The notes under the pieces: model-generated
Database searches by the model: none
The model's input: the letters and a program-made list of their open reading frames with translations, nothing else
Told to the model about the DNA's origin: nothing
Shown: positions 1 to 64,000 of the stretch, piece after piece
Layout of the letters: every line of letters starts with the position of its first letter
Position numbering within the stretch: position 1 is the first letter of the stretch
Source: Lineolata rhizophorae
Taxonomy: Eukaryota > Ascomycota > Dothideomycetes > Lineolatales > Lineolataceae
DNA length: 64,000 nucleotides
Direction: 5' to 3'
Assembly: GCA_010093515.1 (NCBI GenBank)
Contig: MU001681.1
Span: 951,831-1,015,830, forward strand
Made by a program: the position numbers and the translations under genes

Positions 1-1192
1 AGGGGGCGGCCGGGACGGGGTTTGATTGAGTGGTTGTTGGGTTTTGAGAAGGGTTTTGAGAAGCGAAGCATGGGGTTGTTTTCGGGTTACGTAGATGCTT
101 ATAGGTTGTGTCGGCGTTTTCTAGAAGGTTGTTTCCGGGAAAATCGGCGCATGTAACGTGGTACTTCTGATGCAAGCCACTCGTCGGCGTTGTGTTTTAA
201 TTGCTATTGGGAAGTTGGAACAGTTTTCTGGCATCGGCCAAAGCGGTGAAGTAATAGAGGCCAGCACGTGATTTTGGTAATGCTAACAGACATCAGGCCC
301 TTTGTTTATCCTGCTCTGTTTATTGCTCGTAGAGGCGCGATTCAAACTACGAAGCGTAGCAGGTGAGATGCGTTGAGCAAGCTCCTAGTGTAGCTTGCGC
401 TCGGAGTCGAGAACACGAAATAATTTCACCAGATTTATACGTGATTTCTAGAAACCTTCATATATATCATTATTTGCTCATACTTCCTTAGAAGTCGTGT
501 TTGCTTATGGGGTGCTTCTGTAGGTGCATAATGCAGGGAGAAAATCCTCCGGGGAAGAGCCCCTGCTGTAGCTTGCCGACCTTGGCTCCTTTGATCTGCG
601 CCGCCTACAAGTACTATACCGTGTGCTGTCGAGTTGCTCTGTTATCCATGCCCGTCTAGAACCTGAGATATTCCCCCTTCCCCGTGCTGCCTCCCTGTCG
701 GCTAGCCGTCGTATAGTGTAATAGCTAGGAGCTGCTGCGAATACTGTACTCTCGGCCGCCCGTAAGGGGGAGGTAAGGCGGAAGGGGCTAATACTTATAG
801 GAGTAGGCTAGCAAGGGACGATAAGGCCGCTTGTTTCTATCGCTGCTATACCGGTGCGAAGTCGTACCCGTCCAACGGAGGGAGTGTGGTCGGTGGCAGT
901 GATGCCACGGCGCACGAGGGCGCTCACTCGCGGCACGACCACCTCGACTACGTCTGCACAGTCCTAGCAGCCGTCTGTGCCGCTGCGCTTGGCTTTCTTC
1001 TCGACGCCTGGAAGAGGTCTCAACGCGCGGCTACGTGGACGCGTGCAGTCGGACTTGCGCGGGCGTCTTTTTCTACATTGAACCAAAATAAGCGACTTCA
1101 CATTCAGCAAACGAAGTCGTCACAAAGCGAGCACTCCAACCTACACGCAGCAAAGCAAGATCGCCTATGTCTATGTGCTACCGGTTGTACGC
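1..1192. other. intergenic, no gene seen
   Basis: No supportable gene. Short open frames here, including one that overlaps the tail of the next gene on the opposite strand, show no domain, no codon pattern and no splice-linked continuation. I see no repeat or RNA gene. Confidence 0.5.
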
Positions 1193-2213
1193 TTAGAATA
1201 GAGTGTTGTTTAAACCCTCTTTGGAACGTTGATGCCATAGAGATCCATGAGGGATTCCGCAAAATTCGAGGCCTTCTAAAGTCTCGGCCATCGTGTAATC
1301 CGCCTCGACCTCGATAGAGGCCGATCCGGCCCCAACAGAGGGCCCCTCGGCCGCGACAGAGGGCCCCTCGGCCGCGACAGAGTCCTCCTCCGCTGTCCCC
1401 ACGCCCACTGTCTCGGCGTACGAAGTCATGTCGTTGAGATAGCGCTCAAGCATTGTGTCAGACCCGCTATAGTCGCCGCTGCCTTGGTTCAGGGCGTTGG
1501 CTTTCTCTCTGGGCAGCTGGGCCTGGAGCCGCGCGATCTCGGCGAGGATCTGCGCCGTGTCGTGCTTGATGTCGGTCGTGTCGTTTTTGATCTGGGCGGC
1601 GTCGTTGCGGATCTCGGTCGTGTCCGCCTTGATGGCTGTAGACAACGTTCTGCGACGGGCCGAAGAGGAAGAGCTTGTCAGCGAACTGGCGCGGGCTGCA
1701 AGGGGGGTTTTATCTCATCTCTTTACTCTTCCCCGCCCATGTCAATGTAAAAAGAGAAGAACGAAAGGTGAAAGAAAAGGGAGAAACGACTCACAAAGCC
1801 ATCAGGTCCAACGCAATGCCCAACGCCGAGTTATGCGCGATCAGACTCCCTCTCAACTTCCTCATGTCCTCCTTCCCCGTCACACCCCACCACATCGCCC
1901 TCTGGACCCTGCCCCCGTCATGTTTCTTCAACGCCTTTTCCATCTGGTCCATCACGTCGCCGCAATTCCGCACGATGCCTTCAATCTGCTGACATAGCGT
2001 TTCGGGGAACATCGAGGTCGTCTCCACCGAACAGTCGTCCGAGACGAGGCTCAGCACCGTCCGCAGTGAGAGCAGTTCGCGGGCGACGGCATCAAGCTCG
2101 GTGCGGGCGTCGCGAACATCACGCACAAAGCCATCAAGGAGTACCGAGACGCGGCCGGTGGCGCCGATGAGGGTAACACACAGGGCAGATATGGAGAGAG
2201 GGTCTACTGGCAT
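1193..2213 (-). CDS. PF17111-type fungal N-terminal domain protein with heptad coiled coil
   Basis: Two exons on the minus strand: 2213-1795 and 1649-1193. The intron (1794-1650) has donor GTGAGT and acceptor CGCAG, and splicing gives 291 aa in one frame. I chose the ATG at 2213 because MPVDPLSIS matches the usual start of this family; the frame extends upstream to an alternative start at 2324. Residues 1 to about 130 match the helical domain found at the N-terminus of fungal STAND/NLR-like proteins (DPLSIS..CVTLIG, then RELLSLRTVL). After the intron come four 7-residue steps of the type IK-x-DT, which predict a coiled coil, then LERYLNDMTSYAETV and an acidic tail with two AEGPSV copies. No NTPase or repeat domain follows, so this is a stand-alone version. 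In related proteins the domain is thought to mediate assembly or signalling; its role here is unknown. Confidence 0.8.
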
Positions 2214-3420
2214 TCGGATTTGGGCGTGGCGTGCGACCAAAGTGTCCAAGAATGTTCTAGCCGTAGGAGAAAAAGAATGGGGGAGGCGTTCGGTGCGCTG
2301 TGCTCGAGATACGGTGGTCGGCACGTTACGAGATGCAGCAAGGCTGAAGGTCTAGCGGCGTGGGATAGGCGTGTCGCATGATTGGCACGTGGTACCAAGG
2401 AGATAGTATGGAAGACAGAGACAAGGCTGAAGTCTGATTCTGCCTCGGCCTAGCCTCCGGCTGGAGATGTTCTATAGAGTTGCCTCATCCTATTCTTGTC
2501 GTGCCGTTCTTGCGTCCATGTAAGCTTTGCACAGGGATTGAAACCAAAGAACATGAAAAAGAAATATAGACGTCGCTTCCGCAGGGTTGGCGCGCGATGC
2601 TTCCAGGAAACTGCCACAAGGCCAGCGACGATACGTAGAGCTGTAAAGCGTCACGATCTACCCGCTAGAAGGAAAGCCAACGCGAGATACTGGAGAGGGC
2701 GCTCTGCACAGACGTGCTTGCACGGACTCTGCATACCCCCAAACGGACCGGCCAGGTTTCACATTATTCAAGCGATTTTTGGCCGAGTTTTGGAAGGTTC
2801 TATTGGCTCGGTGGCTTGGGAGCAAGAGTAGAATTGTTAGTGTAGAAAAGAAATGTAGGGAAGAAAGATAAGGGCAAGAGAAGACGTAGGTAGAGACGTT
2901 AAATGGCTGGTGCAAGCCGCCGAGGTGCGACACTATGCCACTCCCTTACCTAGTTAGTTGGTGTAAGGAGGCTAGGGCTAGCATTCCAATGAGAAAAACA
3001 GAAGAGAGGCACTCACAATGACGCTGGCAATTGTTGGTGGTGGCAGGGGCAAGCCGTCTCATAGTCTGCGACGACGGTGGGCCGCGTCGGTGGACCCCTC
3101 ACCAGCCACCCCAGCCCGCAGCCATCGCATTTTCTCCGACGGCCGCAACAAAAAGGGCCTCTCCAGCCCGCACAAAGCGCATAACAATTCAATAAAGTGA
3201 ATTCAAACTCTGCTTGTCTCTTCAACTCTGCATTGATAGAGAACTCGAGCTTTTTTTTTAAATAAAAAATTGTTAAATTGCTCCCTGCATCTGGCGCATG
3301 CCACACCTCTCAGCCGCACCTCACTCATCCACTCACTTACTTCACTAGCGGCTCCATTATCGATACCTAACCCTTGCCACAACCCGCAATCGGGGCCGCG
3401 CTGCACCGCCCCGACCGACG
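2214..3420. other. divergent intergenic spacer
   Basis: The spacer lies between two divergent genes and must hold both promoters. An A/T-rich tract at about 3251-3285 lies roughly 140-170 bp upstream of the plus-strand start codon. Short frames in between have no recognisable content. Confidence 0.5.
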
Positions 3421-6396
3421 ATGCCGTCAATGCAGCTCACCCAGCAGCTGCCACCGCACCCGCTGCGCGCGCACCCGCCGACGCCCACACTGCCGCCCAT
3501 GGCCATGCCAGTGGTGCCGCCGGCGCCGCCCGGCGTCGCGCGCCGGCACGCGGCAGGGCGGCGGCGGGTCCGGTCTGGCCCTGTCGTTGCAACCGGGAAG
3601 ATGGGATGCGGAGATGCCGGGTGCGACGAGAGCGACGGCGAGAGCATTAGCAGCAGCGTGCTGAACCGGCCGAGTCCGCTGGATGCGATTGTGGTGCTGC
3701 CGGCGCCGGCTCGGGCGGTGGCGGAGAGGAGGAGGGGGAGGGGTGGTGGGAGGGGGCAGCGGGAGGTGAGTGGTGGGGAGAGGGGGGCAGACGCTGGGAT
3801 CGCGGGGTTGCTCAACCACCACCACGACCGCAGCCGCAGCCAGTCGAAACCCAGGCACAATGGCGAGGGTGGCGCGTGTCATATAGACTCGGCCAGCAGC
3901 AGGGCCGCCACCGCACCCGCCGCTGCCGTGAGTGCCGTCTCGGCGAAATCCCCAGCCGTGGCTGCTCGGGCACGCTGTCACAGCAGTCCTGAGACTGGCA
4001 CGGACGCCGCTGCGACGACGACGCGCCATTCTTCTTCTTCTTTATCGCCTTCGAAAGGCCGCGGACTTGGGAACCAGCGGAAGGTCGATCGCCGCGGCGA
4101 CGACAATAGCAGCGCCGACGACAACGATAGAGGCAGAAACAGCGACAGCGACGCCGGGACAAATCATCGTTCTGCCAGCGCCAATAGCGCCGAAGCGATC
4201 GCAAAGACAGCCGGTAGCGACACCGACTCGCTCGCCACCCGGACCAAGGCTCGCACAGCAGCGCTACGACGGCCGGGCCCCGCTGGGTCGAACCGCGGGT
4301 CGATCCGCAGCACTACCGCTGCCGTTGCAGGCGAAGCGGGCAGGAACCGTGGGAGCGCGGCGCGCGAGGACGCCGCAAAGAGCGGCAGTAGCGTGGCTGC
4401 ACGCAGCGCCAGGGAAAGCTGCGGCGGAGGCAGGGACCGGGACAAGGGGCCGCTGCGGGTTCGCGAGGAAGCGACAGGGGAGAAGAGGCAGGAGGCGGGA
4501 GCAGCTGCAGCTGCAGCAGCTGAGAAGGCCGGCGGGGTAGCCGTGCCTGAGAGAACAAGAGGACGGGCTGAGAAGAGGAACAGCGAGGGGAAAGGCTGTA
4601 CTGATCCGGCTCCCTCGACCGTGGATACTTCTCTCGGGCCGTTCCCGCAGCGGCCGCTCGCCGCCGCGACCAGACCGCCGTCATCGCACACACGAGCAAA
4701 ATCGTCACCGGTGACGCTGCCGAACACTCCGGTCACAGTCCCGACAGCCGCATTTCCGCCGACACACGCCCCGCCGTTATCACCGGCATCGCCGCCGACA
4801 CCGCCTTCATCAGCACCGCCTTCGCCCAAGAAACCCTCCAGAACAAACACCGCCCGCTTCCACGTCTCCTCGTGGTTCACCGGCGCCTCGAGCCCCGTCC
4901 GGCTGGGCATTCTACCCTCTTCACCCTCGTGGTCCTCAACCTCCTCGCCCGCATCCCCCGCGGACGGAGACGCCGCCGCCGAGGCAGCGGCCTCGGAAGA
5001 AAGGCAGCAGCAGCGGCCTGCCGGCGACGTCTACGTCGACGCCGCCTCGGGCGCCATCGCGCTGCGCAGCATGGGCGACGGGTTCACGACGCTGCCGGCG
5101 CGGCAGCGGACGCTGGCGCGGCGCGGGACGGGCGGGACGACGGCGTCGACGGCGTCGACGTCGTCGTCCGCATCTTCGGGGTCGGACAGCACGGCGATAA
5201 CGGCGGCATCGGCGGCGGGGACATCAACGCAGCAGCCGAGCAAGTTCTCGTGGTTCGCGGGCGCCAAGGCGTTTATGCCGTCCCTGAGCACGGCTACCAC
5301 GACTACCAACAACAACAGCAGCAGCAGCAGCAGTAGCAGCAGCATACCCAGCGCATCGAGCACCACCACCACACCTGCCTCCCTCAGCACAAGCACATCG
5401 CCAAACACCGCCACAGACGACCCCCTCCTTGCCCTCCCCATCCCCCACGCCCTCTTCCCCACCAGGCCCCTCGACCCCTACGACCCCTCCTCCTACCCCG
5501 CCCTCCTCGCCCGCGCCACCCACCTGCTGCAAACCTACCAATCCGCCCACGCGTCCCAAGCCGCGGCGCTCCGCCTGGCGCGGGCGGAAGCCGAGGCCGC
5601 GCGCGACGAGCGGGACGAGGCCGAGGCCCGGGCCCGGGCCAAGGGCGCCGTCGCCGAGAAGGTGGTGCGGGCCCTGGAGGACGAGAGGCGCGCGCGCGAG
5701 GCCGAGGAGGCCCGGTGGGGCGCCCAGCTCGAGGCCGAGCGCGCGCGCCGCAGGCGCGAGGACGAGGCCCGGAGGAGGAGCGTCGGCGTGGTGAGGAGGG
5801 GCGTCGGCTGCGGGTGCGGCGCCGTGGCGAGCGCCGGTGCTGCTGGTGCTGCCGCGGAGAGCGGCGCCCCCGCTAGGAAGCAGGGCCCCTCGGTCGCCCC
5901 CGCCGCGGACAGCGTGAGCGACTCGGGCTTCGAGTCCGAAGGCGAGTCCGGCGTCGCCGCCGCCACCGCCGCAGAGGTGCGCAGCATCGACGGGACCATG
6001 CTCGATGACGACGTCGACGCCGGCACCGACGCCGACGACGACGGAGCGGAGCGCGCGGAGCGCGTGGAGCCCCGGCGCGAGGAACGCCCGAGCGAGACGT
6101 CGCCGCCGCCGCGCCCCGGCCCCGCCCGCAGAGCCTCGACGTACGACCGCGTGCTCGCGCGCATGCAGCCGCAGCCGCAGCCGCAGCCCGGCAAGGCGGC
6201 CCCGGGCAGAGCCGCGGGTGCGAAAGGCGGGGCGCTCTTCCGGTGCGCGACGTGCGCGGGGGCGAGCGCGGACGAGCGCGCGGCGTGGAGCGGGCTGGCG
6301 AGGGCGAGGAGGGAGAATGGGGCGTTGAGGGGGAGGGTGGCGGAGTTGGAGGGCGCGGTGGAGGGGTGCTTGGATGTTTTGGGGAGGGGGAAGTGA
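3421..6396 (+). CDS. Ser/Ala-rich protein with coiled coils, unknown function
   Basis: A single uninterrupted frame of 991 codons from an ATG at 3421. I do not recognise a named family. The first ~680 residues are low in complexity (Ser, Ala, Arg, Gly, Thr, Pro) and probably disordered, with a Ser/Asn run from an AGC repeat near residues 630-645. From about residue 682 comes an ordered block: a PLDPYDPSSYPALL motif, then a long charged helix rich in Ala, Arg and Glu to about residue 790, a likely coiled coil. The C-terminus has FRCATC (around residue 940) and a final short coiled coil ending in LDVLGRGK. Coding GC is very high, so long antisense frames appear opposite it. The coiled coils suggest a scaffold or cytoskeletal role, which is inference only. 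The true start could be a downstream ATG such as the one at 3499 or 3601. Confidence 0.7.
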   Translation: MPSMQLTQQLPPHPLRAHPPTPTLPPMAMPVVPPAPPGVARRHAAGRRRVRSGPVVATGKMGCGDAGCDESDGESISSSVLNRPSPLDAIVVLPAPARAVAERRRGRGGGRGQREVSGGERGADAGIAGLLNHHHDRSRSQSKPRHNGEGGACHIDSASSRAATAPAAAVSAVSAKSPAVAARARCHSSPETGTDAAATTTRHSSSSLSPSKGRGLGNQRKVDRRGDDNSSADDNDRGRNSDSDAGTNHRSASANSAEAIAKTAGSDTDSLATRTKARTAALRRPGPAGSNRGSIRSTTAAVAGEAGRNRGSAAREDAAKSGSSVAARSARESCGGGRDRDKGPLRVREEATGEKRQEAGAAAAAAAEKAGGVAVPERTRGRAEKRNSEGKGCTDPAPSTVDTSLGPFPQRPLAAATRPPSSHTRAKSSPVTLPNTPVTVPTAAFPPTHAPPLSPASPPTPPSSAPPSPKKPSRTNTARFHVSSWFTGASSPVRLGILPSSPSWSSTSSPASPADGDAAAEAAASEERQQQRPAGDVYVDAASGAIALRSMGDGFTTLPARQRTLARRGTGGTTASTASTSSSASSGSDSTAITAASAAGTSTQQPSKFSWFAGAKAFMPSLSTATTTTNNNSSSSSSSSSIPSASSTTTTPASLSTSTSPNTATDDPLLALPIPHALFPTRPLDPYDPSSYPALLARATHLLQTYQSAHASQAAALRLARAEAEAARDERDEAEARARAKGAVAEKVVRALEDERRAREAEEARWGAQLEAERARRRREDEARRRSVGVVRRGVGCGCGAVASAGAAGAAAESGAPARKQGPSVAPAADSVSDSGFESEGESGVAAATAAEVRSIDGTMLDDDVDAGTDADDDGAERAERVEPRREERPSETSPPPRPGPARRASTYDRVLARMQPQPQPQPGKAAPGRAAGAKGGALFRCATCAGASADERAAWSGLARARRENGALRGRVAELEGAVEGCLDVLGRGK
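5312..5343 (+). repeat. AGC trinucleotide run
   Basis: A near-perfect AGC repeat of about ten units inside the large Ser-rich gene, encoding a serine run after an asparagine stretch. It is a likely site of length variation between strains. Confidence 0.8.
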
Positions 6397-9300
6397 TAGG
6401 GGTGAGGTGTGAGGGAGGAAGGGGGAAGAGGGGGAGAGGAGGGTATAGATTGGTTTGGATATCTTAAGATTACATGTTCTGAGGTTTGGGGCTGGGCGTT
6501 TTGGTGTGGGGTTTTGACGCATTTGTCTCGTTTAGATTTTTTTTCTTTTTTTTTTGGCTTTCGCTCTTCTCTTCGGCGGGCTTTGATGGGGGAGAGTGGT
6601 ATGGGTTAATTGATGTATGTGATGATGGACGAGAAATTGGGAAGGGAAAGACATAGAAATAGCTCCTTTTTTGTGCTTCGGTCGCGTATGTCAGACCCAT
6701 CCGCCGTTCTTGCGGTTGTCACTGAGTTCAGCGACTCCCCAAGGCAAGTGCAGTGCATAATCTGCTACGGAACAAAAGTAGTCGTCGCCTCACCCTACTA
6801 GCCGTGAACCAAGCCCCAGATTAAGTGATTTGAACGTTTTGGGCTTTGAGGTTTGGTGGCTGTCACGGATACGAGTGTAATTGTGTGTAATATCATCGAC
6901 CTCTCTAACGCTCTACTTCCACCTTCTCGTATCACATCGGTATCAGTAGTTACTCGGAGCTCCGCAACAATGTCAACTGCTCCGGCAGATACTCCCCCAA
7001 GCCGCCTCGCCGTTCCTGCGGGCTATGATGCCTCCCTATTGCCTTTCGTACAGCGACTTTTAAAAAAAAGGCTGCACTAGATAGCCGGAGCCGTGGCAGG
7101 CCCAGTTGACATTAAAGGGCAACAAAGACTACCTTCACATCACTCCCGAATGCCCATGATAGGATTCGACGCATCCTTTGCGTGTTCCGGTATCCTGAGG
7201 TACTACTCGGCGCAAAGCTCGGCATTGCTGACGGCCATTTTCGATAGTAAAAGCAAATCACATGCGGATCCGCGAGGGTGGAAGAGCTCTCTAACTGCGC
7301 TTCACTCTGGCTTGGCTAGGCATCAAACTTCTGCCGCCTCTCTTTCTTTGACCGGTGCTTCCGGCATTGTTCTAGAAGGCGGTGACAACCCCGGCGGGCG
7401 GCGCGTATTCAAAGCCATGTTCTGCGTGGTGTAGAGGAGATGCATGAGTCGCGACCCAGCGCTTTGGACCGGCCGGCGCGGATGACTCGCGTCTGGCCCC
7501 GCATCTGGGCCAACGCTGCGACGACGTCTCCATCACCGCGCTCCGCATCTCTGCAACTTCGCCAACTGCCTGCTCCGCCGACCAGACGTACAAATGTCAT
7601 CCGTCTCGTCCCGCCGGCGGCATGGCCAGCGCATCAGCATCGCTCGCAGGCGCTACGTTGTCGCCCAGGCTATCCGATGCGTCTGCTAATCGCTTCATAG
7701 GAAAGCGGCGTCAAGGAATCAGGAAGGAAACAAGCCCAGCCCGAAGGAGCACACGTCTCCAGCATGGTCGCACATTCCAGGAATTGCTCCTTGCGCGAGA
7801 TAGCAACCGCCTAAACGCTCAGGTGAGCCATTTCATCCTCGCTGTATCGTGCATCAACCTTACGAGGTCGTAGCCGCAATTTTCCACCATCACACAGCCC
7901 TCGGGCCAGAAGCGCAAACGTTCTCCCGAGATAGGCACGTCAAATCAACAGCTCATTTTCAATGTTAACTTACCTTATTCGTTACTTGTTAGAGTGTACT
8001 GTCTATTCAGTTATTGCCATTACGTAACTTTCATCTCTCAGGCGTTCTGCCCATCCGATATTCTGCTCCTGCTAGCGCATTTCATCCATTCGACACTCTG
8101 CATATCTAGCAAATGCTACCTGTCCGGTACACGGGAACATATCTATAGAGGTGCCTGGGGCTTCTCCAGCTGACGAAGAAGGCTTCAATAGCTTACGAAA
8201 AGTTGCAGCCGTTTTCGTTACTAGAACTAGATAGCGGTTTGCATATAACCGATTAGCTACGCATTGTCTAAACTATTTGGGCCCTACCATACCCTATGGC
8301 TTGGCCATGTAGCCTCTTTCCTCAGACGCTTAAGCAGAGTACCTCCCCTGAAACCCGGGGAGGATATGGACTTCTTCCCGGCAGAGCCGTCGAAACTCGT
8401 CTCCCTCAGAGGGCTCTTTTTCTACTTTCGAATGTTTTCCTTCGTGGTTCAGTTTGAAACCACCCGTTCTTCGGTTGTATGGCAGGCATCCAGAACCTTA
8501 GCATGTAGGCGCTAACCGGCGGACTTTTTATACAGCATTCACCAAAGCTTTCAATACTCATGGAGGCTATTTCTCTTCCAGATCCGATGATACCCAAGAC
8601 CATTTTGAAGAACGTCATAATATTCTCTTCAGTTGAGTCGCCATGCTCTTCATTGTGTCCTTCTCTACCAGATGTTTTCCATTCCGTCTGGACGTGGTCA
8701 GCGGAGCACAAACGGCCACCTCTTTCGCAGCCAACAGTGCGTTGTCATCGTGTTCTAGGTGGTCGCCGGCACTTGTTCCGTATGTGGCGTGGCTGGCTTG
8801 TACACAGCTAGGCCCCACTGCAATACCAGGGCGGTGCACGGCGAAGCAGGATGGGAAGGGATCTGAAATAGAAAAAAAAGGAACGCAGAAAGACGTTCGT
8901 GGAGCGTGGGTTGCACGGTGTTTAGAGTGTGGCTAAAGGCAGAAGGGCTTTGGGATCCGGGTATAACGATGAGCACAGGTGCGGGAGTTGAACGGCAGGT
9001 GAAGGTTACACTGTGATTGGGCTATCCGCTCGGGATCCTATCGACTTGAAATAATTCCCGCGAAGACGGTGGAACAAAGAGTTGAATGCTGGATGTCACC
9101 GTGCTGGCAGTGTCGTCGTGCTCTAAGCGCCCAGCAAGCGGTGGTGACTTTGTGGGTCCCGCTTGCCACGCACAAAGGAGGCGGGCGCTTGGCATCAAGG
9201 AAATCTACGTCAGAAAACGACGGGACAACCCTCCAGGGACGAATCGCGTTTCCCTGAAATTTGCGCTGTGGTGTGAGTACGGCTGATGCTCAAGCAAGAT

Positions 9301-10148
9301 TTTAGTACGAGTGTGGTATATTTAATCATAACGCCAACGGCAGCTCTCGTTGATTTCAATTGAAATTTGAGGGTTACAGGCTAAGGAAAGCATAGCCCGG
9401 CTACAAAAGCTTATGAACAGCAAAGAAACCGTCACATCCTGTGACACAAGGAATTAAAGTGTATGAGAGCTCCAGCAATTCGGAGGGAAATATGGTTGTC
9501 CTGACAACAGTGGCACACGACCATAAATGAACTTCGCTGCTTGTGTCGTGGACCCCGTCTAGGATACGGAAGTGCTGATAAAGCTACCGCCCGCCCGGAA
9601 CAACAACAGAGAGGCTGCTGTTACTCTATTAGGCCTAGGGCTTGCATTGTTTCTGTCGCCTATTGTAATGACACAAGGACTTCCCGCACTTGGGACCAAC
9701 CACATTGTAGTCGCAATATCTCCTTCACGTGCCTATCATTTGTCTTAGACTTTCCACGTACGTTACTTGGCTCTACCACGAATTACTATTCACGTGATAG
9801 TGTCCATGGAAAGCTGGGAACCTGCCTGCGCTTCCCCAAAGCTCATGCGACAACTTACACTTAACTATAATTCCAATATCTAGGTACATTGTATAAGGTT
9901 TGTTAAAGCCATATACTTGCATGCCCGAGCAGTACTTTCAACACAACCCAGAAGATGCCGAAAAGACCGGCTGAACAATATGTTCCATGCCGTATATAAA
10001 TACCGGTTTCTTTTTCTTGTTTGCAAATTTCTCCCGTCTTCCCGTACGCTCGCTGCCTAGCAAGAGCGAACTCTGGTGGAAAGATCAAAGGATCCCCGCT
10101 TGTGGCATCGAAACCAACGAACCATCCAGACGGGACCACAGCACCAAA
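6397..10148. other. 3.7 kb spacer without a recognisable gene
   Basis: A purine-rich run (about 6407-6447) and a T-tract (about 6537-6559) just after the preceding stop codon probably mark its 3' UTR and polyadenylation region. Beyond that, frames up to 113 codons (for example at 7093, 7622 and 9541) show no domain and do not join across plausible introns. A short frame starting with an ATG at 6970 reads like a possible N-terminus but stops after 36 codons. The region may hold a decayed gene, but I cannot name one. Confidence 0.45.
9993..10000 (+). promoter_or_regulatory. TATA box
   Basis: The sequence TATATAAA lies about 150 bp upstream of the ATG at 10149. It falls inside the upstream extension of that reading frame, which argues against the longer start and supports the ATG at 10149. 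Confidence 0.6.
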
Positions 10149-11468
10149 ATGCCACCAACCCGCCGAAATAATAACAAGGCCAAATACACCAGGCCTAGCA
10201 ATCCGGAGAAGTTTTACTACGCCTCCACCGAACACTGGGACCAGTTGTCGCTATCCCAACGGCGCCGCTACAACTACGCTTCCGTGATCGAGGAGAATGG
10301 CCACCCGGCGCCGAGTAAGTGCTCGACCTGCAAGAAAATGGATCGAGACTGTAACATCTATCCGCGGGCATCCCGCTCGCGGAAGTGCTCGCGCTGCTAC
10401 CTTTCAGGCCGTACCTGCAGCCCCGCTCTGACCCACGGACGAAACACAGATGCAGACAAGCACGAAGCCGAGACTGACGATGAAACACGGGTCAAAGATC
10501 AGATCGAGGACAAGAAGCGAGTGGGCCGGCCTAAGAAAGTGGGCCGGCCTAAGAAAGTGGGCCGGCCTAAGCAAGTAGGCCAGCCTGAGGATGTGGGCCA
10601 GCCTAAAGCTGAGATGGAAGATGAGTCTAGCCAAGAAGTACAGATGGAAGATGAGTCTAGCCAAGAAGTACAGATGGAAGATGAGTCTACCCAAGAAGTA
10701 CAGACGGAAGACCAGTCTACCCAAGAAGTACAAGGCGATCGCAGCCCTCTGTTGGACCCCTTCTTTGAGCCGTGGGATATTGACCAAGATTTGGTTCCAT
10801 ACAATCAGTTCTTCGCTCCCTATGGGCCATACGTGTCACCTCAAGATGAGAGCCCAGATCCGCTGCTCGGGGGTCCCCAAGACGGACTACAACACCCGCG
10901 TCGAATCAACCCGCATACAATGCGCCGCTACGAGGTAAACGATCCTCCGGAATCGATGCTGATGAGGGGTATGCGACAACCTATCCAACACAACAGCCCA
11001 GACTACCAGAATAACCAGAACAACCAGAACAATGAGCCCGATGAGCCCGATTGGGACGCACTTCTGAGTCTACCATTGCCCGCACCCGCCAACGACGACC
11101 AAACTCATCTCGGTCCTCCTCAACCGATAGATCAGGCATATTACGACGCGCTGCCGCAATTCCCTGTGGGCGGCATCGACGCATCGAACGAACATATTCG
11201 GGAGAACACCCCGGAGCCCGCCGACGATCTCTGCCAAGGACGGCGCTCGTCGCTGGCGGCAGAGGGCGAGAACGAGGAACTGTTTTCCTCCATTGGTCCC
11301 GATGGCTGCTTGCACGCCTTGCCGTCTCCGGAGGAATCCGCGTTGAATCCGCTACAGGCGGACTATGACGGCCGGGATCCGTGGATTGCATACCTGGAGG
11401 AGGTGAACGAGCGTCGGGAACAGGAACTCCAGGAGGAGTTGTGGGCAGGCTTGGACTGGAAACATTAG
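10149..11468 (+). CDS. Zn2Cys6-like protein with AT-hook-like and acidic repeats
   Basis: A single exon of 439 aa; the start is set by the TATA box at 9993. Residues 21-36 read KFYYASTEHWDQLSLS, followed by C58, C61, C68, C80, C83 and C90, which is exactly C-x2-C-x6-C-x11-C-x2-C-x6-C, the spacing of a fungal Zn(II)2Cys6 cluster. The usual basic stretch between the second and third Cys is weak (KKMDRD). Next come five 6-residue units grading from VGRPKK to VGQPKA, the first three resembling AT-hook cores, and then four copies of an acidic 10-residue unit (MEDESSQEVQ type). The rest is Pro/Asp/Asn-rich and ends near WAGLDWKH. There is no fungal transcription-factor middle domain. The protein may bind zinc and DNA in the nucleus (inference). 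Two shorter relatives lie at 27946-28311 and 30289-30618. Confidence 0.75.
   Translation: MPPTRRNNNKAKYTRPSNPEKFYYASTEHWDQLSLSQRRRYNYASVIEENGHPAPSKCSTCKKMDRDCNIYPRASRSRKCSRCYLSGRTCSPALTHGRNTDADKHEAETDDETRVKDQIEDKKRVGRPKKVGRPKKVGRPKQVGQPEDVGQPKAEMEDESSQEVQMEDESSQEVQMEDESTQEVQTEDQSTQEVQGDRSPLLDPFFEPWDIDQDLVPYNQFFAPYGPYVSPQDESPDPLLGGPQDGLQHPRRINPHTMRRYEVNDPPESMLMRGMRQPIQHNSPDYQNNQNNQNNEPDEPDWDALLSLPLPAPANDDQTHLGPPQPIDQAYYDALPQFPVGGIDASNEHIRENTPEPADDLCQGRRSSLAAEGENEELFSSIGPDGCLHALPSPEESALNPLQADYDGRDPWIAYLEEVNERREQELQEELWAGLDWKH
10521..10610 (+). repeat. 18-bp tandem repeat, five copies
   Basis: Five head-to-tail 18-bp units encode VGRPKK, VGRPKK, VGRPKQ, VGQPED and VGQPKA. The first two are identical and the last two have diverged, losing their basic residues. 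Confidence 0.9.
10614..10733 (+). repeat. 30-bp tandem repeat, four copies
   Basis: Four 30-bp units with only a few substitutions, each encoding an acidic 10-mer of the MEDESSQEVQ type. It directly follows the basic 18-bp repeat block in the same gene. Confidence 0.9.
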
Positions 11469-14400
11469 GGCCCGGGCTGGGAAACATGTATCTTGGGAAG
11501 ACCCCGATACCTTCACACGGGCGATGGAATCACAGTTTTCCTTTGTAGATTGAACAACTGTAGATATTAGAGGCCAATATACTAGCGATACAATCCACAT
11601 TTTTAGAAGAAAGCAAATTAAGAGAGTGGTAACAGACGATGTGCTAGGGTCTTGACTATATGACAGACGTAAAGTTATTTCACATATCCGCATTTCGGAA
11701 TAGGCTGTAACAAAGAACATGCAAACTTGCACGCCTAAAATATGGGGTTGCTCCTGCTAGCCCAATCTATAATTTCAATGCCATAGATTTATAGTAATGA
11801 GACGAAAGTTGGAGAGCCTCCAGCAGCATCAGCACGTGACTGGTATAGTTTATACGCAGGCGACGAGCAGCCAATTTGCCGCGTGCCCGCTCCAAGTTTC
11901 TACGGCATTCTCTTGCCGGCCTTCTGCCTCCCGTACTCTTCCACCTGCACACACTTCTGGTCTCTAAGGCATCGCTTGTCTTGTAACACAACACTTGCAG
12001 CAAGCTTCGTCCTTTCCAGTTGAATACTTGTATCATCCCTCCTAGCATTTCTACCTCATTGCCTCCGAACAACATCCCGTTGCTCTTTCTTTCGGAGCAA
12101 AGCCTTTGCAGTCTCTTCGCACTTTTTCCGCATGCAGCCGCTATTGTGCTTGCTGGAAGAGTTTCCCCAGTAAACCGTCCGTAATACTTCGCCACACTTA
12201 CGCACCAACACCACAACCGAGTACATCTCTTGGGATGAGTATAGTCGCTAGATGCGTAACGGCGGCCTTATACTGACAAAACGGCCTCTCTCATTATAGT
12301 GTGTCTGCAAACCTCGTTGTAGCCTCATCGTACACAACACAAGGCCGAGCTAGAAGCGCTCGGTGGCAGAACCTATACACACAACACGGTCAAGACGGCA
12401 GCTGGGGCTAGCCTAAATATCTACTGCAAAAAGCTAGGTAAGTGCATCACGGCCGTCCTCGAACAAGTTTTGCCGCGCTCAATGATTGGAACTGTCCCGG
12501 ACTCGCTGTGACGGCGGTGCATTTCATTGCCGCATGATCACGTGTATAAGTGTCTTTAGTCTGAAGCGCCTCTACACAACTCTACCCTCACCGCGTGCAA
12601 TTACATGCCAGTTAACCTTATTAGCGTATAGAAGGTCGGTGTCTGCGGTCGTAGCGATCAAAGTGTTTCTCGAGCGAACCGTCGGCCGCTGCCAGTGCGA
12701 ACCATCTTCATAGGTATCTCGATACTGCGAATAGGTTTTCCACCATTGTTGTCGCCGTTTCGCTCGCCTGAGGAAAAGGCTTCGGTATAATAGTTCCCTA
12801 GATACCGTTTCCATCCAGGGTGAGTATCAAGGCAATGTCCAGATCGCCCCAGCCTAGAGGCTGGCACTGCGACCCTGTCCCACGTCTAAGCACAATAATG
12901 AAATTTCCGTTTGCTAACTAGTATTTACAGACACGAGCGTCAAAAATGCAACGCACGCCCACTGCTTAGTAAGCACCCTTTTCGCTATTTAACCCATGCG
13001 TATCTATTACCTTTCCCTCTCGATGATGACAAACAAATATTCGACGTCAGGAGTGTTAAGCTTCCGTTTGTGGGGCAAATGTCATATAACCATTGTATTT
13101 GAGCTTCGAGGGATCTCTTCTCTTGTTTCTAGAGCAAGTACTATTAAGGATCTTGGCTAACAAGAGATGATTATAATAGAAGGGTAACATAGACCAGCCT
13201 CACGATCGCACTTTTTGCCATCTTAAGTAAGTAATTCATTCATTGGCCGTACTACACATGTTCCTACCACCATGGTCACCGATCGCGTTTCCGCTACTAG
13301 GAGAGGCTATATCTGAAGAACTACACCTACATATGACTCTCAAGCCGATGTAAGCAAACATACGCTAACAGAGTTAAATAATACACAGAGTTTCAAATCG
13401 ATAGTAATTCCTATGGTTGTAAGGCCAAAACAAAATACCGCAGCTATGAAAGATTGAGAAGTCGTTCCGGTCAGTGCTTTAATATATGCTACCCTCCGAC
13501 GGTCTGGGACGATAAGCATTCTAAAGAATCGGATACCTCGACAGAGGTAAATGAAAACGATTCGTGCTTCGCTCTGAGAAATTCCTCTAAGCTAAAAATC
13601 CCCTCTTTCACTAACTTCCTTGAACTTGTCTGCTAACGAGTAGTATATTAAAGTATAGGGAACCACTTTTACCGTCGTTCAACGCGTACATCGAATCAAG
13701 TACTAGATCAATCTAACTCTAGCGCGCCCACCGATATTCTAAACCCCTGTAAACTACTACGTTGTAGCCATCCAACATCCATTCTCGAGCGCTGGGAATT
13801 CGGGAAAGCGGACCACAGCCGTTGGTTTTAATGTTACCTTAATATGCGATCGGCTTCAAATACCAGGATCACTTGAACGATTGATTTGATCCCTGGAACT
13901 TGGTCTTTCTTCCATGCATAGAACTTGTGCAATACTTTGCAGCGTAAGTAGCCCCAGCAGCGCTCCGACACAAAGTTATCTTCGTTGTTTGACCAAAAGC
14001 GAGTAGATTAACTTGAAAGTTCCTTTTTATAGCCTGCCGCAAACCTCAGCAGCCAATCGCATAGCTCGTCTCGCGAACCACTGGCACCCCTGGCATCTGT
14101 GGCGCAGCGCCCTCGCACGACGGCCGTGGCGGTGCACTCACCAATCGCCAGCCACCCTCCCACTCCCAGCCACGCGACTTGCCAGCCAGCGCCTGCGCGC
14201 TGCGGCAGCGAAACCCGCCCAGCCCAGCCACGGCCAAGACAGGGCTGCCAGCCAGCAGGTGGCTTCCATCAACGCGAAGCTTGCTTCGCCCTGTCCGCCT
14301 GGGCTGGCTTGGGGCTGGCTGGCTGGGGCTGGCTGGGTCGGCCGCGCGATTTGCCTCCGCTTGACGGGGTAAAGGAACAATACGGAAAGAGCGCGACCTG

Positions 14401-14707
14401 TTCACCACCGAGCTTCGAAGGTGAAAGACCCCCGCGAGATCGAGATTGAGACCGCAAAGATGGGATTCGGCGGGGGACCTGCCTAGGTGATTGATCCCAG
14501 TACAAAGGTGACTCGGGCGCAGTCCCCGACCTAGCAAAGGTTGCCTTCACGTCTCCTGCTTGCCTCAGCGGTGCTATCCTTGTTACCTGCCCGCCTCTAT
14601 TTCTTCTTCCTCGACTCCTCTTATTTCAGACTTACCATCTACTTTCCGGTCCATCTCTGTACCTATTCATCTGTCCATCCCCCATTCCTTCGTTGGCCGC
14701 AGGAGCC
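11469..14707. other. 3.2 kb spacer; GCCAGC-rich block and CT-rich leader
   Basis: About 11.5-14.0 kb is AT-richer, with no frame worth calling. About 14110-14345 is GC-rich and dense in GCCAGC/GGCTGG words. About 14540-14700 is pyrimidine-rich and probably promoter and 5' leader of the T5orf172 gene. No RNA gene was seen. Confidence 0.5.
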
Positions 14708-16579
14708 ATGCCGCTCTTCTCCGGCAAAACTCCCGAATCCCTCCTCCCCCGCTCCGACTCCAAGAACCCCGCCACCACCTGCAAAGGCCTCACTTCCAGC
14801 GGGCGCCCCTGCCGGCGTGCCCTCGCCGTGAAGCCCTCCCGGCGGCGCGGCTCCGACAGCGGCGTGCTCGCCTTCGCAGACGGCGGCGCCGATGGCGAAG
14901 GCGCCGCAGCTTTCTTCTGCTGGCAGCACAAGGACCAGGCGGAGCGGCTTGTTGGCAGCGATGCCGATAGTTTCGCAGGCAGAGGAGGAGGAGGCGGTGG
15001 TAGTGGAGTAAGGGCGGGGAGCAGAGTGGGAGGAAGAACTACGCTGGTCCCGCTGAAAGAGCGAAGTAGCCTCGATTCTCTGATCCAGCGCATGGGCGTT
15101 CTAGACGTCGCCGAGGAAACGCCCGAAGACGAATCTGCACCCCCGACACCGACACTGGCGGGCCGACCCTCGAATAGAGACACGCCGAGGCGGAAGCCGG
15201 TGAGGCGTGCCGATGGGCCCGTATCCAACGGTCGTAGTGGCGGATCCAGGATCCAGCGGCCGCCTACGTGGGAATCTGTTCCTGGCCCGCTGTTGTCCGT
15301 CCCGAGCGACGCGATGGGCAGCGTGAATGGCCAACGGCCGGCGGGCGGTACCCGACCTTCTGCGGCCAGACCGGCGGCCCGGCCGTATACTACGCCAGCT
15401 GCCAAGACGAAACAGAAAACGAAGAAAAAGTCGCCTGGTCTGTGGGATTTGTGCTGCGGCGGCACTCTTGACGACGAGGACGACTACGTCGAGATTGTGC
15501 GGCATAGGCGGCGCGTTGAGCAAGAGCAGCAGCAGCGGCAAGGGCAGGAGAGGCCAGAAATGGCGTCCCTGTCGCGGCCGCCACCAGTGGCAGCGCAGCC
15601 TGAACGACATGGGCAAGGAATGACATACGGCTCCTCGCCGCCAACGAGCAGACCAGCGAGGCCCGGACCCCAACCGCACGCCCACCCACCGCCACAGCAA
15701 CAGCAAAGTCGACAAAGAAGACCCAACAGCATCGCACCATCCACGCCATCTCCCTCGCACCTGCACCCGCACCACCCCCCCGGACCCCCGCACGCGCACT
15801 CCACACCCTCTCTCCCCCGCCGCCCTCCACTGCCCCACGCCTCGCACTCCGCCCCGCCATGCCCACAGCAACCCACCAACACACCGGCCCTCATGTCCCT
15901 CATCCCGCCCCACCTGCCCCCCCAAACCGCCTCCCGCCTCCTCGCCGAGCTCGCCCAGCCCGCCTCCCCGCACGACAAGCCCGGCTTCATATACGTCTTT
16001 TGGCTGAGCCCCGGGGCCTCGGCCGGCGCGCCGCGCGAGCGCGCCCGCGTCCGGCGCGCGCGCGAGCTGTTCCTGCGCCCCGGCAGCGGCGGCGCGGCGC
16101 CCGACGCGCTGCCAGATCCGGCCGCCGCCGCCGCCGCTGCCGACGCCGATGCGGGCGCGCCCCGCACTGTCCTGCTCAAGATCGGCCGCGCGGCTAATGT
16201 GCATAGGCGCTTGGGCGAGTGGTCGCGCCAGTGCGGCTACGCGGCGGCGCTGCTGCGGTTCTATCCGCAGGTGCTCGCGGCGGGGGACTATGTTGCGGCG
16301 GGGCCGGGCGGCGGGGGGGAAGGGAGATGGGGAGGGAGCGCGGCGGGGAGTCCGGCGGAAGCTCCTGGTGGGGCGGTGCGGAGGGTGCCGCATGCGCACA
16401 AGGTCGAACGGCTGATTCATATTGAGTTGGGGGAGAGGCAGGTGAGGAGGAAGTGTGCGGTGTGTGGGAGCGTGCACAGGGAGTGGTTTGAGGTGGAGGC
16501 GAGTAGGGAGGGGGTGAGGGGCGTGGATGAGGTGGTGAGGAGGTGGGTTGGCTGGGGGGAGAGGGAGGGGGAGAGGTAG
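14708..16579 (+). CDS. T5orf172 (DUF1766, GIY-YIG superfamily) domain protein
   Basis: A single exon of 623 aa; the ATG at 14708 follows a CT-rich leader and gives MPLFSGKTPESLL. The N-terminus has a cysteine motif (TCKGLTSSGRPC, then FCWQHK) that often precedes this domain in fungal homologues and may bind metal. Residues ~70-420 are Pro/Ser/Gln-rich and probably disordered. The T5orf172 domain runs from about residue 424 (KPGFIYVFWL) through LLKIGRAANVHRRLGEWS (~487) to the end, with HAHKVERLIHIEL, a CAVCGSVHREWFEV segment and a Trp-containing helix. A run of Ala/Asp between the first two blocks is an insertion. Fungal members are uncharacterised; one fission-yeast relative is a meiotically induced gene (mug113). 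Nuclease activity is possible from the superfamily but not shown. Confidence 0.85.
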   Translation: MPLFSGKTPESLLPRSDSKNPATTCKGLTSSGRPCRRALAVKPSRRRGSDSGVLAFADGGADGEGAAAFFCWQHKDQAERLVGSDADSFAGRGGGGGGSGVRAGSRVGGRTTLVPLKERSSLDSLIQRMGVLDVAEETPEDESAPPTPTLAGRPSNRDTPRRKPVRRADGPVSNGRSGGSRIQRPPTWESVPGPLLSVPSDAMGSVNGQRPAGGTRPSAARPAARPYTTPAAKTKQKTKKKSPGLWDLCCGGTLDDEDDYVEIVRHRRRVEQEQQQRQGQERPEMASLSRPPPVAAQPERHGQGMTYGSSPPTSRPARPGPQPHAHPPPQQQQSRQRRPNSIAPSTPSPSHLHPHHPPGPPHAHSTPSLPRRPPLPHASHSAPPCPQQPTNTPALMSLIPPHLPPQTASRLLAELAQPASPHDKPGFIYVFWLSPGASAGAPRERARVRRARELFLRPGSGGAAPDALPDPAAAAAAADADAGAPRTVLLKIGRAANVHRRLGEWSRQCGYAAALLRFYPQVLAAGDYVAAGPGGGGEGRWGGSAAGSPAEAPGGAVRRVPHAHKVERLIHIELGERQVRRKCAVCGSVHREWFEVEASREGVRGVDEVVRRWVGWGEREGER

Positions 16580-18724
16580 GCGGAGGAGGTTGTGGGTGAG
16601 AGAGAGAAGGAAGAAGGGGATGTCGTGGGGTGGGAAAAGCGCGGAGGAGGCGCAGGAGCGTGTGGTGGGGATTTTGGAGTGAGCAGGGCGTTGGTCGAGC
16701 GATTTGGACGCGGTTTGGCCAAAAGCTTGTTGATTCGCGCAACGGGGAGAGACGGAAGAGAGATGTTCATCATCTAGCTTGAATGCTGAAGGGACGAAGG
16801 TTGGGCAGCGGTTCGGCTGGATTGTCCCCACGTGACATTTGGAGAGTGCTTTTTTATGCATTTTCAACCATGGCAGACGCCTAAACAAGGGAAAGAAGAG
16901 CGGAAGGCGATAGTGAGGACCGAGGAGTGCCAGGAAGATCTCACCCGATGCAAAAGTGGATGGATGAGCGATGAGTGACCTGCTGTGAGGTGCAGGTGAT
17001 AGTCGGCAGCCAAGTCAAGAATCCCATCCGAGAACGGGAAGTCTGTCTAGTCTAGTAGCGTGGTAGACGACTATCGCAGACTCGTGGACGAAGTCTCGAC
17101 CCTGACGAGATGGGTAACAAAGACAGGAGTACTGGCGACCTAAGATCAAAGGCCTAGACTCCACGAGACTGAGGTTACGAGGCGACGGAGAAACTCATCG
17201 CAGTACTCCCCTCGTTTCTGCGGTTTTGAATCAAACCTAGCTCGGCCGTGTTTTAATTATACACTCCAGGGGAGTCCATTTTCCGCTTCTGGCTTCACGT
17301 CCGTTGGCGTCGTCGAATGACGAGTGGCTGCGAGAGACGCTGGCTAGCCCGCGTGTCTTTTTGGTTTTACGTAGACGCACTGGTTTGTTACTAAATATAC
17401 CCAATATACATGGGAGTTTTTGGAATTCTCGATGTGCGTTTTGGATACTGGTTCCCCTCCCCCCACCCTGGGGCAGGGTCGAACGTGCACAAGGACGGAG
17501 CGCCGTCGGGCGTTGTTTAGGGCTGAGCGGACTGGGTGACTACCGGATTCAGGCAGGCAAGTGCATGCATGGACGGGGAGTGAAATTCAAATAACGACGG
17601 TCCGGCGGCTTGAGATGGTCGGTCTGTGCCTGGCCCGAGCCAGCGAGCGCTCAGCGGCTGGCGGTTAGATGGTAAGTCAGTGCGGGCCAGTCAGCCATCG
17701 ACAATGGCTCGCGGCCACAACGCAAGCCACGTCGTCAAGGGATCATATTTCCCCTTTCAGACGCCAGGCCTGAACTCGACCGAATTTCAATGCCATGGAA
17801 ATGTTCCCTTGATGATGTCGTCGAGGCAGTGCGCAGAAGCACTCCGTTCGCTGGATTGGGTTACTCAGCATTGGAAACATGACCTGGGCTCCCGTTTACC
17901 TTTGCGCCCGACAACTGCACAGCCACCGGCCACAAATCAAAGCGTGTCTTTGGTTAGTAATCACGCCCGGTTGGCCGGGGCCGCACCGCCTCGCGGAGGC
18001 CTTGCCCGCGCTTGCGTCCCCCTCCATACGAGCCCGGCGCCTGGGGAACTACCTAGATTGAGGACACTTGCTAGGCCGGCACGTTCGGCGATTGGCGGGG
18101 CAATTTAGAGAAGGGGTTCGCATTCCGAATCGGTCGTGCGTCCTCACCGCATTGCTGAGGCGGAGACTGGATGCCTGCCAGATGGGCCCGCGATGCGCTC
18201 TTCTCTTGCAGCCCGCGCAGCGAGCGGCCAGGGCGCATTTAGGGCTGCCTGCCTGGGTTTGCGCGATTGGTCGAGGAAAGCGTTACGGCGTGGGCTTGTG
18301 TCATTGCGATAACTAATGGGTGAGCGAGCAGGATGCCATTTGTTGGCGTGGTCGGCGCAGGGTGTAGCGGCACCGCCCTGCATGATGCGGTCATAGGGCA
18401 GGTGTGAACTGATGAATGAAGCCACGAGATGCATGGGGGTTAGTAGGCTAGGCCTGCAGGACGGGAAAGCGTCTATAAAACAAACGGATGGATGCCTGGC
18501 TGCCTGCGCAGAGGCGTCCGTTGTACACGTACCTAGATTACTGTGGCTTCGCAGCTGGTGCAAGGACGGGACGGGAACGCAGCCCCGAGACCGGGGGAGA
18601 GCCGGCCGGACAACACGGGCGGCCGCGCGCTTAGCACGTGGAATTCCTGGAGAAGAAACGCTTACATAGCGCCCGCGGCGGAGGGGGCAGGCGCTGGAGA
18701 AACGGCGCCGGCGCAAAATCTAGG

Positions 18725-18854
18725 CACATACTACGCACATACTACACACATACTACACACATACTACACACATACTACACACATACTACACACATACTAC
18801 ACACATACTACACACATACTACACACGTACTACACACATACTACACACATACTT
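18725..18854 (+). repeat. 11-bp minisatellite, about 12 copies
   Basis: The unit CACATACTACA is repeated head to tail about 11.8 times. The first copy ends in G, one copy has CACG instead of CACA, and the rest are identical. Eleven is not a multiple of three, so the array is unlikely to be selected as coding, although all three plus frames stay open. There are no spacers, so it is not a CRISPR. Confidence 0.95.
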
Positions 18855-20329
18855 CCCCAATCTTCCGTCCCGTGCGTGCAGGGTGCTGGTTCGCGGGCGC
18901 CGGAAGAATCGGCCAACACCACCAACCAGAGCGCTGGAGCCGCCGGACGACGTGGCTTGGAGGCTCCGAAGTTGGGCCGGCGCGCCGGGCTCTGGAGCGG
19001 CCTCGCACGCACACGAGGAGCCTTATCGACGGCGCGACATGCGCGTGCCCGCGCCGCCAAAGAACGGCGCGTCGGCGCGGCGACGCAGGCCCGAACTCGC
19101 GCGTCGGCACAAGCAAAAGCCAAGCCGTGCCAAGCTCCGGGGCCCGGGTCTCGCCTGCCCGCCTAACCTTCCCGCGTCTCTCGTCCCGGACCCCGGAAAT
19201 AAGCGCCGCCCGTCCACATGTACGTGCTGCTGTGCGTACATACCGGCCGCACGAACGCCCTCTCCCAGCCCGGTGTGCCGGCCGACCGACCGCCCGGCCA
19301 ATAAGGCTGATGAGACGATCGTCCTCCCCCTCCTCTCTCGACGCCGCCGCTGTGACCGCGTCGCCATCGTCCCAACGGCGAGCGGCGCGCGGCGCCAGGG
19401 AGCCCGCCTACAGACGGAGAGCGGCTGACGGCGCATGAGTCATGACGGAGGACGTCCGTTTGGGTTGCGGGGAATGCGTGCTGTTGTCTGTTGTTCCCGG
19501 ATATCCGGGGAAGGGGCCGCCTGGCTTAGGTCAGGCGGTTGGGGAAGCCCGAGGACGAGATTCGGGCTGCATGGGTGCGTCCTGCTGCGCTTGCTGCCCG
19601 TCGCGCCGCCCGGCTTCTTGCGCCGCGATTTGTCCGGCACACGAGCCGTGTATCTACGACCTTCGGGTAGGCGGTGGTGAAAAAAAAAGGTTGACTAACC
19701 TGCTTTTGCTCCTAGCCGGATTATGTATACCGCAGGCGGGGCCGCGCCGTTGACCTACCCAGCTGTTAGAAACTTACTTGCCCCGAGCTCCCACTTCGAG
19801 GCTCGATTCCCCATCATCACATCCGAGCCGGGTTAGAATAACGAACCGGGCTGTGTGCAGCTGTTGGCCAACGCCCGGATCGGAAAAATTCCACTCTACT
19901 GCTAACTGCGCTTTAGTACGCGTCTCCCGTGTCTGTCTGTCCCTTGTCCGCACGTAGGGCTGGCCACCTTAAAAGCTTAGGCTCGAAGCTGCGGCTCGTG
20001 TGTTCTGGCCTGCATGGTGAGAGAGAGAGAAAAACAGAGCACCAGGCACCCGAGCAGGGCTCCGGGACGACTAGGGACGGTAAGGCCACACGCCTCGGTC
20101 CCTGCGCACAGCTTATTTTTGGAGATTGGTGGGCAGCTTGAGGAAAGCTTGCTTCTTGTTTTAAGGCGGCAGCACCTTTGGAATTGGGAACTACTTCTTT
20201 TGTGTTGGCCATTTCTTGGTCATTTCGTTTTCCGCTTTTCATTGTTGCTGCTCGACCCAAAGAGACGGGAGCGTACGCTCTTCTTACCGGTGTGGTAAGA
20301 AAAGAGTGCGAGAGAAGAGAGAGGAAAGG

Positions 20330-20362
20330 TAAAAAAGAAAAAAAAAAAAGAAAAAAAAAAAG
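20330..20362 (+). repeat. A-rich tract
   Basis: About 30 bases of nearly pure A broken by G, preceded by GA-rich sequence, 60-90 bp upstream of the start codon of the Zn2Cys6 regulator. Such dA tracts often exclude nucleosomes in fungal promoters; that role is inferred. Confidence 0.6.
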
Positions 20363-20423
20363 CAATTGAGATACTCTATCATCGATCCCTGGACGCCCAT
20401 AGTCCTTAGCCTATACCGGCGCT

Positions 20424-23400
20424 ATGGCAAAGCGGTCGTGGTCCTTGGCGAATAGCGCGGCGGACGAAACTGATCATGTAAGTTGCACTTGTGGAGCTTG
20501 AAATCTACCCAGTGAGGGGGGGGTTCCTTTTTTTTATCTCGCACTCCCGTAGAGGCGCCACTGGACGGACAACTCAACGATAGAAACTTATTACGCACCT
20601 GTTTAGGCAACGTCGACTCCTCCCAGGTTGTTCAATGGCGGCGGTAGCAACGGAACCAAGCATGGCACCCAACAACCCTACGTCCCGAGAGTATCTAGAA
20701 AGGTCAAGGCTTGTGCCGCGTGCAGGAAACAAAAGGTATTTTGGCCAATTGCTCATTGCTTTTCTGCTGCGAGCTATTGGAAGTCGTCACAATACCCCCT
20801 CCTCCCCCCCCTCCTCGGCGAGTTTGCCGACGATTCTCTAATGCATCTTCCCAGATCAAATGTCTCATGGAAAATGGTCCGCCGTGCCGTCGATGCACAG
20901 AGCGGAACTTATCTTGCGTCCTCAATAAGAGCCTACAAACCTTACTAGACGAACGGTCACAGTACGTTTTTCTAACTCTCAAACATCACTACCACCAAAT
21001 CTGCTAATACAGCTCCCCCTGCCAGATGGAAAGAAACGGTGTCCCATGACCTCGACCACATGCACTCGGCCCTCCAAGGCGTCCTCAAGCATTTCTCCCT
21101 CCCTTTGCTGCCCCCGCTCGAGAGCCATGTCCTGGATTCGGACGATCTCGAGGTCAGCGACGATATCTTCGACCAGCCAGCTGAGCCTCCTCCGACCGCG
21201 CTCCTCCCTTCTTGCGACAGCAGCCCGCGCATCTTGCTCCAGGATGACGCCCTCCCTAACGTCCCAATCGAGTCACTCTATCAGATTACGCGTCCACGCT
21301 CGCTCGGCGGCGAGGTCTCCGACGACGACAAGTACCTGTCGCCTGCATCGGCGAACCGCGACGGCAGTATCAGCGGCGGACCAGGCAGCCAAGGCAGTGA
21401 CCTGGGGCCCATCGGCGGCGTGCCCAGCAACTCGTTCTCAGCTGACCTCGTGAGCAAGAGTCTCCTAAGTTCAGCCGAAGCCTCGCGCCTCGTAGACCTG
21501 TATCTTGGCCGGCTCGACCACTTCATGTATCGCATCGGCGGCGCGGGCCACTCGTCGCTCTCGTCGCTGCGCGGCGGCGGCGGCGGCGGCGGCGGCGGCA
21601 GCGGCGACGCGGGGAGCTCGCCCATCCTAACGGCCGCCATGTGCACCGTCGCGGCGCTGCACGACCCGGCCAGCAACCATCTGTACGAGTCCTGCAGCAG
21701 CGAGTTCCGCCGGCTGCTGACGGCGTCCATGTGGGAGCGCGGCGTCGACAAAGCACACCTGCGCGCCATGTGCATCGGCAGCTACTGGCTGAGCGACATC
21801 TCGTGGACACTATCCGGGGCCGCGATCCGGCGGGCCATGGAGGTCAACCTCAACGCGAACCTGTACCGCCTGGACGGGGTGGACTGTTCCATCGCCGCTG
21901 CCGAGGACGCCGCTGATTGCTTGCGCATATGGTACATCCTGTGGATCTGCGACCAGCATCTCGCGACGCTGTATGGGCGGCCGGCCATCGTGCGCGAGGA
22001 CTATTCCGTCAAGGGGTGGGAACGGTTGCTGCGGAGCCCGGTCGCGACCGAGGACGATCGCCGCATGATTAGCCAGGTGGCGCTGCTGAACATCGTGGCG
22101 AAGGTGCGCGAGACGTTTGGGCCCGACAAGGGCGAAAGAGTGCCGGTCACATACGCCGGGATGATCGCGGATTTCGGACGGCAGTTGGATCGGTGGTTTG
22201 CGGTGTGGCATGCGGATTTGAAAGGCGAGTTTTGGATGCGTTTACTTGTGGAAGTTTACTTGCCTCGTGGTGCGGCGGGAACTGATCGATTTTTGAAATC
22301 GCAGAACATCACGACTACATAGGTCGCTTCCCTCGCCGCGGCGTCCAGCTCCACTACCACTTCGCCAAGCTTCACCTCTACTCGCACGTCTTCCGCGGCC
22401 TGACTTCACCGTCCAGCTACCCTGCTCCTCATTCCACCACCAGTGCCGCTCACCAGACCCCGATACCGACACCCACAACCACCGCCAACTCCAGCACATC
22501 CTCGCGCTCCTCGCTCTCTCCGAACCCCGCCGCAGCAGCAGCGACAACCTCGCCCTCATCCTCGCCGCGGCCCCGGACCCTCCCTCCAGCCTTCCACCCC
22601 TTCGCCTCCGCCGCCGTCTCCTCCGCCACTGCCATCCTCAACCTCCTCCTCACCGACGCCGACGCCGGCGCCAGCCTCGCCGGCGTCCCGCACTACCTGC
22701 ACACCATGTCGGCCTTCGCGTGCGTCTTCCTCGTCAAGCTAGCGGCCAAGTTCCCGCCGGCGAGCACGGCGACTTCGTCGTCGTCGTCGTCGTCGTCTTC
22801 AGGGGCGGGGGCAGGGGCGCGGCGAGACGCCGCCGCCGCCGCCACCGCCACCGCCGCCGAGACGCCCGGCTGGGCCGGCGGCATTGGCCGCCAGGACGCG
22901 TACGAGCTGAGCATGCGCGTCGTGGGCCTGTTCCGGCAGACGAGAGTAGGCCGCGCGCACCTGGTGCATCTGATGGCCGACGGGCTCGAAAAGCTAGCCG
23001 TGGGGCTGCTGCTCGTCCGGGACGGAAGCGGCGAGGACGCGCCGGGCGCGCCTCTCGGCGGCCCCATGCAGCCGCCGCCCGCGCCGCCCCCGGGCATCGA
23101 CTTGGATCCCCGTCTGAGCGTCGCGCATCCGCACGCACACGCCCACGCCCACGCCCACGGCGTCGGATCGCACCCGCCGCCGCACGCCGATCCGGCGCCC
23201 TTGCTGGATAGCCCGTTCCAGGCCTTCTTCGTGGACAGCTCGGACTTCGGGTTCATCGCGCCGGCGCCAGGGGGGGGCTTGGGCGGCGGCCCTCACGCGT
23301 CGTCGCCGGCTCAGGCCGCGGCGGGCGGGAGCTACGCGGCGCAGGGGGCTGGCCATGGCGCGTGCGATGGCGGGGCCGCGGGGGGGCCGGCGGCGAGCTA

Positions 23401-23437
23401 CTTCGATTTGGGGTTCCCGGCGTTTGGGTTTCTTTGA
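20424..23437 (+). CDS. Zn(II)2Cys6 transcription factor with fungal middle homology region
   Basis: Five exons: 20424-20477, 20607-20735, 20855-20961, 21026-22224 and 22305-23437, total 873 aa in one frame. The first exon begins MAKRSW. The zinc cluster is C54-x2-C57-x6-C64-x7-C72-x2-C75-x6-C82 with RKQK and IK basic contacts, split by intron 2 just before C64. A linker helix follows (SLQTLLDERSQWKETVSHDLDHMHSALQ is interrupted by intron 3 after SQ). The middle homology region (residues about 230-500) contains LRAMCIGSYWLSD, DCLRIWYILWICDQHLATLYGRP and, after the last intron, FPRRGVQLHYHFAKLHLYSH. Poly-Gly and Ser/Pro/Ala runs are inserted. The last intron appears to be GC-AG. The family resembles weak-acid/War1-type regulators in its zinc region, but I cannot assign a target. 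Confidence 0.85.
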
Positions 23438-24038
23438 GTGTTGGGGGGGTGTGGGCCGGTTTGTTTGGGGTGAGGTCATGGTGCTGTGTTTGGTTTTCGC
23501 GTGGTTGGTGGCTTCGATTTAGGTCTTGTTTTAGACTGCTTCGTTTTTGTTTATTCTTGGCCTTTGGGTTAGAATTGCCGGTATGATATGATTTACGTTT
23601 CACATGGTGAAATAGGCGTTTTTTTGGTCGTCAAGCAAAATGGTTGATTGTGCCAACGCCGGTCCGTTCTGGATGCAAATGTTTGAGCTAGGTTTTGACT
23701 CCGATTGGTCGAAACCTTGCGAGTCCATTTGGATTCCGGCCCTGTGCTGTCGCTACTCGTACGGTGACCTCGACGAGAGGGGTACTGGCCCAGATCTGGC
23801 GGGCGGCGCTGTGACCCAGCTACTATGCCTTTCCCTGTCGGTGGCAAATTCACTGCTTTTTAGCTCCCCATGGGTTCCCGATGCACGTCACCTGTAAAGC
23901 TGAAATGTTGAGAAATCTTTCAACATCGGGCTGAATTACAGTGCATTTACCATACAAAAGTAAGCAATGCTGAAATTGTCTCCCCATGTCACTCTGCTGC
24001 CTTTCCGATAACCGGGAGACTTCTACACACTCCTATGA
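23438..24038. other. short spacer
   Basis: The T/G-rich sequence after the stop codon (to about 23590) is probably 3' UTR. No gene is supported before the transposase relic. Confidence 0.5.
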
Positions 24039-24794
24039 ATTTCTACTATCGCATGAGCTTACAGAATCCATACACAGCTCGATCAACGCAGCTCGACACC
24101 TCGCCACGGCTCGAGACCTCAACACAGCTCGACACCTCAACACAGCTCTACACCTCAATACAGCTCGACACCTCGCCACAGCTCGACACCTCAACACAGC
24201 TCTACACCTCAATACAGCTCGACACCTCGCCACAGCTCGACACCTCGCCAGAGCTCGATTATATTATCGCCGATATCCTCAGTTCCTCTCCCACCTACTA
24301 GTACTTCAACCGCTACTTCTCCTAGCAATCCAGCTACAGATGAAGCTGTTGACAGACTAAGGGACCGGATTCCTGCGGAAGAAGTTGGCGATGATTCAGA
24401 CGACGACGACTCAACAGCTAGAGAGCTTACTTCTGAGGAAGTAAGGGCCCTCAACCTCCCTTCTGTTCCAGCGTATCACCCAGAGCTTGGCAACAGACAC
24501 CATCGTCAAACACACCTTCCAGAAGGGGTAATTTCGGGCGACCCTTCTGATATTGCGAGGAGACTCTTCCTTCTTTTCTTCAACTTGGTTCTACTCTATC
24601 GACTTGTATTCTATACAAATGCGTATGCTGCGAGAAACCATGCGAGCGACGGGCCTGGGCGACCATGGAAAGATATAAACCTGGGCGAAATTATGATCTT
24701 CCTGGGTATCATTATCTATATTGGAGTTTTTGTCTTAAGTAGAAATATTAGCTCTGTCGCTATAAGAATAGGAGAGCGAAAGAAGCTGGTTTAG
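24039..24794 (+). pseudogene. piggyBac-type transposase relic, 5' part only
   Basis: One plus-strand frame is open for 252 codons yet contains no ATG, so it is a fragment or lacks its first exon. It starts with a Ser/Thr/Pro/His/Gln region made by the 18-bp minisatellite, then an acidic stretch (DDSDDDD) and SGDPSDIARRLFLLFFN. After that come residues matching the N-terminal part of the DDE_Tnp_1_7 (piggyBac) domain: YTNAYAARNHASDGPGRPWK followed by EIMIFLGIIIYIGVF. The frame then stops, and the expected tryptophan, the catalytic aspartates and the C-terminal cysteine domain are absent downstream. I infer a truncated, inactive copy. The distance from typical piggyBac N-termini and the hexapeptide expansion are unusual. 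Confidence 0.65.
24090..24251 (+). repeat. 18-bp minisatellite, nine copies in 54-bp higher-order repeat
   Basis: Nine 18-bp units of the type AGCTCGACACCTCAACAC. Units alternate in a fixed order of three variants, so 24126-24179 and 24180-24233 are perfect 54-bp copies. In the frame of the transposase relic each unit encodes a hexapeptide such as SSTPQH. Confidence 0.92.
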
Positions 24795-26009
24795 CACCTC
24801 CTAAAATTCATATAACTGTATACGGGTGCACCTTCTGTAGGTTTCTACTTTGCAAAAGTGGCTACTTTTAAGAATTCTATGCTGCATAGAAATTACAGGG
24901 TAATACAGAATTTAATTAGTAGATTAAATTTATAGAGTATACCTGCTTACGAGATAACTGAGCTTTTCCAGATACGCTTTAGGAGTAGGCTGATATTACG
25001 GGCCGTAGATCAGCCTCGGTATCTCGGGGGACGTTAAAACAGTTAAAGGGATGGTACATTTGGAAAAGTGCTTCGACTTTAATAACTTCAAAGCCCTACG
25101 GAACACCCACGTCTTATGCCCCACCCATAGAACGAAAGTCAACAGCTTATCGCTAGACTGGAAGTCTTCGGGGATAATCTCAGTATGAGCTCGAGTTCTG
25201 TGTCTGGAAGCTTTCTTGAACCGCTTCGTCAGGCGTTCATTAAGCTCCAGCTGTTCTCGATCCAGACTCGTAAGTCTAAATTTGCTATGTGGCTTCGACG
25301 ATCCATGTCAATCGCCTCATAGTGATGGCGTTGGGGAAGCAGAAATATACCGCAATTCCGCCTAACCGGAAGAGGGAATCTGAAAGCTTCGCCGGAACAA
25401 CCTTTGTTCACTCGCCGTCTAATAGCTTGTATGTATTTCCTTGCCTGTGATGCGGGCTTCTGGCTTTGGACTCACCCGCTAGCGATGCCGGCCGTAGATA
25501 GGTGTGAATGTGAGGTTGTTGCTGTCTTAGTCGACAGACTGCGCCAGTGAATTATTCATGTTCAAAACTTCCCAAGAAGCTCCAAGGTCACCCACCAGCT
25601 TGTTTGCGGCAGATTCACGCATAATTATGGGCTAGCAGAGCAGGCGCCCCTGATCTTGGAAATCGGGGAGTGACGTCGTAGCAATTTCGCAGTGGTTAAG
25701 TTGGATCAACTGGGCGCCACAGAACGCCGGAAAGTGAAGTTCGAACGTCACTAATAGCAAGGACAGGCCGGTGGGAGGAGCAGGGGTTCCCCTTGGCGCC
25801 AAGAGTTCGCTCTTCAAGGTGGCCTCTTCGCTCTCGCACGTCGACCGTTGTCCGGCCGCAGCACAAAGCCCACAAACCCACGCTCATTGACCCCAACACC
25901 GTCGATTATTTGCTTCTTCTCCTAGACGGTCTATATACAGTCGAGTCCTGTCATTGCGACTACGGTATACGGCGCCGCACATTCGCGTCTCTCACGAACG
26001 ACGGGCAAC
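24795..26009. other. spacer after transposase relic
   Basis: AT-rich to about 25000, then mixed. No frame continues the piggyBac domain in either orientation as far as I can read. The last ~100 bp is the SEC72 promoter. Confidence 0.45.
25932..25937 (+). promoter_or_regulatory. TATA box of SEC72
   Basis: TATATA lies 73 bp upstream of the SEC72 start codon, at a normal distance for a fungal TATA element with a short leader. Confidence 0.5.
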
Positions 26010-26615
26010 ATGGACGCGCTCGCCTTCACGCAACTCCCCCTAGCCTACGACCCGGATACCAAGGCCGTCTCCTCGCCTTCGGCGCCGCCCTCCCTCGCCG
26101 CCGAGCTCGCCGACCTAACCGCGCTCCACAAATCGCTCCTGGCGCTCGACAACCCGTCCAAGGTGCCGCCGCCGCCGGTGCCGGTCAACCCGCGGCGCAG
26201 CGCGCAGATCCAGAAGCTGCGCGAGAGCGGCAACGCCGCGTACCGCAAGGGCCAGCACCACGAGGCGGTCAAGCTGTACGGGCTGGGCATCTCGATGGCG
26301 CTGTCGCGGCCCGACTGGGAGCCGGCCAGCCTGGTGCGCGAGGAGGCGAGCGGCCTGTTCGCCAACAGGGCCCAGGCGCACATGGCGGTGCAGCAGTGGG
26401 CCGAGGGCGGCGGCGACGCAAAGTGCAGCGTCGAGCTGAAGAAGGTCGGCAACGCGAAGGCGTGGTGGAGGAGGGGGAAGTGTCTTTGTGAGATGGGGCG
26501 GTGGGAAGAGGCGCGTGAGTGGGTGAGGGAGGGGCTCGGGATGGAGGGCGGCGAGGCCGATCTGGTCGCTCTGAGCAAGGAGATTGATGCTGCGTTGGAG
26601 AAGCGGAGGAAGTGA
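26010..26615 (+). CDS. SEC72: ER translocation complex subunit Sec72 (TPR protein)
   Basis: A single exon of 201 aa, the usual length for filamentous-fungal Sec72. The sequence follows the family closely: MDALAFTQLPLAYDP at the start, a PPPPVPVNPRRSAQIQKLR linker, then a three-repeat TPR region from about residue 66 to 185, with ESGNAAYRKGQHHEAVKLY, NRAQAHMAVQQWAEG and KAWWRRGKCLCEMGRWEEA. Sec72 sits on the cytosolic face of the ER in the Sec62/63/71/72 complex and docks Hsp70 (Ssa1) tails during post-translational protein import into the ER. The TPR clamp residues are consistent with this but were not checked one by one. The long upstream alternative frame is a shadow; the ATG at 26010 lies 73 bp after a TATA box. 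Confidence 0.93.
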   Translation: MDALAFTQLPLAYDPDTKAVSSPSAPPSLAAELADLTALHKSLLALDNPSKVPPPPVPVNPRRSAQIQKLRESGNAAYRKGQHHEAVKLYGLGISMALSRPDWEPASLVREEASGLFANRAQAHMAVQQWAEGGGDAKCSVELKKVGNAKAWWRRGKCLCEMGRWEEAREWVREGLGMEGGEADLVALSKEIDAALEKRRK

Positions 26616-27945
26616 GGGATAGGCTACGCCTGAAGTGGGACGCACTTGATGTACGGCTACCGGCGTAACGGCGTGGGCTCGAGAAGGATACGTCTAGAAC
26701 CGCATCGCTCGGTGCTTCGGTCGTGGGTGTTGATGCACTTGTGAGCCTCTCCTGCAATTTTCTTCCCCACTTTGCAGAATTACGCCGTCAGATTCTACTT
26801 AAACAACCTCAGGTAACGACTAACCAGAAGCAGAAGCCCAGGAAACTAGGCCTAGTATTCTTGAACTCCTTTAGACTGTGCTTTTTAGGAACCGGCTATC
26901 ATTCTTGAAATAGTTGGGAAGACATTCGCCCGTTACTTTCCCGTGCCTACCAACCTATAAAAGCTCTGCATACGTGTTTTCTGCTCTAGATATATGGCCC
27001 GAGCACCCACATGAGCGCTTTCCACCAGTTTTGATGCCATCTATGCGCTATGACACTGAAAGCGAGCATACCTCTCAACTATGACCTGTTCAATATATCA
27101 TCCCTCAATGGTTTGCAAGGTCGCTCCACCCCGTCTAGTTGAACGAATACTTATGCAAGACTACATGGATGTCCACATCCAATGACGCATTCGCTTCCAG
27201 AGAGATTTGCATACTTAACAAAGTGGGCGAGGGAGAACATCCAAGAATACATGAACGGGAACAGTCGTGGGTTTACCTCTCATAAATGCAGGTTGATTGT
27301 TTCTAATCCCACGTGCAACGTTGCAGGCACATGAACTTTTATCAATACGTGCTCTTCCCATTTCGAGGTTGTCCAGCCGCTCTGGTTCATAAGAATTATA
27401 AGTGGACGTGTGGAACACTTTTCACTCAATGATCCTGCCTTCTCTTTTGGGGACTGACCATTCCGAGACCCAAGGCGAAGAGTCGCCATTCAGATTGAAC
27501 ACAGAAACTTTCCAACGAAAATTTTCACATCGTACCAAGAATGGAAATTTCCAAAAGAAACGTATTAAGAACTACTCTTTCGTAGGCACTTCCACTAGCT
27601 ACGTTAGAAGGCAAGAAGTAGAATGGAAGAAACAGCTCGAGCACCCGCCCCCAAAAAAATTTCTCGCTATAGTGGAGGATGAGCCACCACCGCGATATCA
27701 ACTGACAGAAAGCCAGGGCCCAAGCGTTCACACCGCTCCTGATAAATAGCAGCCTCGGAGCTCGGGACCAAACCTTTCAAACATCAGAGCGAATTGCAAA
27801 TTAGTGATCGAAATAAGTTTCCCTTGATAAAAAGCCCGCTTACTCGGACGCGTATCTACGGAGGATGCATCCACCATGATCTAGCGAAGCTCGTGTTCTA
27901 AGACATCTCTGAACCGAAAGTCGTCCATCTATTGTCATCGCTCCG
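26616..27945. other. spacer, no gene called
   Basis: Frames up to 115 codons (27402-27749, plus) show no domain and no neighbouring exon. I see no repeat or RNA gene. Confidence 0.45.
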
Positions 27946-28311
27946 TCAGCTATGCCTTTCAGCGTAAGACTTAGTTCGGGCCAAAAGCATTAGAGCAGCG
28001 ACGATTGGAGCGCTGGAGAGACGAGATACATGACTGCAGTTTAGATCGTCAAAGACGCAACGGTTGCAAAGACGCATGTCCCCCTTCGCAGCGGTCCGGC
28101 ATTCATATCCCATCTCAGAGCAACGCTTGCATGATGGAGTGGCAAGCAAGTTTGCGGCTTGAGTTGGTTCGGTCAAGTGCTCCGCCAGGAAATAATGGAT
28201 CGTCTCCGGCGCCGACAACTTGAACCATTGGTCTCGAGATACGTTGTAAAACTTGCCGGTAGCCAGCGGCCGTAGAATCATAACTCTGAAATACGGTGGT
28301 GATAACGCCAT
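27946..28311 (-). CDS. small Zn2Cys6-like protein
   Basis: A single minus-strand frame of 121 aa starting MALSPPYFRVMILRP. Residues 20-33 (KFYNVSRDQWFKLS) align with KFYYASTEHWDQLS in the protein at 10149. Then C61, C64, C71, C82, C85 and C92 give C-x2-C-x6-C-x10-C-x2-C-x6-C, followed by Ser. The stretch between the second and third Cys (SEMGYE) has no Lys or Arg, unlike a DNA-binding Zn2Cys6 cluster. The tail of about 29 residues ends soon after the last Cys, so there is no activation or regulatory domain. Zinc binding is likely from spacing; function is unknown. The gene might be longer if an intron were missed. It sits in a gene-sparse stretch. Confidence 0.6.
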   Translation of the reverse strand: MALSPPYFRVMILRPLATGKFYNVSRDQWFKLSAPETIHYFLAEHLTEPTQAANLLATPSCKRCSEMGYECRTAAKGDMRLCNRCVFDDLNCSHVSRLSSAPIVAALMLLARTKSYAERHS

Positions 28312-30288
28312 AACGGAATATGTGGGTTTTACAAATGTGTGTGGAAGAAAATTCTGTAGGCGTTGCTGAAGGTTGTGAAAGGAACAATTTCTACGGTACC
28401 GGCGGATATAGATTGTGTAAGGGCTAGGTGGTGACTTTTTTCCGCATCGATCGCCAAGAAACTAGCGTAAAAAGAAAGTACAAGGTGCAATTCATTTTCT
28501 TCCAACTCTAGTGCGAGAAATCACTAATTCATGGCTAATCCAGGGAATATGGGAACTGGGATGGGACACAAACTGCCACCAATGGATCGGCAAGTTGGAT
28601 GTCAGCCACAAACAAAACTTTACAAATACGTTCTGAGAAAACTGGTAGAAGTTCTCAACTCTTAAGGCAAGACAAAAGTAATATTGCACCTTAGCGTTCT
28701 TCAGCATTCTTCAGCGTAGTTTCAGCAAGGATCAATGAGTTTGAGATGCGGAGGGGCGCTCTACACCAAAGGATAACTAAGGGCCTGGTTAACCTTGATT
28801 ATTAATAGTAGATGCTTTAAATGCTGTAGAATCCAATGAATTAAGTGGATCTTCAATCTGACACAGCTTTTATTCTATGTCGGCGCTCAAAATAAGGTAA
28901 ATGACGCACCTTTTCACAACTTATTTCGCTGCAGTCCCGCTACATCTATACACCATGTAGCTCTAACCATGCAATCTTGCTTTAGGATTTGGTACTTAAA
29001 GCCTATATCATCTAAGTTCGAATATATAGGTGCCATAAGGGTTGCTCGCTAAAAGAGTCAGGCGTTGGTTAGAAATATTGCTTTTGCCATGAGTAAGACT
29101 AGTTTGTCCTTCGTCGCGGGTTTTATGAAAGCGGCCTCTCCTCTTGCCCGAACAGGGTAAGACTTTAAGATATTTAATATAGCGAATAAAAGGCTAGCTT
29201 GACGCACATAAAATCTATATCATTCATATACCTAGCCTAAAACTATAAGAATAAAGGTATTTATAATATATTTACTACTTTGGCCCAGATCATATGTAAG
29301 ACTATCTGGAATGCATTCAGTTCACGGCATGTCGCAAACGATGCCTGTACCCTTAGAATTCTATCTTCATGTAGTAGATATCGTATTTTCATTAGGAACG
29401 TAATTTAGACACTATTGTGGACGGAACGCCATAGAGTCGAAATGCTGCTGTCCTTGGAGTTCTTCAGCAGCAATTCACGGGTTTCCCCAGAGTCATAGCT
29501 GCTAAATACTCGAGTATTGAGCAAGGCATGACTAAACGGAATCAAAAAGCATCTAAGTGTTGCTGGGTCCTTAAACGTTCTTCCTCTATATAATATATGC
29601 AACTTGTTCATCAGCCATTACCAAGAATACGCCCAAACTGAGGATGGTGCGCTGATGAAAAGGCCAAACAACTGCGATTCAATACGGCAGAGCACTTGCC
29701 CCGCATCACTAGATCAAAGAGATCAGTTGGTACTACACGCTGAAAACCTTAGCCGCGTTTACAATGGGAAGTCTAGAAACAATACCATTGGATCAGTCCA
29801 TACGGCGTCTGGCATTAACCCCTTTGTTCAGTTGTTGTTATTTCTCCACGTATATCGAAGTATCATGGATCACTCATAAACAGTGGGTCAGGAGGCTGTG
29901 ATATTCTTCTGTTCACCCTGTGGTGCCTGCATTGCCGCCGTGCCTGCCTTGCCGTCGCGGGACCCATCGTGTCGCCGGACTAAGCCCTGGAGTTCAAGTT
30001 CGACGGGGATGCCTCCCTCGGCGGCGCCGTAAGCCTCCCGACGATCTAATTCAATGGCAATAGTTACTCGAACTCAATCGTCAGATGTGATGCTAGACCC
30101 ATCACACATTTGGCGTCGAAATTCTTCTCCCTAAAGACATAAAAGGGGCCCAAGTTGGCCTTTTCTCTTCCACTGTCCACAACTCTTCCACACTTGCACC
30201 TTGGCTTTTCGTTCCACAACACCTTAAGGCACACAATCACTTAGCCGAAGTATTCCTGAAGAGCGGCTAAAAGAAGCACTCAGAAAAG
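28312..30288. other. AT-rich spacer
   Basis: About 28.7-29.4 kb is notably TA-rich with frequent stops in all frames, consistent with decayed or RIP-mutated DNA, but no transposon protein can be read. A TATA-like CATAAAAGG at about 30138-30146 may serve the next gene. Confidence 0.45.
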
Positions 30289-30618
30289 ATGAGGACTGCG
30301 GCGGCTGGTCCAGCCTCTCAGCCGGTTGACCAAAGGCGTTACAAGAAGCTTGGGAGGAGACAGCAGGAGCGGATAAAAACTGCCCAAGAAATTCAAAACA
30401 CGACCAAAGGCCGCGATGCGGATCAGCGTTGCACATATTGTGCCTTCCATAATTATCGTTGCCGGGTGTTTGTAGAGTGGTGGGAATTGCATCAGCACTG
30501 TGGGCACTGCCATAAGACTGGGAACCCATGTTCCCATCAAGCCATCGTAAGTGACAATCTATCTTCTGAGTTACTTCTCGATCCGGCCAAACACTGGCTT
30601 CTTGACGGCACTGGCTGA
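30289..30618 (+). CDS. small Zn2Cys6-like protein
   Basis: A plus-strand frame of 109 aa beginning MRTAAAGPASQPVDQRRYKK. C48, C51, C58, C71, C74 and C81 give C-x2-C-x6-C-x12-C-x2-C-x6-C, again followed by Ser, as in the proteins at 10149 and 27946. The segment between the second and third Cys (AFHNYR) lacks the usual basic contacts. The N-terminal part is basic and helical (RRQQERIKTAQEIQ). A strong donor (GTAAGT, 30549) lies six codons after the last Cys. If used with an acceptor at about 30676 the protein would end within a few residues, so the cysteine region is the whole folded part either way. Function is unknown. Confidence 0.6.
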   Translation: MRTAAAGPASQPVDQRRYKKLGRRQQERIKTAQEIQNTTKGRDADQRCTYCAFHNYRCRVFVEWWELHQHCGHCHKTGNPCSHQAIVSDNLSSELLLDPAKHWLLDGTG

Positions 30619-30699
30619 TAAATTCGAAGAGAAATAACCGCCCGTGGATTGGCTACCGCGGCAAGACCGTCTCAGCTGCGGGAATGTTGGTAAGGTTTA

Positions 30700-30747
30700 G
30701 ATCTAAAGCGCGATCTAAAGCGCGATCTAAAGCGCGATCTAAAGCGT
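30700..30747 (+). repeat. 12-bp tandem repeat, four copies
   Basis: Four head-to-tail copies of GATCTAAAGCGC, the last with a final T, followed by GATCC. The array sits between the small Zn2Cys6-like gene and the next gene, about 75-120 bp upstream of a TATA motif. Confidence 0.9.
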
Positions 30748-30821
30748 GATCCAGTCCTAACAACTGAGCTTTCACCTGGAATCATTTAAACTGCGGCCAA
30801 CCGAACTGACCTGGGCGTTCA

Positions 30822-30828
30822 TATATAG
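30822..30828 (+). promoter_or_regulatory. TATA-like element
   Basis: TATATAG lies 40 bp upstream of the ATG at 30862. The leader would be very short, so the element or the start assignment may need revision. Confidence 0.4.
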
Positions 30829-30861
30829 CTTCCTGAGTCTGCCACCCAAGCTGCTTCCACC

Positions 30862-32155
30862 ATGACTTCTGGGGCTGCGGCACTCCAACCGGCGCCAACT
30901 ACGACAGTTCAACCCGCCTACCAAGAAGACCAGGTACGGAAAATTATCTCTACTATGTCTCATGATAGCACACTAACGGCCATGAAGTATCGGGCCCAGG
31001 GCTTGCAGACGATTTACGGCACGGCTCACACTTTTTTTGATACTGGGGCCCAAGATCAGGTATGAAAGTCTTTGATAGCATGCTTGCAAGCATATAGATC
31101 ACTTTCCCTAGCGGACTCTCCCCTTCGTTCCTGCACTCCTATCCACATATCCAAAAGCTCTTTTCACATACTACGCTCTTCCACAAAAAGTATCGGCTCT
31201 TATGCCGTACAGCAAAGAGTGTTTGACTTCGGTTTCTTGTACGGAGTATGTTAGTCGAGCTTATGCTCAGGCGCTTCTTCTGCACCATCCCGCGCGTTTC
31301 CGTTGAGTCCCAGTCCATAACACCAACAAGCCACCATCACATTGTCCCACGATAAGTCCACTAACAACAATGACCTGTTAGCCATACCAGTTTGCGATGA
31401 ACCCTTCCGGTCAAGCCTACGGCTACGGCGGTGCTGGTCCTTTTGGCCAAGCTCAAGGCCAGCCAACCGTCGGCGCCGACAATGGTGCTCCTGCGGGAGC
31501 CACTCTTCCTACCGGCAACGCCCCTCCAGCCGGTGCCGCTCCTCCCGTCGGCGCCGCTCCTAGCGGTGGCGCTGGACCTTCGGCCAAGGGCAACGAGCCC
31601 CAGCGCGAGCAGCCCGAGGTCTACGAGGCCGAATACGTGCAGGCGCGGCCTGAAATGTTTCCTGTCTTGCCGACCGACGTCAAGGACATGAGTCGACTGC
31701 CGCCCGACGGAACCTGGGTGCCATGGGAGGACCACCCGAACCCCGAAGCCGGGTTCCGCGAGGCCGAGCAGCTGTTGAGGGGGGACGAGCTGTTCCCGGC
31801 CGCGGACAAGCAGTGGGCCGGTAAGTGTCTTGCCTCATGCGTGCCTTTTCGTCTGGCCCTTGTTTCGCCTCTACCCAATTTGTTCAGTCTGGCTAACGCT
31901 TCTCTTTTCCCCCGAGCAGAGGACCGTCTCGCGGAGATATATTACGAGGTCCTGATCGCCCCTTTCGACACCCGCCAGGTGGGCGACTTCACGCCGGGTG
32001 CCACGCACCGCGCGTGGCACTTCTTCGGAGAGCACGGCCGCCCGGCGGAGATCACCCTCCTGGACGCCCTGAGGGCGTCGCGGGAATTCAAGGAGCGCGC
32101 AGGCAACACAATCATGTCGCTGTGGATGTACTACGGCGCTGCCTTGGGTGAATAG
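30862..32155 (+). CDS. orphan protein with Gly/Ala/Pro-rich linker, unknown function
   Basis: Modelled as three exons, 30862-31059, 31391-31820 and 31920-32155, giving 287 aa in frame. Intron 1 (331 bp) has donor GTATGA and acceptor ACCAG; intron 2 (99 bp) has GTAAGT and GCAG. The N-terminal exon reads MTSGAAALQPAP, then HDSTLTAMKYRAQGLQTIYG. A low-complexity linker with PPAGAAPPVGAAPSGG-type repeats follows. The C-terminal half is well ordered: VYEAEYVQARPEMFPVL, DGTWVPWEDHPNPEAGF, and after intron 2 EIYYEVLIAPFDTRQVG and HRAWHFFGEHGRPAEI. I do not recognise the family. Intron 2 is a multiple of three without a stop, so retained transcripts would still be translatable. Exon 1 could itself hide a 66-bp intron (30935-31000). 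A separate start at 31397 is also possible. Confidence 0.6.
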
Positions 32156-33827
32156 AGAGGCCAGGCGGGCCGATGCGTGGTCCCTACGAAGGGGCCACTG
32201 ATGGAGGTGGAGATTGAGTTATGGTTTCATGTTTTTTTTTCTCTTCTCTTCTTTTTTTTTTCCTTTTTCCTCCCCGGAGATGGAAATGATGACCTCCTTG
32301 AGTTGGATATTTTCTGGCTCGAAATGGAGGTTTGATCCACTCATAGTAGTATAGAAAGGTCTCCCTGGCATTAAAGCATAAAAAGAAGCAAAAAAAAATT
32401 AAGTAAGACCAGGGAAGACAGATGCGAAATAAAAGTTATTCTGCAATATTGTTCTATTGCTGAGAGGGACAAGTGACGCGAAAATACTCTGCCCTCCGTA
32501 CCCTTAGGATAGTCCTGCTACGACCGTTCGCGCCAGAGACAGTACTTCAACGGCAAGGACAGGAACCCCCTTCCCTCTCTAGTGTCTCTACGTTCAAATA
32601 GAGCATTCTTCATCCTGGAAGGGCGTTAGCCTTGATGCTATGGCTCGATTCCTCAAATCTAGTCCGTCTCGTGCTCGGTCGGGATGCCGATCGTTGCCAG
32701 AAGTCTGTCCGTGGATCTCTTCGAGTCCGCAGAGACGAGGCCTCCAGGCTTCAGCGCACACTGTTTGCATGAGAAAGGAAACCGGCATGTGGAATCAAGT
32801 CAGCACTGGCGAGACGTCGGGATAAAGCCTTTTCGAACGCGGCCGTTGACGTCCGAGGGCCCGATTACCTAATCATCGGCCGCTTCGGCTGGCCGGCCTA
32901 TTCTTAGACAGCCTTGCCGTGCGACCAGGGGCGCACACCCACGGCAAGCCCTCGTTGCCAGCCGGGCCCATGCGCGTTCCCCAGAGCATCCACGCGACGA
33001 CCGCCGCAAGGCCGATCCCAGCCCTTTCGGGATACAGCGCAAACATTGACGGCGGGCCCCGTCGGCGACGGCGGGCGTGTGGCGCTGCGGCGTAGCCCCA
33101 TGGCGTGAGGCTGAAGCGCGCCGAGAGAGCCGCGCCCGCGCCTCAGCGAGCTACTGCCTATTCGGTGCCGGTCGGGTCTGCCTCGTGGGCGGGCGTCCAA
33201 CGGGGCATAAGACGGAGAGTCTGTCTCACCACCCGCGCGCTGGGCTTGCTAGCAAGGGCGACGGAAAGGGCTGCGTCGTCGTTTGTTTCTTCTCGCGCGG
33301 CTCTCCTCACCTCCTGTCTTGGGAGTGCGGCCGACTTATCCGTTTGTTTCCTCTCTCTTGTCGCGTATTCTCGTTTGTCTCGCGCGGGAGAGAGAGAGAG
33401 ACAAGTTGTCGCGCGGGAAAGGCGACGTCGCGTCCGAGGCCGTGTTGTCAGCCATCCCCAGCTTTGCTCTGTAGAGTTCTTAATAAGATCGCAGCTAGCT
33501 AGTCGGCTAACGGACTTCCTGGCGGCAGTACGACGCCCCGGCTCCTCTAACTAAGCGTCCAGCCACGCCCCTGCCGGGCTGGCTGATTTGACGCTTGTAT
33601 TATTTCAGCAGCGACGTCGAGCATCTTTTTTTTTCCTGCTTTGAGCTGCTCTTTGGGAGACCTTTCTTGTTCTCTTTCACCCTACTCTGCGGAGTAGACT
33701 GACGCCGACGATCCCATCCTGGGCCGCAAAGCACCGCACCGCTGAAGCTAGTGATCGACAACTCCCGAAGCAATTGGCTCCTCCCCGAGTTAGCGATTGG
33801 GCGACGACGACTCCCGGCTCGCCCACC
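32156..33827. other. spacer with pyrimidine tract and CpG-rich block
   Basis: A T/C-only run at about 32229-32273 lies in the 3' region of the preceding gene. About 32.8-33.6 kb is GC-rich, with two overlapping frames of about 140 codons that I regard as compositional. A GA repeat lies at about 33389-33402. The last part is the leader of the MARVEL-type gene. Confidence 0.45.
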
Positions 33828-35118
33828 ATGAAGATCCCTCAAAGCTATGTCCAGAAGTGCAAGGTGGTGGCGCATGTCTTCCAGCTGCTCTTCATCTTCA
33901 TCGGCTTCTGCCTGACCATCGCCGTGTTTACTAAGGGCGGCGAGACAGGCGGGCCGTCCAAGTACTACTTTGCTTTGGTAAGTAAGAGGCGCCTCGCTTT
34001 CCCGGAGGACGCCAGTGCTGCGAGATTGAAAGAATCGTTGCTAATTTGCGCGTATTGTTGAATTGGGGCTGGCAGTGCTTCCTTACTATTCCCGGCGTCA
34101 TCTACCTCATCATGACGCCCATGTGGTCGCGCGCGCTGCGCTTCGCCAACGCGTACGCCTTCGTCGCCGTCGACGTGCTGTACACGGTACACGATTCCCG
34201 TTTCCCCTATTCTAGATCCGAGCAGCGGCGGACCGGCCCCAAAGACAATCATACAATTGAAAGTAGAGAGCATGCTTGGCTGACGGGAGAATTTGGGAAA
34301 CAGATATTCTGGTTCGCAGCCTTCATCGCGGTGGCCCTGTGGAACTCGTCCGGTATCCGCAACGGGGCTAAGGACAGGGACCTCGACGAAGACGCGGGCA
34401 ACTGCACGACCTTCAAGTACGGCTCCGAGTCGCGCTGCAACGTGAGCAAAGCGGCCGTGGGCATCGGCGTCGTCATTTTGTACGGTCTCCTTTCCCCACT
34501 GCATATTCCGCGCTCCCGTTTGGCTTGCTAACCCGCAATCTTCCCGAACCTAGCATCTTCTTCCTCCTCACCGCCGCCATCTCCTCGTACTACCTCGTCC
34601 AGTTCCGCAAGCACGGCCACATGCCCTACCAGCGCGGGCCGTCCTCGCCCGTACCGGCGCCCCTCGAAGACGGCCCCAAGGACGTCTGGTCCGCCTCGAC
34701 GCACGACCTCTCGCGCTCCGCGCCCCACGACGACGCCCTCTCGGACTCGGACGAGTCGGACTCGGGCCACGGCCCCAGCGCCGCCGGCGGCCCCGCCGGA
34801 CCCGACGACGACGAGTACGCGCTGCTGCCGCAGCAGCAGCAGCGCGGCCGCGCCCGCGGCGCCAGCGACGTCACGCATACGGAGGAGGGCGCGCATCCGG
34901 GCGTCCGTAGGGACACGTTTCCCCGGCCCGCGGCTGGTGGGTATGGGGATGGGGGGCAGGGGGCGGAGTACTCGCCCGGGGCGGGGTATAGCGCGCCCAG
35001 CGCGTTGAGTCCGGGGGGGTATGACGATTATAGGGTGGGTGGGGGAGGTAGTGGGGGGAGGGGGCCGTACGAAGAGTTGAGGGGGTCGGGAAACTATAGT
35101 TTTTCGGAGGGGAGGTGA
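33828..35118 (+). CDS. MARVEL-type four-pass membrane protein
   Basis: Four exons: 33828-33977, 34076-34186, 34304-34479 and 34554-35118, giving 333 aa. All introns have GTAAGT or GTACxx donors and CAG/TAG acceptors. The protein starts MKIPQSYVQKCKVVAHV and has four hydrophobic segments: VFQLLFIFIGFCLTIAVF, FLTIPGVIYLIM with its neighbouring residues, VAVDVLYTIFWFAAFIAVAL and VGIGVVIFIFFLLTAAISS. Between the third and fourth lies a Cys-containing extracytoplasmic loop (NCTTFKYGSESRCNVSK). This layout matches fungal MARVEL-domain proteins of the plasma membrane, some of which are linked to eisosome or membrane-compartment organisation. The last ~150 residues are a cytosolic tail rich in Asp, Ser, Gly and Pro, with a DSDESDSGHGP motif and a Gln run. 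Function in this species is inferred from family only. Confidence 0.85.
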
Positions 35119-37155
35119 GAATGGGGGGTGGGGAGCGTCGTTTCCTTTCGTTTCCTTTTTTTTGTTGTGAGGCGATGGAGGCATGACTATTGATGGAGTA
35201 CTAGCATGTTTTTGGTGCATTTTGGACAGGACTTTTCTGGATACGATCCAAAATTTACTAGAATTTCTACTGTGTATGAAATCTTTCTTCTGTTCGCAAG
35301 TCCGACTTGCGTTGGCCCAATGCTGGTGGTTCGACGGGCTTTCGGCTTGGGGAACTGGGGGTTGTGGTGTTGAAGATTTTTCCTCTTTTCGTGTCTTATT
35401 TGTGTTTTCGGTATATATGCGTTCCTAGGATGTATAGGTAAGTGTATTCAGTGTCGTCAGGTCGGTTTGCGTTCGGCGGCTCGGATTTACACAAATGTAA
35501 AACGCCTTGTAGGTGGAACTCTATTCTTATTATTATCACGGACCGATGGATTATCTAGCCCTTTCTGGCCTTCAAAAGGGTACTAAGCATTTCATTAAGG
35601 GCCAAAAGGCTACCCAAGGTTGGTTGTACGAGCTTACCGTCACTTTTTCCCCTTCTTATTCCCAAGATCCTCTTTCAGTGCGGGACAAACACATAGAGTT
35701 TGATGCCAGGTTTGAAGTAAGTTACTATTCATGCTTATCGATGGTTTTCTAGACCATATAATGTCACAATATGACTGTTTCTACGTTTTACAAGATGCCA
35801 CTCTACTAGTTTGCTAACTTGATTCGAAGATATCGTTGCTACTTCAGTACGACTACGTAGGGTCATATTCACCGCGCTATTCGACAATGCCATAAGGTTC
35901 TTTCAATCCAGAGAGCATAGGCGATATATGATCCTGATGTCAGGACAGATTCGCACATCCGTGCTAGAAGTATATGATATCACTTTATTTTGGCTCCATG
36001 GGGCCGTCCGTATATCAAGTGCTAACCAATTTTATGATTCTATGCCTGCGCTCGGACTCAGATCAAAATTTGCATTTCAGGATTTCCTCAAAATCCCGCC
36101 CTATCCCTGCGACTCCATGGATATGGTAATTAGGATGTTACCACGAAGGGCTTTTTGCTCCCCGTACGTATAACCGTTTCTAGCACATGGGCGTTCAATA
36201 CGTGCTTGGTTCTTTGGGTGCTTGCTCTACTGTACTGAGAAAATTATGGCTGTAAATCGAGGGCTTTCGCACCTACTTTGAGGCTACAAACTCCCGGCGG
36301 GTACCAAGTGGCTCTCTTCGGGACATGCCGCATATCGTAGCTCCGACATCGAGGACAGTGGCCAGCAAAGATGATGAGCTCCCTCAGAGTCATCCAGGTT
36401 AAGCTTCTATTTATGAGGGCTTGGTATGCAACTAGTATTATTCCATATCTTTCTGATTCCACGAATAAATAGCAAATAGCAGATCATGAGCTGACCTTAG
36501 TAGTTGCACATGTTCAGAACGGATCCTGCAAACGTCACATGACAGTAGAGCATCGCGGATCGTGGGCAGGCGTCAAAATCGGTGTCGAAATTGCTGAAGT
36601 GGGCAGGTCCATAGCTGGAACTAGACCTTGGCATGCTCCTTCCTAGCCTGTGCAGTTCTGGGAAGTTGCGAGTGCTAAGCTAGCGCGGGCCGTGATATCA
36701 TACCCGAAGATTTGGGTAGGAGCCGCACGTTTGGGCCAGGCAGACGCTCTTTCCGTACAAACGGTGTCAACACATGCGCACGACAGTTCGTTCCCACACA
36801 CCCTCATCATAACCTTTCTCTTCCTCTCCCTGCCACACATTCTCTTAGCCTGCATCCGCCTGGTCTACATCAGCTTGCAAACATCGCTCGCTATCGTCAT
36901 TCTCGGCATCGATACTGGCAAGCATCTTCCACTTTCTTTGCTTGGTTGCCCGCTCAAACGGCTTCTTGAAACGGATGTCGGAGTCCTTTCGCGAACGCGT
37001 CAAGCAGAGTTTGTCTCCATCTTCTCCCTTGCTCAGACGAGACGCTTATAGCTAATCGGTGCGCCTATCGCATCGTCACCTGCAGAGATTTCTGCAGCCG
37101 CCTTAACGGTCCTTATCTGCTTTGTTATCCTCCCGTGGCCGTGTCCGTGTTGGCC
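35119..37155. other. 2 kb spacer, no gene called
   Basis: Short frames (for example 35513, 35928 and 36650) show no domain or splice-linked partner. The stretch before 37156 is probably the promoter and leader of the next gene. Confidence 0.5.
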
Positions 37156-40011
37156 ATGTCGGGCCAAGCGAGCCGACGACGAGCAAGTCTAGAGCAACAT
37201 GCCCATCCGGACGATGGCGAACACGACGCAACCAAATCTCCTCCTCTTGCGCCCGTCCTTCCCGCGGAGTGGGAAACTGTCTCGGCACAGTCACGCTCAT
37301 CTTCACCCTCTGCACAAGTCGGCAATCCGGATATTCGTCCCCACATCATGTACTTGGACGACGACATTTTGCCTCCGCAAGCTCCTGTCCCCCCATTCTG
37401 GCTTACCCGTGACATCTTAGTCCTTCGAGAAGATATGAGGCCCGACGTGGTGTCGCTTGCTAGCAACACCACCACGGCTGACTACATGGGCTACAACGAC
37501 GAGCCATTGCCGGCTAGCTGTCCCAATAACTCGGGCGAGACCTATCGACACGTGCTCCGGATCTTGCTCACCCGACCGTGGTTTCGAGTCGTTGTCGACC
37601 CGAGCTATCCATGGCGCGAGGAGCCTGGCCATTGTAGAGAGGAAACCGAGTCGAAGGATACCCAGTCTACCACGGATAGCGATGCCGACAACGGTCCGGG
37701 ATGTGCAATGGTGGTCAAGGTAGACTATGACGGTGGTGACACAAGCGACGAACCGCCGTACGTGGCGAACAGGAGGGCTCAAGAACTAGATCGCCTGCCG
37801 AGCGACACGTCGGAGCTCATTTATCTAAGAGTGCCTCTTACCGAAGTTGCATTCGTCGCTAGGCTCCTCTCGTCTCAAAATCGGCGCGGTGAACTGGAAA
37901 GACGTCGGGCTATATCCGCGCCTCCGAGCGTGAATCTGACGACCACGGTACAAGCTCGACAACGGCTTGCAAACTTGAGCTTAACCGCAGAGGCGACGAA
38001 TAACACCATTGGCGTATATGGTAGGCCTAAGTCTCCAGTGGTGCCTCATAATTCCACTATGGTCGCTGCGGAGGGTCGCGAGCAAAATGGGAAGTTCGTA
38101 GCTGGAAAGGAAAACAAGGTGAGAGCCAAGCTTGATGGCAATCTTCTTGTAAATGAAGCTACTTCAGTCATTTCGACTTCCAATAAAGGTTCATCGACGT
38201 TGGATTCTGCGGATCACGAGACGCAAGACGAAGAACGAGATGCAGATAAGAACACCAACAAGCGTTCTAGCTCCGCACGTCATTCATGTTCGTCATCATT
38301 GTCACATCGTAACAATGACGATAACGGGACTAGTGGCGGTCCTAGAGACGCTGGCGGCTCATGGTCGAGGCGTGCTTTTTCGATGATTCTCAATCTAGGA
38401 ACGCATTATGACGGCCGCACGAATGTCCAAACCAGCTACGGTAGCACGAACGACCATCATAAACACAAGCTTACTACCGCCGATGATGTTTCATTTAACG
38501 CTCCGAAAACGTCCCCTACTACCAGCGCACCGCTCATTTCGGGCGTGCACACCCAGGATTTCGCGGTGGAGACCCCAACAGCAATGTCTGAAGTCCCTTC
38601 CAACTACGTCTGCCTCTCGGTCACGGAGTACTCCTCACTAAAGCACCGCCTCCACGCCGCCGAGCTTCGCAACTCGGCCGCCGTCACGGCCCTCGACGAC
38701 AAAATGGCCGAGGTCCTCGAAGCCCGCGCCCAAAAAGAGGCCAACGACAGCGCCCTGTCGAGCTTGGTGTCGTTATATGACTCGGCAGTCGAGGATATCA
38801 GCTCGGCAAAGAAGCAAATTAAGACGATCCAGCGGGAGCTCCGCGCTTTATGTATCGAGCACCGTAAGCAGCAGGAGCAGCTCGAGGCGATGGTGGAGCA
38901 CGAACGAACACGGATAGCAGACGCCATTGACGCCAACAGCGAGGCGTACCAGGCAGTGCGAGCCATAGGCGACCGGCTGGGGCGCGAGCTGCGGGCAAAG
39001 GCGGCGCTGCGAGAGGAGGTGGACAGTCTGCAGTTGCAGAAGGCGCGGCTGGAGTCGGACATCGAGGGGTTCCAAAGCGCGATGCGGATGCTGCAGTCGC
39101 TGGCGGACCGGCGCTTCGACGAGCTCCGGGAGGCGCGGTATGACTTCACCATGGCGCAGCTGGAGCGCGAGCAAGCAGAGGGGTTGCGCGTCGAGGAAGT
39201 AGCCCGCCTCGAGGCGACCCTCGACGATAAGATCGCCGAGCGGAATGACCTCGACATGCGCCTCATAGATGAGCGCCTCACCAGGGAGGACCTCGAGTTC
39301 CGCGTCGAGCGCCTCGAGCTCGAGCGCGACGACGCGCTGCTCGCACGCGACCGCGCCCGCGCCCTGCTGCAGCGCCATCGCGCCGCCGCTTCCTCGTCCT
39401 CCCTTTCCGGCAACGTTGCTTCGGCCGCCCCGTCGCTGCCGCCTCCGCCGCCGTCCTCGGACCCAGCGCAAAGTCGCGCCGATGACGTCTCCCGCCGGCA
39501 GCTCGCCGCGCAGAAAGCCCTGATCCTTCGCCACGCGCGCCGCACCCGGCGCACGGCGCGCGCCCACGTGCGCGCTCTCGCCGAGCGCGCCGCAGCGGAG
39601 TGTGAGGATGCCGCGGCGCAAAAACGCGACGCGGCGGCGGAACTGCGAGCGGCGCAGGACGACGCGGCGGAGGCGGCGCGTGTCGAGAAGGAGGCGGCGC
39701 GCGTCGAAAAGGAGGCGGTGGCGATCGGGTGGGATGCGGTGGCGTCGCTGCGCGAGGTCAAGGAGGGGTTGGTGGCGGCGGGGAGGTGGGAAGAGGGCGT
39801 GGTGGAAGGGCCGGGGGGCAGGTGGTGGGAGAGGCGGGAGGAGTGGGCCGAGGTGGTGGGGGCGTTGGGGATGGACGTCGAGGCCGGGATGGAGAGGTTG
39901 GGGAGGAGGTTGAGGACCATGGGTGGGGACGTGCAGATGGTGGAGGAGCCGGTGAGGGAGGTGCTGGGGGGCCTGTTTGCTTTGTTGGATGAAACGGAGG
40001 AGCCGTCCTAG
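37156..40011 (+). CDS. 951-aa coiled-coil protein, unknown function
   Basis: A single exon from the ATG at 37156 (MSGQASRRRASLEQH). The N-terminal ~470 residues are polar and mostly disordered but include ordered islands such as YLDDDILPPQAPVPPFWLT and YRHVLRILLTRPWFRVVVDP. From about residue 475 (CLSVTEYSSLKHRLHAAEL) to 741 the sequence is a long coiled coil rich in Glu, Arg, Ala and Leu. A Ser/Pro linker follows, then a second charged helix at residues 775-868 with HARRTRRTARAHVRAL and repeated ARVEKEA units. The C-terminus is a separate helix-rich block. No motor, kinase or kinesin-type domain is visible. It could be a structural or tethering protein; I do not recognise a family. Two long antisense frames opposite it are shadows. 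Confidence 0.7.
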   Translation: MSGQASRRRASLEQHAHPDDGEHDATKSPPLAPVLPAEWETVSAQSRSSSPSAQVGNPDIRPHIMYLDDDILPPQAPVPPFWLTRDILVLREDMRPDVVSLASNTTTADYMGYNDEPLPASCPNNSGETYRHVLRILLTRPWFRVVVDPSYPWREEPGHCREETESKDTQSTTDSDADNGPGCAMVVKVDYDGGDTSDEPPYVANRRAQELDRLPSDTSELIYLRVPLTEVAFVARLLSSQNRRGELERRRAISAPPSVNLTTTVQARQRLANLSLTAEATNNTIGVYGRPKSPVVPHNSTMVAAEGREQNGKFVAGKENKVRAKLDGNLLVNEATSVISTSNKGSSTLDSADHETQDEERDADKNTNKRSSSARHSCSSSLSHRNNDDNGTSGGPRDAGGSWSRRAFSMILNLGTHYDGRTNVQTSYGSTNDHHKHKLTTADDVSFNAPKTSPTTSAPLISGVHTQDFAVETPTAMSEVPSNYVCLSVTEYSSLKHRLHAAELRNSAAVTALDDKMAEVLEARAQKEANDSALSSLVSLYDSAVEDISSAKKQIKTIQRELRALCIEHRKQQEQLEAMVEHERTRIADAIDANSEAYQAVRAIGDRLGRELRAKAALREEVDSLQLQKARLESDIEGFQSAMRMLQSLADRRFDELREARYDFTMAQLEREQAEGLRVEEVARLEATLDDKIAERNDLDMRLIDERLTREDLEFRVERLELERDDALLARDRARALLQRHRAAASSSSLSGNVASAAPSLPPPPPSSDPAQSRADDVSRRQLAAQKALILRHARRTRRTARAHVRALAERAAAECEDAAAQKRDAAAELRAAQDDAAEAARVEKEAARVEKEAVAIGWDAVASLREVKEGLVAAGRWEEGVVEGPGGRWWERREEWAEVVGALGMDVEAGMERLGRRLRTMGGDVQMVEEPVREVLGGLFALLDETEEPS

Positions 40012-41011
40012 GAGGACCTTTTGGCGGAGTAGTGATGATGCTTGGTCTTGAGTTATTGTTTTTTTGGGCATGGGCTCTGTGCGTGCTTTGGATTTGCATG
40101 GCGAGGCGCTGTGTTGGTTCTCTTTGCGTCCTGTTTAGTTTTGTACTGGTAGGGTAGCTGCGATGCGTTGCGTGCTGTCTAGTGGTTAGGTCAGGTGGCT
40201 GGAATGTAACATATTCGTGTCAGACGTATTATCTTGGCGTTGAGCGTTGAGCAGTGGGGAGATTTTGTGGACACTTTCCTCGACTCATGGTCTAGGTCGG
40301 CGCATGGATTTTCTTTCATTCAGACTCCGTTATTATGAGGTTGGAGAGGAAGTAGAACAATTACGTAGGTAGATATCGCGGTTGTGGGAGTACTAAGATA
40401 AGTTCTGAAGATTTTCTAGTAGAGCTACTAAGGGGTTTACTGTGGCTAGCGAGAGGTAGGCAGGATAGAATCCGGTTATGTGGGCATTTGCGACGATGGT
40501 AATAATAGAAGCGTTGATTGAAACAGCACGTTCGAGTTGGGATTACGCCGTAATTTCATATCCTAATTGTGTATATGGCTTGGCAGCGCTTGTTTATAAG
40601 AAAGGAACTACTATTTTGACGGTGCTGCCACACGAATTGTGTAAGGAAGATGGGAAGGAGCCTTGAGTCTTCGACTCGACAGAAGTGTTATGACACAGCG
40701 GCCGGATCTCTTGCGGCTCTATTATGTTGCGTCTGCTGTAGAAATAATTCAGCACATCACGTTCAAGACATTGAATGTCCAATATATATAGAGAACTAGT
40801 ATTATCTGTACAGCTATGTAAAAGGTTCTGATAAAAGGATTAAAGAATGACGTGAAACGAAACAAAACAGCAAATGAGAGTATGCAAGATGCCGCTAAAG
40901 ATGAGACAACAACGCCCAACAAATGCAGTCTACCGTCTATCCCAAAAGAGAGTCATGCAACCATCACATCAGCCGTGAAAGATGCTCCGCGAACAAAAAC
41001 AATCCACCCCC
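40012..41011. other. convergent 3' spacer
   Basis: The 1 kb between two convergent genes holds only short frames. No structural RNA or repeat was seen. Confidence 0.5.
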
Positions 41012-41701
41012 TTAATTGCACACATCCCCCTCAGTCGAGCACCCCTTGAACCCGTTCCTACACACGTAATAGTTCCCGTACCCCGCCGGACACGTGCCCC
41101 AGAAGCGCTTGCCCCCACCGCACACCTCGGCGTAGCTCTCGGGAGGAGCGCACCCCACGTAGCCGCTCTCGCACACGCCGTCCGCGACGTACACGGCGCC
41201 GGCCGGGCACGCGCCGACCGGGGAAGACTCCGCGGGCGGCTCGGGCGCGGCGTCCTCGCCGTTGGCGCCGTCGCCGCCGTCGCTCGGCGGCGGAGGGCTC
41301 GTGGCATCGTCGTCGTCGCAGTCGTCGGGGCCCGGCGCGGGCGCGGGCGCGGGCGTCGGCTCGGGCGCGCTAGGCGCGGCGTCGCAGACGGCGGCGTCGG
41401 TCGTGCAGCCGGCGAAGAAGGTGACGCCGGAGGCGTCGGCGCACGAGCGGAAGGCGCCGTAGGCCCCGCAGTCATTGTAGAAGCGGCGGGGGCCGTCGCA
41501 GGCGGTGGCGCGGTCGGCGGGGGAGATACAGCCGACGAAGCCGCTGGTGCAGGTCGAGGGGCCGAGGTAGACGGTGTTGGCCGGGCAGGAGGTGGAGGGG
41601 TCGTAGGCGCGGCGGAGGAAGGAGTTGGTGGTGGCGAGGGGGAGGGAGTGCGCGAGGGTGGCGAGAGAGGCGGCGGTGGTGAGGGCCGTGAGGAAGTGCA
41701 T
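41012..41701 (-). CDS. secreted protein with two 8-cysteine modules
   Basis: A single exon of 229 aa. A signal peptide (MHFLTALTTAASLATLAHS) is followed by LRR at residues 29-31, a possible Kex2 cleavage site. Module 1 has C39, C51, C58, C68, C78, C87, C99 and C106. Module 2 has C165, C177, C184, C194, C204, C214, C221 and C228, one residue before the stop. Spacing is C-x11-C-x6-C-x9-C-x9-C-x8/9-C-x11/6-C-x6-C, and both modules share CP-A-x-x-VY, SG[FY]VGC and RF[YW]. They are joined by an acidic, Pro/Ala-rich linker containing one extra Cys (C128). There is no transmembrane segment or GPI signal, so the protein is probably released. Small cysteine-rich secreted proteins in fungi are often effectors or wall-associated; that role is inference. 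Confidence 0.8.
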   Translation of the reverse strand: MHFLTALTTAASLATLAHSLPLATTNSFLRRAYDPSTSCPANTVYLGPSTCTSGFVGCISPADRATACDGPRRFYNDCGAYGAFRSCADASGVTFFAGCTTDAAVCDAAPSAPEPTPAPAPAPGPDDCDDDDATSPPPPSDGGDGANGEDAAPEPPAESSPVGACPAGAVYVADGVCESGYVGCAPPESYAEVCGGGKRFWGTCPAGYGNYYVCRNGFKGCSTEGDVCN

Positions 41702-43389
41702 TTTGGAGACGGTCGGTTTGGTGTGGTTGAGTGAGTGAGGAGGGTTTGAATGTATGGAGTGAGGGCTTGGAAAAACGATTGAAGTTTTGCGGACGATGAA
41801 GAGAAAGTAGACTGAAATTGAACAGATGAAGACTGCTTAAATGCTCAACGAAAGTGGAAAGGTAAATAAAGAAACGATAGGAAACAGAACCAAGGAAATA
41901 GACTAGGAAATAGGAGACTTTTTCTCGTGATGTTTGCTGCAGATGATGTTCTTTGGACTTGGGAGCTCGCTTTATTTTATGCATGCCGACCGCCGCAGCA
42001 ACCACGGGACCAGCGTTGCAGTTGCATCACCTATCGTCAACTATCCGTAGTGTCGTCGATGGGGCTGTGGTGCGTCTTACCGCTCAAGCTTGCCTACTGT
42101 GCTGTACATTCAGCTTGGCTATGCGGCATGCGCGCCTAACCTTTCTCAGCCCCCGGCCTGATACGGCTGCCAAGACCTGAACTCTCGTCCGAGAGGTTAG
42201 TGCCCGGGCATTCTGGCCTATTAGAAGCCCGACACGGCAGGATAGCATTAAAATAAGCATATTCAGCGAGCTTGTCGTAGTACATACATAGTTAAGGGCG
42301 GACCGGTTTGTTTGCACCGCCGCACGCTCTCGCGAGGTCGGCGATTGAAGCCAGTGGAAGCTTGCTTCGTTCGTCGTCTCGTAACAAAGAGCAAACTTGG
42401 AATTGCTCCTCGAGCTGATTGCCGTGAATGTTCCGACTTCCTGGCAATGTTGGCGGAGTCCGAAGGCGCTACGCTGCTGCTTCTCGACTTTTAGCTGTCC
42501 ACCGGCGGCCGTTCCGAGGGTCGACATGACGGTTTCAGGCCCCGTCGTGTCTTCTCGTGGCGAGCAGCCCATGCCGTGCGCTTTGTGATCCGGCGCGAGC
42601 GAGAAGTGGGCGGTGGCTAAGGCCAAGGGCTGAGGGCTGATCCCGGCGCAAGTCGCCAGGGGCGTCACGTGCAAGCCGAACGACGCCGGGCGCGAGGCAG
42701 AAAGTCGGACCGGCCCTCGCGCCCTCCCGACTGCAACCTCGTCGCTTCTACCTTCCGGCGCCGGTGCCCATCTGACACGATGCTACCTTGACGGCGCCCA
42801 AGCGTACCGTGTTCGTTCCCGACATTTCAGCCTCGCAGTGTTTGTGTGTACTACTACTCCGTACGTCCGTACGCAAAAGCGGTGTTGCCGTGGCTTGCTT
42901 GCCCGCGCATGACCGCGGTCTCAGTCTTTGTGGCGCACTGCCTGTGCGCCATGGCGCTCCGGAAATGGTGATCGTGAAGCGAACATCACGTTGGCGTCCG
43001 TGATAGATTACAGGGATACTCAGCTCTTGGGTTACCTAGATTCATTCTGCGTATCCTCTGTATGAATTTCGAGAGTACTCCGTAGACAACCCTTTCTGCA
43101 GCAAATTTCCCACGTACCTCTTGCTCCAGAGTCTAATCATATTTCTTTTGCTGTAGTCGAATAGGGGTGCGGCTCGTATTTCACGAGTGTGCGTGTTTTA
43201 GGCGAAGCCAATTTCCACGACCTGGGCAAGCGAGCGGACGGCAGGCGCCGCTCTCATGTGCGCCAAGGTCTACGGCGCTTTGGAGAGATCGCCATTGGTC
43301 TTGCGATGCTGCCAATCGCGCCACCAACGGACCCTTTGACGAGGGATGGCATGCTTTCTAGGAACTCGACTCTGAGGGCTTAGAGCACC
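41702..43389. other. 1.7 kb spacer
   Basis: The minus-strand leader of the secreted protein is CT/CA-rich, with a TTTAA element at about 41836-41843. The rest holds short frames only. Two copies of a TACTCCGTA motif occur at 42855 and 43076. Confidence 0.5.
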
Positions 43390-45640
43390 ATGACCCGATC
43401 TGCCATTTTCGCCCTTGCGGGGTTGCAAACCCTCATAAGTTGCGGGCTTTCCGCAATCACGGAGACTGTCGTGAGTTGCTTCGTCGTCCTTGAAGCTGTT
43501 CTCCCCCTCCCCTCGTGGCTAACAGCACGGGTCAAGCCGTCATTCCGGCCTTTGTCGCCCTTACATCAGACTGAACTAGCCGACGAAGGAGTGGTTATCG
43601 CAAAAACAAGATGGCAGGATTGGCAACCATCACGGCGGCGCCCGCCATGGCTACGACTGCTATGGACCCATCGGCTTCCATGGTCACTGAACTGAGGCCG
43701 CGCGCTGACTGCAGTGTAAGTTCAGGGATTAGACATCTAATGTCTAATACCCTACTGCGACTTCTCATTAGGATTTCTCGGTAGCTAATGCATCTTGTAG
43801 TATGACTACTACTATTCCTTCACGCAGTGCGATGATCTCAGAGCATTCGACGACTACGCGACCCAGGCCGGTGTGTGTTACAGCCAATACGATTTCTATG
43901 ATTACGACTACAACCCCTACGATGACTACGACGAGGAGACGACCAATGACTATCTCGATTGTGTTTGTCCGTCCTACATGGAATGGATGTCATCGTACTC
44001 GGCTTGCGCACAAACGGCAGCGGGCGGAAGGTACGCGGACTGCGTTGATGGTAGGCACCTATCGGTAGAGCAGTTGATCACGCCTTCTTACCCTTCACTA
44101 GGTTGGATTTTCGACTATTATGATGATTACGTTTGTACCGACTACGACTACACCCCCGCCGGGGCCGATGCCCGTACCACGAGGACTTCAGTGCCCTCTC
44201 CCAGCCTTGTCCGCGCTTCGACAACACCTGTTACCAGAATCCCAACCATCAGCCATTCTCCCATTCCTTCCTACAGCTCGTCGGCCAGCCTCCTAAAGGG
44301 ATACTGTAGCACTCTGGAATTTGCGCTCATGAAAGATGGTGGAGCCGGCACGGCGTATTGGGCTCCCGCTCTCGGTTGTAATGCGAAGAAGCCGGACTGC
44401 TGTCCATATGCAGTCCAAACGCCGGAGCCGGTAGGGGCTGAAGGCAACGAGGCGAATCCGACTGCCCAGCAAGCCAGTCTGGCGTTTGATGTTTCAGCGA
44501 GTGACAGCAGCGAGGAGAAGCTTGCCGAGTGCCCCAAGGATTATACCTCAATCTCAGGAGGGTGTTGTCCTTCGTAAGTTTCTCCGCATACGCAACCCTC
44601 TCTTTCACATCTTTCGAGTTTCCTGCTCTTTGCTAACGCGCCGTCAAAACCCCAGTGGATACGCCCTATGGAACCAGAAGGTCGGCGCTGCCACTCCGTG
44701 CTACTCATCCCTCTCTTCCAACAAATCCCCGCCGCCAATCCCCGTTGTGGTCTCCGACGCCGATGCCACAACCGAATCCGTCGGCCTCCCCACGGGCAGC
44801 ACGCCCACCTCTGCCATCGTCAACATCGTCTACGCCATCCAATTCCCCGTCCGCTCGCAAGACGCGCTCTCCACGGGCGCCAAAGCCGGCATCGGCGTCG
44901 GCGCCACCCTCGGCGGCATCGCGCTCGCGTCGCTCATCTTCGGGGTGTGGTGGCTCCTACGGCGCCGCAAAGGCCTCGCCGGCGGAACGAAGGCGTCGTC
45001 GTCGGCGACCTCGTCCAACCCGAGCGCCACCCCGGGCGTCATGTCGCCAACCACAGCCCCGACGCCGATGCCGGGCCCCGCCATGCAGGCCCCGCCACCC
45101 GTGCCCATGGCGCAGGCGCCCACGTGGTCCACCAATCCGCCATCCCCGCCCCAGCGCCACCACCAGCCCGACCTTTACCCCGGACGCGTGTCGCCCGTCT
45201 CCGCCGTGTCCGCGGACCAGCCCCCGCGGCACGAGATGTCCGCGCCGCCGCCGGGCCAGCCGGGCCAGCCGCTCCACGCGCCCGGACCGATCGGCTACGC
45301 GGCGGCGACGGCGCCCGGCCTGCCGCAGCTGCCGGAGCAACAGCCGCAACAGTACCAGTATCCGCAGTATCAGTATCCCGGCCCGCAGGCGCTCCCGCAG
45401 ATGATGCCGCAGATGGTGCCGCAGGGATACGCGGCACCTGCGCAGCAGCCGGCCGGCCCTGCGGCGGCGTTAGCGGCGGCGCCGTGGCAGGGTGGAGGGA
45501 TGGGCCCCGGTCCGGTGTCGTCTGGGCCCGGGGCGCCGGGAGTAGCGGGCCCTGGCGCGGCAGGTACGGCTAGGTTAGGATCGAGTGTGGAAATGCAGGG
45601 TACGGTTGCGCCTGTCAGGCAGGAGTTGCAGGGGCAGTGA
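43390..45640 (+). CDS. single-pass cell-surface glycoprotein with Pro/Gln-rich cytosolic tail
   Basis: Modelled as four exons, 43390-43470, 43611-43715, 43801-44573 and 44656-45640, giving 647 aa. Exon 1 encodes a signal peptide (MTRSAIFALAGLQTLISCGLS). The first intron's acceptor (AAG just before 43611) is the weakest call. The ectodomain is Tyr/Asp-rich near the start (YDYYYSFTQCDD, then YDYDYNPYDDYDEE), with paired cysteines, a Ser/Thr-rich stalk, and a C-terminal cysteine block (GCNAKKPDCCPYA and, across intron 3, SGGCCPSGYALWN). A transmembrane helix at about residues 396-420 (AGIGVGATLGGIALASLIF) is followed by RRRK. The cytosolic tail of ~225 residues is rich in Pro, Gln, Ala and Gly, with repeated QYQYP units. 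This arrangement is typical of fungal wall-spanning sensor-like proteins; no WSC or other named domain is evident. Confidence 0.75.
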
Positions 45641-46027
45641 AAAGGAGGGCTACGCTGCGTTTGTTCGAGAAGAGCAGATTTCCGGCGTGGGCGTTATGGT
45701 GTATGGCTTTTGTTTGGGTGTATATGTTGTGAGTTCAGACACTGGTTGTTAGCGACACACCATTTCAACCATGTTGGGTGCGGGTTATGATAGTGGCGAG
45801 ACAGCATGAAATTTCGTATTATCATTTCACTTTAGATGTATTCGTGTCGGCGTGGGATATGTGTACGTAGTGGCTAATAGATACCCGTCCAGTTCCCAAC
45901 ATCTCTCAGGAAAATTTGGTCGTTCGTTAGCGTTCGAGAACCACAGGTTGTCGCTATCCCACGTTCAACCGTTCATGCTGCAATTTTGTTAGGATTAGTT
46001 TAGGCGGCAAGTTCCGGCATGGTAAAC
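45641..46027. other. convergent 3' spacer
   Basis: 387 bp between the stop codons of two convergent genes. I see nothing but presumed 3' UTR sequence. Confidence 0.6.
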
Positions 46028-47839
46028 TTACTTAATCAGGATGGTCTTCGTCTCAAGATAGGACATCATTCCGTCCTTGCCCGCCTCGCGGCCGTATCCA
46101 CTCTGCTTCCAGCCACCAAAAGGCGCTATGAGCGAGGGCATAAAGGACGAGTTCACGGCGACGGTGCCGGCTTCGACGGCCGAGGAGACGCGCAGGGCGC
46201 GGTTGAGATTCGTGGTGAAAATGGCGGCTGTATCCCGACATCAGAATCCAAGCACCTTCAGAGAAGCCAGGCAGTCCAAAATGAAGCCTCTCGCAGACGG
46301 ACCCACAGGGAGATCGGAAGACTTACAGAAAAGGCCGTAACTCGTATCGTTGGCCAGCTTGATGGCCTCCTCCTCGGTCTTGAACGTCTTGATGCTCATC
46401 ACAGGGCCGAAGATCTCGTCGCGGTAGATGCGCGAGTCCTCCTTGGGGTTCAGGAAGATGGTCGGCTCGACGTAATTGGACTTGCGCGAGCCACCCGTCA
46501 GTATCTCGGCGTCCTTCTTGCCGCTCTCGATGAACGACATGACGATGTCTGAGTGCTTCTGGTCGACCAGCGGGCCGAACGTGGTGGACGGGAGCGCCGG
46601 GTCGGAGCCCATGCCGGATCCGGTGCTCTCGAAGGCGGTCTTGAGAGCCGCGATGAACTTCTGGGCGACGGATTCCTGCACGAAGGTGCGGGATGTGGCT
46701 GACGTATTGTTAGAAATCTTTCACGATGTACTCGCGACGGAAAAAAAAAAAAATGCTGCCACGGCTCCTTACCGACGCAAGCCTCGCCCGAGTTGATGAG
46801 GACGCCCTGAGCGCACTGCGCTACGGCGGTCTCGAAGTTGGCGTCGTCAAAGACGAGTGCGGGCGACTTGCCGCCCAGCTCGAGGGTGACGCGCTTCAGG
46901 TTGCTCTTGGTAGCCATCTCCTTGACCTTCTTGCCCGTCGCGACGGAGCCGGTGAAAGAGATCTTGCGGATGCGCATGTGCGAGGCCAGCAGGCCGCCCG
47001 TGGGGCCGGCGCCGCTAACGAGCTGGATGAGGCCGGGCGGGAAGCCGGCCTCCTTGATGAGGTGGCCGAGCTGCAGGACGGCGAGCGGGGCGCGCTCGGA
47101 CGTCTTGAAGATGATCTGGAGACGAGCTTAGAGTTGATGTCGGGCTGTCTTTGCTGCGGGTCCCGGGATCCTTACGCTGTTACCGGCAGCAACGGCGGGA
47201 GCCACCTTGTAGCAAAACAGCATCAAAGGCACGTTCCAAGCTCCGATACCCGCACACACGCCGAGCGGCTCGTGCCTGACGATTTTGTAAGCGCCGTCTT
47301 CCTCGGGGAACGTATCGCCTGCGATTTTGTCCGTCCAGCCCGCGTAATCTGCGAGACGACCGTTAGGGCATCTGCATTGAAACGATATTCCCGTGGCTCT
47401 TAAGACCCAACTCACAGTTAAAGCAAGCCACCGCCAGCTGACCCACCATTGACCCCAGCATTCCCGGCATGCCCATCGACGCAGTCTCCAGCTTGCTGTA
47501 ATCCTCAGAGTAGCTACTCAACAGTTGCGCGAACTTCTTCATTGGCTCCGAGCGCTGCGCGCTGGGCACCTTGCGCCACTCCTTGAATGCCGCTTCCGCA
47601 TAGTCGACGGCCAGGTCGATGTCCGCCTCGCCGGCGACTTGGATCTTGTCGGTGATGACATCGTTGTTGTGCGGATTAACGACCGTCAGGGTCTCGCCGG
47701 ACTTGGCGTCGACGTACTGCAAGGGAACATTGAGGTTAGGAACTCAAAATAGTTGCTATTTTTTTGTAACGCGCAGAATGCTGCTGGAGCTCACTTCATT
47801 GTTGAGGAAGAGCTTCGTCTCGAACTTCGGGAGAGTCAT
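46028..47839 (-). CDS. NAD(P)-dependent aldehyde dehydrogenase
   Basis: Six minus-strand exons: 47839-47795, 47716-47416, 47348-47176, 47115-46773, 46698-46327 and 46227-46028, giving 477 aa. It catalyses oxidation of an aldehyde to its carboxylate with NAD+ or NADP+; the substrate cannot be told from sequence. It starts MTLPKFETKLFLNNE. The cofactor domain has WNVP and FTGSVATG (from residue 227). The catalytic glutamate is E252 in LELGGKSP and the nucleophile is C286 in NSGEAC; the 34-residue distance equals that of ALDH2. EIFGPV and FGGWKQSGYGRE near the end are family signatures. There is no mitochondrial presequence, so it is probably cytosolic. Intron 4 carries a 13-T run on the coding strand. 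Introns are 52-78 bp. Confidence 0.95.
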
Positions 47840-50800
47840 TGTAGGTGAATTGTCGGTAATATTGCGGTCGCTAAAGCTGCTGGGAGTGGTTGCGTTCTGG
47901 GAGGGGAAGCTTGGGGGTTTTGGCCCCGGCCGATTGGTCCAGTTTAAATACTCGGCCAAACGCTGGGAACAGACGAAGACGCGTCGCGTCCCAAAGATTT
48001 AATAATCTTAATTCCGGCCGGCATGGATTTGGTTGCTCACACTATCCTAGGAACTTAGAGAGGAAAGTGTCAGCACGTGGAACTCAAATTGATTTAGCTC
48101 TTCGCCCCCGCGTCCCCATGGCCAACTAGCTACATTCACATCTCCATGTTTCGCCCATCGATCTACATCCTTGTTTAATTTTCTCACTCACTAGTGGCTA
48201 CTCCTAGCCGCCAATTATACCGTTGTTTCATTTGCAAAAGTTTTGGGGTGTGCTTCATTAACTCCACGTTAACTCCCGTTTGAGTTCAGCATATTCTAAA
48301 AGCACCATTAGCTTGTTCGGGAGTCAAAAACGGGGTTAAACCTCCGACTTCGTAAAGCGGGGAAATGGCTCTACTGCTTGTAGGAGCGTCTCGGTAGGGA
48401 CACTTGGAATATTGCTTTTCTTTGAATGACGGGCTTGGCATGGACGATCTTGCAGCGCAGCAATCCGTACGGGGGGGCCGTTCCATGGGGCCACCACGTG
48501 TGGGGGCCGTACGGAACCGATACGCCCAGGGAGCACACATGCAATGTCCAGGCTCTCCTATGCACGTAGCAGTTAGGCGTAAGCTGACGTTGTGTAACTT
48601 GCGAGGCGAACGACGGACGAGCTACGGAAATCTGCAGTCTAGATGAGAATGACTTACCCCGCGATACATGGCAGTATGGCTGTGGCGCTTAGCCCATGAC
48701 CCGATTGCTAGTACGAAAATGTCCCGATTTATCCAGGCCCTGCTTGAGGGGGCCAATCGCGGAACTCGCAAAACGAGAACCGACCAGGTACAGAAGTACG
48801 TGGCAGGCTCTTCAGAGAGATGTCGGGTACGAGATGGCGGCGACTGCTTGGGGGCCTAATTTCGATAGATGCGTCAGCATCGTCGTCGGGGCTTTTGCGG
48901 AAACAGGCTACCAAAAGCTTCGCATAGTGGCCTTCGTTAGGATTTGCTGGGAGCTTCCCGCTTCAGTCTTCTCTTCTTTGTCCTCAAAAAGCGACAGAAA
49001 CCGCCTACGCAAGGCGAATCCGTTAGGCTGCAAGAGCCAAGCCTGGAGCCAACATCGTCGATGATGCTGATTGGCCAGCTAGACGAACTGTATGCCTGCA
49101 TTCAAAGCAGGCAGTTTGAATCGGCTTGCGCTACGGACGGACTATTGGCCACGATGACGCCGGTAGACATTAAAGTTCTGACGCTCAAATCCAGGAAATG
49201 GTCGTGCCTAATCAAGAAAAACATTCTAAAAAGGCTTTTCCCTTTCAACGGAGCTTCGACCTTTCGGTCGAAAAACCCTCTACCGTCCTACGTAGTAGGT
49301 CTTAGCCGGTCGGCTGCCTCAACATGGATTGTGCGGTCAACCACAGTGACACAGCTGATAGTGCGACGCTGCGAACTCTAGTCGCCCAGCCACGGCCAAC
49401 TCCAGGTTATCTATAGGAGAACCTCACTAGCGGGGACCTTCCCTTTGTGACGATAATCCGTATTACAACGATCACATGCTGGGACCACTCTGTTTGTACA
49501 TAAGAAATATTGATTCTTCGTCCACAGGGTAAAGAACGCTAGGAAATCTAAGGGAATTGTAAGAAGCATACCGTCTTTTTGGATCTCTCAAAAATAAAAA
49601 TAAATAAAACCCTAAGTGTTTTTTTTTATTACGTCAAGGGTTAATAGTGGCTGACATGAGGTAAAACGAAGATTGGCTCACAATGTCGAGAAAGATCCGC
49701 AAGTGGTTATCTAAGAAACCTGAGATATAACGATTCCCTGCATTAAGACAATCATGCAGTGGAGCACTCCGTGCACTCCTAAGTGCTCGAACATTAGTCC
49801 ATTCATGCCATTCCGGATACCTAGTGTCTCACCAAGTGACTACCGCAGGTCATAAGCGGGAGATTACTGAGCTCAAGCTAGCTCCAAATGAGGGACCAAT
49901 GGAAGCCGCACAAGGCTTCGTCAGCTACCGGCTTGCGAATTAGCCGCTTCTGTCGGTGTGACAGATACAAAGTGCGGTATTAGGTATTTGGGTCTCTGTC
50001 GCCTCTCAGCTTCGAATGTCTTTAACTCCGCCTAAGCTAGTTGTTCTCATTCACCGGTGTCCGGCCTTAATAGCAACGGGACGCCTGATGAGGATTACGT
50101 GCTGGTATTCACCAGCATGGTGGCTCTGCTCCGAGGTTGAAATATTTCGAAAGAATCTAGGCAAGCTCTTTGCGTACACGACTGGATGTTTCGCATGATG
50201 GAGAGAACCTTCGCGGGACAAATTCCGAACGGTCAGACACGCGGAATGGCCGCTATGGGTACGAGGTTTGAGAGTGAGACTGTCGTACTAGACAGGCAAG
50301 TTCCGGGGTAAATGTACCCTGTGTCGTTCGTTGCTGGGTTGAACTAGATATGATAACAGCACTGTAAGCATAAAATAAGCATAAAATAAGATCAACGCTC
50401 TATATTTTCAAAGATTGTGGACGGAATTCTTTCCGGTAAGCCTGACCTGTACTAGCTAGAGTTAAGGGCAAGGTTCCCACGGTATGAAGTATGCGGTATG
50501 CTCTTCATATGCATACTATTTTCGGTTTGCTATCGCAGCGGACATGCATAAGGACTTGTTTGTTTCTCCTTGCGGTGCGGTGTTCAAGGCCGTTGGGCAC
50601 AAGGAGTCGGATGGCTTCGACGTGGAAGCCGAGCACGTGAACGACCAGCTCAATGCCTGTCGTCCATGGCCGGCTAACCAGGCATGGTTAACCAACCGAA
50701 CCCCTGATCGCGCGGTGTCGCGGACTTGGCCAACCACGTACCGTGCGTATCTCAACTTCACCTCAAGTTCCTCTCCATCTCCACCCGTGCCTCTTGTCGC

Positions 50801-50846
50801 CCGTCCATCGCCTGCTCTCCTTTGACGCGCAATCTCGAATGCCGCA
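47840..50846. other. 3 kb spacer, no gene called
   Basis: Just upstream of the ALDH gene the minus strand has TATTTAAA (about 47943-47950) and a CCAAT word (about 47932-47936). Further on, frames up to 145 codons (48944-49381, plus) show no domain. No RNA gene was found. Confidence 0.45.
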
Positions 50847-51549
50847 ATGGCCGCCTCATTCAGCCCTCTGCGCGCCTTCCGCCCCGTCGCATCCGCTGCG
50901 ACCTCCGCGACGCGCTCCTTCTCGAGCACGACGCGCGCGTCCTTCGCGCGCATGACCGTCATCGGCAGGCTGGCGGCGGAGCCCGAGTTGACCGAGACGA
51001 GCACCGGGAGACAAATCGTACGCTACGCGCTAGGGACGAGCTTCGGATCCGGGGAGAATAAGAAGACGAGCTGGTTTCGGGTGACGAATTTCGACGAGCC
51101 GGGCGCGAGGAGGGACTTCTTGCTGAGCTTGCCGAAAGGGTGAGTTATATGTGCGCTTTTTATTCTGGCGCCGTGGACTTCGGGGCGCGATTTCTGGTGG
51201 GGAATTGTATGGTGGGGGAGCAGGTGGAGGACCGGAATTCTTCGGGTCGTGTTTGCGACGTTTCCAGAGCGGAATCGCATTGCAAGATCGTTGTAGCCGA
51301 AATGCTCCATAGACTAGCTCTGACTCGCCCATCTAGGACCTTGATGTGCGTGGAAGCCGACGCAAACATGCACACGTTTGAAGACAACCAAGGAGAGAAG
51401 CGCACTATACTCCAACTTACCCAGCGTAAGCAAACACAGCGAGGAGCTATGTCTATCCCAAACGAAAGGCTGACGATACTTTAGGGACTATGGAAGCATT
51501 GAGCCGCCCTCGCCCGGTGGTGGAGAGCTCGGAGGAAGCCACATCGTAG
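50847..51549 (+). CDS. RIM1: mitochondrial single-stranded DNA-binding protein
   Basis: Three exons: 50847-51139, 51337-51425 and 51485-51549, giving 148 aa. Introns are 197 and 59 bp with GTGAGT/GTAAGC donors and TAG acceptors. Residues 1-35 form a basic, Ser/Ala/Arg-rich mitochondrial presequence (FSPLRAFRPVASAATSATRS). The OB fold follows: MTVIGRLAAEPELTETSTG, IVRYALGTSFGS, TSWFRVTNFDE, and in exon 2 LMCVEADANMHTFED followed by KRTILQLTQR, the family's end. Exon 3 adds a short tail. The protein binds and protects single-stranded mitochondrial DNA during replication, like bacterial SSB and yeast Rim1. The gene symbol is by homology. One oddity is the very GC-rich presequence, which overlaps long shadow frames. 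Confidence 0.9.
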
Positions 51550-54286
51550 ACGGGACCCGTTGCTTTAGATATCCGGCTTTGTAAAGTTAGTGGGTTGTGA
51601 CGGCCATGGTTGAGCGGGACCCTGGGCGTTGTGGGTAGCTTGCTACATGGCCTTCGCCGTATTTTCTTCTGTGTGGTTACTTGTAATACTTGAGATCATA
51701 TCTCGTCTCCTTTACATATCTGGTACGATTGCCGTTGAAGCATATGCCTTGTGCATATGGGTGTACGATTTGCCTAATGCTGTATGCATTTGTCATTACG
51801 TGACATGACGCGGGCAAATTGTTCCTTCGCTCTCTGGTCCTTGATGTGACTATCTTTGTTGACTATCGTGGACCACCTTGCCCTTGCGATCGCCGGAAAG
51901 CCCCTCTAATTGGTCTAAATGCGCTCCGCCAGCCTTGCCTTGCCATGCGCAAGAGTAAATGCCAACGGTCTTGCGAACTCGCCATTATTCTGCTTTAATT
52001 TGTATGAAATCTGCTTTTCTATATTGCTTGGAAGGACATTGGCTATATATTTTATTTAGTGCTACCAGTCTTTCGACCTCCTCCCCACCACTGTGCTCTC
52101 GTGGTGCAGTGGCCTAGCGTCTAGTTCAACACTAGTTGGGGACATAGGTGATTAAAAGGCAAAAAACCAACCCTTGGGTCACGTCGCTGATCTAAGGGGG
52201 CCGAGAGGTCTTAAAAAGAGTCATTTGCTCCCCAACGGGTTCGTTTTTTTGTCGTTTTTTTTTATTGCAGCCCTATAAGGCGTGCTATGAAGCTTTTTAT
52301 GCACATGGTGGAGGGTAAGGGTAAGATATCGTGATACGACACAGGATCGATTCCGTAGTTGACATTAGTTTTCGGTGCAATTTTCCCTTCTTTTGATTTG
52401 CATTGGTAAGGCAATTATTGAGATCCGAAGTCACATTTGCCTATTTCTGGACACTTTTAACATGTGTAGGCCATGTGGAAATGCCTCGTTTCTAGTGTGG
52501 AGACGCGGTTGGTAAGGCTTGAGGGTGAGTTGCGCGGAAAGGAGACTTGCACGCGAGCGCGGCTGCGCCCAGACGTGATTCCCACAGACCCAACCGAACC
52601 TTTCAATCCGCTTCCCATGCATTCTGCTTTCTTGCACTCGAGAAAAACACCGCCTAGGGCCGTCGACCTAAGCATTCCCTTCTACAATCTCCGCTTCCTT
52701 ACCTAGCCTTTCTGCCATGGAGGGGAGGAGGCTTCCTCATCAAGAACGCTACAGCCGGCTCAACGGCAATGCTGTTTCCTTGCGATTTGCAGCTTGCTTT
52801 TGGTCGCCATGGATGCAACGGCCATTGAATTTCTTTCTAACCCAAGAAAAGCACGGGAATTAAGATACGGGAGGCAGAATATTCTAAGGGACGGTGAACC
52901 TATTTTCCTAAGTATGACACCCATACTCCCGAATCAAACAAGTAGCATAGTGACCTAATCTAGCGCAATAGACGATCCTAGAATAAGGATATCGCCCTAT
53001 TTATGTCCAATATCAGCATCTACCAAAGGGATGCCCAAGAAGCGTACGGTGGCTGCTAGCATCCCTGTTGTATATCCAGCAGCACACAGATTTGGTCAAC
53101 TTGTACCTTCGTATGCGATATGACGGAGATTACGATTTACGAAGCCACGGAACTCACCAAGGTTTAAGACAATTCCGGCCGTGCAAAATCTATCTACAAG
53201 GCAGCTTGAACAGTTTACTGCCCGTCTCTTGCACAGATTTCGCGACCATCATTTGGTCTAAGAAGATCGGAATTGTGGAGCCATACTGTCTTTGGCAAGC
53301 CTTGAGACACCCGTGATCTATGTGATGCAATCACTTCTAGACGATTACCGATGTCTTGAAGGGAGACTCTAAATAATTATATGCTCAGTATTGCATCGGT
53401 ATCAAAGGCCAACGGGTTACTATTTTAAAAGTCAACCACAAAGTCATGCTATGTTGGAAACCTCTCAGAGCCCTGGTATACTTCCATATCTTCTAGAGAG
53501 CGTCGAACTACAACCGCTTTTATTAGTTCCGATGCCCTCTCCCAGAACAGCTTGCTGAATGTCCTTAAGACAGGGTGCCGAAGTAAAGGGGTCCAATACT
53601 TCTACAGAGGCTAATAAAGAGCGCTTGAGATGGTATTTTATGCGAAGGCGGACTTTCATCTTGGGTAGAATAGATGTAGAATGCGTGGAACAATGCGAAA
53701 TCTGAAATCATGAAAATAAATCGCCTAGATTCTCCTCTACTTCCTAACCCTCTGGCAGCCAGTCCTCCAGTTAGGGCGACTTGGTAAGAACGCTTCGTTT
53801 CACGCTTGGCGGAACATAATCTAGGTACATTTATACATCTGTAGACTATACTATGGTAGACTATCTATCTTCATGTACTAGCTCTTCACCTCGCCGTTGT
53901 CATTCTGTTTGCTAAACTCTAGAGCCTGACTTGCGTTGAGCTACAGCAACACCGGGAACTGAAATAGATTCCTATCCTTGTATCGAGATATACCTTGGAA
54001 GCCCGCATTCTTCCGTCTCTTGAGGGGCTGAATTACACTACAACTCAGATTTGCTGCCGGCGCCGCTCATGCTTAGATAAGACTATTCTAGCCAACTTGA
54101 CCTCCGGCCCTGTAAATATGCTTGGATAATTAAGATTATTGGAAGGGGGTGGAGGAAATCCGTTTGCTAGAAGCAGTTCAGACGGATTGGAGGCAGTTTT
54201 ACACGCTAACCCACAGAACATGGTTGCGGCTAACCAGTCAGATTTAGCTGATGTTGAAGATAACTTCGAGGTCAAGTGCAACATCT
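51550..54286. other. 2.7 kb spacer, no gene called
   Basis: Mixed composition with many stops. Frames of 60-82 codons (52473, 53068 and 53465) have no recognisable content. A tRNA-like stretch at about 52095-52140 lacks a proper T-arm. Confidence 0.45.
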
Positions 54287-57066
54287 TCAACGTATCTTTG
54301 ATCCGTTATGGTCCGGCGCCTGTCCTATCACTATATCCTGGCGGTGCTCATGAGCCTCGTGGTAGGCTCGCAGTTGCCTGTTGCCAACTTGTTTGACCTC
54401 GCCGAACAGGCCTTTGTGGCCAGATTCAATGCAGGATTTGCGTTCACCATTTGTGACAATCTTGCATCGACACATGGAGCCGCCGAATTGATCTCTCTCT
54501 AAGTCAATCATAAGCATTTGTCTTTTTGAGGAGAGGAAAGCCTTGACTTACGTCGGTGGTCCACAAACGTGATGCTTACTCTCTTCAACTTTGACCATGC
54601 TGCATCCGGCAACTCCTTCCTCCGTGTAACCCCCAGTCTTGCAATGTCCCAGTCGAAGTAGCCTTGTTGCGCTTCATACCGCTGCGCCATAAGACTTTTT
54701 TCCCCTTTCGCTTGCTCGATAGCCGTGATATTGCACGAGCTACTTGCCTTACGGCAGTTGCAACGTTCGGGATTCACCGCTGTACCGTCGTCTAGCTGGA
54801 TTGTAGTGATAGAAAGCGTGCCGGCAGCATCCTTGGCCTTCGAGAAGATGACGACCATAGGTCGTAGAGGTTTACGGTGTAGGACACCACCGCCAGTGCC
54901 GGTATCGATATCAGTGACAGTCCTATCGCTGCTGCGGCTGGAATTACTGGTTACGGTTATAGTAGTTCCTCTGCGTGATTGCATGATGGGTGCCGTGGCC
55001 ATGCGTGCGGTCCTTCTTGTTGGAGACAACCGAGTAGCGTCAGAGTCCCTAGTCATTGCATGGTTAGCTCGGCTAGGCGTGTTCGGCAGAGAGCTGCCAA
55101 GATTCAAATCGGACAGGGAAAATGACCCAAAAAGGTTGTCGGACTGTAGCCGCTCCATGGTCGAGTTGTTGGATGTGAAAGAGTCGTTTCTTGCGCTTAG
55201 AGCCTTAGTTATAGGCGGCGTAGTGATACTCGTAGTCTCCCTTTCTTCAATTTCTTCGTTGGCAGGAGTCGCGAGTTTTCCCTCTAGAGGACTTGCTACC
55301 CATAGCTGGATGTATGCGTGCTCGATGACAGGCTTTTTTTGAGTAGAGAGAACAAAGCTCACTTGTGTATTCGGCTGGGAGTAAGATTTCCACAGTTTAA
55401 ACCCCGTTAGTGCGCGTTGGAATTTGAGTAACCCGTCCATATCAGCGAAGGTAAACTGAGATGTTCGTTGAGATTCGGTTTGCAGGATCATATTGAGTGG
55501 CCCCGCTTGGACTGAGGGGACGGCATAAATCGGGATGAAGGTAGACAATCTGAGGTTGAAGTCCAGCTTGCCTTTCTCAATCTTTCCACTTGCTGCATCC
55601 ACAGCTGTCTCCAACAGAATATATCGCTCAGATGCTGAGTTCACGACTCGCTGCAGCCTTATTGCTTGTGTAACCGAACTGGTAGTGCTAGCGAGCGGCG
55701 CTTCCATAATATCTTCCATCAAGAATTCTGGCTCGTGCGAGGTTGACAAGAGAGACTGATCTAATGGTTGCTGCCAAATTTCGAACATCTCCGGCCGGAG
55801 GCCATCTAGTAGAGGAGGTATAAGCTGGTTTGAAGAGCCTGCAGTAAACCGGAAGCATTCCCTAGAAAGTTCCTATGACAACTCGTCAGTCTAGTGATAT
55901 GTATAGGCCAATCACTCTTTTAAAGAGTTATGGGACACTCAACTTGATCCAATTTTTTGATATATGATGGCCAATGCGATTGATTTGACGGATCCGCAAG
56001 TTTCGGGGACACTCGCATCCATCGCATGAGCCATACGCATTTCAGAAGGTTGAGGTATTGTTGCGGTGGAGGTTGCCTTTGGTCGACAAATATTCCGGCT
56101 TGGAAGAGAACCGTGCTTTGCTGCAAATGGACAACGAACGCGCTGGTCGATTCATCTAAAGGGAAGCTAGCTGGCGCTATACTATGGATGCGTCCGATCT
56201 CTGCTGCACGTTCAAATTTATTCGCTATGTCAGAAGGAATTTCCAGGATGCACGATTCTTGAGTCTCCATTTGATCTCTTGCTTGCTCGTAGTTAGGAAT
56301 TACGGCACCCATTAATTTTCTCAGATCGTTATGCACGTCTCCAATCCTTTGAGCGAGATCTTTGTGGACCCGAGTCAAGAGATCCCTAGAAGGTCAGCTT
56401 TGAGTTGTCAGTTTGTAGTATGAGAATTGCACTCACATTTCTAGAGGCTGCAACAGGAGGAGCATCTATAACGGATTAGCTTCGAAACCATGTTGTTGGT
56501 AACTATCCAAACGAGATATCAGAATTACAATGAAGAGAGCTCTTGTACCTTGGAATTGTGAAGTAGAATCCGTTCTTGCAGCCTCTGAGCCTTGGGCTGC
56601 ACCAACACATTGAACTCCACATTTGCCATGTGACCCCGCGGCGTTCCATATTGCTTGTTTTCCTCCAAGAGCGCCTTCGAGTCTCTAAGAGTCGTCTCAT
56701 AGTCGCCTACGATCTCTCGCAATGATGAGAGGTCCCACGGCCGACACAGCGGCAAGTTGCGATTGTTCATTTCGTTGAGCGCGTTATTCACAACCCTACC
56801 AACAGAATCGAGATTCGTTGCAAGACCTCTGATGTCGTTGCCAAACTCTATGTACTGTCGACCTGAGAGTCATTGAAACAAATCAGTTTGTGAATATGGC
56901 AATAATTAAGATCGGCGAGCGCCCATGGCGCGGGGGCAGTCTAATCAGAAGGCTTATCGCGACTTCACTCACTTGCGGCTAGGTCAGAACTCCACCCGAA
57001 CTGGTACACTTGCCAGGCGAGCCTTGCTGCATTGATGATGTCCCCGATCTGGATGAAGCTGGCCAT
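54287..57066 (-). CDS. conserved fungal protein, helical N-terminus and CxC motifs
   Basis: Six minus-strand exons: 57066-56973, 56862-56549, 56465-56437, 56385-55944, 55872-54552 and 54498-54287, giving 803 aa; exon 3 is only 29 nt. The start is MASFIQIGDIINAARLAW. Residues 1 to about 290 are helical with a heptad feel (RGLATNLDSVGRVVNNALNE, then DYETTLRDSKALLEENKQY), resembling N-terminal helical domains of fungal NLR-related proteins, but no NTPase follows. A central Ser/Thr-rich, probably disordered stretch leads to a C-terminal domain with CNCRKASSSC and, in the last exon, CRCK with SC ten residues on. I recognise it as a widespread kind of ascomycete hypothetical protein but know no function. 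It shares a 695-bp divergent promoter region with the permease gene. Confidence 0.8.
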
Positions 57067-57761
57067 GGTGATATTTCCAAAGGCTGGCAAGACGGGCAAG
57101 ATGGACACACGACAGTTCTTGAACAGGTAGTGGTACTCTTGAATGCGTCAGGCCGTCCGTTAAATGCGAGCGCCGGACCCGGCTGCGCGACCGCGAGCCT
57201 GGCCCTGTGTAGGCAGAGCACCCTAACGTAACGCAGGTTCTATTGATCCGGGACTAATAAATGGTGCTGGGTAACCAAGAAACAAAATGGCGCAGTGCTG
57301 TCTCACCCCCCTGCGTTCGTCGGTCTGCTTCGTAGTTCCACAAAAACTGCCTTGTGAACGAGGCCAGAGAGCTCGGTGACGACAAGATACTAGCCTCGGG
57401 TGACGAAACTCGCACTGCCGGAGGCTGTGCTATTGGCGCCGCTCTACGATGCTTACGTGGAGCGAGCGGGCTACGAAGCTCGACTGTCGCACGACATGCG
57501 AGCCACTAGCGGAGGCAGATAGACGTATTCAGGTTTTCCGAAGGCACCGGAAGGCGGCTAAGACAATCTCTCAAATGCCTTGCTCGCCGGTTGCCAAAAC
57601 GAGCATAGAAGAGTCAGCCTCGCCGGTGGGCGGGGAGGCCAGATGATGGTCGCGCACTTTATACATAGGCGGCACCCTGCTGCCTTAGATCGCTTCCGGA
57701 TAGCAACAAGTCCGTCAAGCCCAAAGATTCTGTCACACGTCTAGATTGTTGCTGACCGAAA
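57067..57761. promoter_or_regulatory. shared divergent promoter region
   Basis: 695 bp separate the start codons of two divergent genes, so both promoters must lie here. I see no clear TATA box. Short frames inside it are not supported. Confidence 0.5.
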
Positions 57762-59868
57762 ATGGCGTCCGATTTTACTCCAACGAGGAACGATAGTGAC
57801 AGCGACGTAATTTTCGACGAAGATGAAGACCCAAGCGCTATCCATACATCAACTCCCGATGAGCGATTCCGCCTGGGACTTTACGACATCATGGGACTGG
57901 TGATAAACCGCATGATCGGTTCGTCCGCGCTAAACTCGTGAAGTAGAAGTGACTCAGCTGACCTTTGGATGCGATAAAGGGACTGGAATATTCATGACGC
58001 CAACCCGGGTGATGCAGGGAACCATGAGCACGGGAATCACTCTCTTGTTCTGGTTTGCGGGCGTCTTTTACGCATTCGCTGGCACCCACCTGTACATTGA
58101 GTACGGCCTCAACGTCCCACGACGAATCTTTGACGGGCTCGAACAAGGTGTCCCAAGGAGCGGAGGAGATCTGAACTATGTAAAGTCATTCTTCAGCCTT
58201 CACGCTGATTCCGGAATACTAACTTTGCGAAGCTCCAATATATCTACACATGGCCGAGATACCGAAAGAACGCCGTGCTGTTCTCAACATGTCTTTATGG
58301 AATCGCTTTCATTGTCCTTGGTAACATGGCGGGAAACTGTATAAACTTTGCTCAGAGAGTGCTTCAGGCGAGCAACGTTAACGAGCCATCCAAGGGAGCA
58401 GTTCGTGGCATCGCACTCGCAGCTGCAACTTTCTCATGCTTTATCCATGCCTTCTCCCGAAGAGGGGGCATTTCCTTGAATAACATCCTGGCAATTATGA
58501 AGGTCTGCATCCTTCTTTTGATTGTAATTGCTGCAATCATTTTTGGCTCTGGCGGTTTCAAGAACTCTCAAGTTCAAACGACACAAAATCTAGACGCGCA
58601 AAATTCGTTTGATGGAGCTTCGAGTGAAGCAAACGGCTACGCACATGCATTTCTCGCCATTAGTATGTCGCATTTTACGTTATACTTATCATGGGAGGAT
58701 TCCTGACCTGGGCAGTATTTGCATTCTCGGGATTTGAACAGCCCAACTACGTCCTAGGCGAAGTTTCTCGACCTCACCGTAAGTTTCCTATCGGCATGAC
58801 CGCTGCAGTCGGGCTTGTCTGCGCTTTATACATTGCGGTGAACATATCATATGTGAGTCTATTCCCTCAGTGATATTTATACTATTAACTGCTCACAAGT
58901 CGCAGATGGTGGTCGTGCAAAGGGACGACCAAATCCGCGCCAACGTAGCCCAGCAGTTCTTCGAATTGACTTTCGGCAGCCTGTCAGCCGACAGCCACAC
59001 CGGAGGCAGAGTGTTTAATGCGTTTCTTGCGATCTCTAGTCTGGGAAACATTATCGTCATGACTTACACGGCCGCTCGAGTCAAACAAGAGATCGCAAAA
59101 GAAGGGATCCTTCCGTGGCCAAAATTCTGGGCCAAAAATTCCGACATATCTCTCGGCCGTCTTCTGCGCTGGGCACGGAGAACGCCGTCTGTGTTCCGTG
59201 TATTCCACGTTGTGCTCAAAATGCGCTGGCTCGCCCCCGAAGAACATTCCGAGAAGACCCCAGTCGGCGCCCTACTCCTTCACTTTCTCTCCTGTGTCGT
59301 GCTGCTCTTCACGACGTACGGCCTGACTCCTGGCAATGCCTACAACCTCTTGACCGGCTTGGCATCCTATTCTCTTTTCGCTTTCTTTGGCGTCTTCCTT
59401 GCTCTCGGAATCCTCTATCTTCGTCTCAGGCCAAGTTTACTATGGAAGGAGAAATCACCCGGATTCAGTCCTATCCTCAGCGTGATTTGCGCGTCCGTCT
59501 ACCTCGTTGGCAACCTGTTTCCATTGATCGGTACTTGGATTAAACCTGCTGGTAGGTTTGGGGATCTCATTGCCGGGGGATTCAATACCGAGACGTTAGA
59601 TTGGTACATCATGCCAACGGTTGGATGGTGCTGCATCGCGCTTGGCGCATTATGGTGGCTAGGCTTCTTAGTCTACGCGAAGAGGGTCGAGAAGAGGACT
59701 GGGACCGTGTTCACTGTCGAACGCGTGCCGGAATTCGAGCGCGACCCTCCGGATACTGGCAGGCCAGTGCAGTTACACGAGACTGTGTATCTTGCTTGGG
59801 TCGCGAAGGAGAACGAGAAAAGTGGGGCAAGCAGTGACGATCGTACGCCAATGATGGACTTTGTATGA
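57762..59868 (+). CDS. MUP1-like amino-acid permease (APC superfamily)
   Basis: Five exons: 57762-57918, 57980-58179, 58233-58662, 58716-58852 and 58906-59868, giving 628 aa; three introns are exactly 53 bp. Intron 1 has an unusual donor (GTTCGT). The N-terminus is acidic (VIFDEDEDP). The first helix carries DIMGLVINRMIGTGIFMTP, the APC substrate-site motif (G-x-G near helix 1). YGLNVPRR, PRSGGDLNYLQY, GNMAGNCINFA and FSGFEQPNYVLGEVSRP are characteristic of the fungal methionine/LAT-type permease group. About 12 hydrophobic helices can be counted. It should sit in the plasma membrane and import neutral, possibly sulfur-containing, amino acids; substrate is inferred. The C-terminal tail is short and acidic (DDRTPMMDFV). 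Confidence 0.92.
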
Positions 59869-60751
59869 TTGGTTGATTTCATGGTATATGCTCCATATCT
59901 AAAATAGAGCTCTCTTTGTTCCCCGAAGGCCGATAAGCTAGGCTTTTTTCTGTTAAGCGGTTTCTAATTCGCAGATTTACTTTCTACGGATAAAAGAACA
60001 AAGCAGCAGGCTCACCCTGAACATACCAAGTGCATCAGTAGAGACTGTGGCTGGGTCGTCGAAACAAAGGATCGCGCCCCATGTCGTTGTGGCGCGATCT
60101 GAACCATAATTAGCATTTGCCGAATGGCCTCAACCAATGAGCGGAGCCTCTCGACTCTAGCGCGGGCCCTAGTCGCCAAGATTGAGCCGCACTACTCTTG
60201 CCAAGACTGTTCGAGCATAGCTCCCGGAGGCTGACCGTCGGGGCTGTGTGCAGTCGAACCCCCAGCGGCTCGCCGCTCGCTTTCAACGACTTGCCTCGAC
60301 ATATACAACACCAATTACATGCCGGGATAGAACGGGTTTTATACATAGACCGCTCGTTCTAAATTAATAGTTACCTGCGAGTTGGTCAAGGGCGGCCGGG
60401 ATCGCCAACCAGGCACGTTAGGAGTAGGAGATAGGGCGTTGAACATAGCTTATAAGGGACGGGTAACACAGTAACAAGTGGTCTGTAAGTAAGGTATTCT
60501 ACGGAGCCGCACAAAAATAGAGATTATTCCGTACCCCGTACTCCGTACCCGTATCCAGACAGCCGTCCACTAGTTAGGCAGGTTGCCCTTTCCACTGCAC
60601 AATCGTTCGCGCGCGGTCACGAGCTGAAGGGTGGGGTCCGAAACTTATTGCACTAGGCGTCGCCCGCTTCGACGCCGTTCAACCCCTGGAGCATCACTTC
60701 GACGTCTCTCTTCCGTTGCTCCGCCGTCCTTCGTTTGGCGATGCGACCAGA
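59869..60751. other. spacer and promoter of kelch-type gene
   Basis: Contains a clustered GTAC-CCCGTACTCCGTAC motif at about 60531-60549. No gene is supported. Confidence 0.5.
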
Positions 60752-62678
60752 ATGTTTGTCGCAACGCTCTTGAGTTGGTTGGTCCTAGCCTTTCGCATAC
60801 GATGTGCTGCTGTCGCGCAATATGAAGACGGCGCCGTGCGACGCGACGGTTCGTCGCGTTTGGCGCGCAGACTCGACGATTTCCCTCCGGACAGCAGCTT
60901 TCGGTTCCGATTCTTGCACGCAGGTATGGCTGCCGTGAGCACCGGTGGTGGACCTTTCTGACTTCGCCGACAGCGATAGTAATGGGAGATTACGTTTACA
61001 TCGATGGAGGAGAGATCTTGCAAGACGACGACAATGGCGATCCGGTGCTTGCGACAAGTAGGTCATCTTCCTCGCCTGGTACTCGACGTGTTGAGAGACT
61101 GACGAAATGCCTGTGCAAGATAATGCCACTATTTCGATATACCTCGGCGACTCATGGACACCCGACAGCATTACTCCCAATGTGATGGGGAAGGCTGAGG
61201 GAGTCCCGATCTTGAAGGACCTTGTCCTATGGGGAGAGGAAGATGACAGTGCCTTCTACATGTGGGGTGGCCAGGTCTCACCATTACCAGGCCAGCCGCC
61301 GATTCCGAATACAAATCTCTGGAAATTCACTGTGGATGGCAATGGTGGTGGTTCCTGGGATGTGTCCAATCCCTCAAATGCGGGATTGTTCCAGACCTTT
61401 CACAGGCCTTCTATGGGTCTAGGAACAAGTGGGAGTAACGCTGGATATCTCTTGGGAGGCTACTTGACGCCGAGGTCGGAGCCACAGCTCGCTGATGAGT
61501 CGGACTTCGTACAGCCTATCCCGGGAATTATATCCTACAACATGACCACAAGGGTATGGAGTAACGATTCTGCGGCCGGGTACTCCTTGTATGGCGCAGG
61601 AAACCTGGGCCAGGCCGTTTTTCTCCCTAGCTATGGGACTGATGGTCTCCTGGCGTTCATGGGAGGATACAATACAGGCCTGGAAACGGTCCGATTCGAC
61701 GGTACAGGGCTAGTCTCTTTCGATAACATTACCTTTTATGATCCGGTATCAAAGACGTGGTATGCGCAAAAGGCCACTGGCGATAGTCCCTCCCCACGGG
61801 CGGGTTTCTGTGCCGTCGCAGTTGCTGGTCAGAACGGCACACACGAGATGTATGTCAGGATTAGTTCCTTGTTTGAATCTCTTGGTACTAACTCAGTTTT
61901 AGCTTCGTATATGGAGGGAGATATGACGGGACAAACGAATTCCTTGATGATGCCTACGTACTGACAATCCCTGGATTCAACTGGTTCAAGATCGACTACC
62001 CATCCGCTCAAGGTCGAATGTCTCATTCTTGTCACCTCGTTGGAAAGAGGCAAATGCTCGTTATCGGCGGAGATGACGGCGAGCTAGATACCAATCGTGA
62101 CCATATTACGAACGGTTTGGGCATATTGGACATGACCGAGATGGCGTGGACCTCTGGATACGATGCCAATGCTGCGGAGTACGAAAGCCCACAAATCGTG
62201 CAGGATTGGTATAATCAAGGGTATTTCTCTTTTCTTCCTGCCCTCTTTTGCTTCCTGACAAGCTAACTCGTAAACCAGCGGACAAGATGCCGTTCAGTGG
62301 ACCTCGAGCGACGTCGAAGTTCTTTTTGCTTCGAATTCTACTGGCAATTCCAACAATACGAGCGACGCATCCGACCCGGACTCTGAGGACTCGGGCCTAA
62401 ACGTCGGCGCCATCGTCGGCGGTGTGGTAGGCGGAGTATTCGGCCTTCTCATCGTCGCCGGCATCATATTCTGGCTCGTCGTCCGCCACCGTAAAAAACA
62501 TAATGCGCCCGAGAAATTGGCCCTGATGGGGGGCCCTCCTCCCGGTGTTGTATATGCTCAGAGCCCTGGTATCCTCAGCGAATTGCCGGATAGTAGCGAC
62601 CGGCCACCGCAAGAGTTACCGCCGACGAATGAAGTTAGGAAACCAAGAAAACCAAACGACGTGTACGAATTGCATTGA
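60752..62678 (+). CDS. kelch-repeat cell-surface protein with one membrane helix
   Basis: Five exons: 60752-60923, 60974-61057, 61120-61849, 61903-62220 and 62279-62678, giving 567 aa; introns are 50-62 bp. A signal peptide (MFVATLLSWLVLAFRIRCAA) starts the protein. The ectodomain has kelch-type blades: AIVMGDYVYIDGGE, LVLWGEEDDSAFYMWGG, GYLLGGYLTP, GLLAFMGGYNTG, SPSPRAGFCAVAVAG, FVYGGRYDG and GRMSHSCHLVGKRQMLVIGG, each with the paired glycines of a kelch strand. A Ser/Asn/Asp stalk precedes a transmembrane helix at about residues 474-501 (VGGVVGGVFGLLIVAGIIFW), then RHRKKH and a Pro-rich cytosolic tail. Many fungal genomes encode such putative wall-associated kelch proteins; no ligand is known. 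N-glycosylation sites (NNTS, NMTT) are present. Confidence 0.88.
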
Positions 62679-63796
62679 GCCAGTATTTAGGGCGTCATTG
62701 AAGCAGGTTATGTCTCATTTGAGATACCGTTTTGACCAACGGTGTAGAATGCGTTAATGCACTACTTTCGAATACCATTTGCGTCATACTTGTCCATCCG
62801 CGGCAGTGTGGCTATGTCTTCCTTGGCTAAACCTTTTGTCGCATCAATCGTGCTTCTCTCTCGGTGCAGCAACTCTTCCAACGGGCTGTCAGCTTGCCTG
62901 AAATATGACTAAACGTCTACGTCCGCCGCATCCTTTTTCACAGGGGCCACTCAAGTTCACTGCGCTTATTCTTCAACATTTACGTTTTCGCACTCTGCTT
63001 CTGAAACGCAGGTTACATCAACATCCGGGAAAACGGTCGAGGCTGCATGGCGGATATTGACCACTGGCTCGAGAATGTACAAAACTTAGCAGAACTACTC
63101 GTTCCAACAGCGAATTTCTACTGAACGGGCTAGTCTTCAACGTCAACGCGGAATCGGTCTCTTTCTCCGGATCCAAACAGCAATTTCTCACATCAAAACG
63201 ATAGCTATATGCACCCGCCGTGTACTTGATCGGCAATTCCTAGATGAATTGCCGCTGGATCAGAGTTGTTTAGCAAGGCGACCAACTTGTCAGCCTGTCT
63301 CCCCGCCTTCCGCTGTATGAATGGACTTTTGTGTTCATGGGCATTTCATCGTGGCAGTAATGTGAAGCACTCAAATATGATTTGGAAGCATCTAAAGTTC
63401 ATCGAAAGCTATTTTGCATCATTACGGTTTCTACTTTAGGCAGTCCAAAGATTGCCTACAAAAACCAACGTCCACGGCTGGCACCGGCACACGACCATTC
63501 CGGATAAAAGCCGCTCAAGATCAATCTTGTAGGTACTCACTGCTACTCGAGATGACTGGTGTGGCACTAACGAAGGTGGTACTAGGCAAATCTTCGACAA
63601 GAGCTATTTCATAGTGTTTGTCAAATTAAGCTCCACACCCTTATTTCCCCGGTTCTATAGTATTCTGCTGGGAATGATAGATACTACGCCTTTCCAACTG
63701 CTCGCAGCCTAATTTAAATTCAAAACGAAATTTTGGTCACTAAGGTACTAGACTTTCCCCTTTTTTATTTTATTTTATTTATTTTATTTATTTTTG
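62679..63796. other. spacer up to transposon edge
   Basis: No gene seen. It ends in an AT-rich tract of TTTTA/TTTAT words (about 63762-63796) next to the transposon repeats. Confidence 0.5.
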
Positions 63797-63811
63797 GTAA
63801 TAACGTGTAGT

Positions 63812-63845
63812 ACCCCCTGGTCGGTCAGACCCCCTGGTCGGTCAG
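63812..63845 (+). repeat. 17-bp tandem direct repeat
   Basis: Two perfect head-to-tail copies of ACCCCCTGGTCGGTCAG lie between the end of the transposase frame and the AT-rich flank. Sub-terminal direct repeats of this kind often bind transposase. Confidence 0.85.
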
Positions 63846-63875
63846 CTTCCATCATCACCACCACAAATTCTCTCA

Positions 63876-64000
63876 TTACTCCATCAATTTTGAAGTAATT
63901 TCATCAGCTTGGGTATCATCATGATATCTAGCTCTTGGAGTATCTCCCTGGCATGTCCTGGAGTTGTGTCCTTTGATACCACATTTACCACATCGTCTTC
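63876..64000 (-). CDS. transposase C-terminus with CCHC zinc knuckle (partial)
   Basis: A partial minus-strand frame enters from the right edge and ends in a TAA at 63878-63876. The visible residues include RRCGKCGIKGHNSRTCQ, a C-x2-C-x4-H-x4-C knuckle, then a short tail ending in KLME. Such knuckles occur at the C-terminus of fungal pogo/Fot-type DDE transposases, and also in retroelement Gag; the adjacent terminal-type repeats favour the DNA transposon. The catalytic part lies outside the window. Confidence 0.6.
   Translation of the reverse strand, partial: RRCGKCGIKGHNSRTCQGDTPRARYHDDTQADEITSKLME

What the first reader, a model, noticed from the sequence alone, without database searches (positions are those of the whole stretch)
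10149..30618. A dispersed family of three short Zn2Cys6-like proteins
The proteins at 10149-11468 (+), 27946-28311 (-) and 30289-30618 (+) share one plan: the first cysteine at residue 48-61, C-x2-C-x6-C-x(10-12)-C-x2-C-x6-C, and Ser right after the last Cys. Two also share KFY-x2-S-x3-W-x2-LS upstream. Zn2Cys6 spacing is kept, but the Lys/Arg contacts between Cys 2 and 3 are reduced or absent, and no regulatory middle domain follows. Three members within 20 kb of gene-sparse DNA suggest a lineage-amplified family, perhaps zinc-binding modulators, decoys for true Zn2Cys6 factors, or domesticated transposon domains. This is my best candidate for something undescribed.
Basis: partly seen in the sequence, partly recalled or inferred. 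Interest (0 to 1): 0.75.

Follow-up and report, generated by a model that had tools for sequence, protein, structure and literature searches.

The report
Local trio of orphan six-cysteine proteins
A mangrove fungus carries, within 20 kb, two clearly related genes and one probable relative whose products keep the cysteine spacing of fungal zinc-cluster regulators but lack their usual DNA-reading half; they look like a small local orphan group, not a large amplified family.

Summary
The three six-cysteine ORFs are real at the stated coordinates. Their spacing, C-x2-C-x6-C-x(10-12)-C-x2-C-x6-C-S, did not arise in 100 random 64-kb sequences, nor in 193.5 kb of flanks apart from a poly-Cys repeat. 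Proteins 1 and 2 are homologous beyond the cysteines (12 of 35 identical, 0 of 5000 shuffles). Protein 3 shares the cysteine plan, but its upstream segment aligns at shuffle level. Coding support is strong for ORF 1, moderate for ORF 2, weak for ORF 3. The genome is very probably Lineolata rhizophorae. Genome-wide protein searches detect no further member (weak hits read), so "lineage-amplified" is not supported. All three stay under the Pfam Zn_clus cut-off, and the recognition half scores at random level. Homolog searches returned nothing, not even an annotated copy. Best reading: a local orphan group of zinc-cluster-like proteins, one long member with AT-hook-like and acidic repeats and two short single-domain ones that may modulate it. 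Zinc binding and function are inferred. Modest interest.

The parts
10149..11468 (+). Long member (P0001, 439 aa): N-terminal KFY..W..LS segment, six-Cys cluster, AT-hook-like repeats, acidic repeats, acidic C-terminal half; single-exon ORF
10191..10295 (+). Pre-cluster segment of P0001 (residues 15-49), homologous to P0002 residues 14-48
   Evidence: 12 of 35 identical, 0 of 5000 shuffles reach the score
10320..10418 (+). Six-Cys cluster of P0001, C-x2-C-x6-C-x11-C-x2-C-x6-C, Ser next
10515..10604 (+). Five 18-bp units; three code VGRPK-type (AT-hook-like) and two VGQP-type units
   Evidence: (D4); the AT-hook resemblance is recalled, no Pfam AT_hook match
10612..10731 (+). Four 30-bp units coding acidic MEDESSQEV-type repeats
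   Evidence: (D3)
9993..10002 (+). TATA-like TATATAAATA, 156 bases before the P0001 ATG
   Evidence: sequence match only
27946..28311 (-). Short member (P0002, 121 aa): pre-cluster segment, cluster and a short tail, pI about 9.0
28168..28272 (-). Pre-cluster segment of P0002 (residues 14-48)
28036..28131 (-). Six-Cys cluster of P0002, loop of 10, Ser next
30289..30618 (+). Short probable member (P0003, 109 aa): six-Cys cluster, pI about 9.0; may be exon 1 of a slightly longer gene
30430..30531 (+). Six-Cys cluster of P0003, loop of 12, Ser next
30547..30629 (+). Possible 83-nt intron (GTAAGT donor, CTRAY branch, AG) just after the P0003 cluster; if used, the protein is 125 aa and ends in a basic RSKA-repeat tail
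   Evidence: no transcript evidence
20712..23437 (+). For contrast, not a member: likely genuine Zn2Cys6-type regulator gene in the same window, cluster split by a likely intron (CAACRKQKV / CLMENGPPCRRCTERNLSC)
   Evidence: ORF 20976-22322 has no Pfam hit, so the label rests on the cluster and on recalled resemblance of the body

Best explanation
A small local group of orphan zinc-cluster-like genes, very probably of Lineolata rhizophorae, that arose by duplication in place followed by fast divergence. Each product probably folds a compact six-cysteine, two-zinc cluster, but the basic half that reads DNA in true Zn2Cys6 factors is missing, so base-specific DNA reading of the Gal4 kind is unlikely. 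The long member carries AT-hook-like basic repeats and acidic segments and would act in the nucleus as a regulator or cofactor. The two short members are little more than the domain itself and would bind the same partners, most likely tuning or competing with the long one. Shown: the ORFs, the motif, homology of members 1 and 2, no further member detected, absence of the recognition half. Inferred: duplication in place, zinc binding, nuclear role, modulation, and membership of the third ORF.
For: Motif far beyond chance. P0001 and P0002 find each other and no other real match in 31 Mb (other weak hits read) and are homologous outside the cysteines. Leave-one-out profiles recover each member (6.7e-6, 1.7e-7, 1.4e-3). 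First halves score -9.8, -10.9 and -14.5 bits against the recognition-half model, against 12.2 to 20.6 for 8 genuine domains left out in turn and -12.3 (sd 4.7) for random. Repeats and charge pattern of P0001. Three flanks single-copy; negative RIP index in the blocks that hold the ORFs.
Against: No expression or zinc data. The protein database, which holds another protein of this contig (P0004), returned no annotated copy of P0001 or from the alignment with P0002 first, so the genes may be silent or modelled otherwise. P0003 has weak coding support and no pre-cluster similarity. For P0002 a zinc-knuckle-type Pfam model (ZCCHC24_C, E 0.0024, 12 residues) scores better than Zn_clus (E 0.021), both under their cut-offs. 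Structure models are poor: mean pLDDT 46 and 65, the second with hairpins and not Gal4-like helices, nothing in PDB better than E 9.9.
Confidence: 0.45

Rival explanations
1. Ordinary decayed Zn2Cys6 regulators: remnants of duplicated true factors that lost the recognition half and middle domain and are drifting to pseudogenes.
For: Weak similarity to Zn_clus in 3 of 3 (E 0.021, 0.11, 0.78) and of their profile to GAL4 chains (best E 0.036); no annotated copy returned; weak coding signal of P0003.
Against: All six cysteines and the Ser are kept in 3 of 3 although identity to P0001 over the domain is only 27% and 18%, which drift would not do; P0001 keeps a 439-codon open frame with coding-like codon use.
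Confidence: 0.2
2. Two real homologs (P0001, P0002) plus an unrelated ORF (P0003) with a coincidentally similar cysteine plan.
For: Pre-cluster segment of P0003 aligns at shuffle level (2419 and 1275 of 5000); coding score ambiguous; own-genome search with P0003 finds neither of the others.
Against: The plan did not arise in 100 random 64-kb sequences; a profile of the other two finds it at E 0.0014; it lies 2 kb from P0002.
Confidence: 0.2
3. A non-Gal4 zinc module (zinc-knuckle or hairpin type, or a cluster built of two second-type halves) used for RNA or protein binding.
For: For P0001 and P0002 Pfam aligns the first half with the second half of Zn_clus; the trio profile does the same against GAL4 chains and in hhalign against 8 genuine domains. 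P0002 also touches zinc-knuckle models (E 0.0024 and 0.027). Hairpins in the low-confidence model.
Against: All these matches are weak and under cut-off; P0003 aligns to Zn_clus in the ordinary register; half-model scores are near random for most halves (P 0.003 to 0.49); any half without basic residues would lean that way.
Confidence: 0.12
4. Transposon-derived domains spread with a mobile element.
For: A piggyBac-like DDE_Tnp_1_7 fragment lies at 24558-24743 between members.
Against: That fragment and three tested flanks match only themselves in the genome; the detected members are confined to 20 kb.
Confidence: 0.03

Closest known systems
Fungal Zn(II)2Cys6 binuclear cluster domain (Pfam PF00172, Gal4 type)
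   Same: Six cysteines with C-x2-C-x6-C twice; weak Pfam similarity in 3 of 3
   Different: Under the Pfam cut-off; no basic recognition half; no Pro within two residues before Cys4; loop of 10-12; no fungal transcription factor domain in Pfam
Truncated peptide with only the Zn2Cys6 domain, made by intron retention in Aspergillus nidulans AN1569 (PMC8396895, passages seen)
   Same: A short product that is little more than the cluster domain
   Different: There a splice form of an ordinary full-length factor; here separate genes with a non-canonical cluster
microProteins (small single-domain relatives of larger regulators; concept recalled, not from a call)
   Same: P0002 matches the N-terminal part of P0001 and lies 16.5 kb away
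   Different: No evidence of dimerisation, dominant-negative action or expression
AT-hook proteins (recalled)
   Same: P0001 has three tandem VGRPK-type units and two VGQP-type ones
   Different: The residue before GRP is Val, where the recalled core has Arg; no Pfam AT_hook match

Membership tests
Zn(II)2Cys6 (PF00172) | Cysteine spacing C-x2-C-x6-C-x(5-14)-C-x2-C-x(6-8)-C | tested here: met
   3 of 3
Zn(II)2Cys6 (PF00172) | Score above the Pfam curated cut-off (21 bits) | tested here: not met
   13.1, 15.4 and 10.3 bits for the trimmed domains; 12.6 bits for full P0002, none listed for the other two
Zn(II)2Cys6 (PF00172) | Basic recognition half between Cys2 and Cys3 | tested here: not met
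   random-level scores in 3 of 3; model from 8 genuine domains of the same genome (8 with loci, of 68 matches)
Zn(II)2Cys6 (PF00172) | Pro within two residues before Cys4 | tested here: not met
   0 of 3; 8 of 8 genuine domains
Zn(II)2Cys6 (PF00172) | Two zinc ions bound in the Gal4 fold | tested here: inconclusive
   models too poor; zinc itself not testable
Full-length fungal regulator | Fungal transcription factor middle domain downstream | tested here: not met
   0 of 3 ORFs as given; unknown further exons are not excluded
Lineage-amplified gene family | Many copies across the genome | tested here: not met
   only trio members; members as distant as P0003 could be missed
Domesticated transposon domain | Repeat copies or element ends around the gene | tested here: inconclusive
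   three flanks match only themselves; element ends were not sought
microProtein | Short protein homologous to one domain of a larger protein | tested here: met
   for P0002 against P0001
microProtein | Binds and modulates the larger protein | not testable with these tools
   needs a binding or reporter assay

The most novel reading that the evidence does not exclude
A fungal microProtein system born in place: a long orphan regulator (P0001) built on a zinc cluster without the DNA-reading half, and one or two short neighbours that are stand-alone copies of its domain and act on it in trans.
Probability: 0.12. Interest if true: 0.55.

Novelty: new variant of a known kind. Interest (0 to 1): 0.3.

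Why it matters
If the genes are expressed, they would show a zinc-cluster scaffold kept while its DNA-reading half is lost, beside stand-alone copies of the same domain: a route by which orphan regulators and their modulators could arise in one place. They also seem to be missing from public annotation, and they stay under the Zn_clus cut-off, so counts of fungal zinc-cluster proteins based on that model would not see such genes.

Tried and rejected
Amplified family: not supported by own-genome searches. The four other weak hits, L011, L012 (E 0.92, 1.14), L038 and L039 (E 0.31, 0.37), hold no six-Cys motif when read; L039 is the reverse strand of a gene with CCHC-type repeats (type recalled). 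Intron-split extra copies within 257 kb: sought by profile and by paired half-motifs 15-200 bases apart (halves with more than four Cys dropped), none beyond the trio. Repeat-induced mutation: the composite index is above zero in 3 of 32 blocks of 2 kb (12-14, 18-20 and 24-26 kb; 0.12, 0.02, 0.05), none holding the three ORFs. Structure: two AlphaFold jobs, low confidence, no useful match. NCBIfam: no match at E <= 10. PDB by sequence: nothing meaningful for P0001 or P0002 alone. Literature: searches, judged from listings and abstract starts, showed no description of such a family; PMC8396895 and PMC5415576 were seen as passages only.
Full report
Source. The window is G000:C12:951831-1015830 of a 31.0-Mb, 48-contig genome. 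The amino acid permease exon at 58.8-59.9 kb matches a Lineolata rhizophorae protein held in ncbi, uniref and nr at 98% over 91% of the query, on a contig of 1,099,354 bases, the exact length of C12. NCBI places Lineolata in Lineolataceae, Lineolatales, Dothideomycetes.

Observation. The three ORFs and their motif are as reported. A motif scan of the window and of 193.5 kb of flanking contig found the three and otherwise only a poly-cysteine repeat in L035. First-order random sequence made from the window gave 0 hits in 40 (loose motif) and 0 in 100 windows (tighter motif).

Relatedness. BLASTP P0001-P0002 gives E 8e-8 for the single comparison, P0001-P0003 0.007, P0002-P0003 nothing. The pre-cluster segment, which has no cysteine, aligns without gaps between P0001 and P0002 (12 of 35 identical, 0 of 5000 shuffles), but P0003 is at shuffle level (2419 and 1275 of 5000). 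At non-cysteine positions in the cluster alignment, 95, 16 and 68 of 5000 shuffles reach the observed scores; this is biased in favour of relatedness, because the register was chosen by the aligner and the Ser column is included. Leave-one-out profiles recover P0001 at 6.7e-6, P0002 at 1.7e-7 and P0003 at 1.4e-3 among 5940 ORFs. I take P0001 and P0002 as homologs and P0003 as a probable one.

Genes or not. By codon score P0001 is coding-like (frame +1 best, GC3 0.63; no ATG ORF of that length in 200 local shuffles). P0002 has frame +1 clearly best. P0003 is ambiguous: -0.167 against -0.192 in a reverse frame, and when cut at the possible donor two reverse frames beat it (-0.153 and -0.161 against -0.181); chance gives an ORF of its length 0.7 times per region. 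TATA-like strings lie at -156, -99 and -150. P0003 has a GTAAGT donor right after the cluster with a fitting branch point and acceptor; if used, the tail becomes basic RSKA repeats. P0001 has a GTAAGT at 10315 that could start a 135-nt intron removing the cluster in frame. Both are unproven.

Copy number and setting. Searches of the whole genome with each protein and with trimmed domains return the trio: P0001 and P0002 find each other, P0003 only itself. Four other weak hits hold no motif. These searches could miss members as distant as P0003. Flanks at 8.0-10.1, 11.5-13.9 and 28.5-30.3 kb match only themselves, with the tool's caveat that very common words are skipped.

Relation to Zn2Cys6. 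Pfam Zn_clus has 68 matches at E <= 1e-3 in the genome, none of them in the window. The trio stays under the cut-off, at 13.1, 15.4 and 10.3 bits against 21. Against half-models from 8 genuine domains (those with loci, of 68), the trio's first halves score at random level for the recognition half. For P0001 and P0002 Pfam pairs the first half with the second half of Zn_clus, while P0003 aligns in the ordinary register. The trio profile shows the shifted pairing against GAL4 chains (best E 0.036) and in hhalign (E 5.6e-4 and 0.0014, probabilities 30% and 17%). This may mean a cluster of two second-type halves, or merely a lack of basic residues; the half scores are too weak to decide. For P0002 a zinc-knuckle-type model scores slightly better than Zn_clus (E 0.0024 against 0.021). 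A likely genuine Zn2Cys6 regulator with a split cluster lies at 20.7-23.4 kb and shows what is missing.

Database. A control from the same window returned 409 proteins at E <= 1e-5, of which 120 are listed, and the organisms named among them are fungi. The method needs shared exact words, so distant relatives can be missed, but an identical annotated protein of fitting length should not be. The trio thus appears unannotated there; which length range applied to the alignment query is my assumption, and one control protein does not prove that the proteome is complete in the database.

Verdict. A real local orphan group, two members sure and one probable; no further member detected; not members of PF00172 by test, though they may work on a similar zinc scaffold. 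The mechanism, a long nuclear regulator with short single-domain modulators, is inference.

Noticed in passing
window 24558-24743: Fragment of a piggyBac-type DDE_Tnp_1_7 transposase (E 1.1e-4, 22.0 bits against a cut-off of 22.4; piggyBac label recalled); a query from 24402-24785 matches only itself in the genome. An 18-bp tandem repeat array lies just upstream at 24.05-24.28 kb.
   Followed up: partly
window 14495-16579: ORF with a T5orf172/MUG113 domain.
   Followed up: no
window 20712-23437: Likely Zn2Cys6-type regulator whose cluster is split by a likely intron; it is not among the Zn_clus matches of the six-frame search, and its ORF 20976-22322 has no Pfam hit.
   Followed up: partly
window 10315-10449: Possible frame-preserving 135-nt intron in P0001 that would remove the six-cysteine cluster; perhaps chance.
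   Followed up: partly
window 18720-18862: Long 11-bp tandem array (CTACACACATA).
   Followed up: no
window 1794-2351 (-): ORF with a PigL_N domain match.
   Followed up: no
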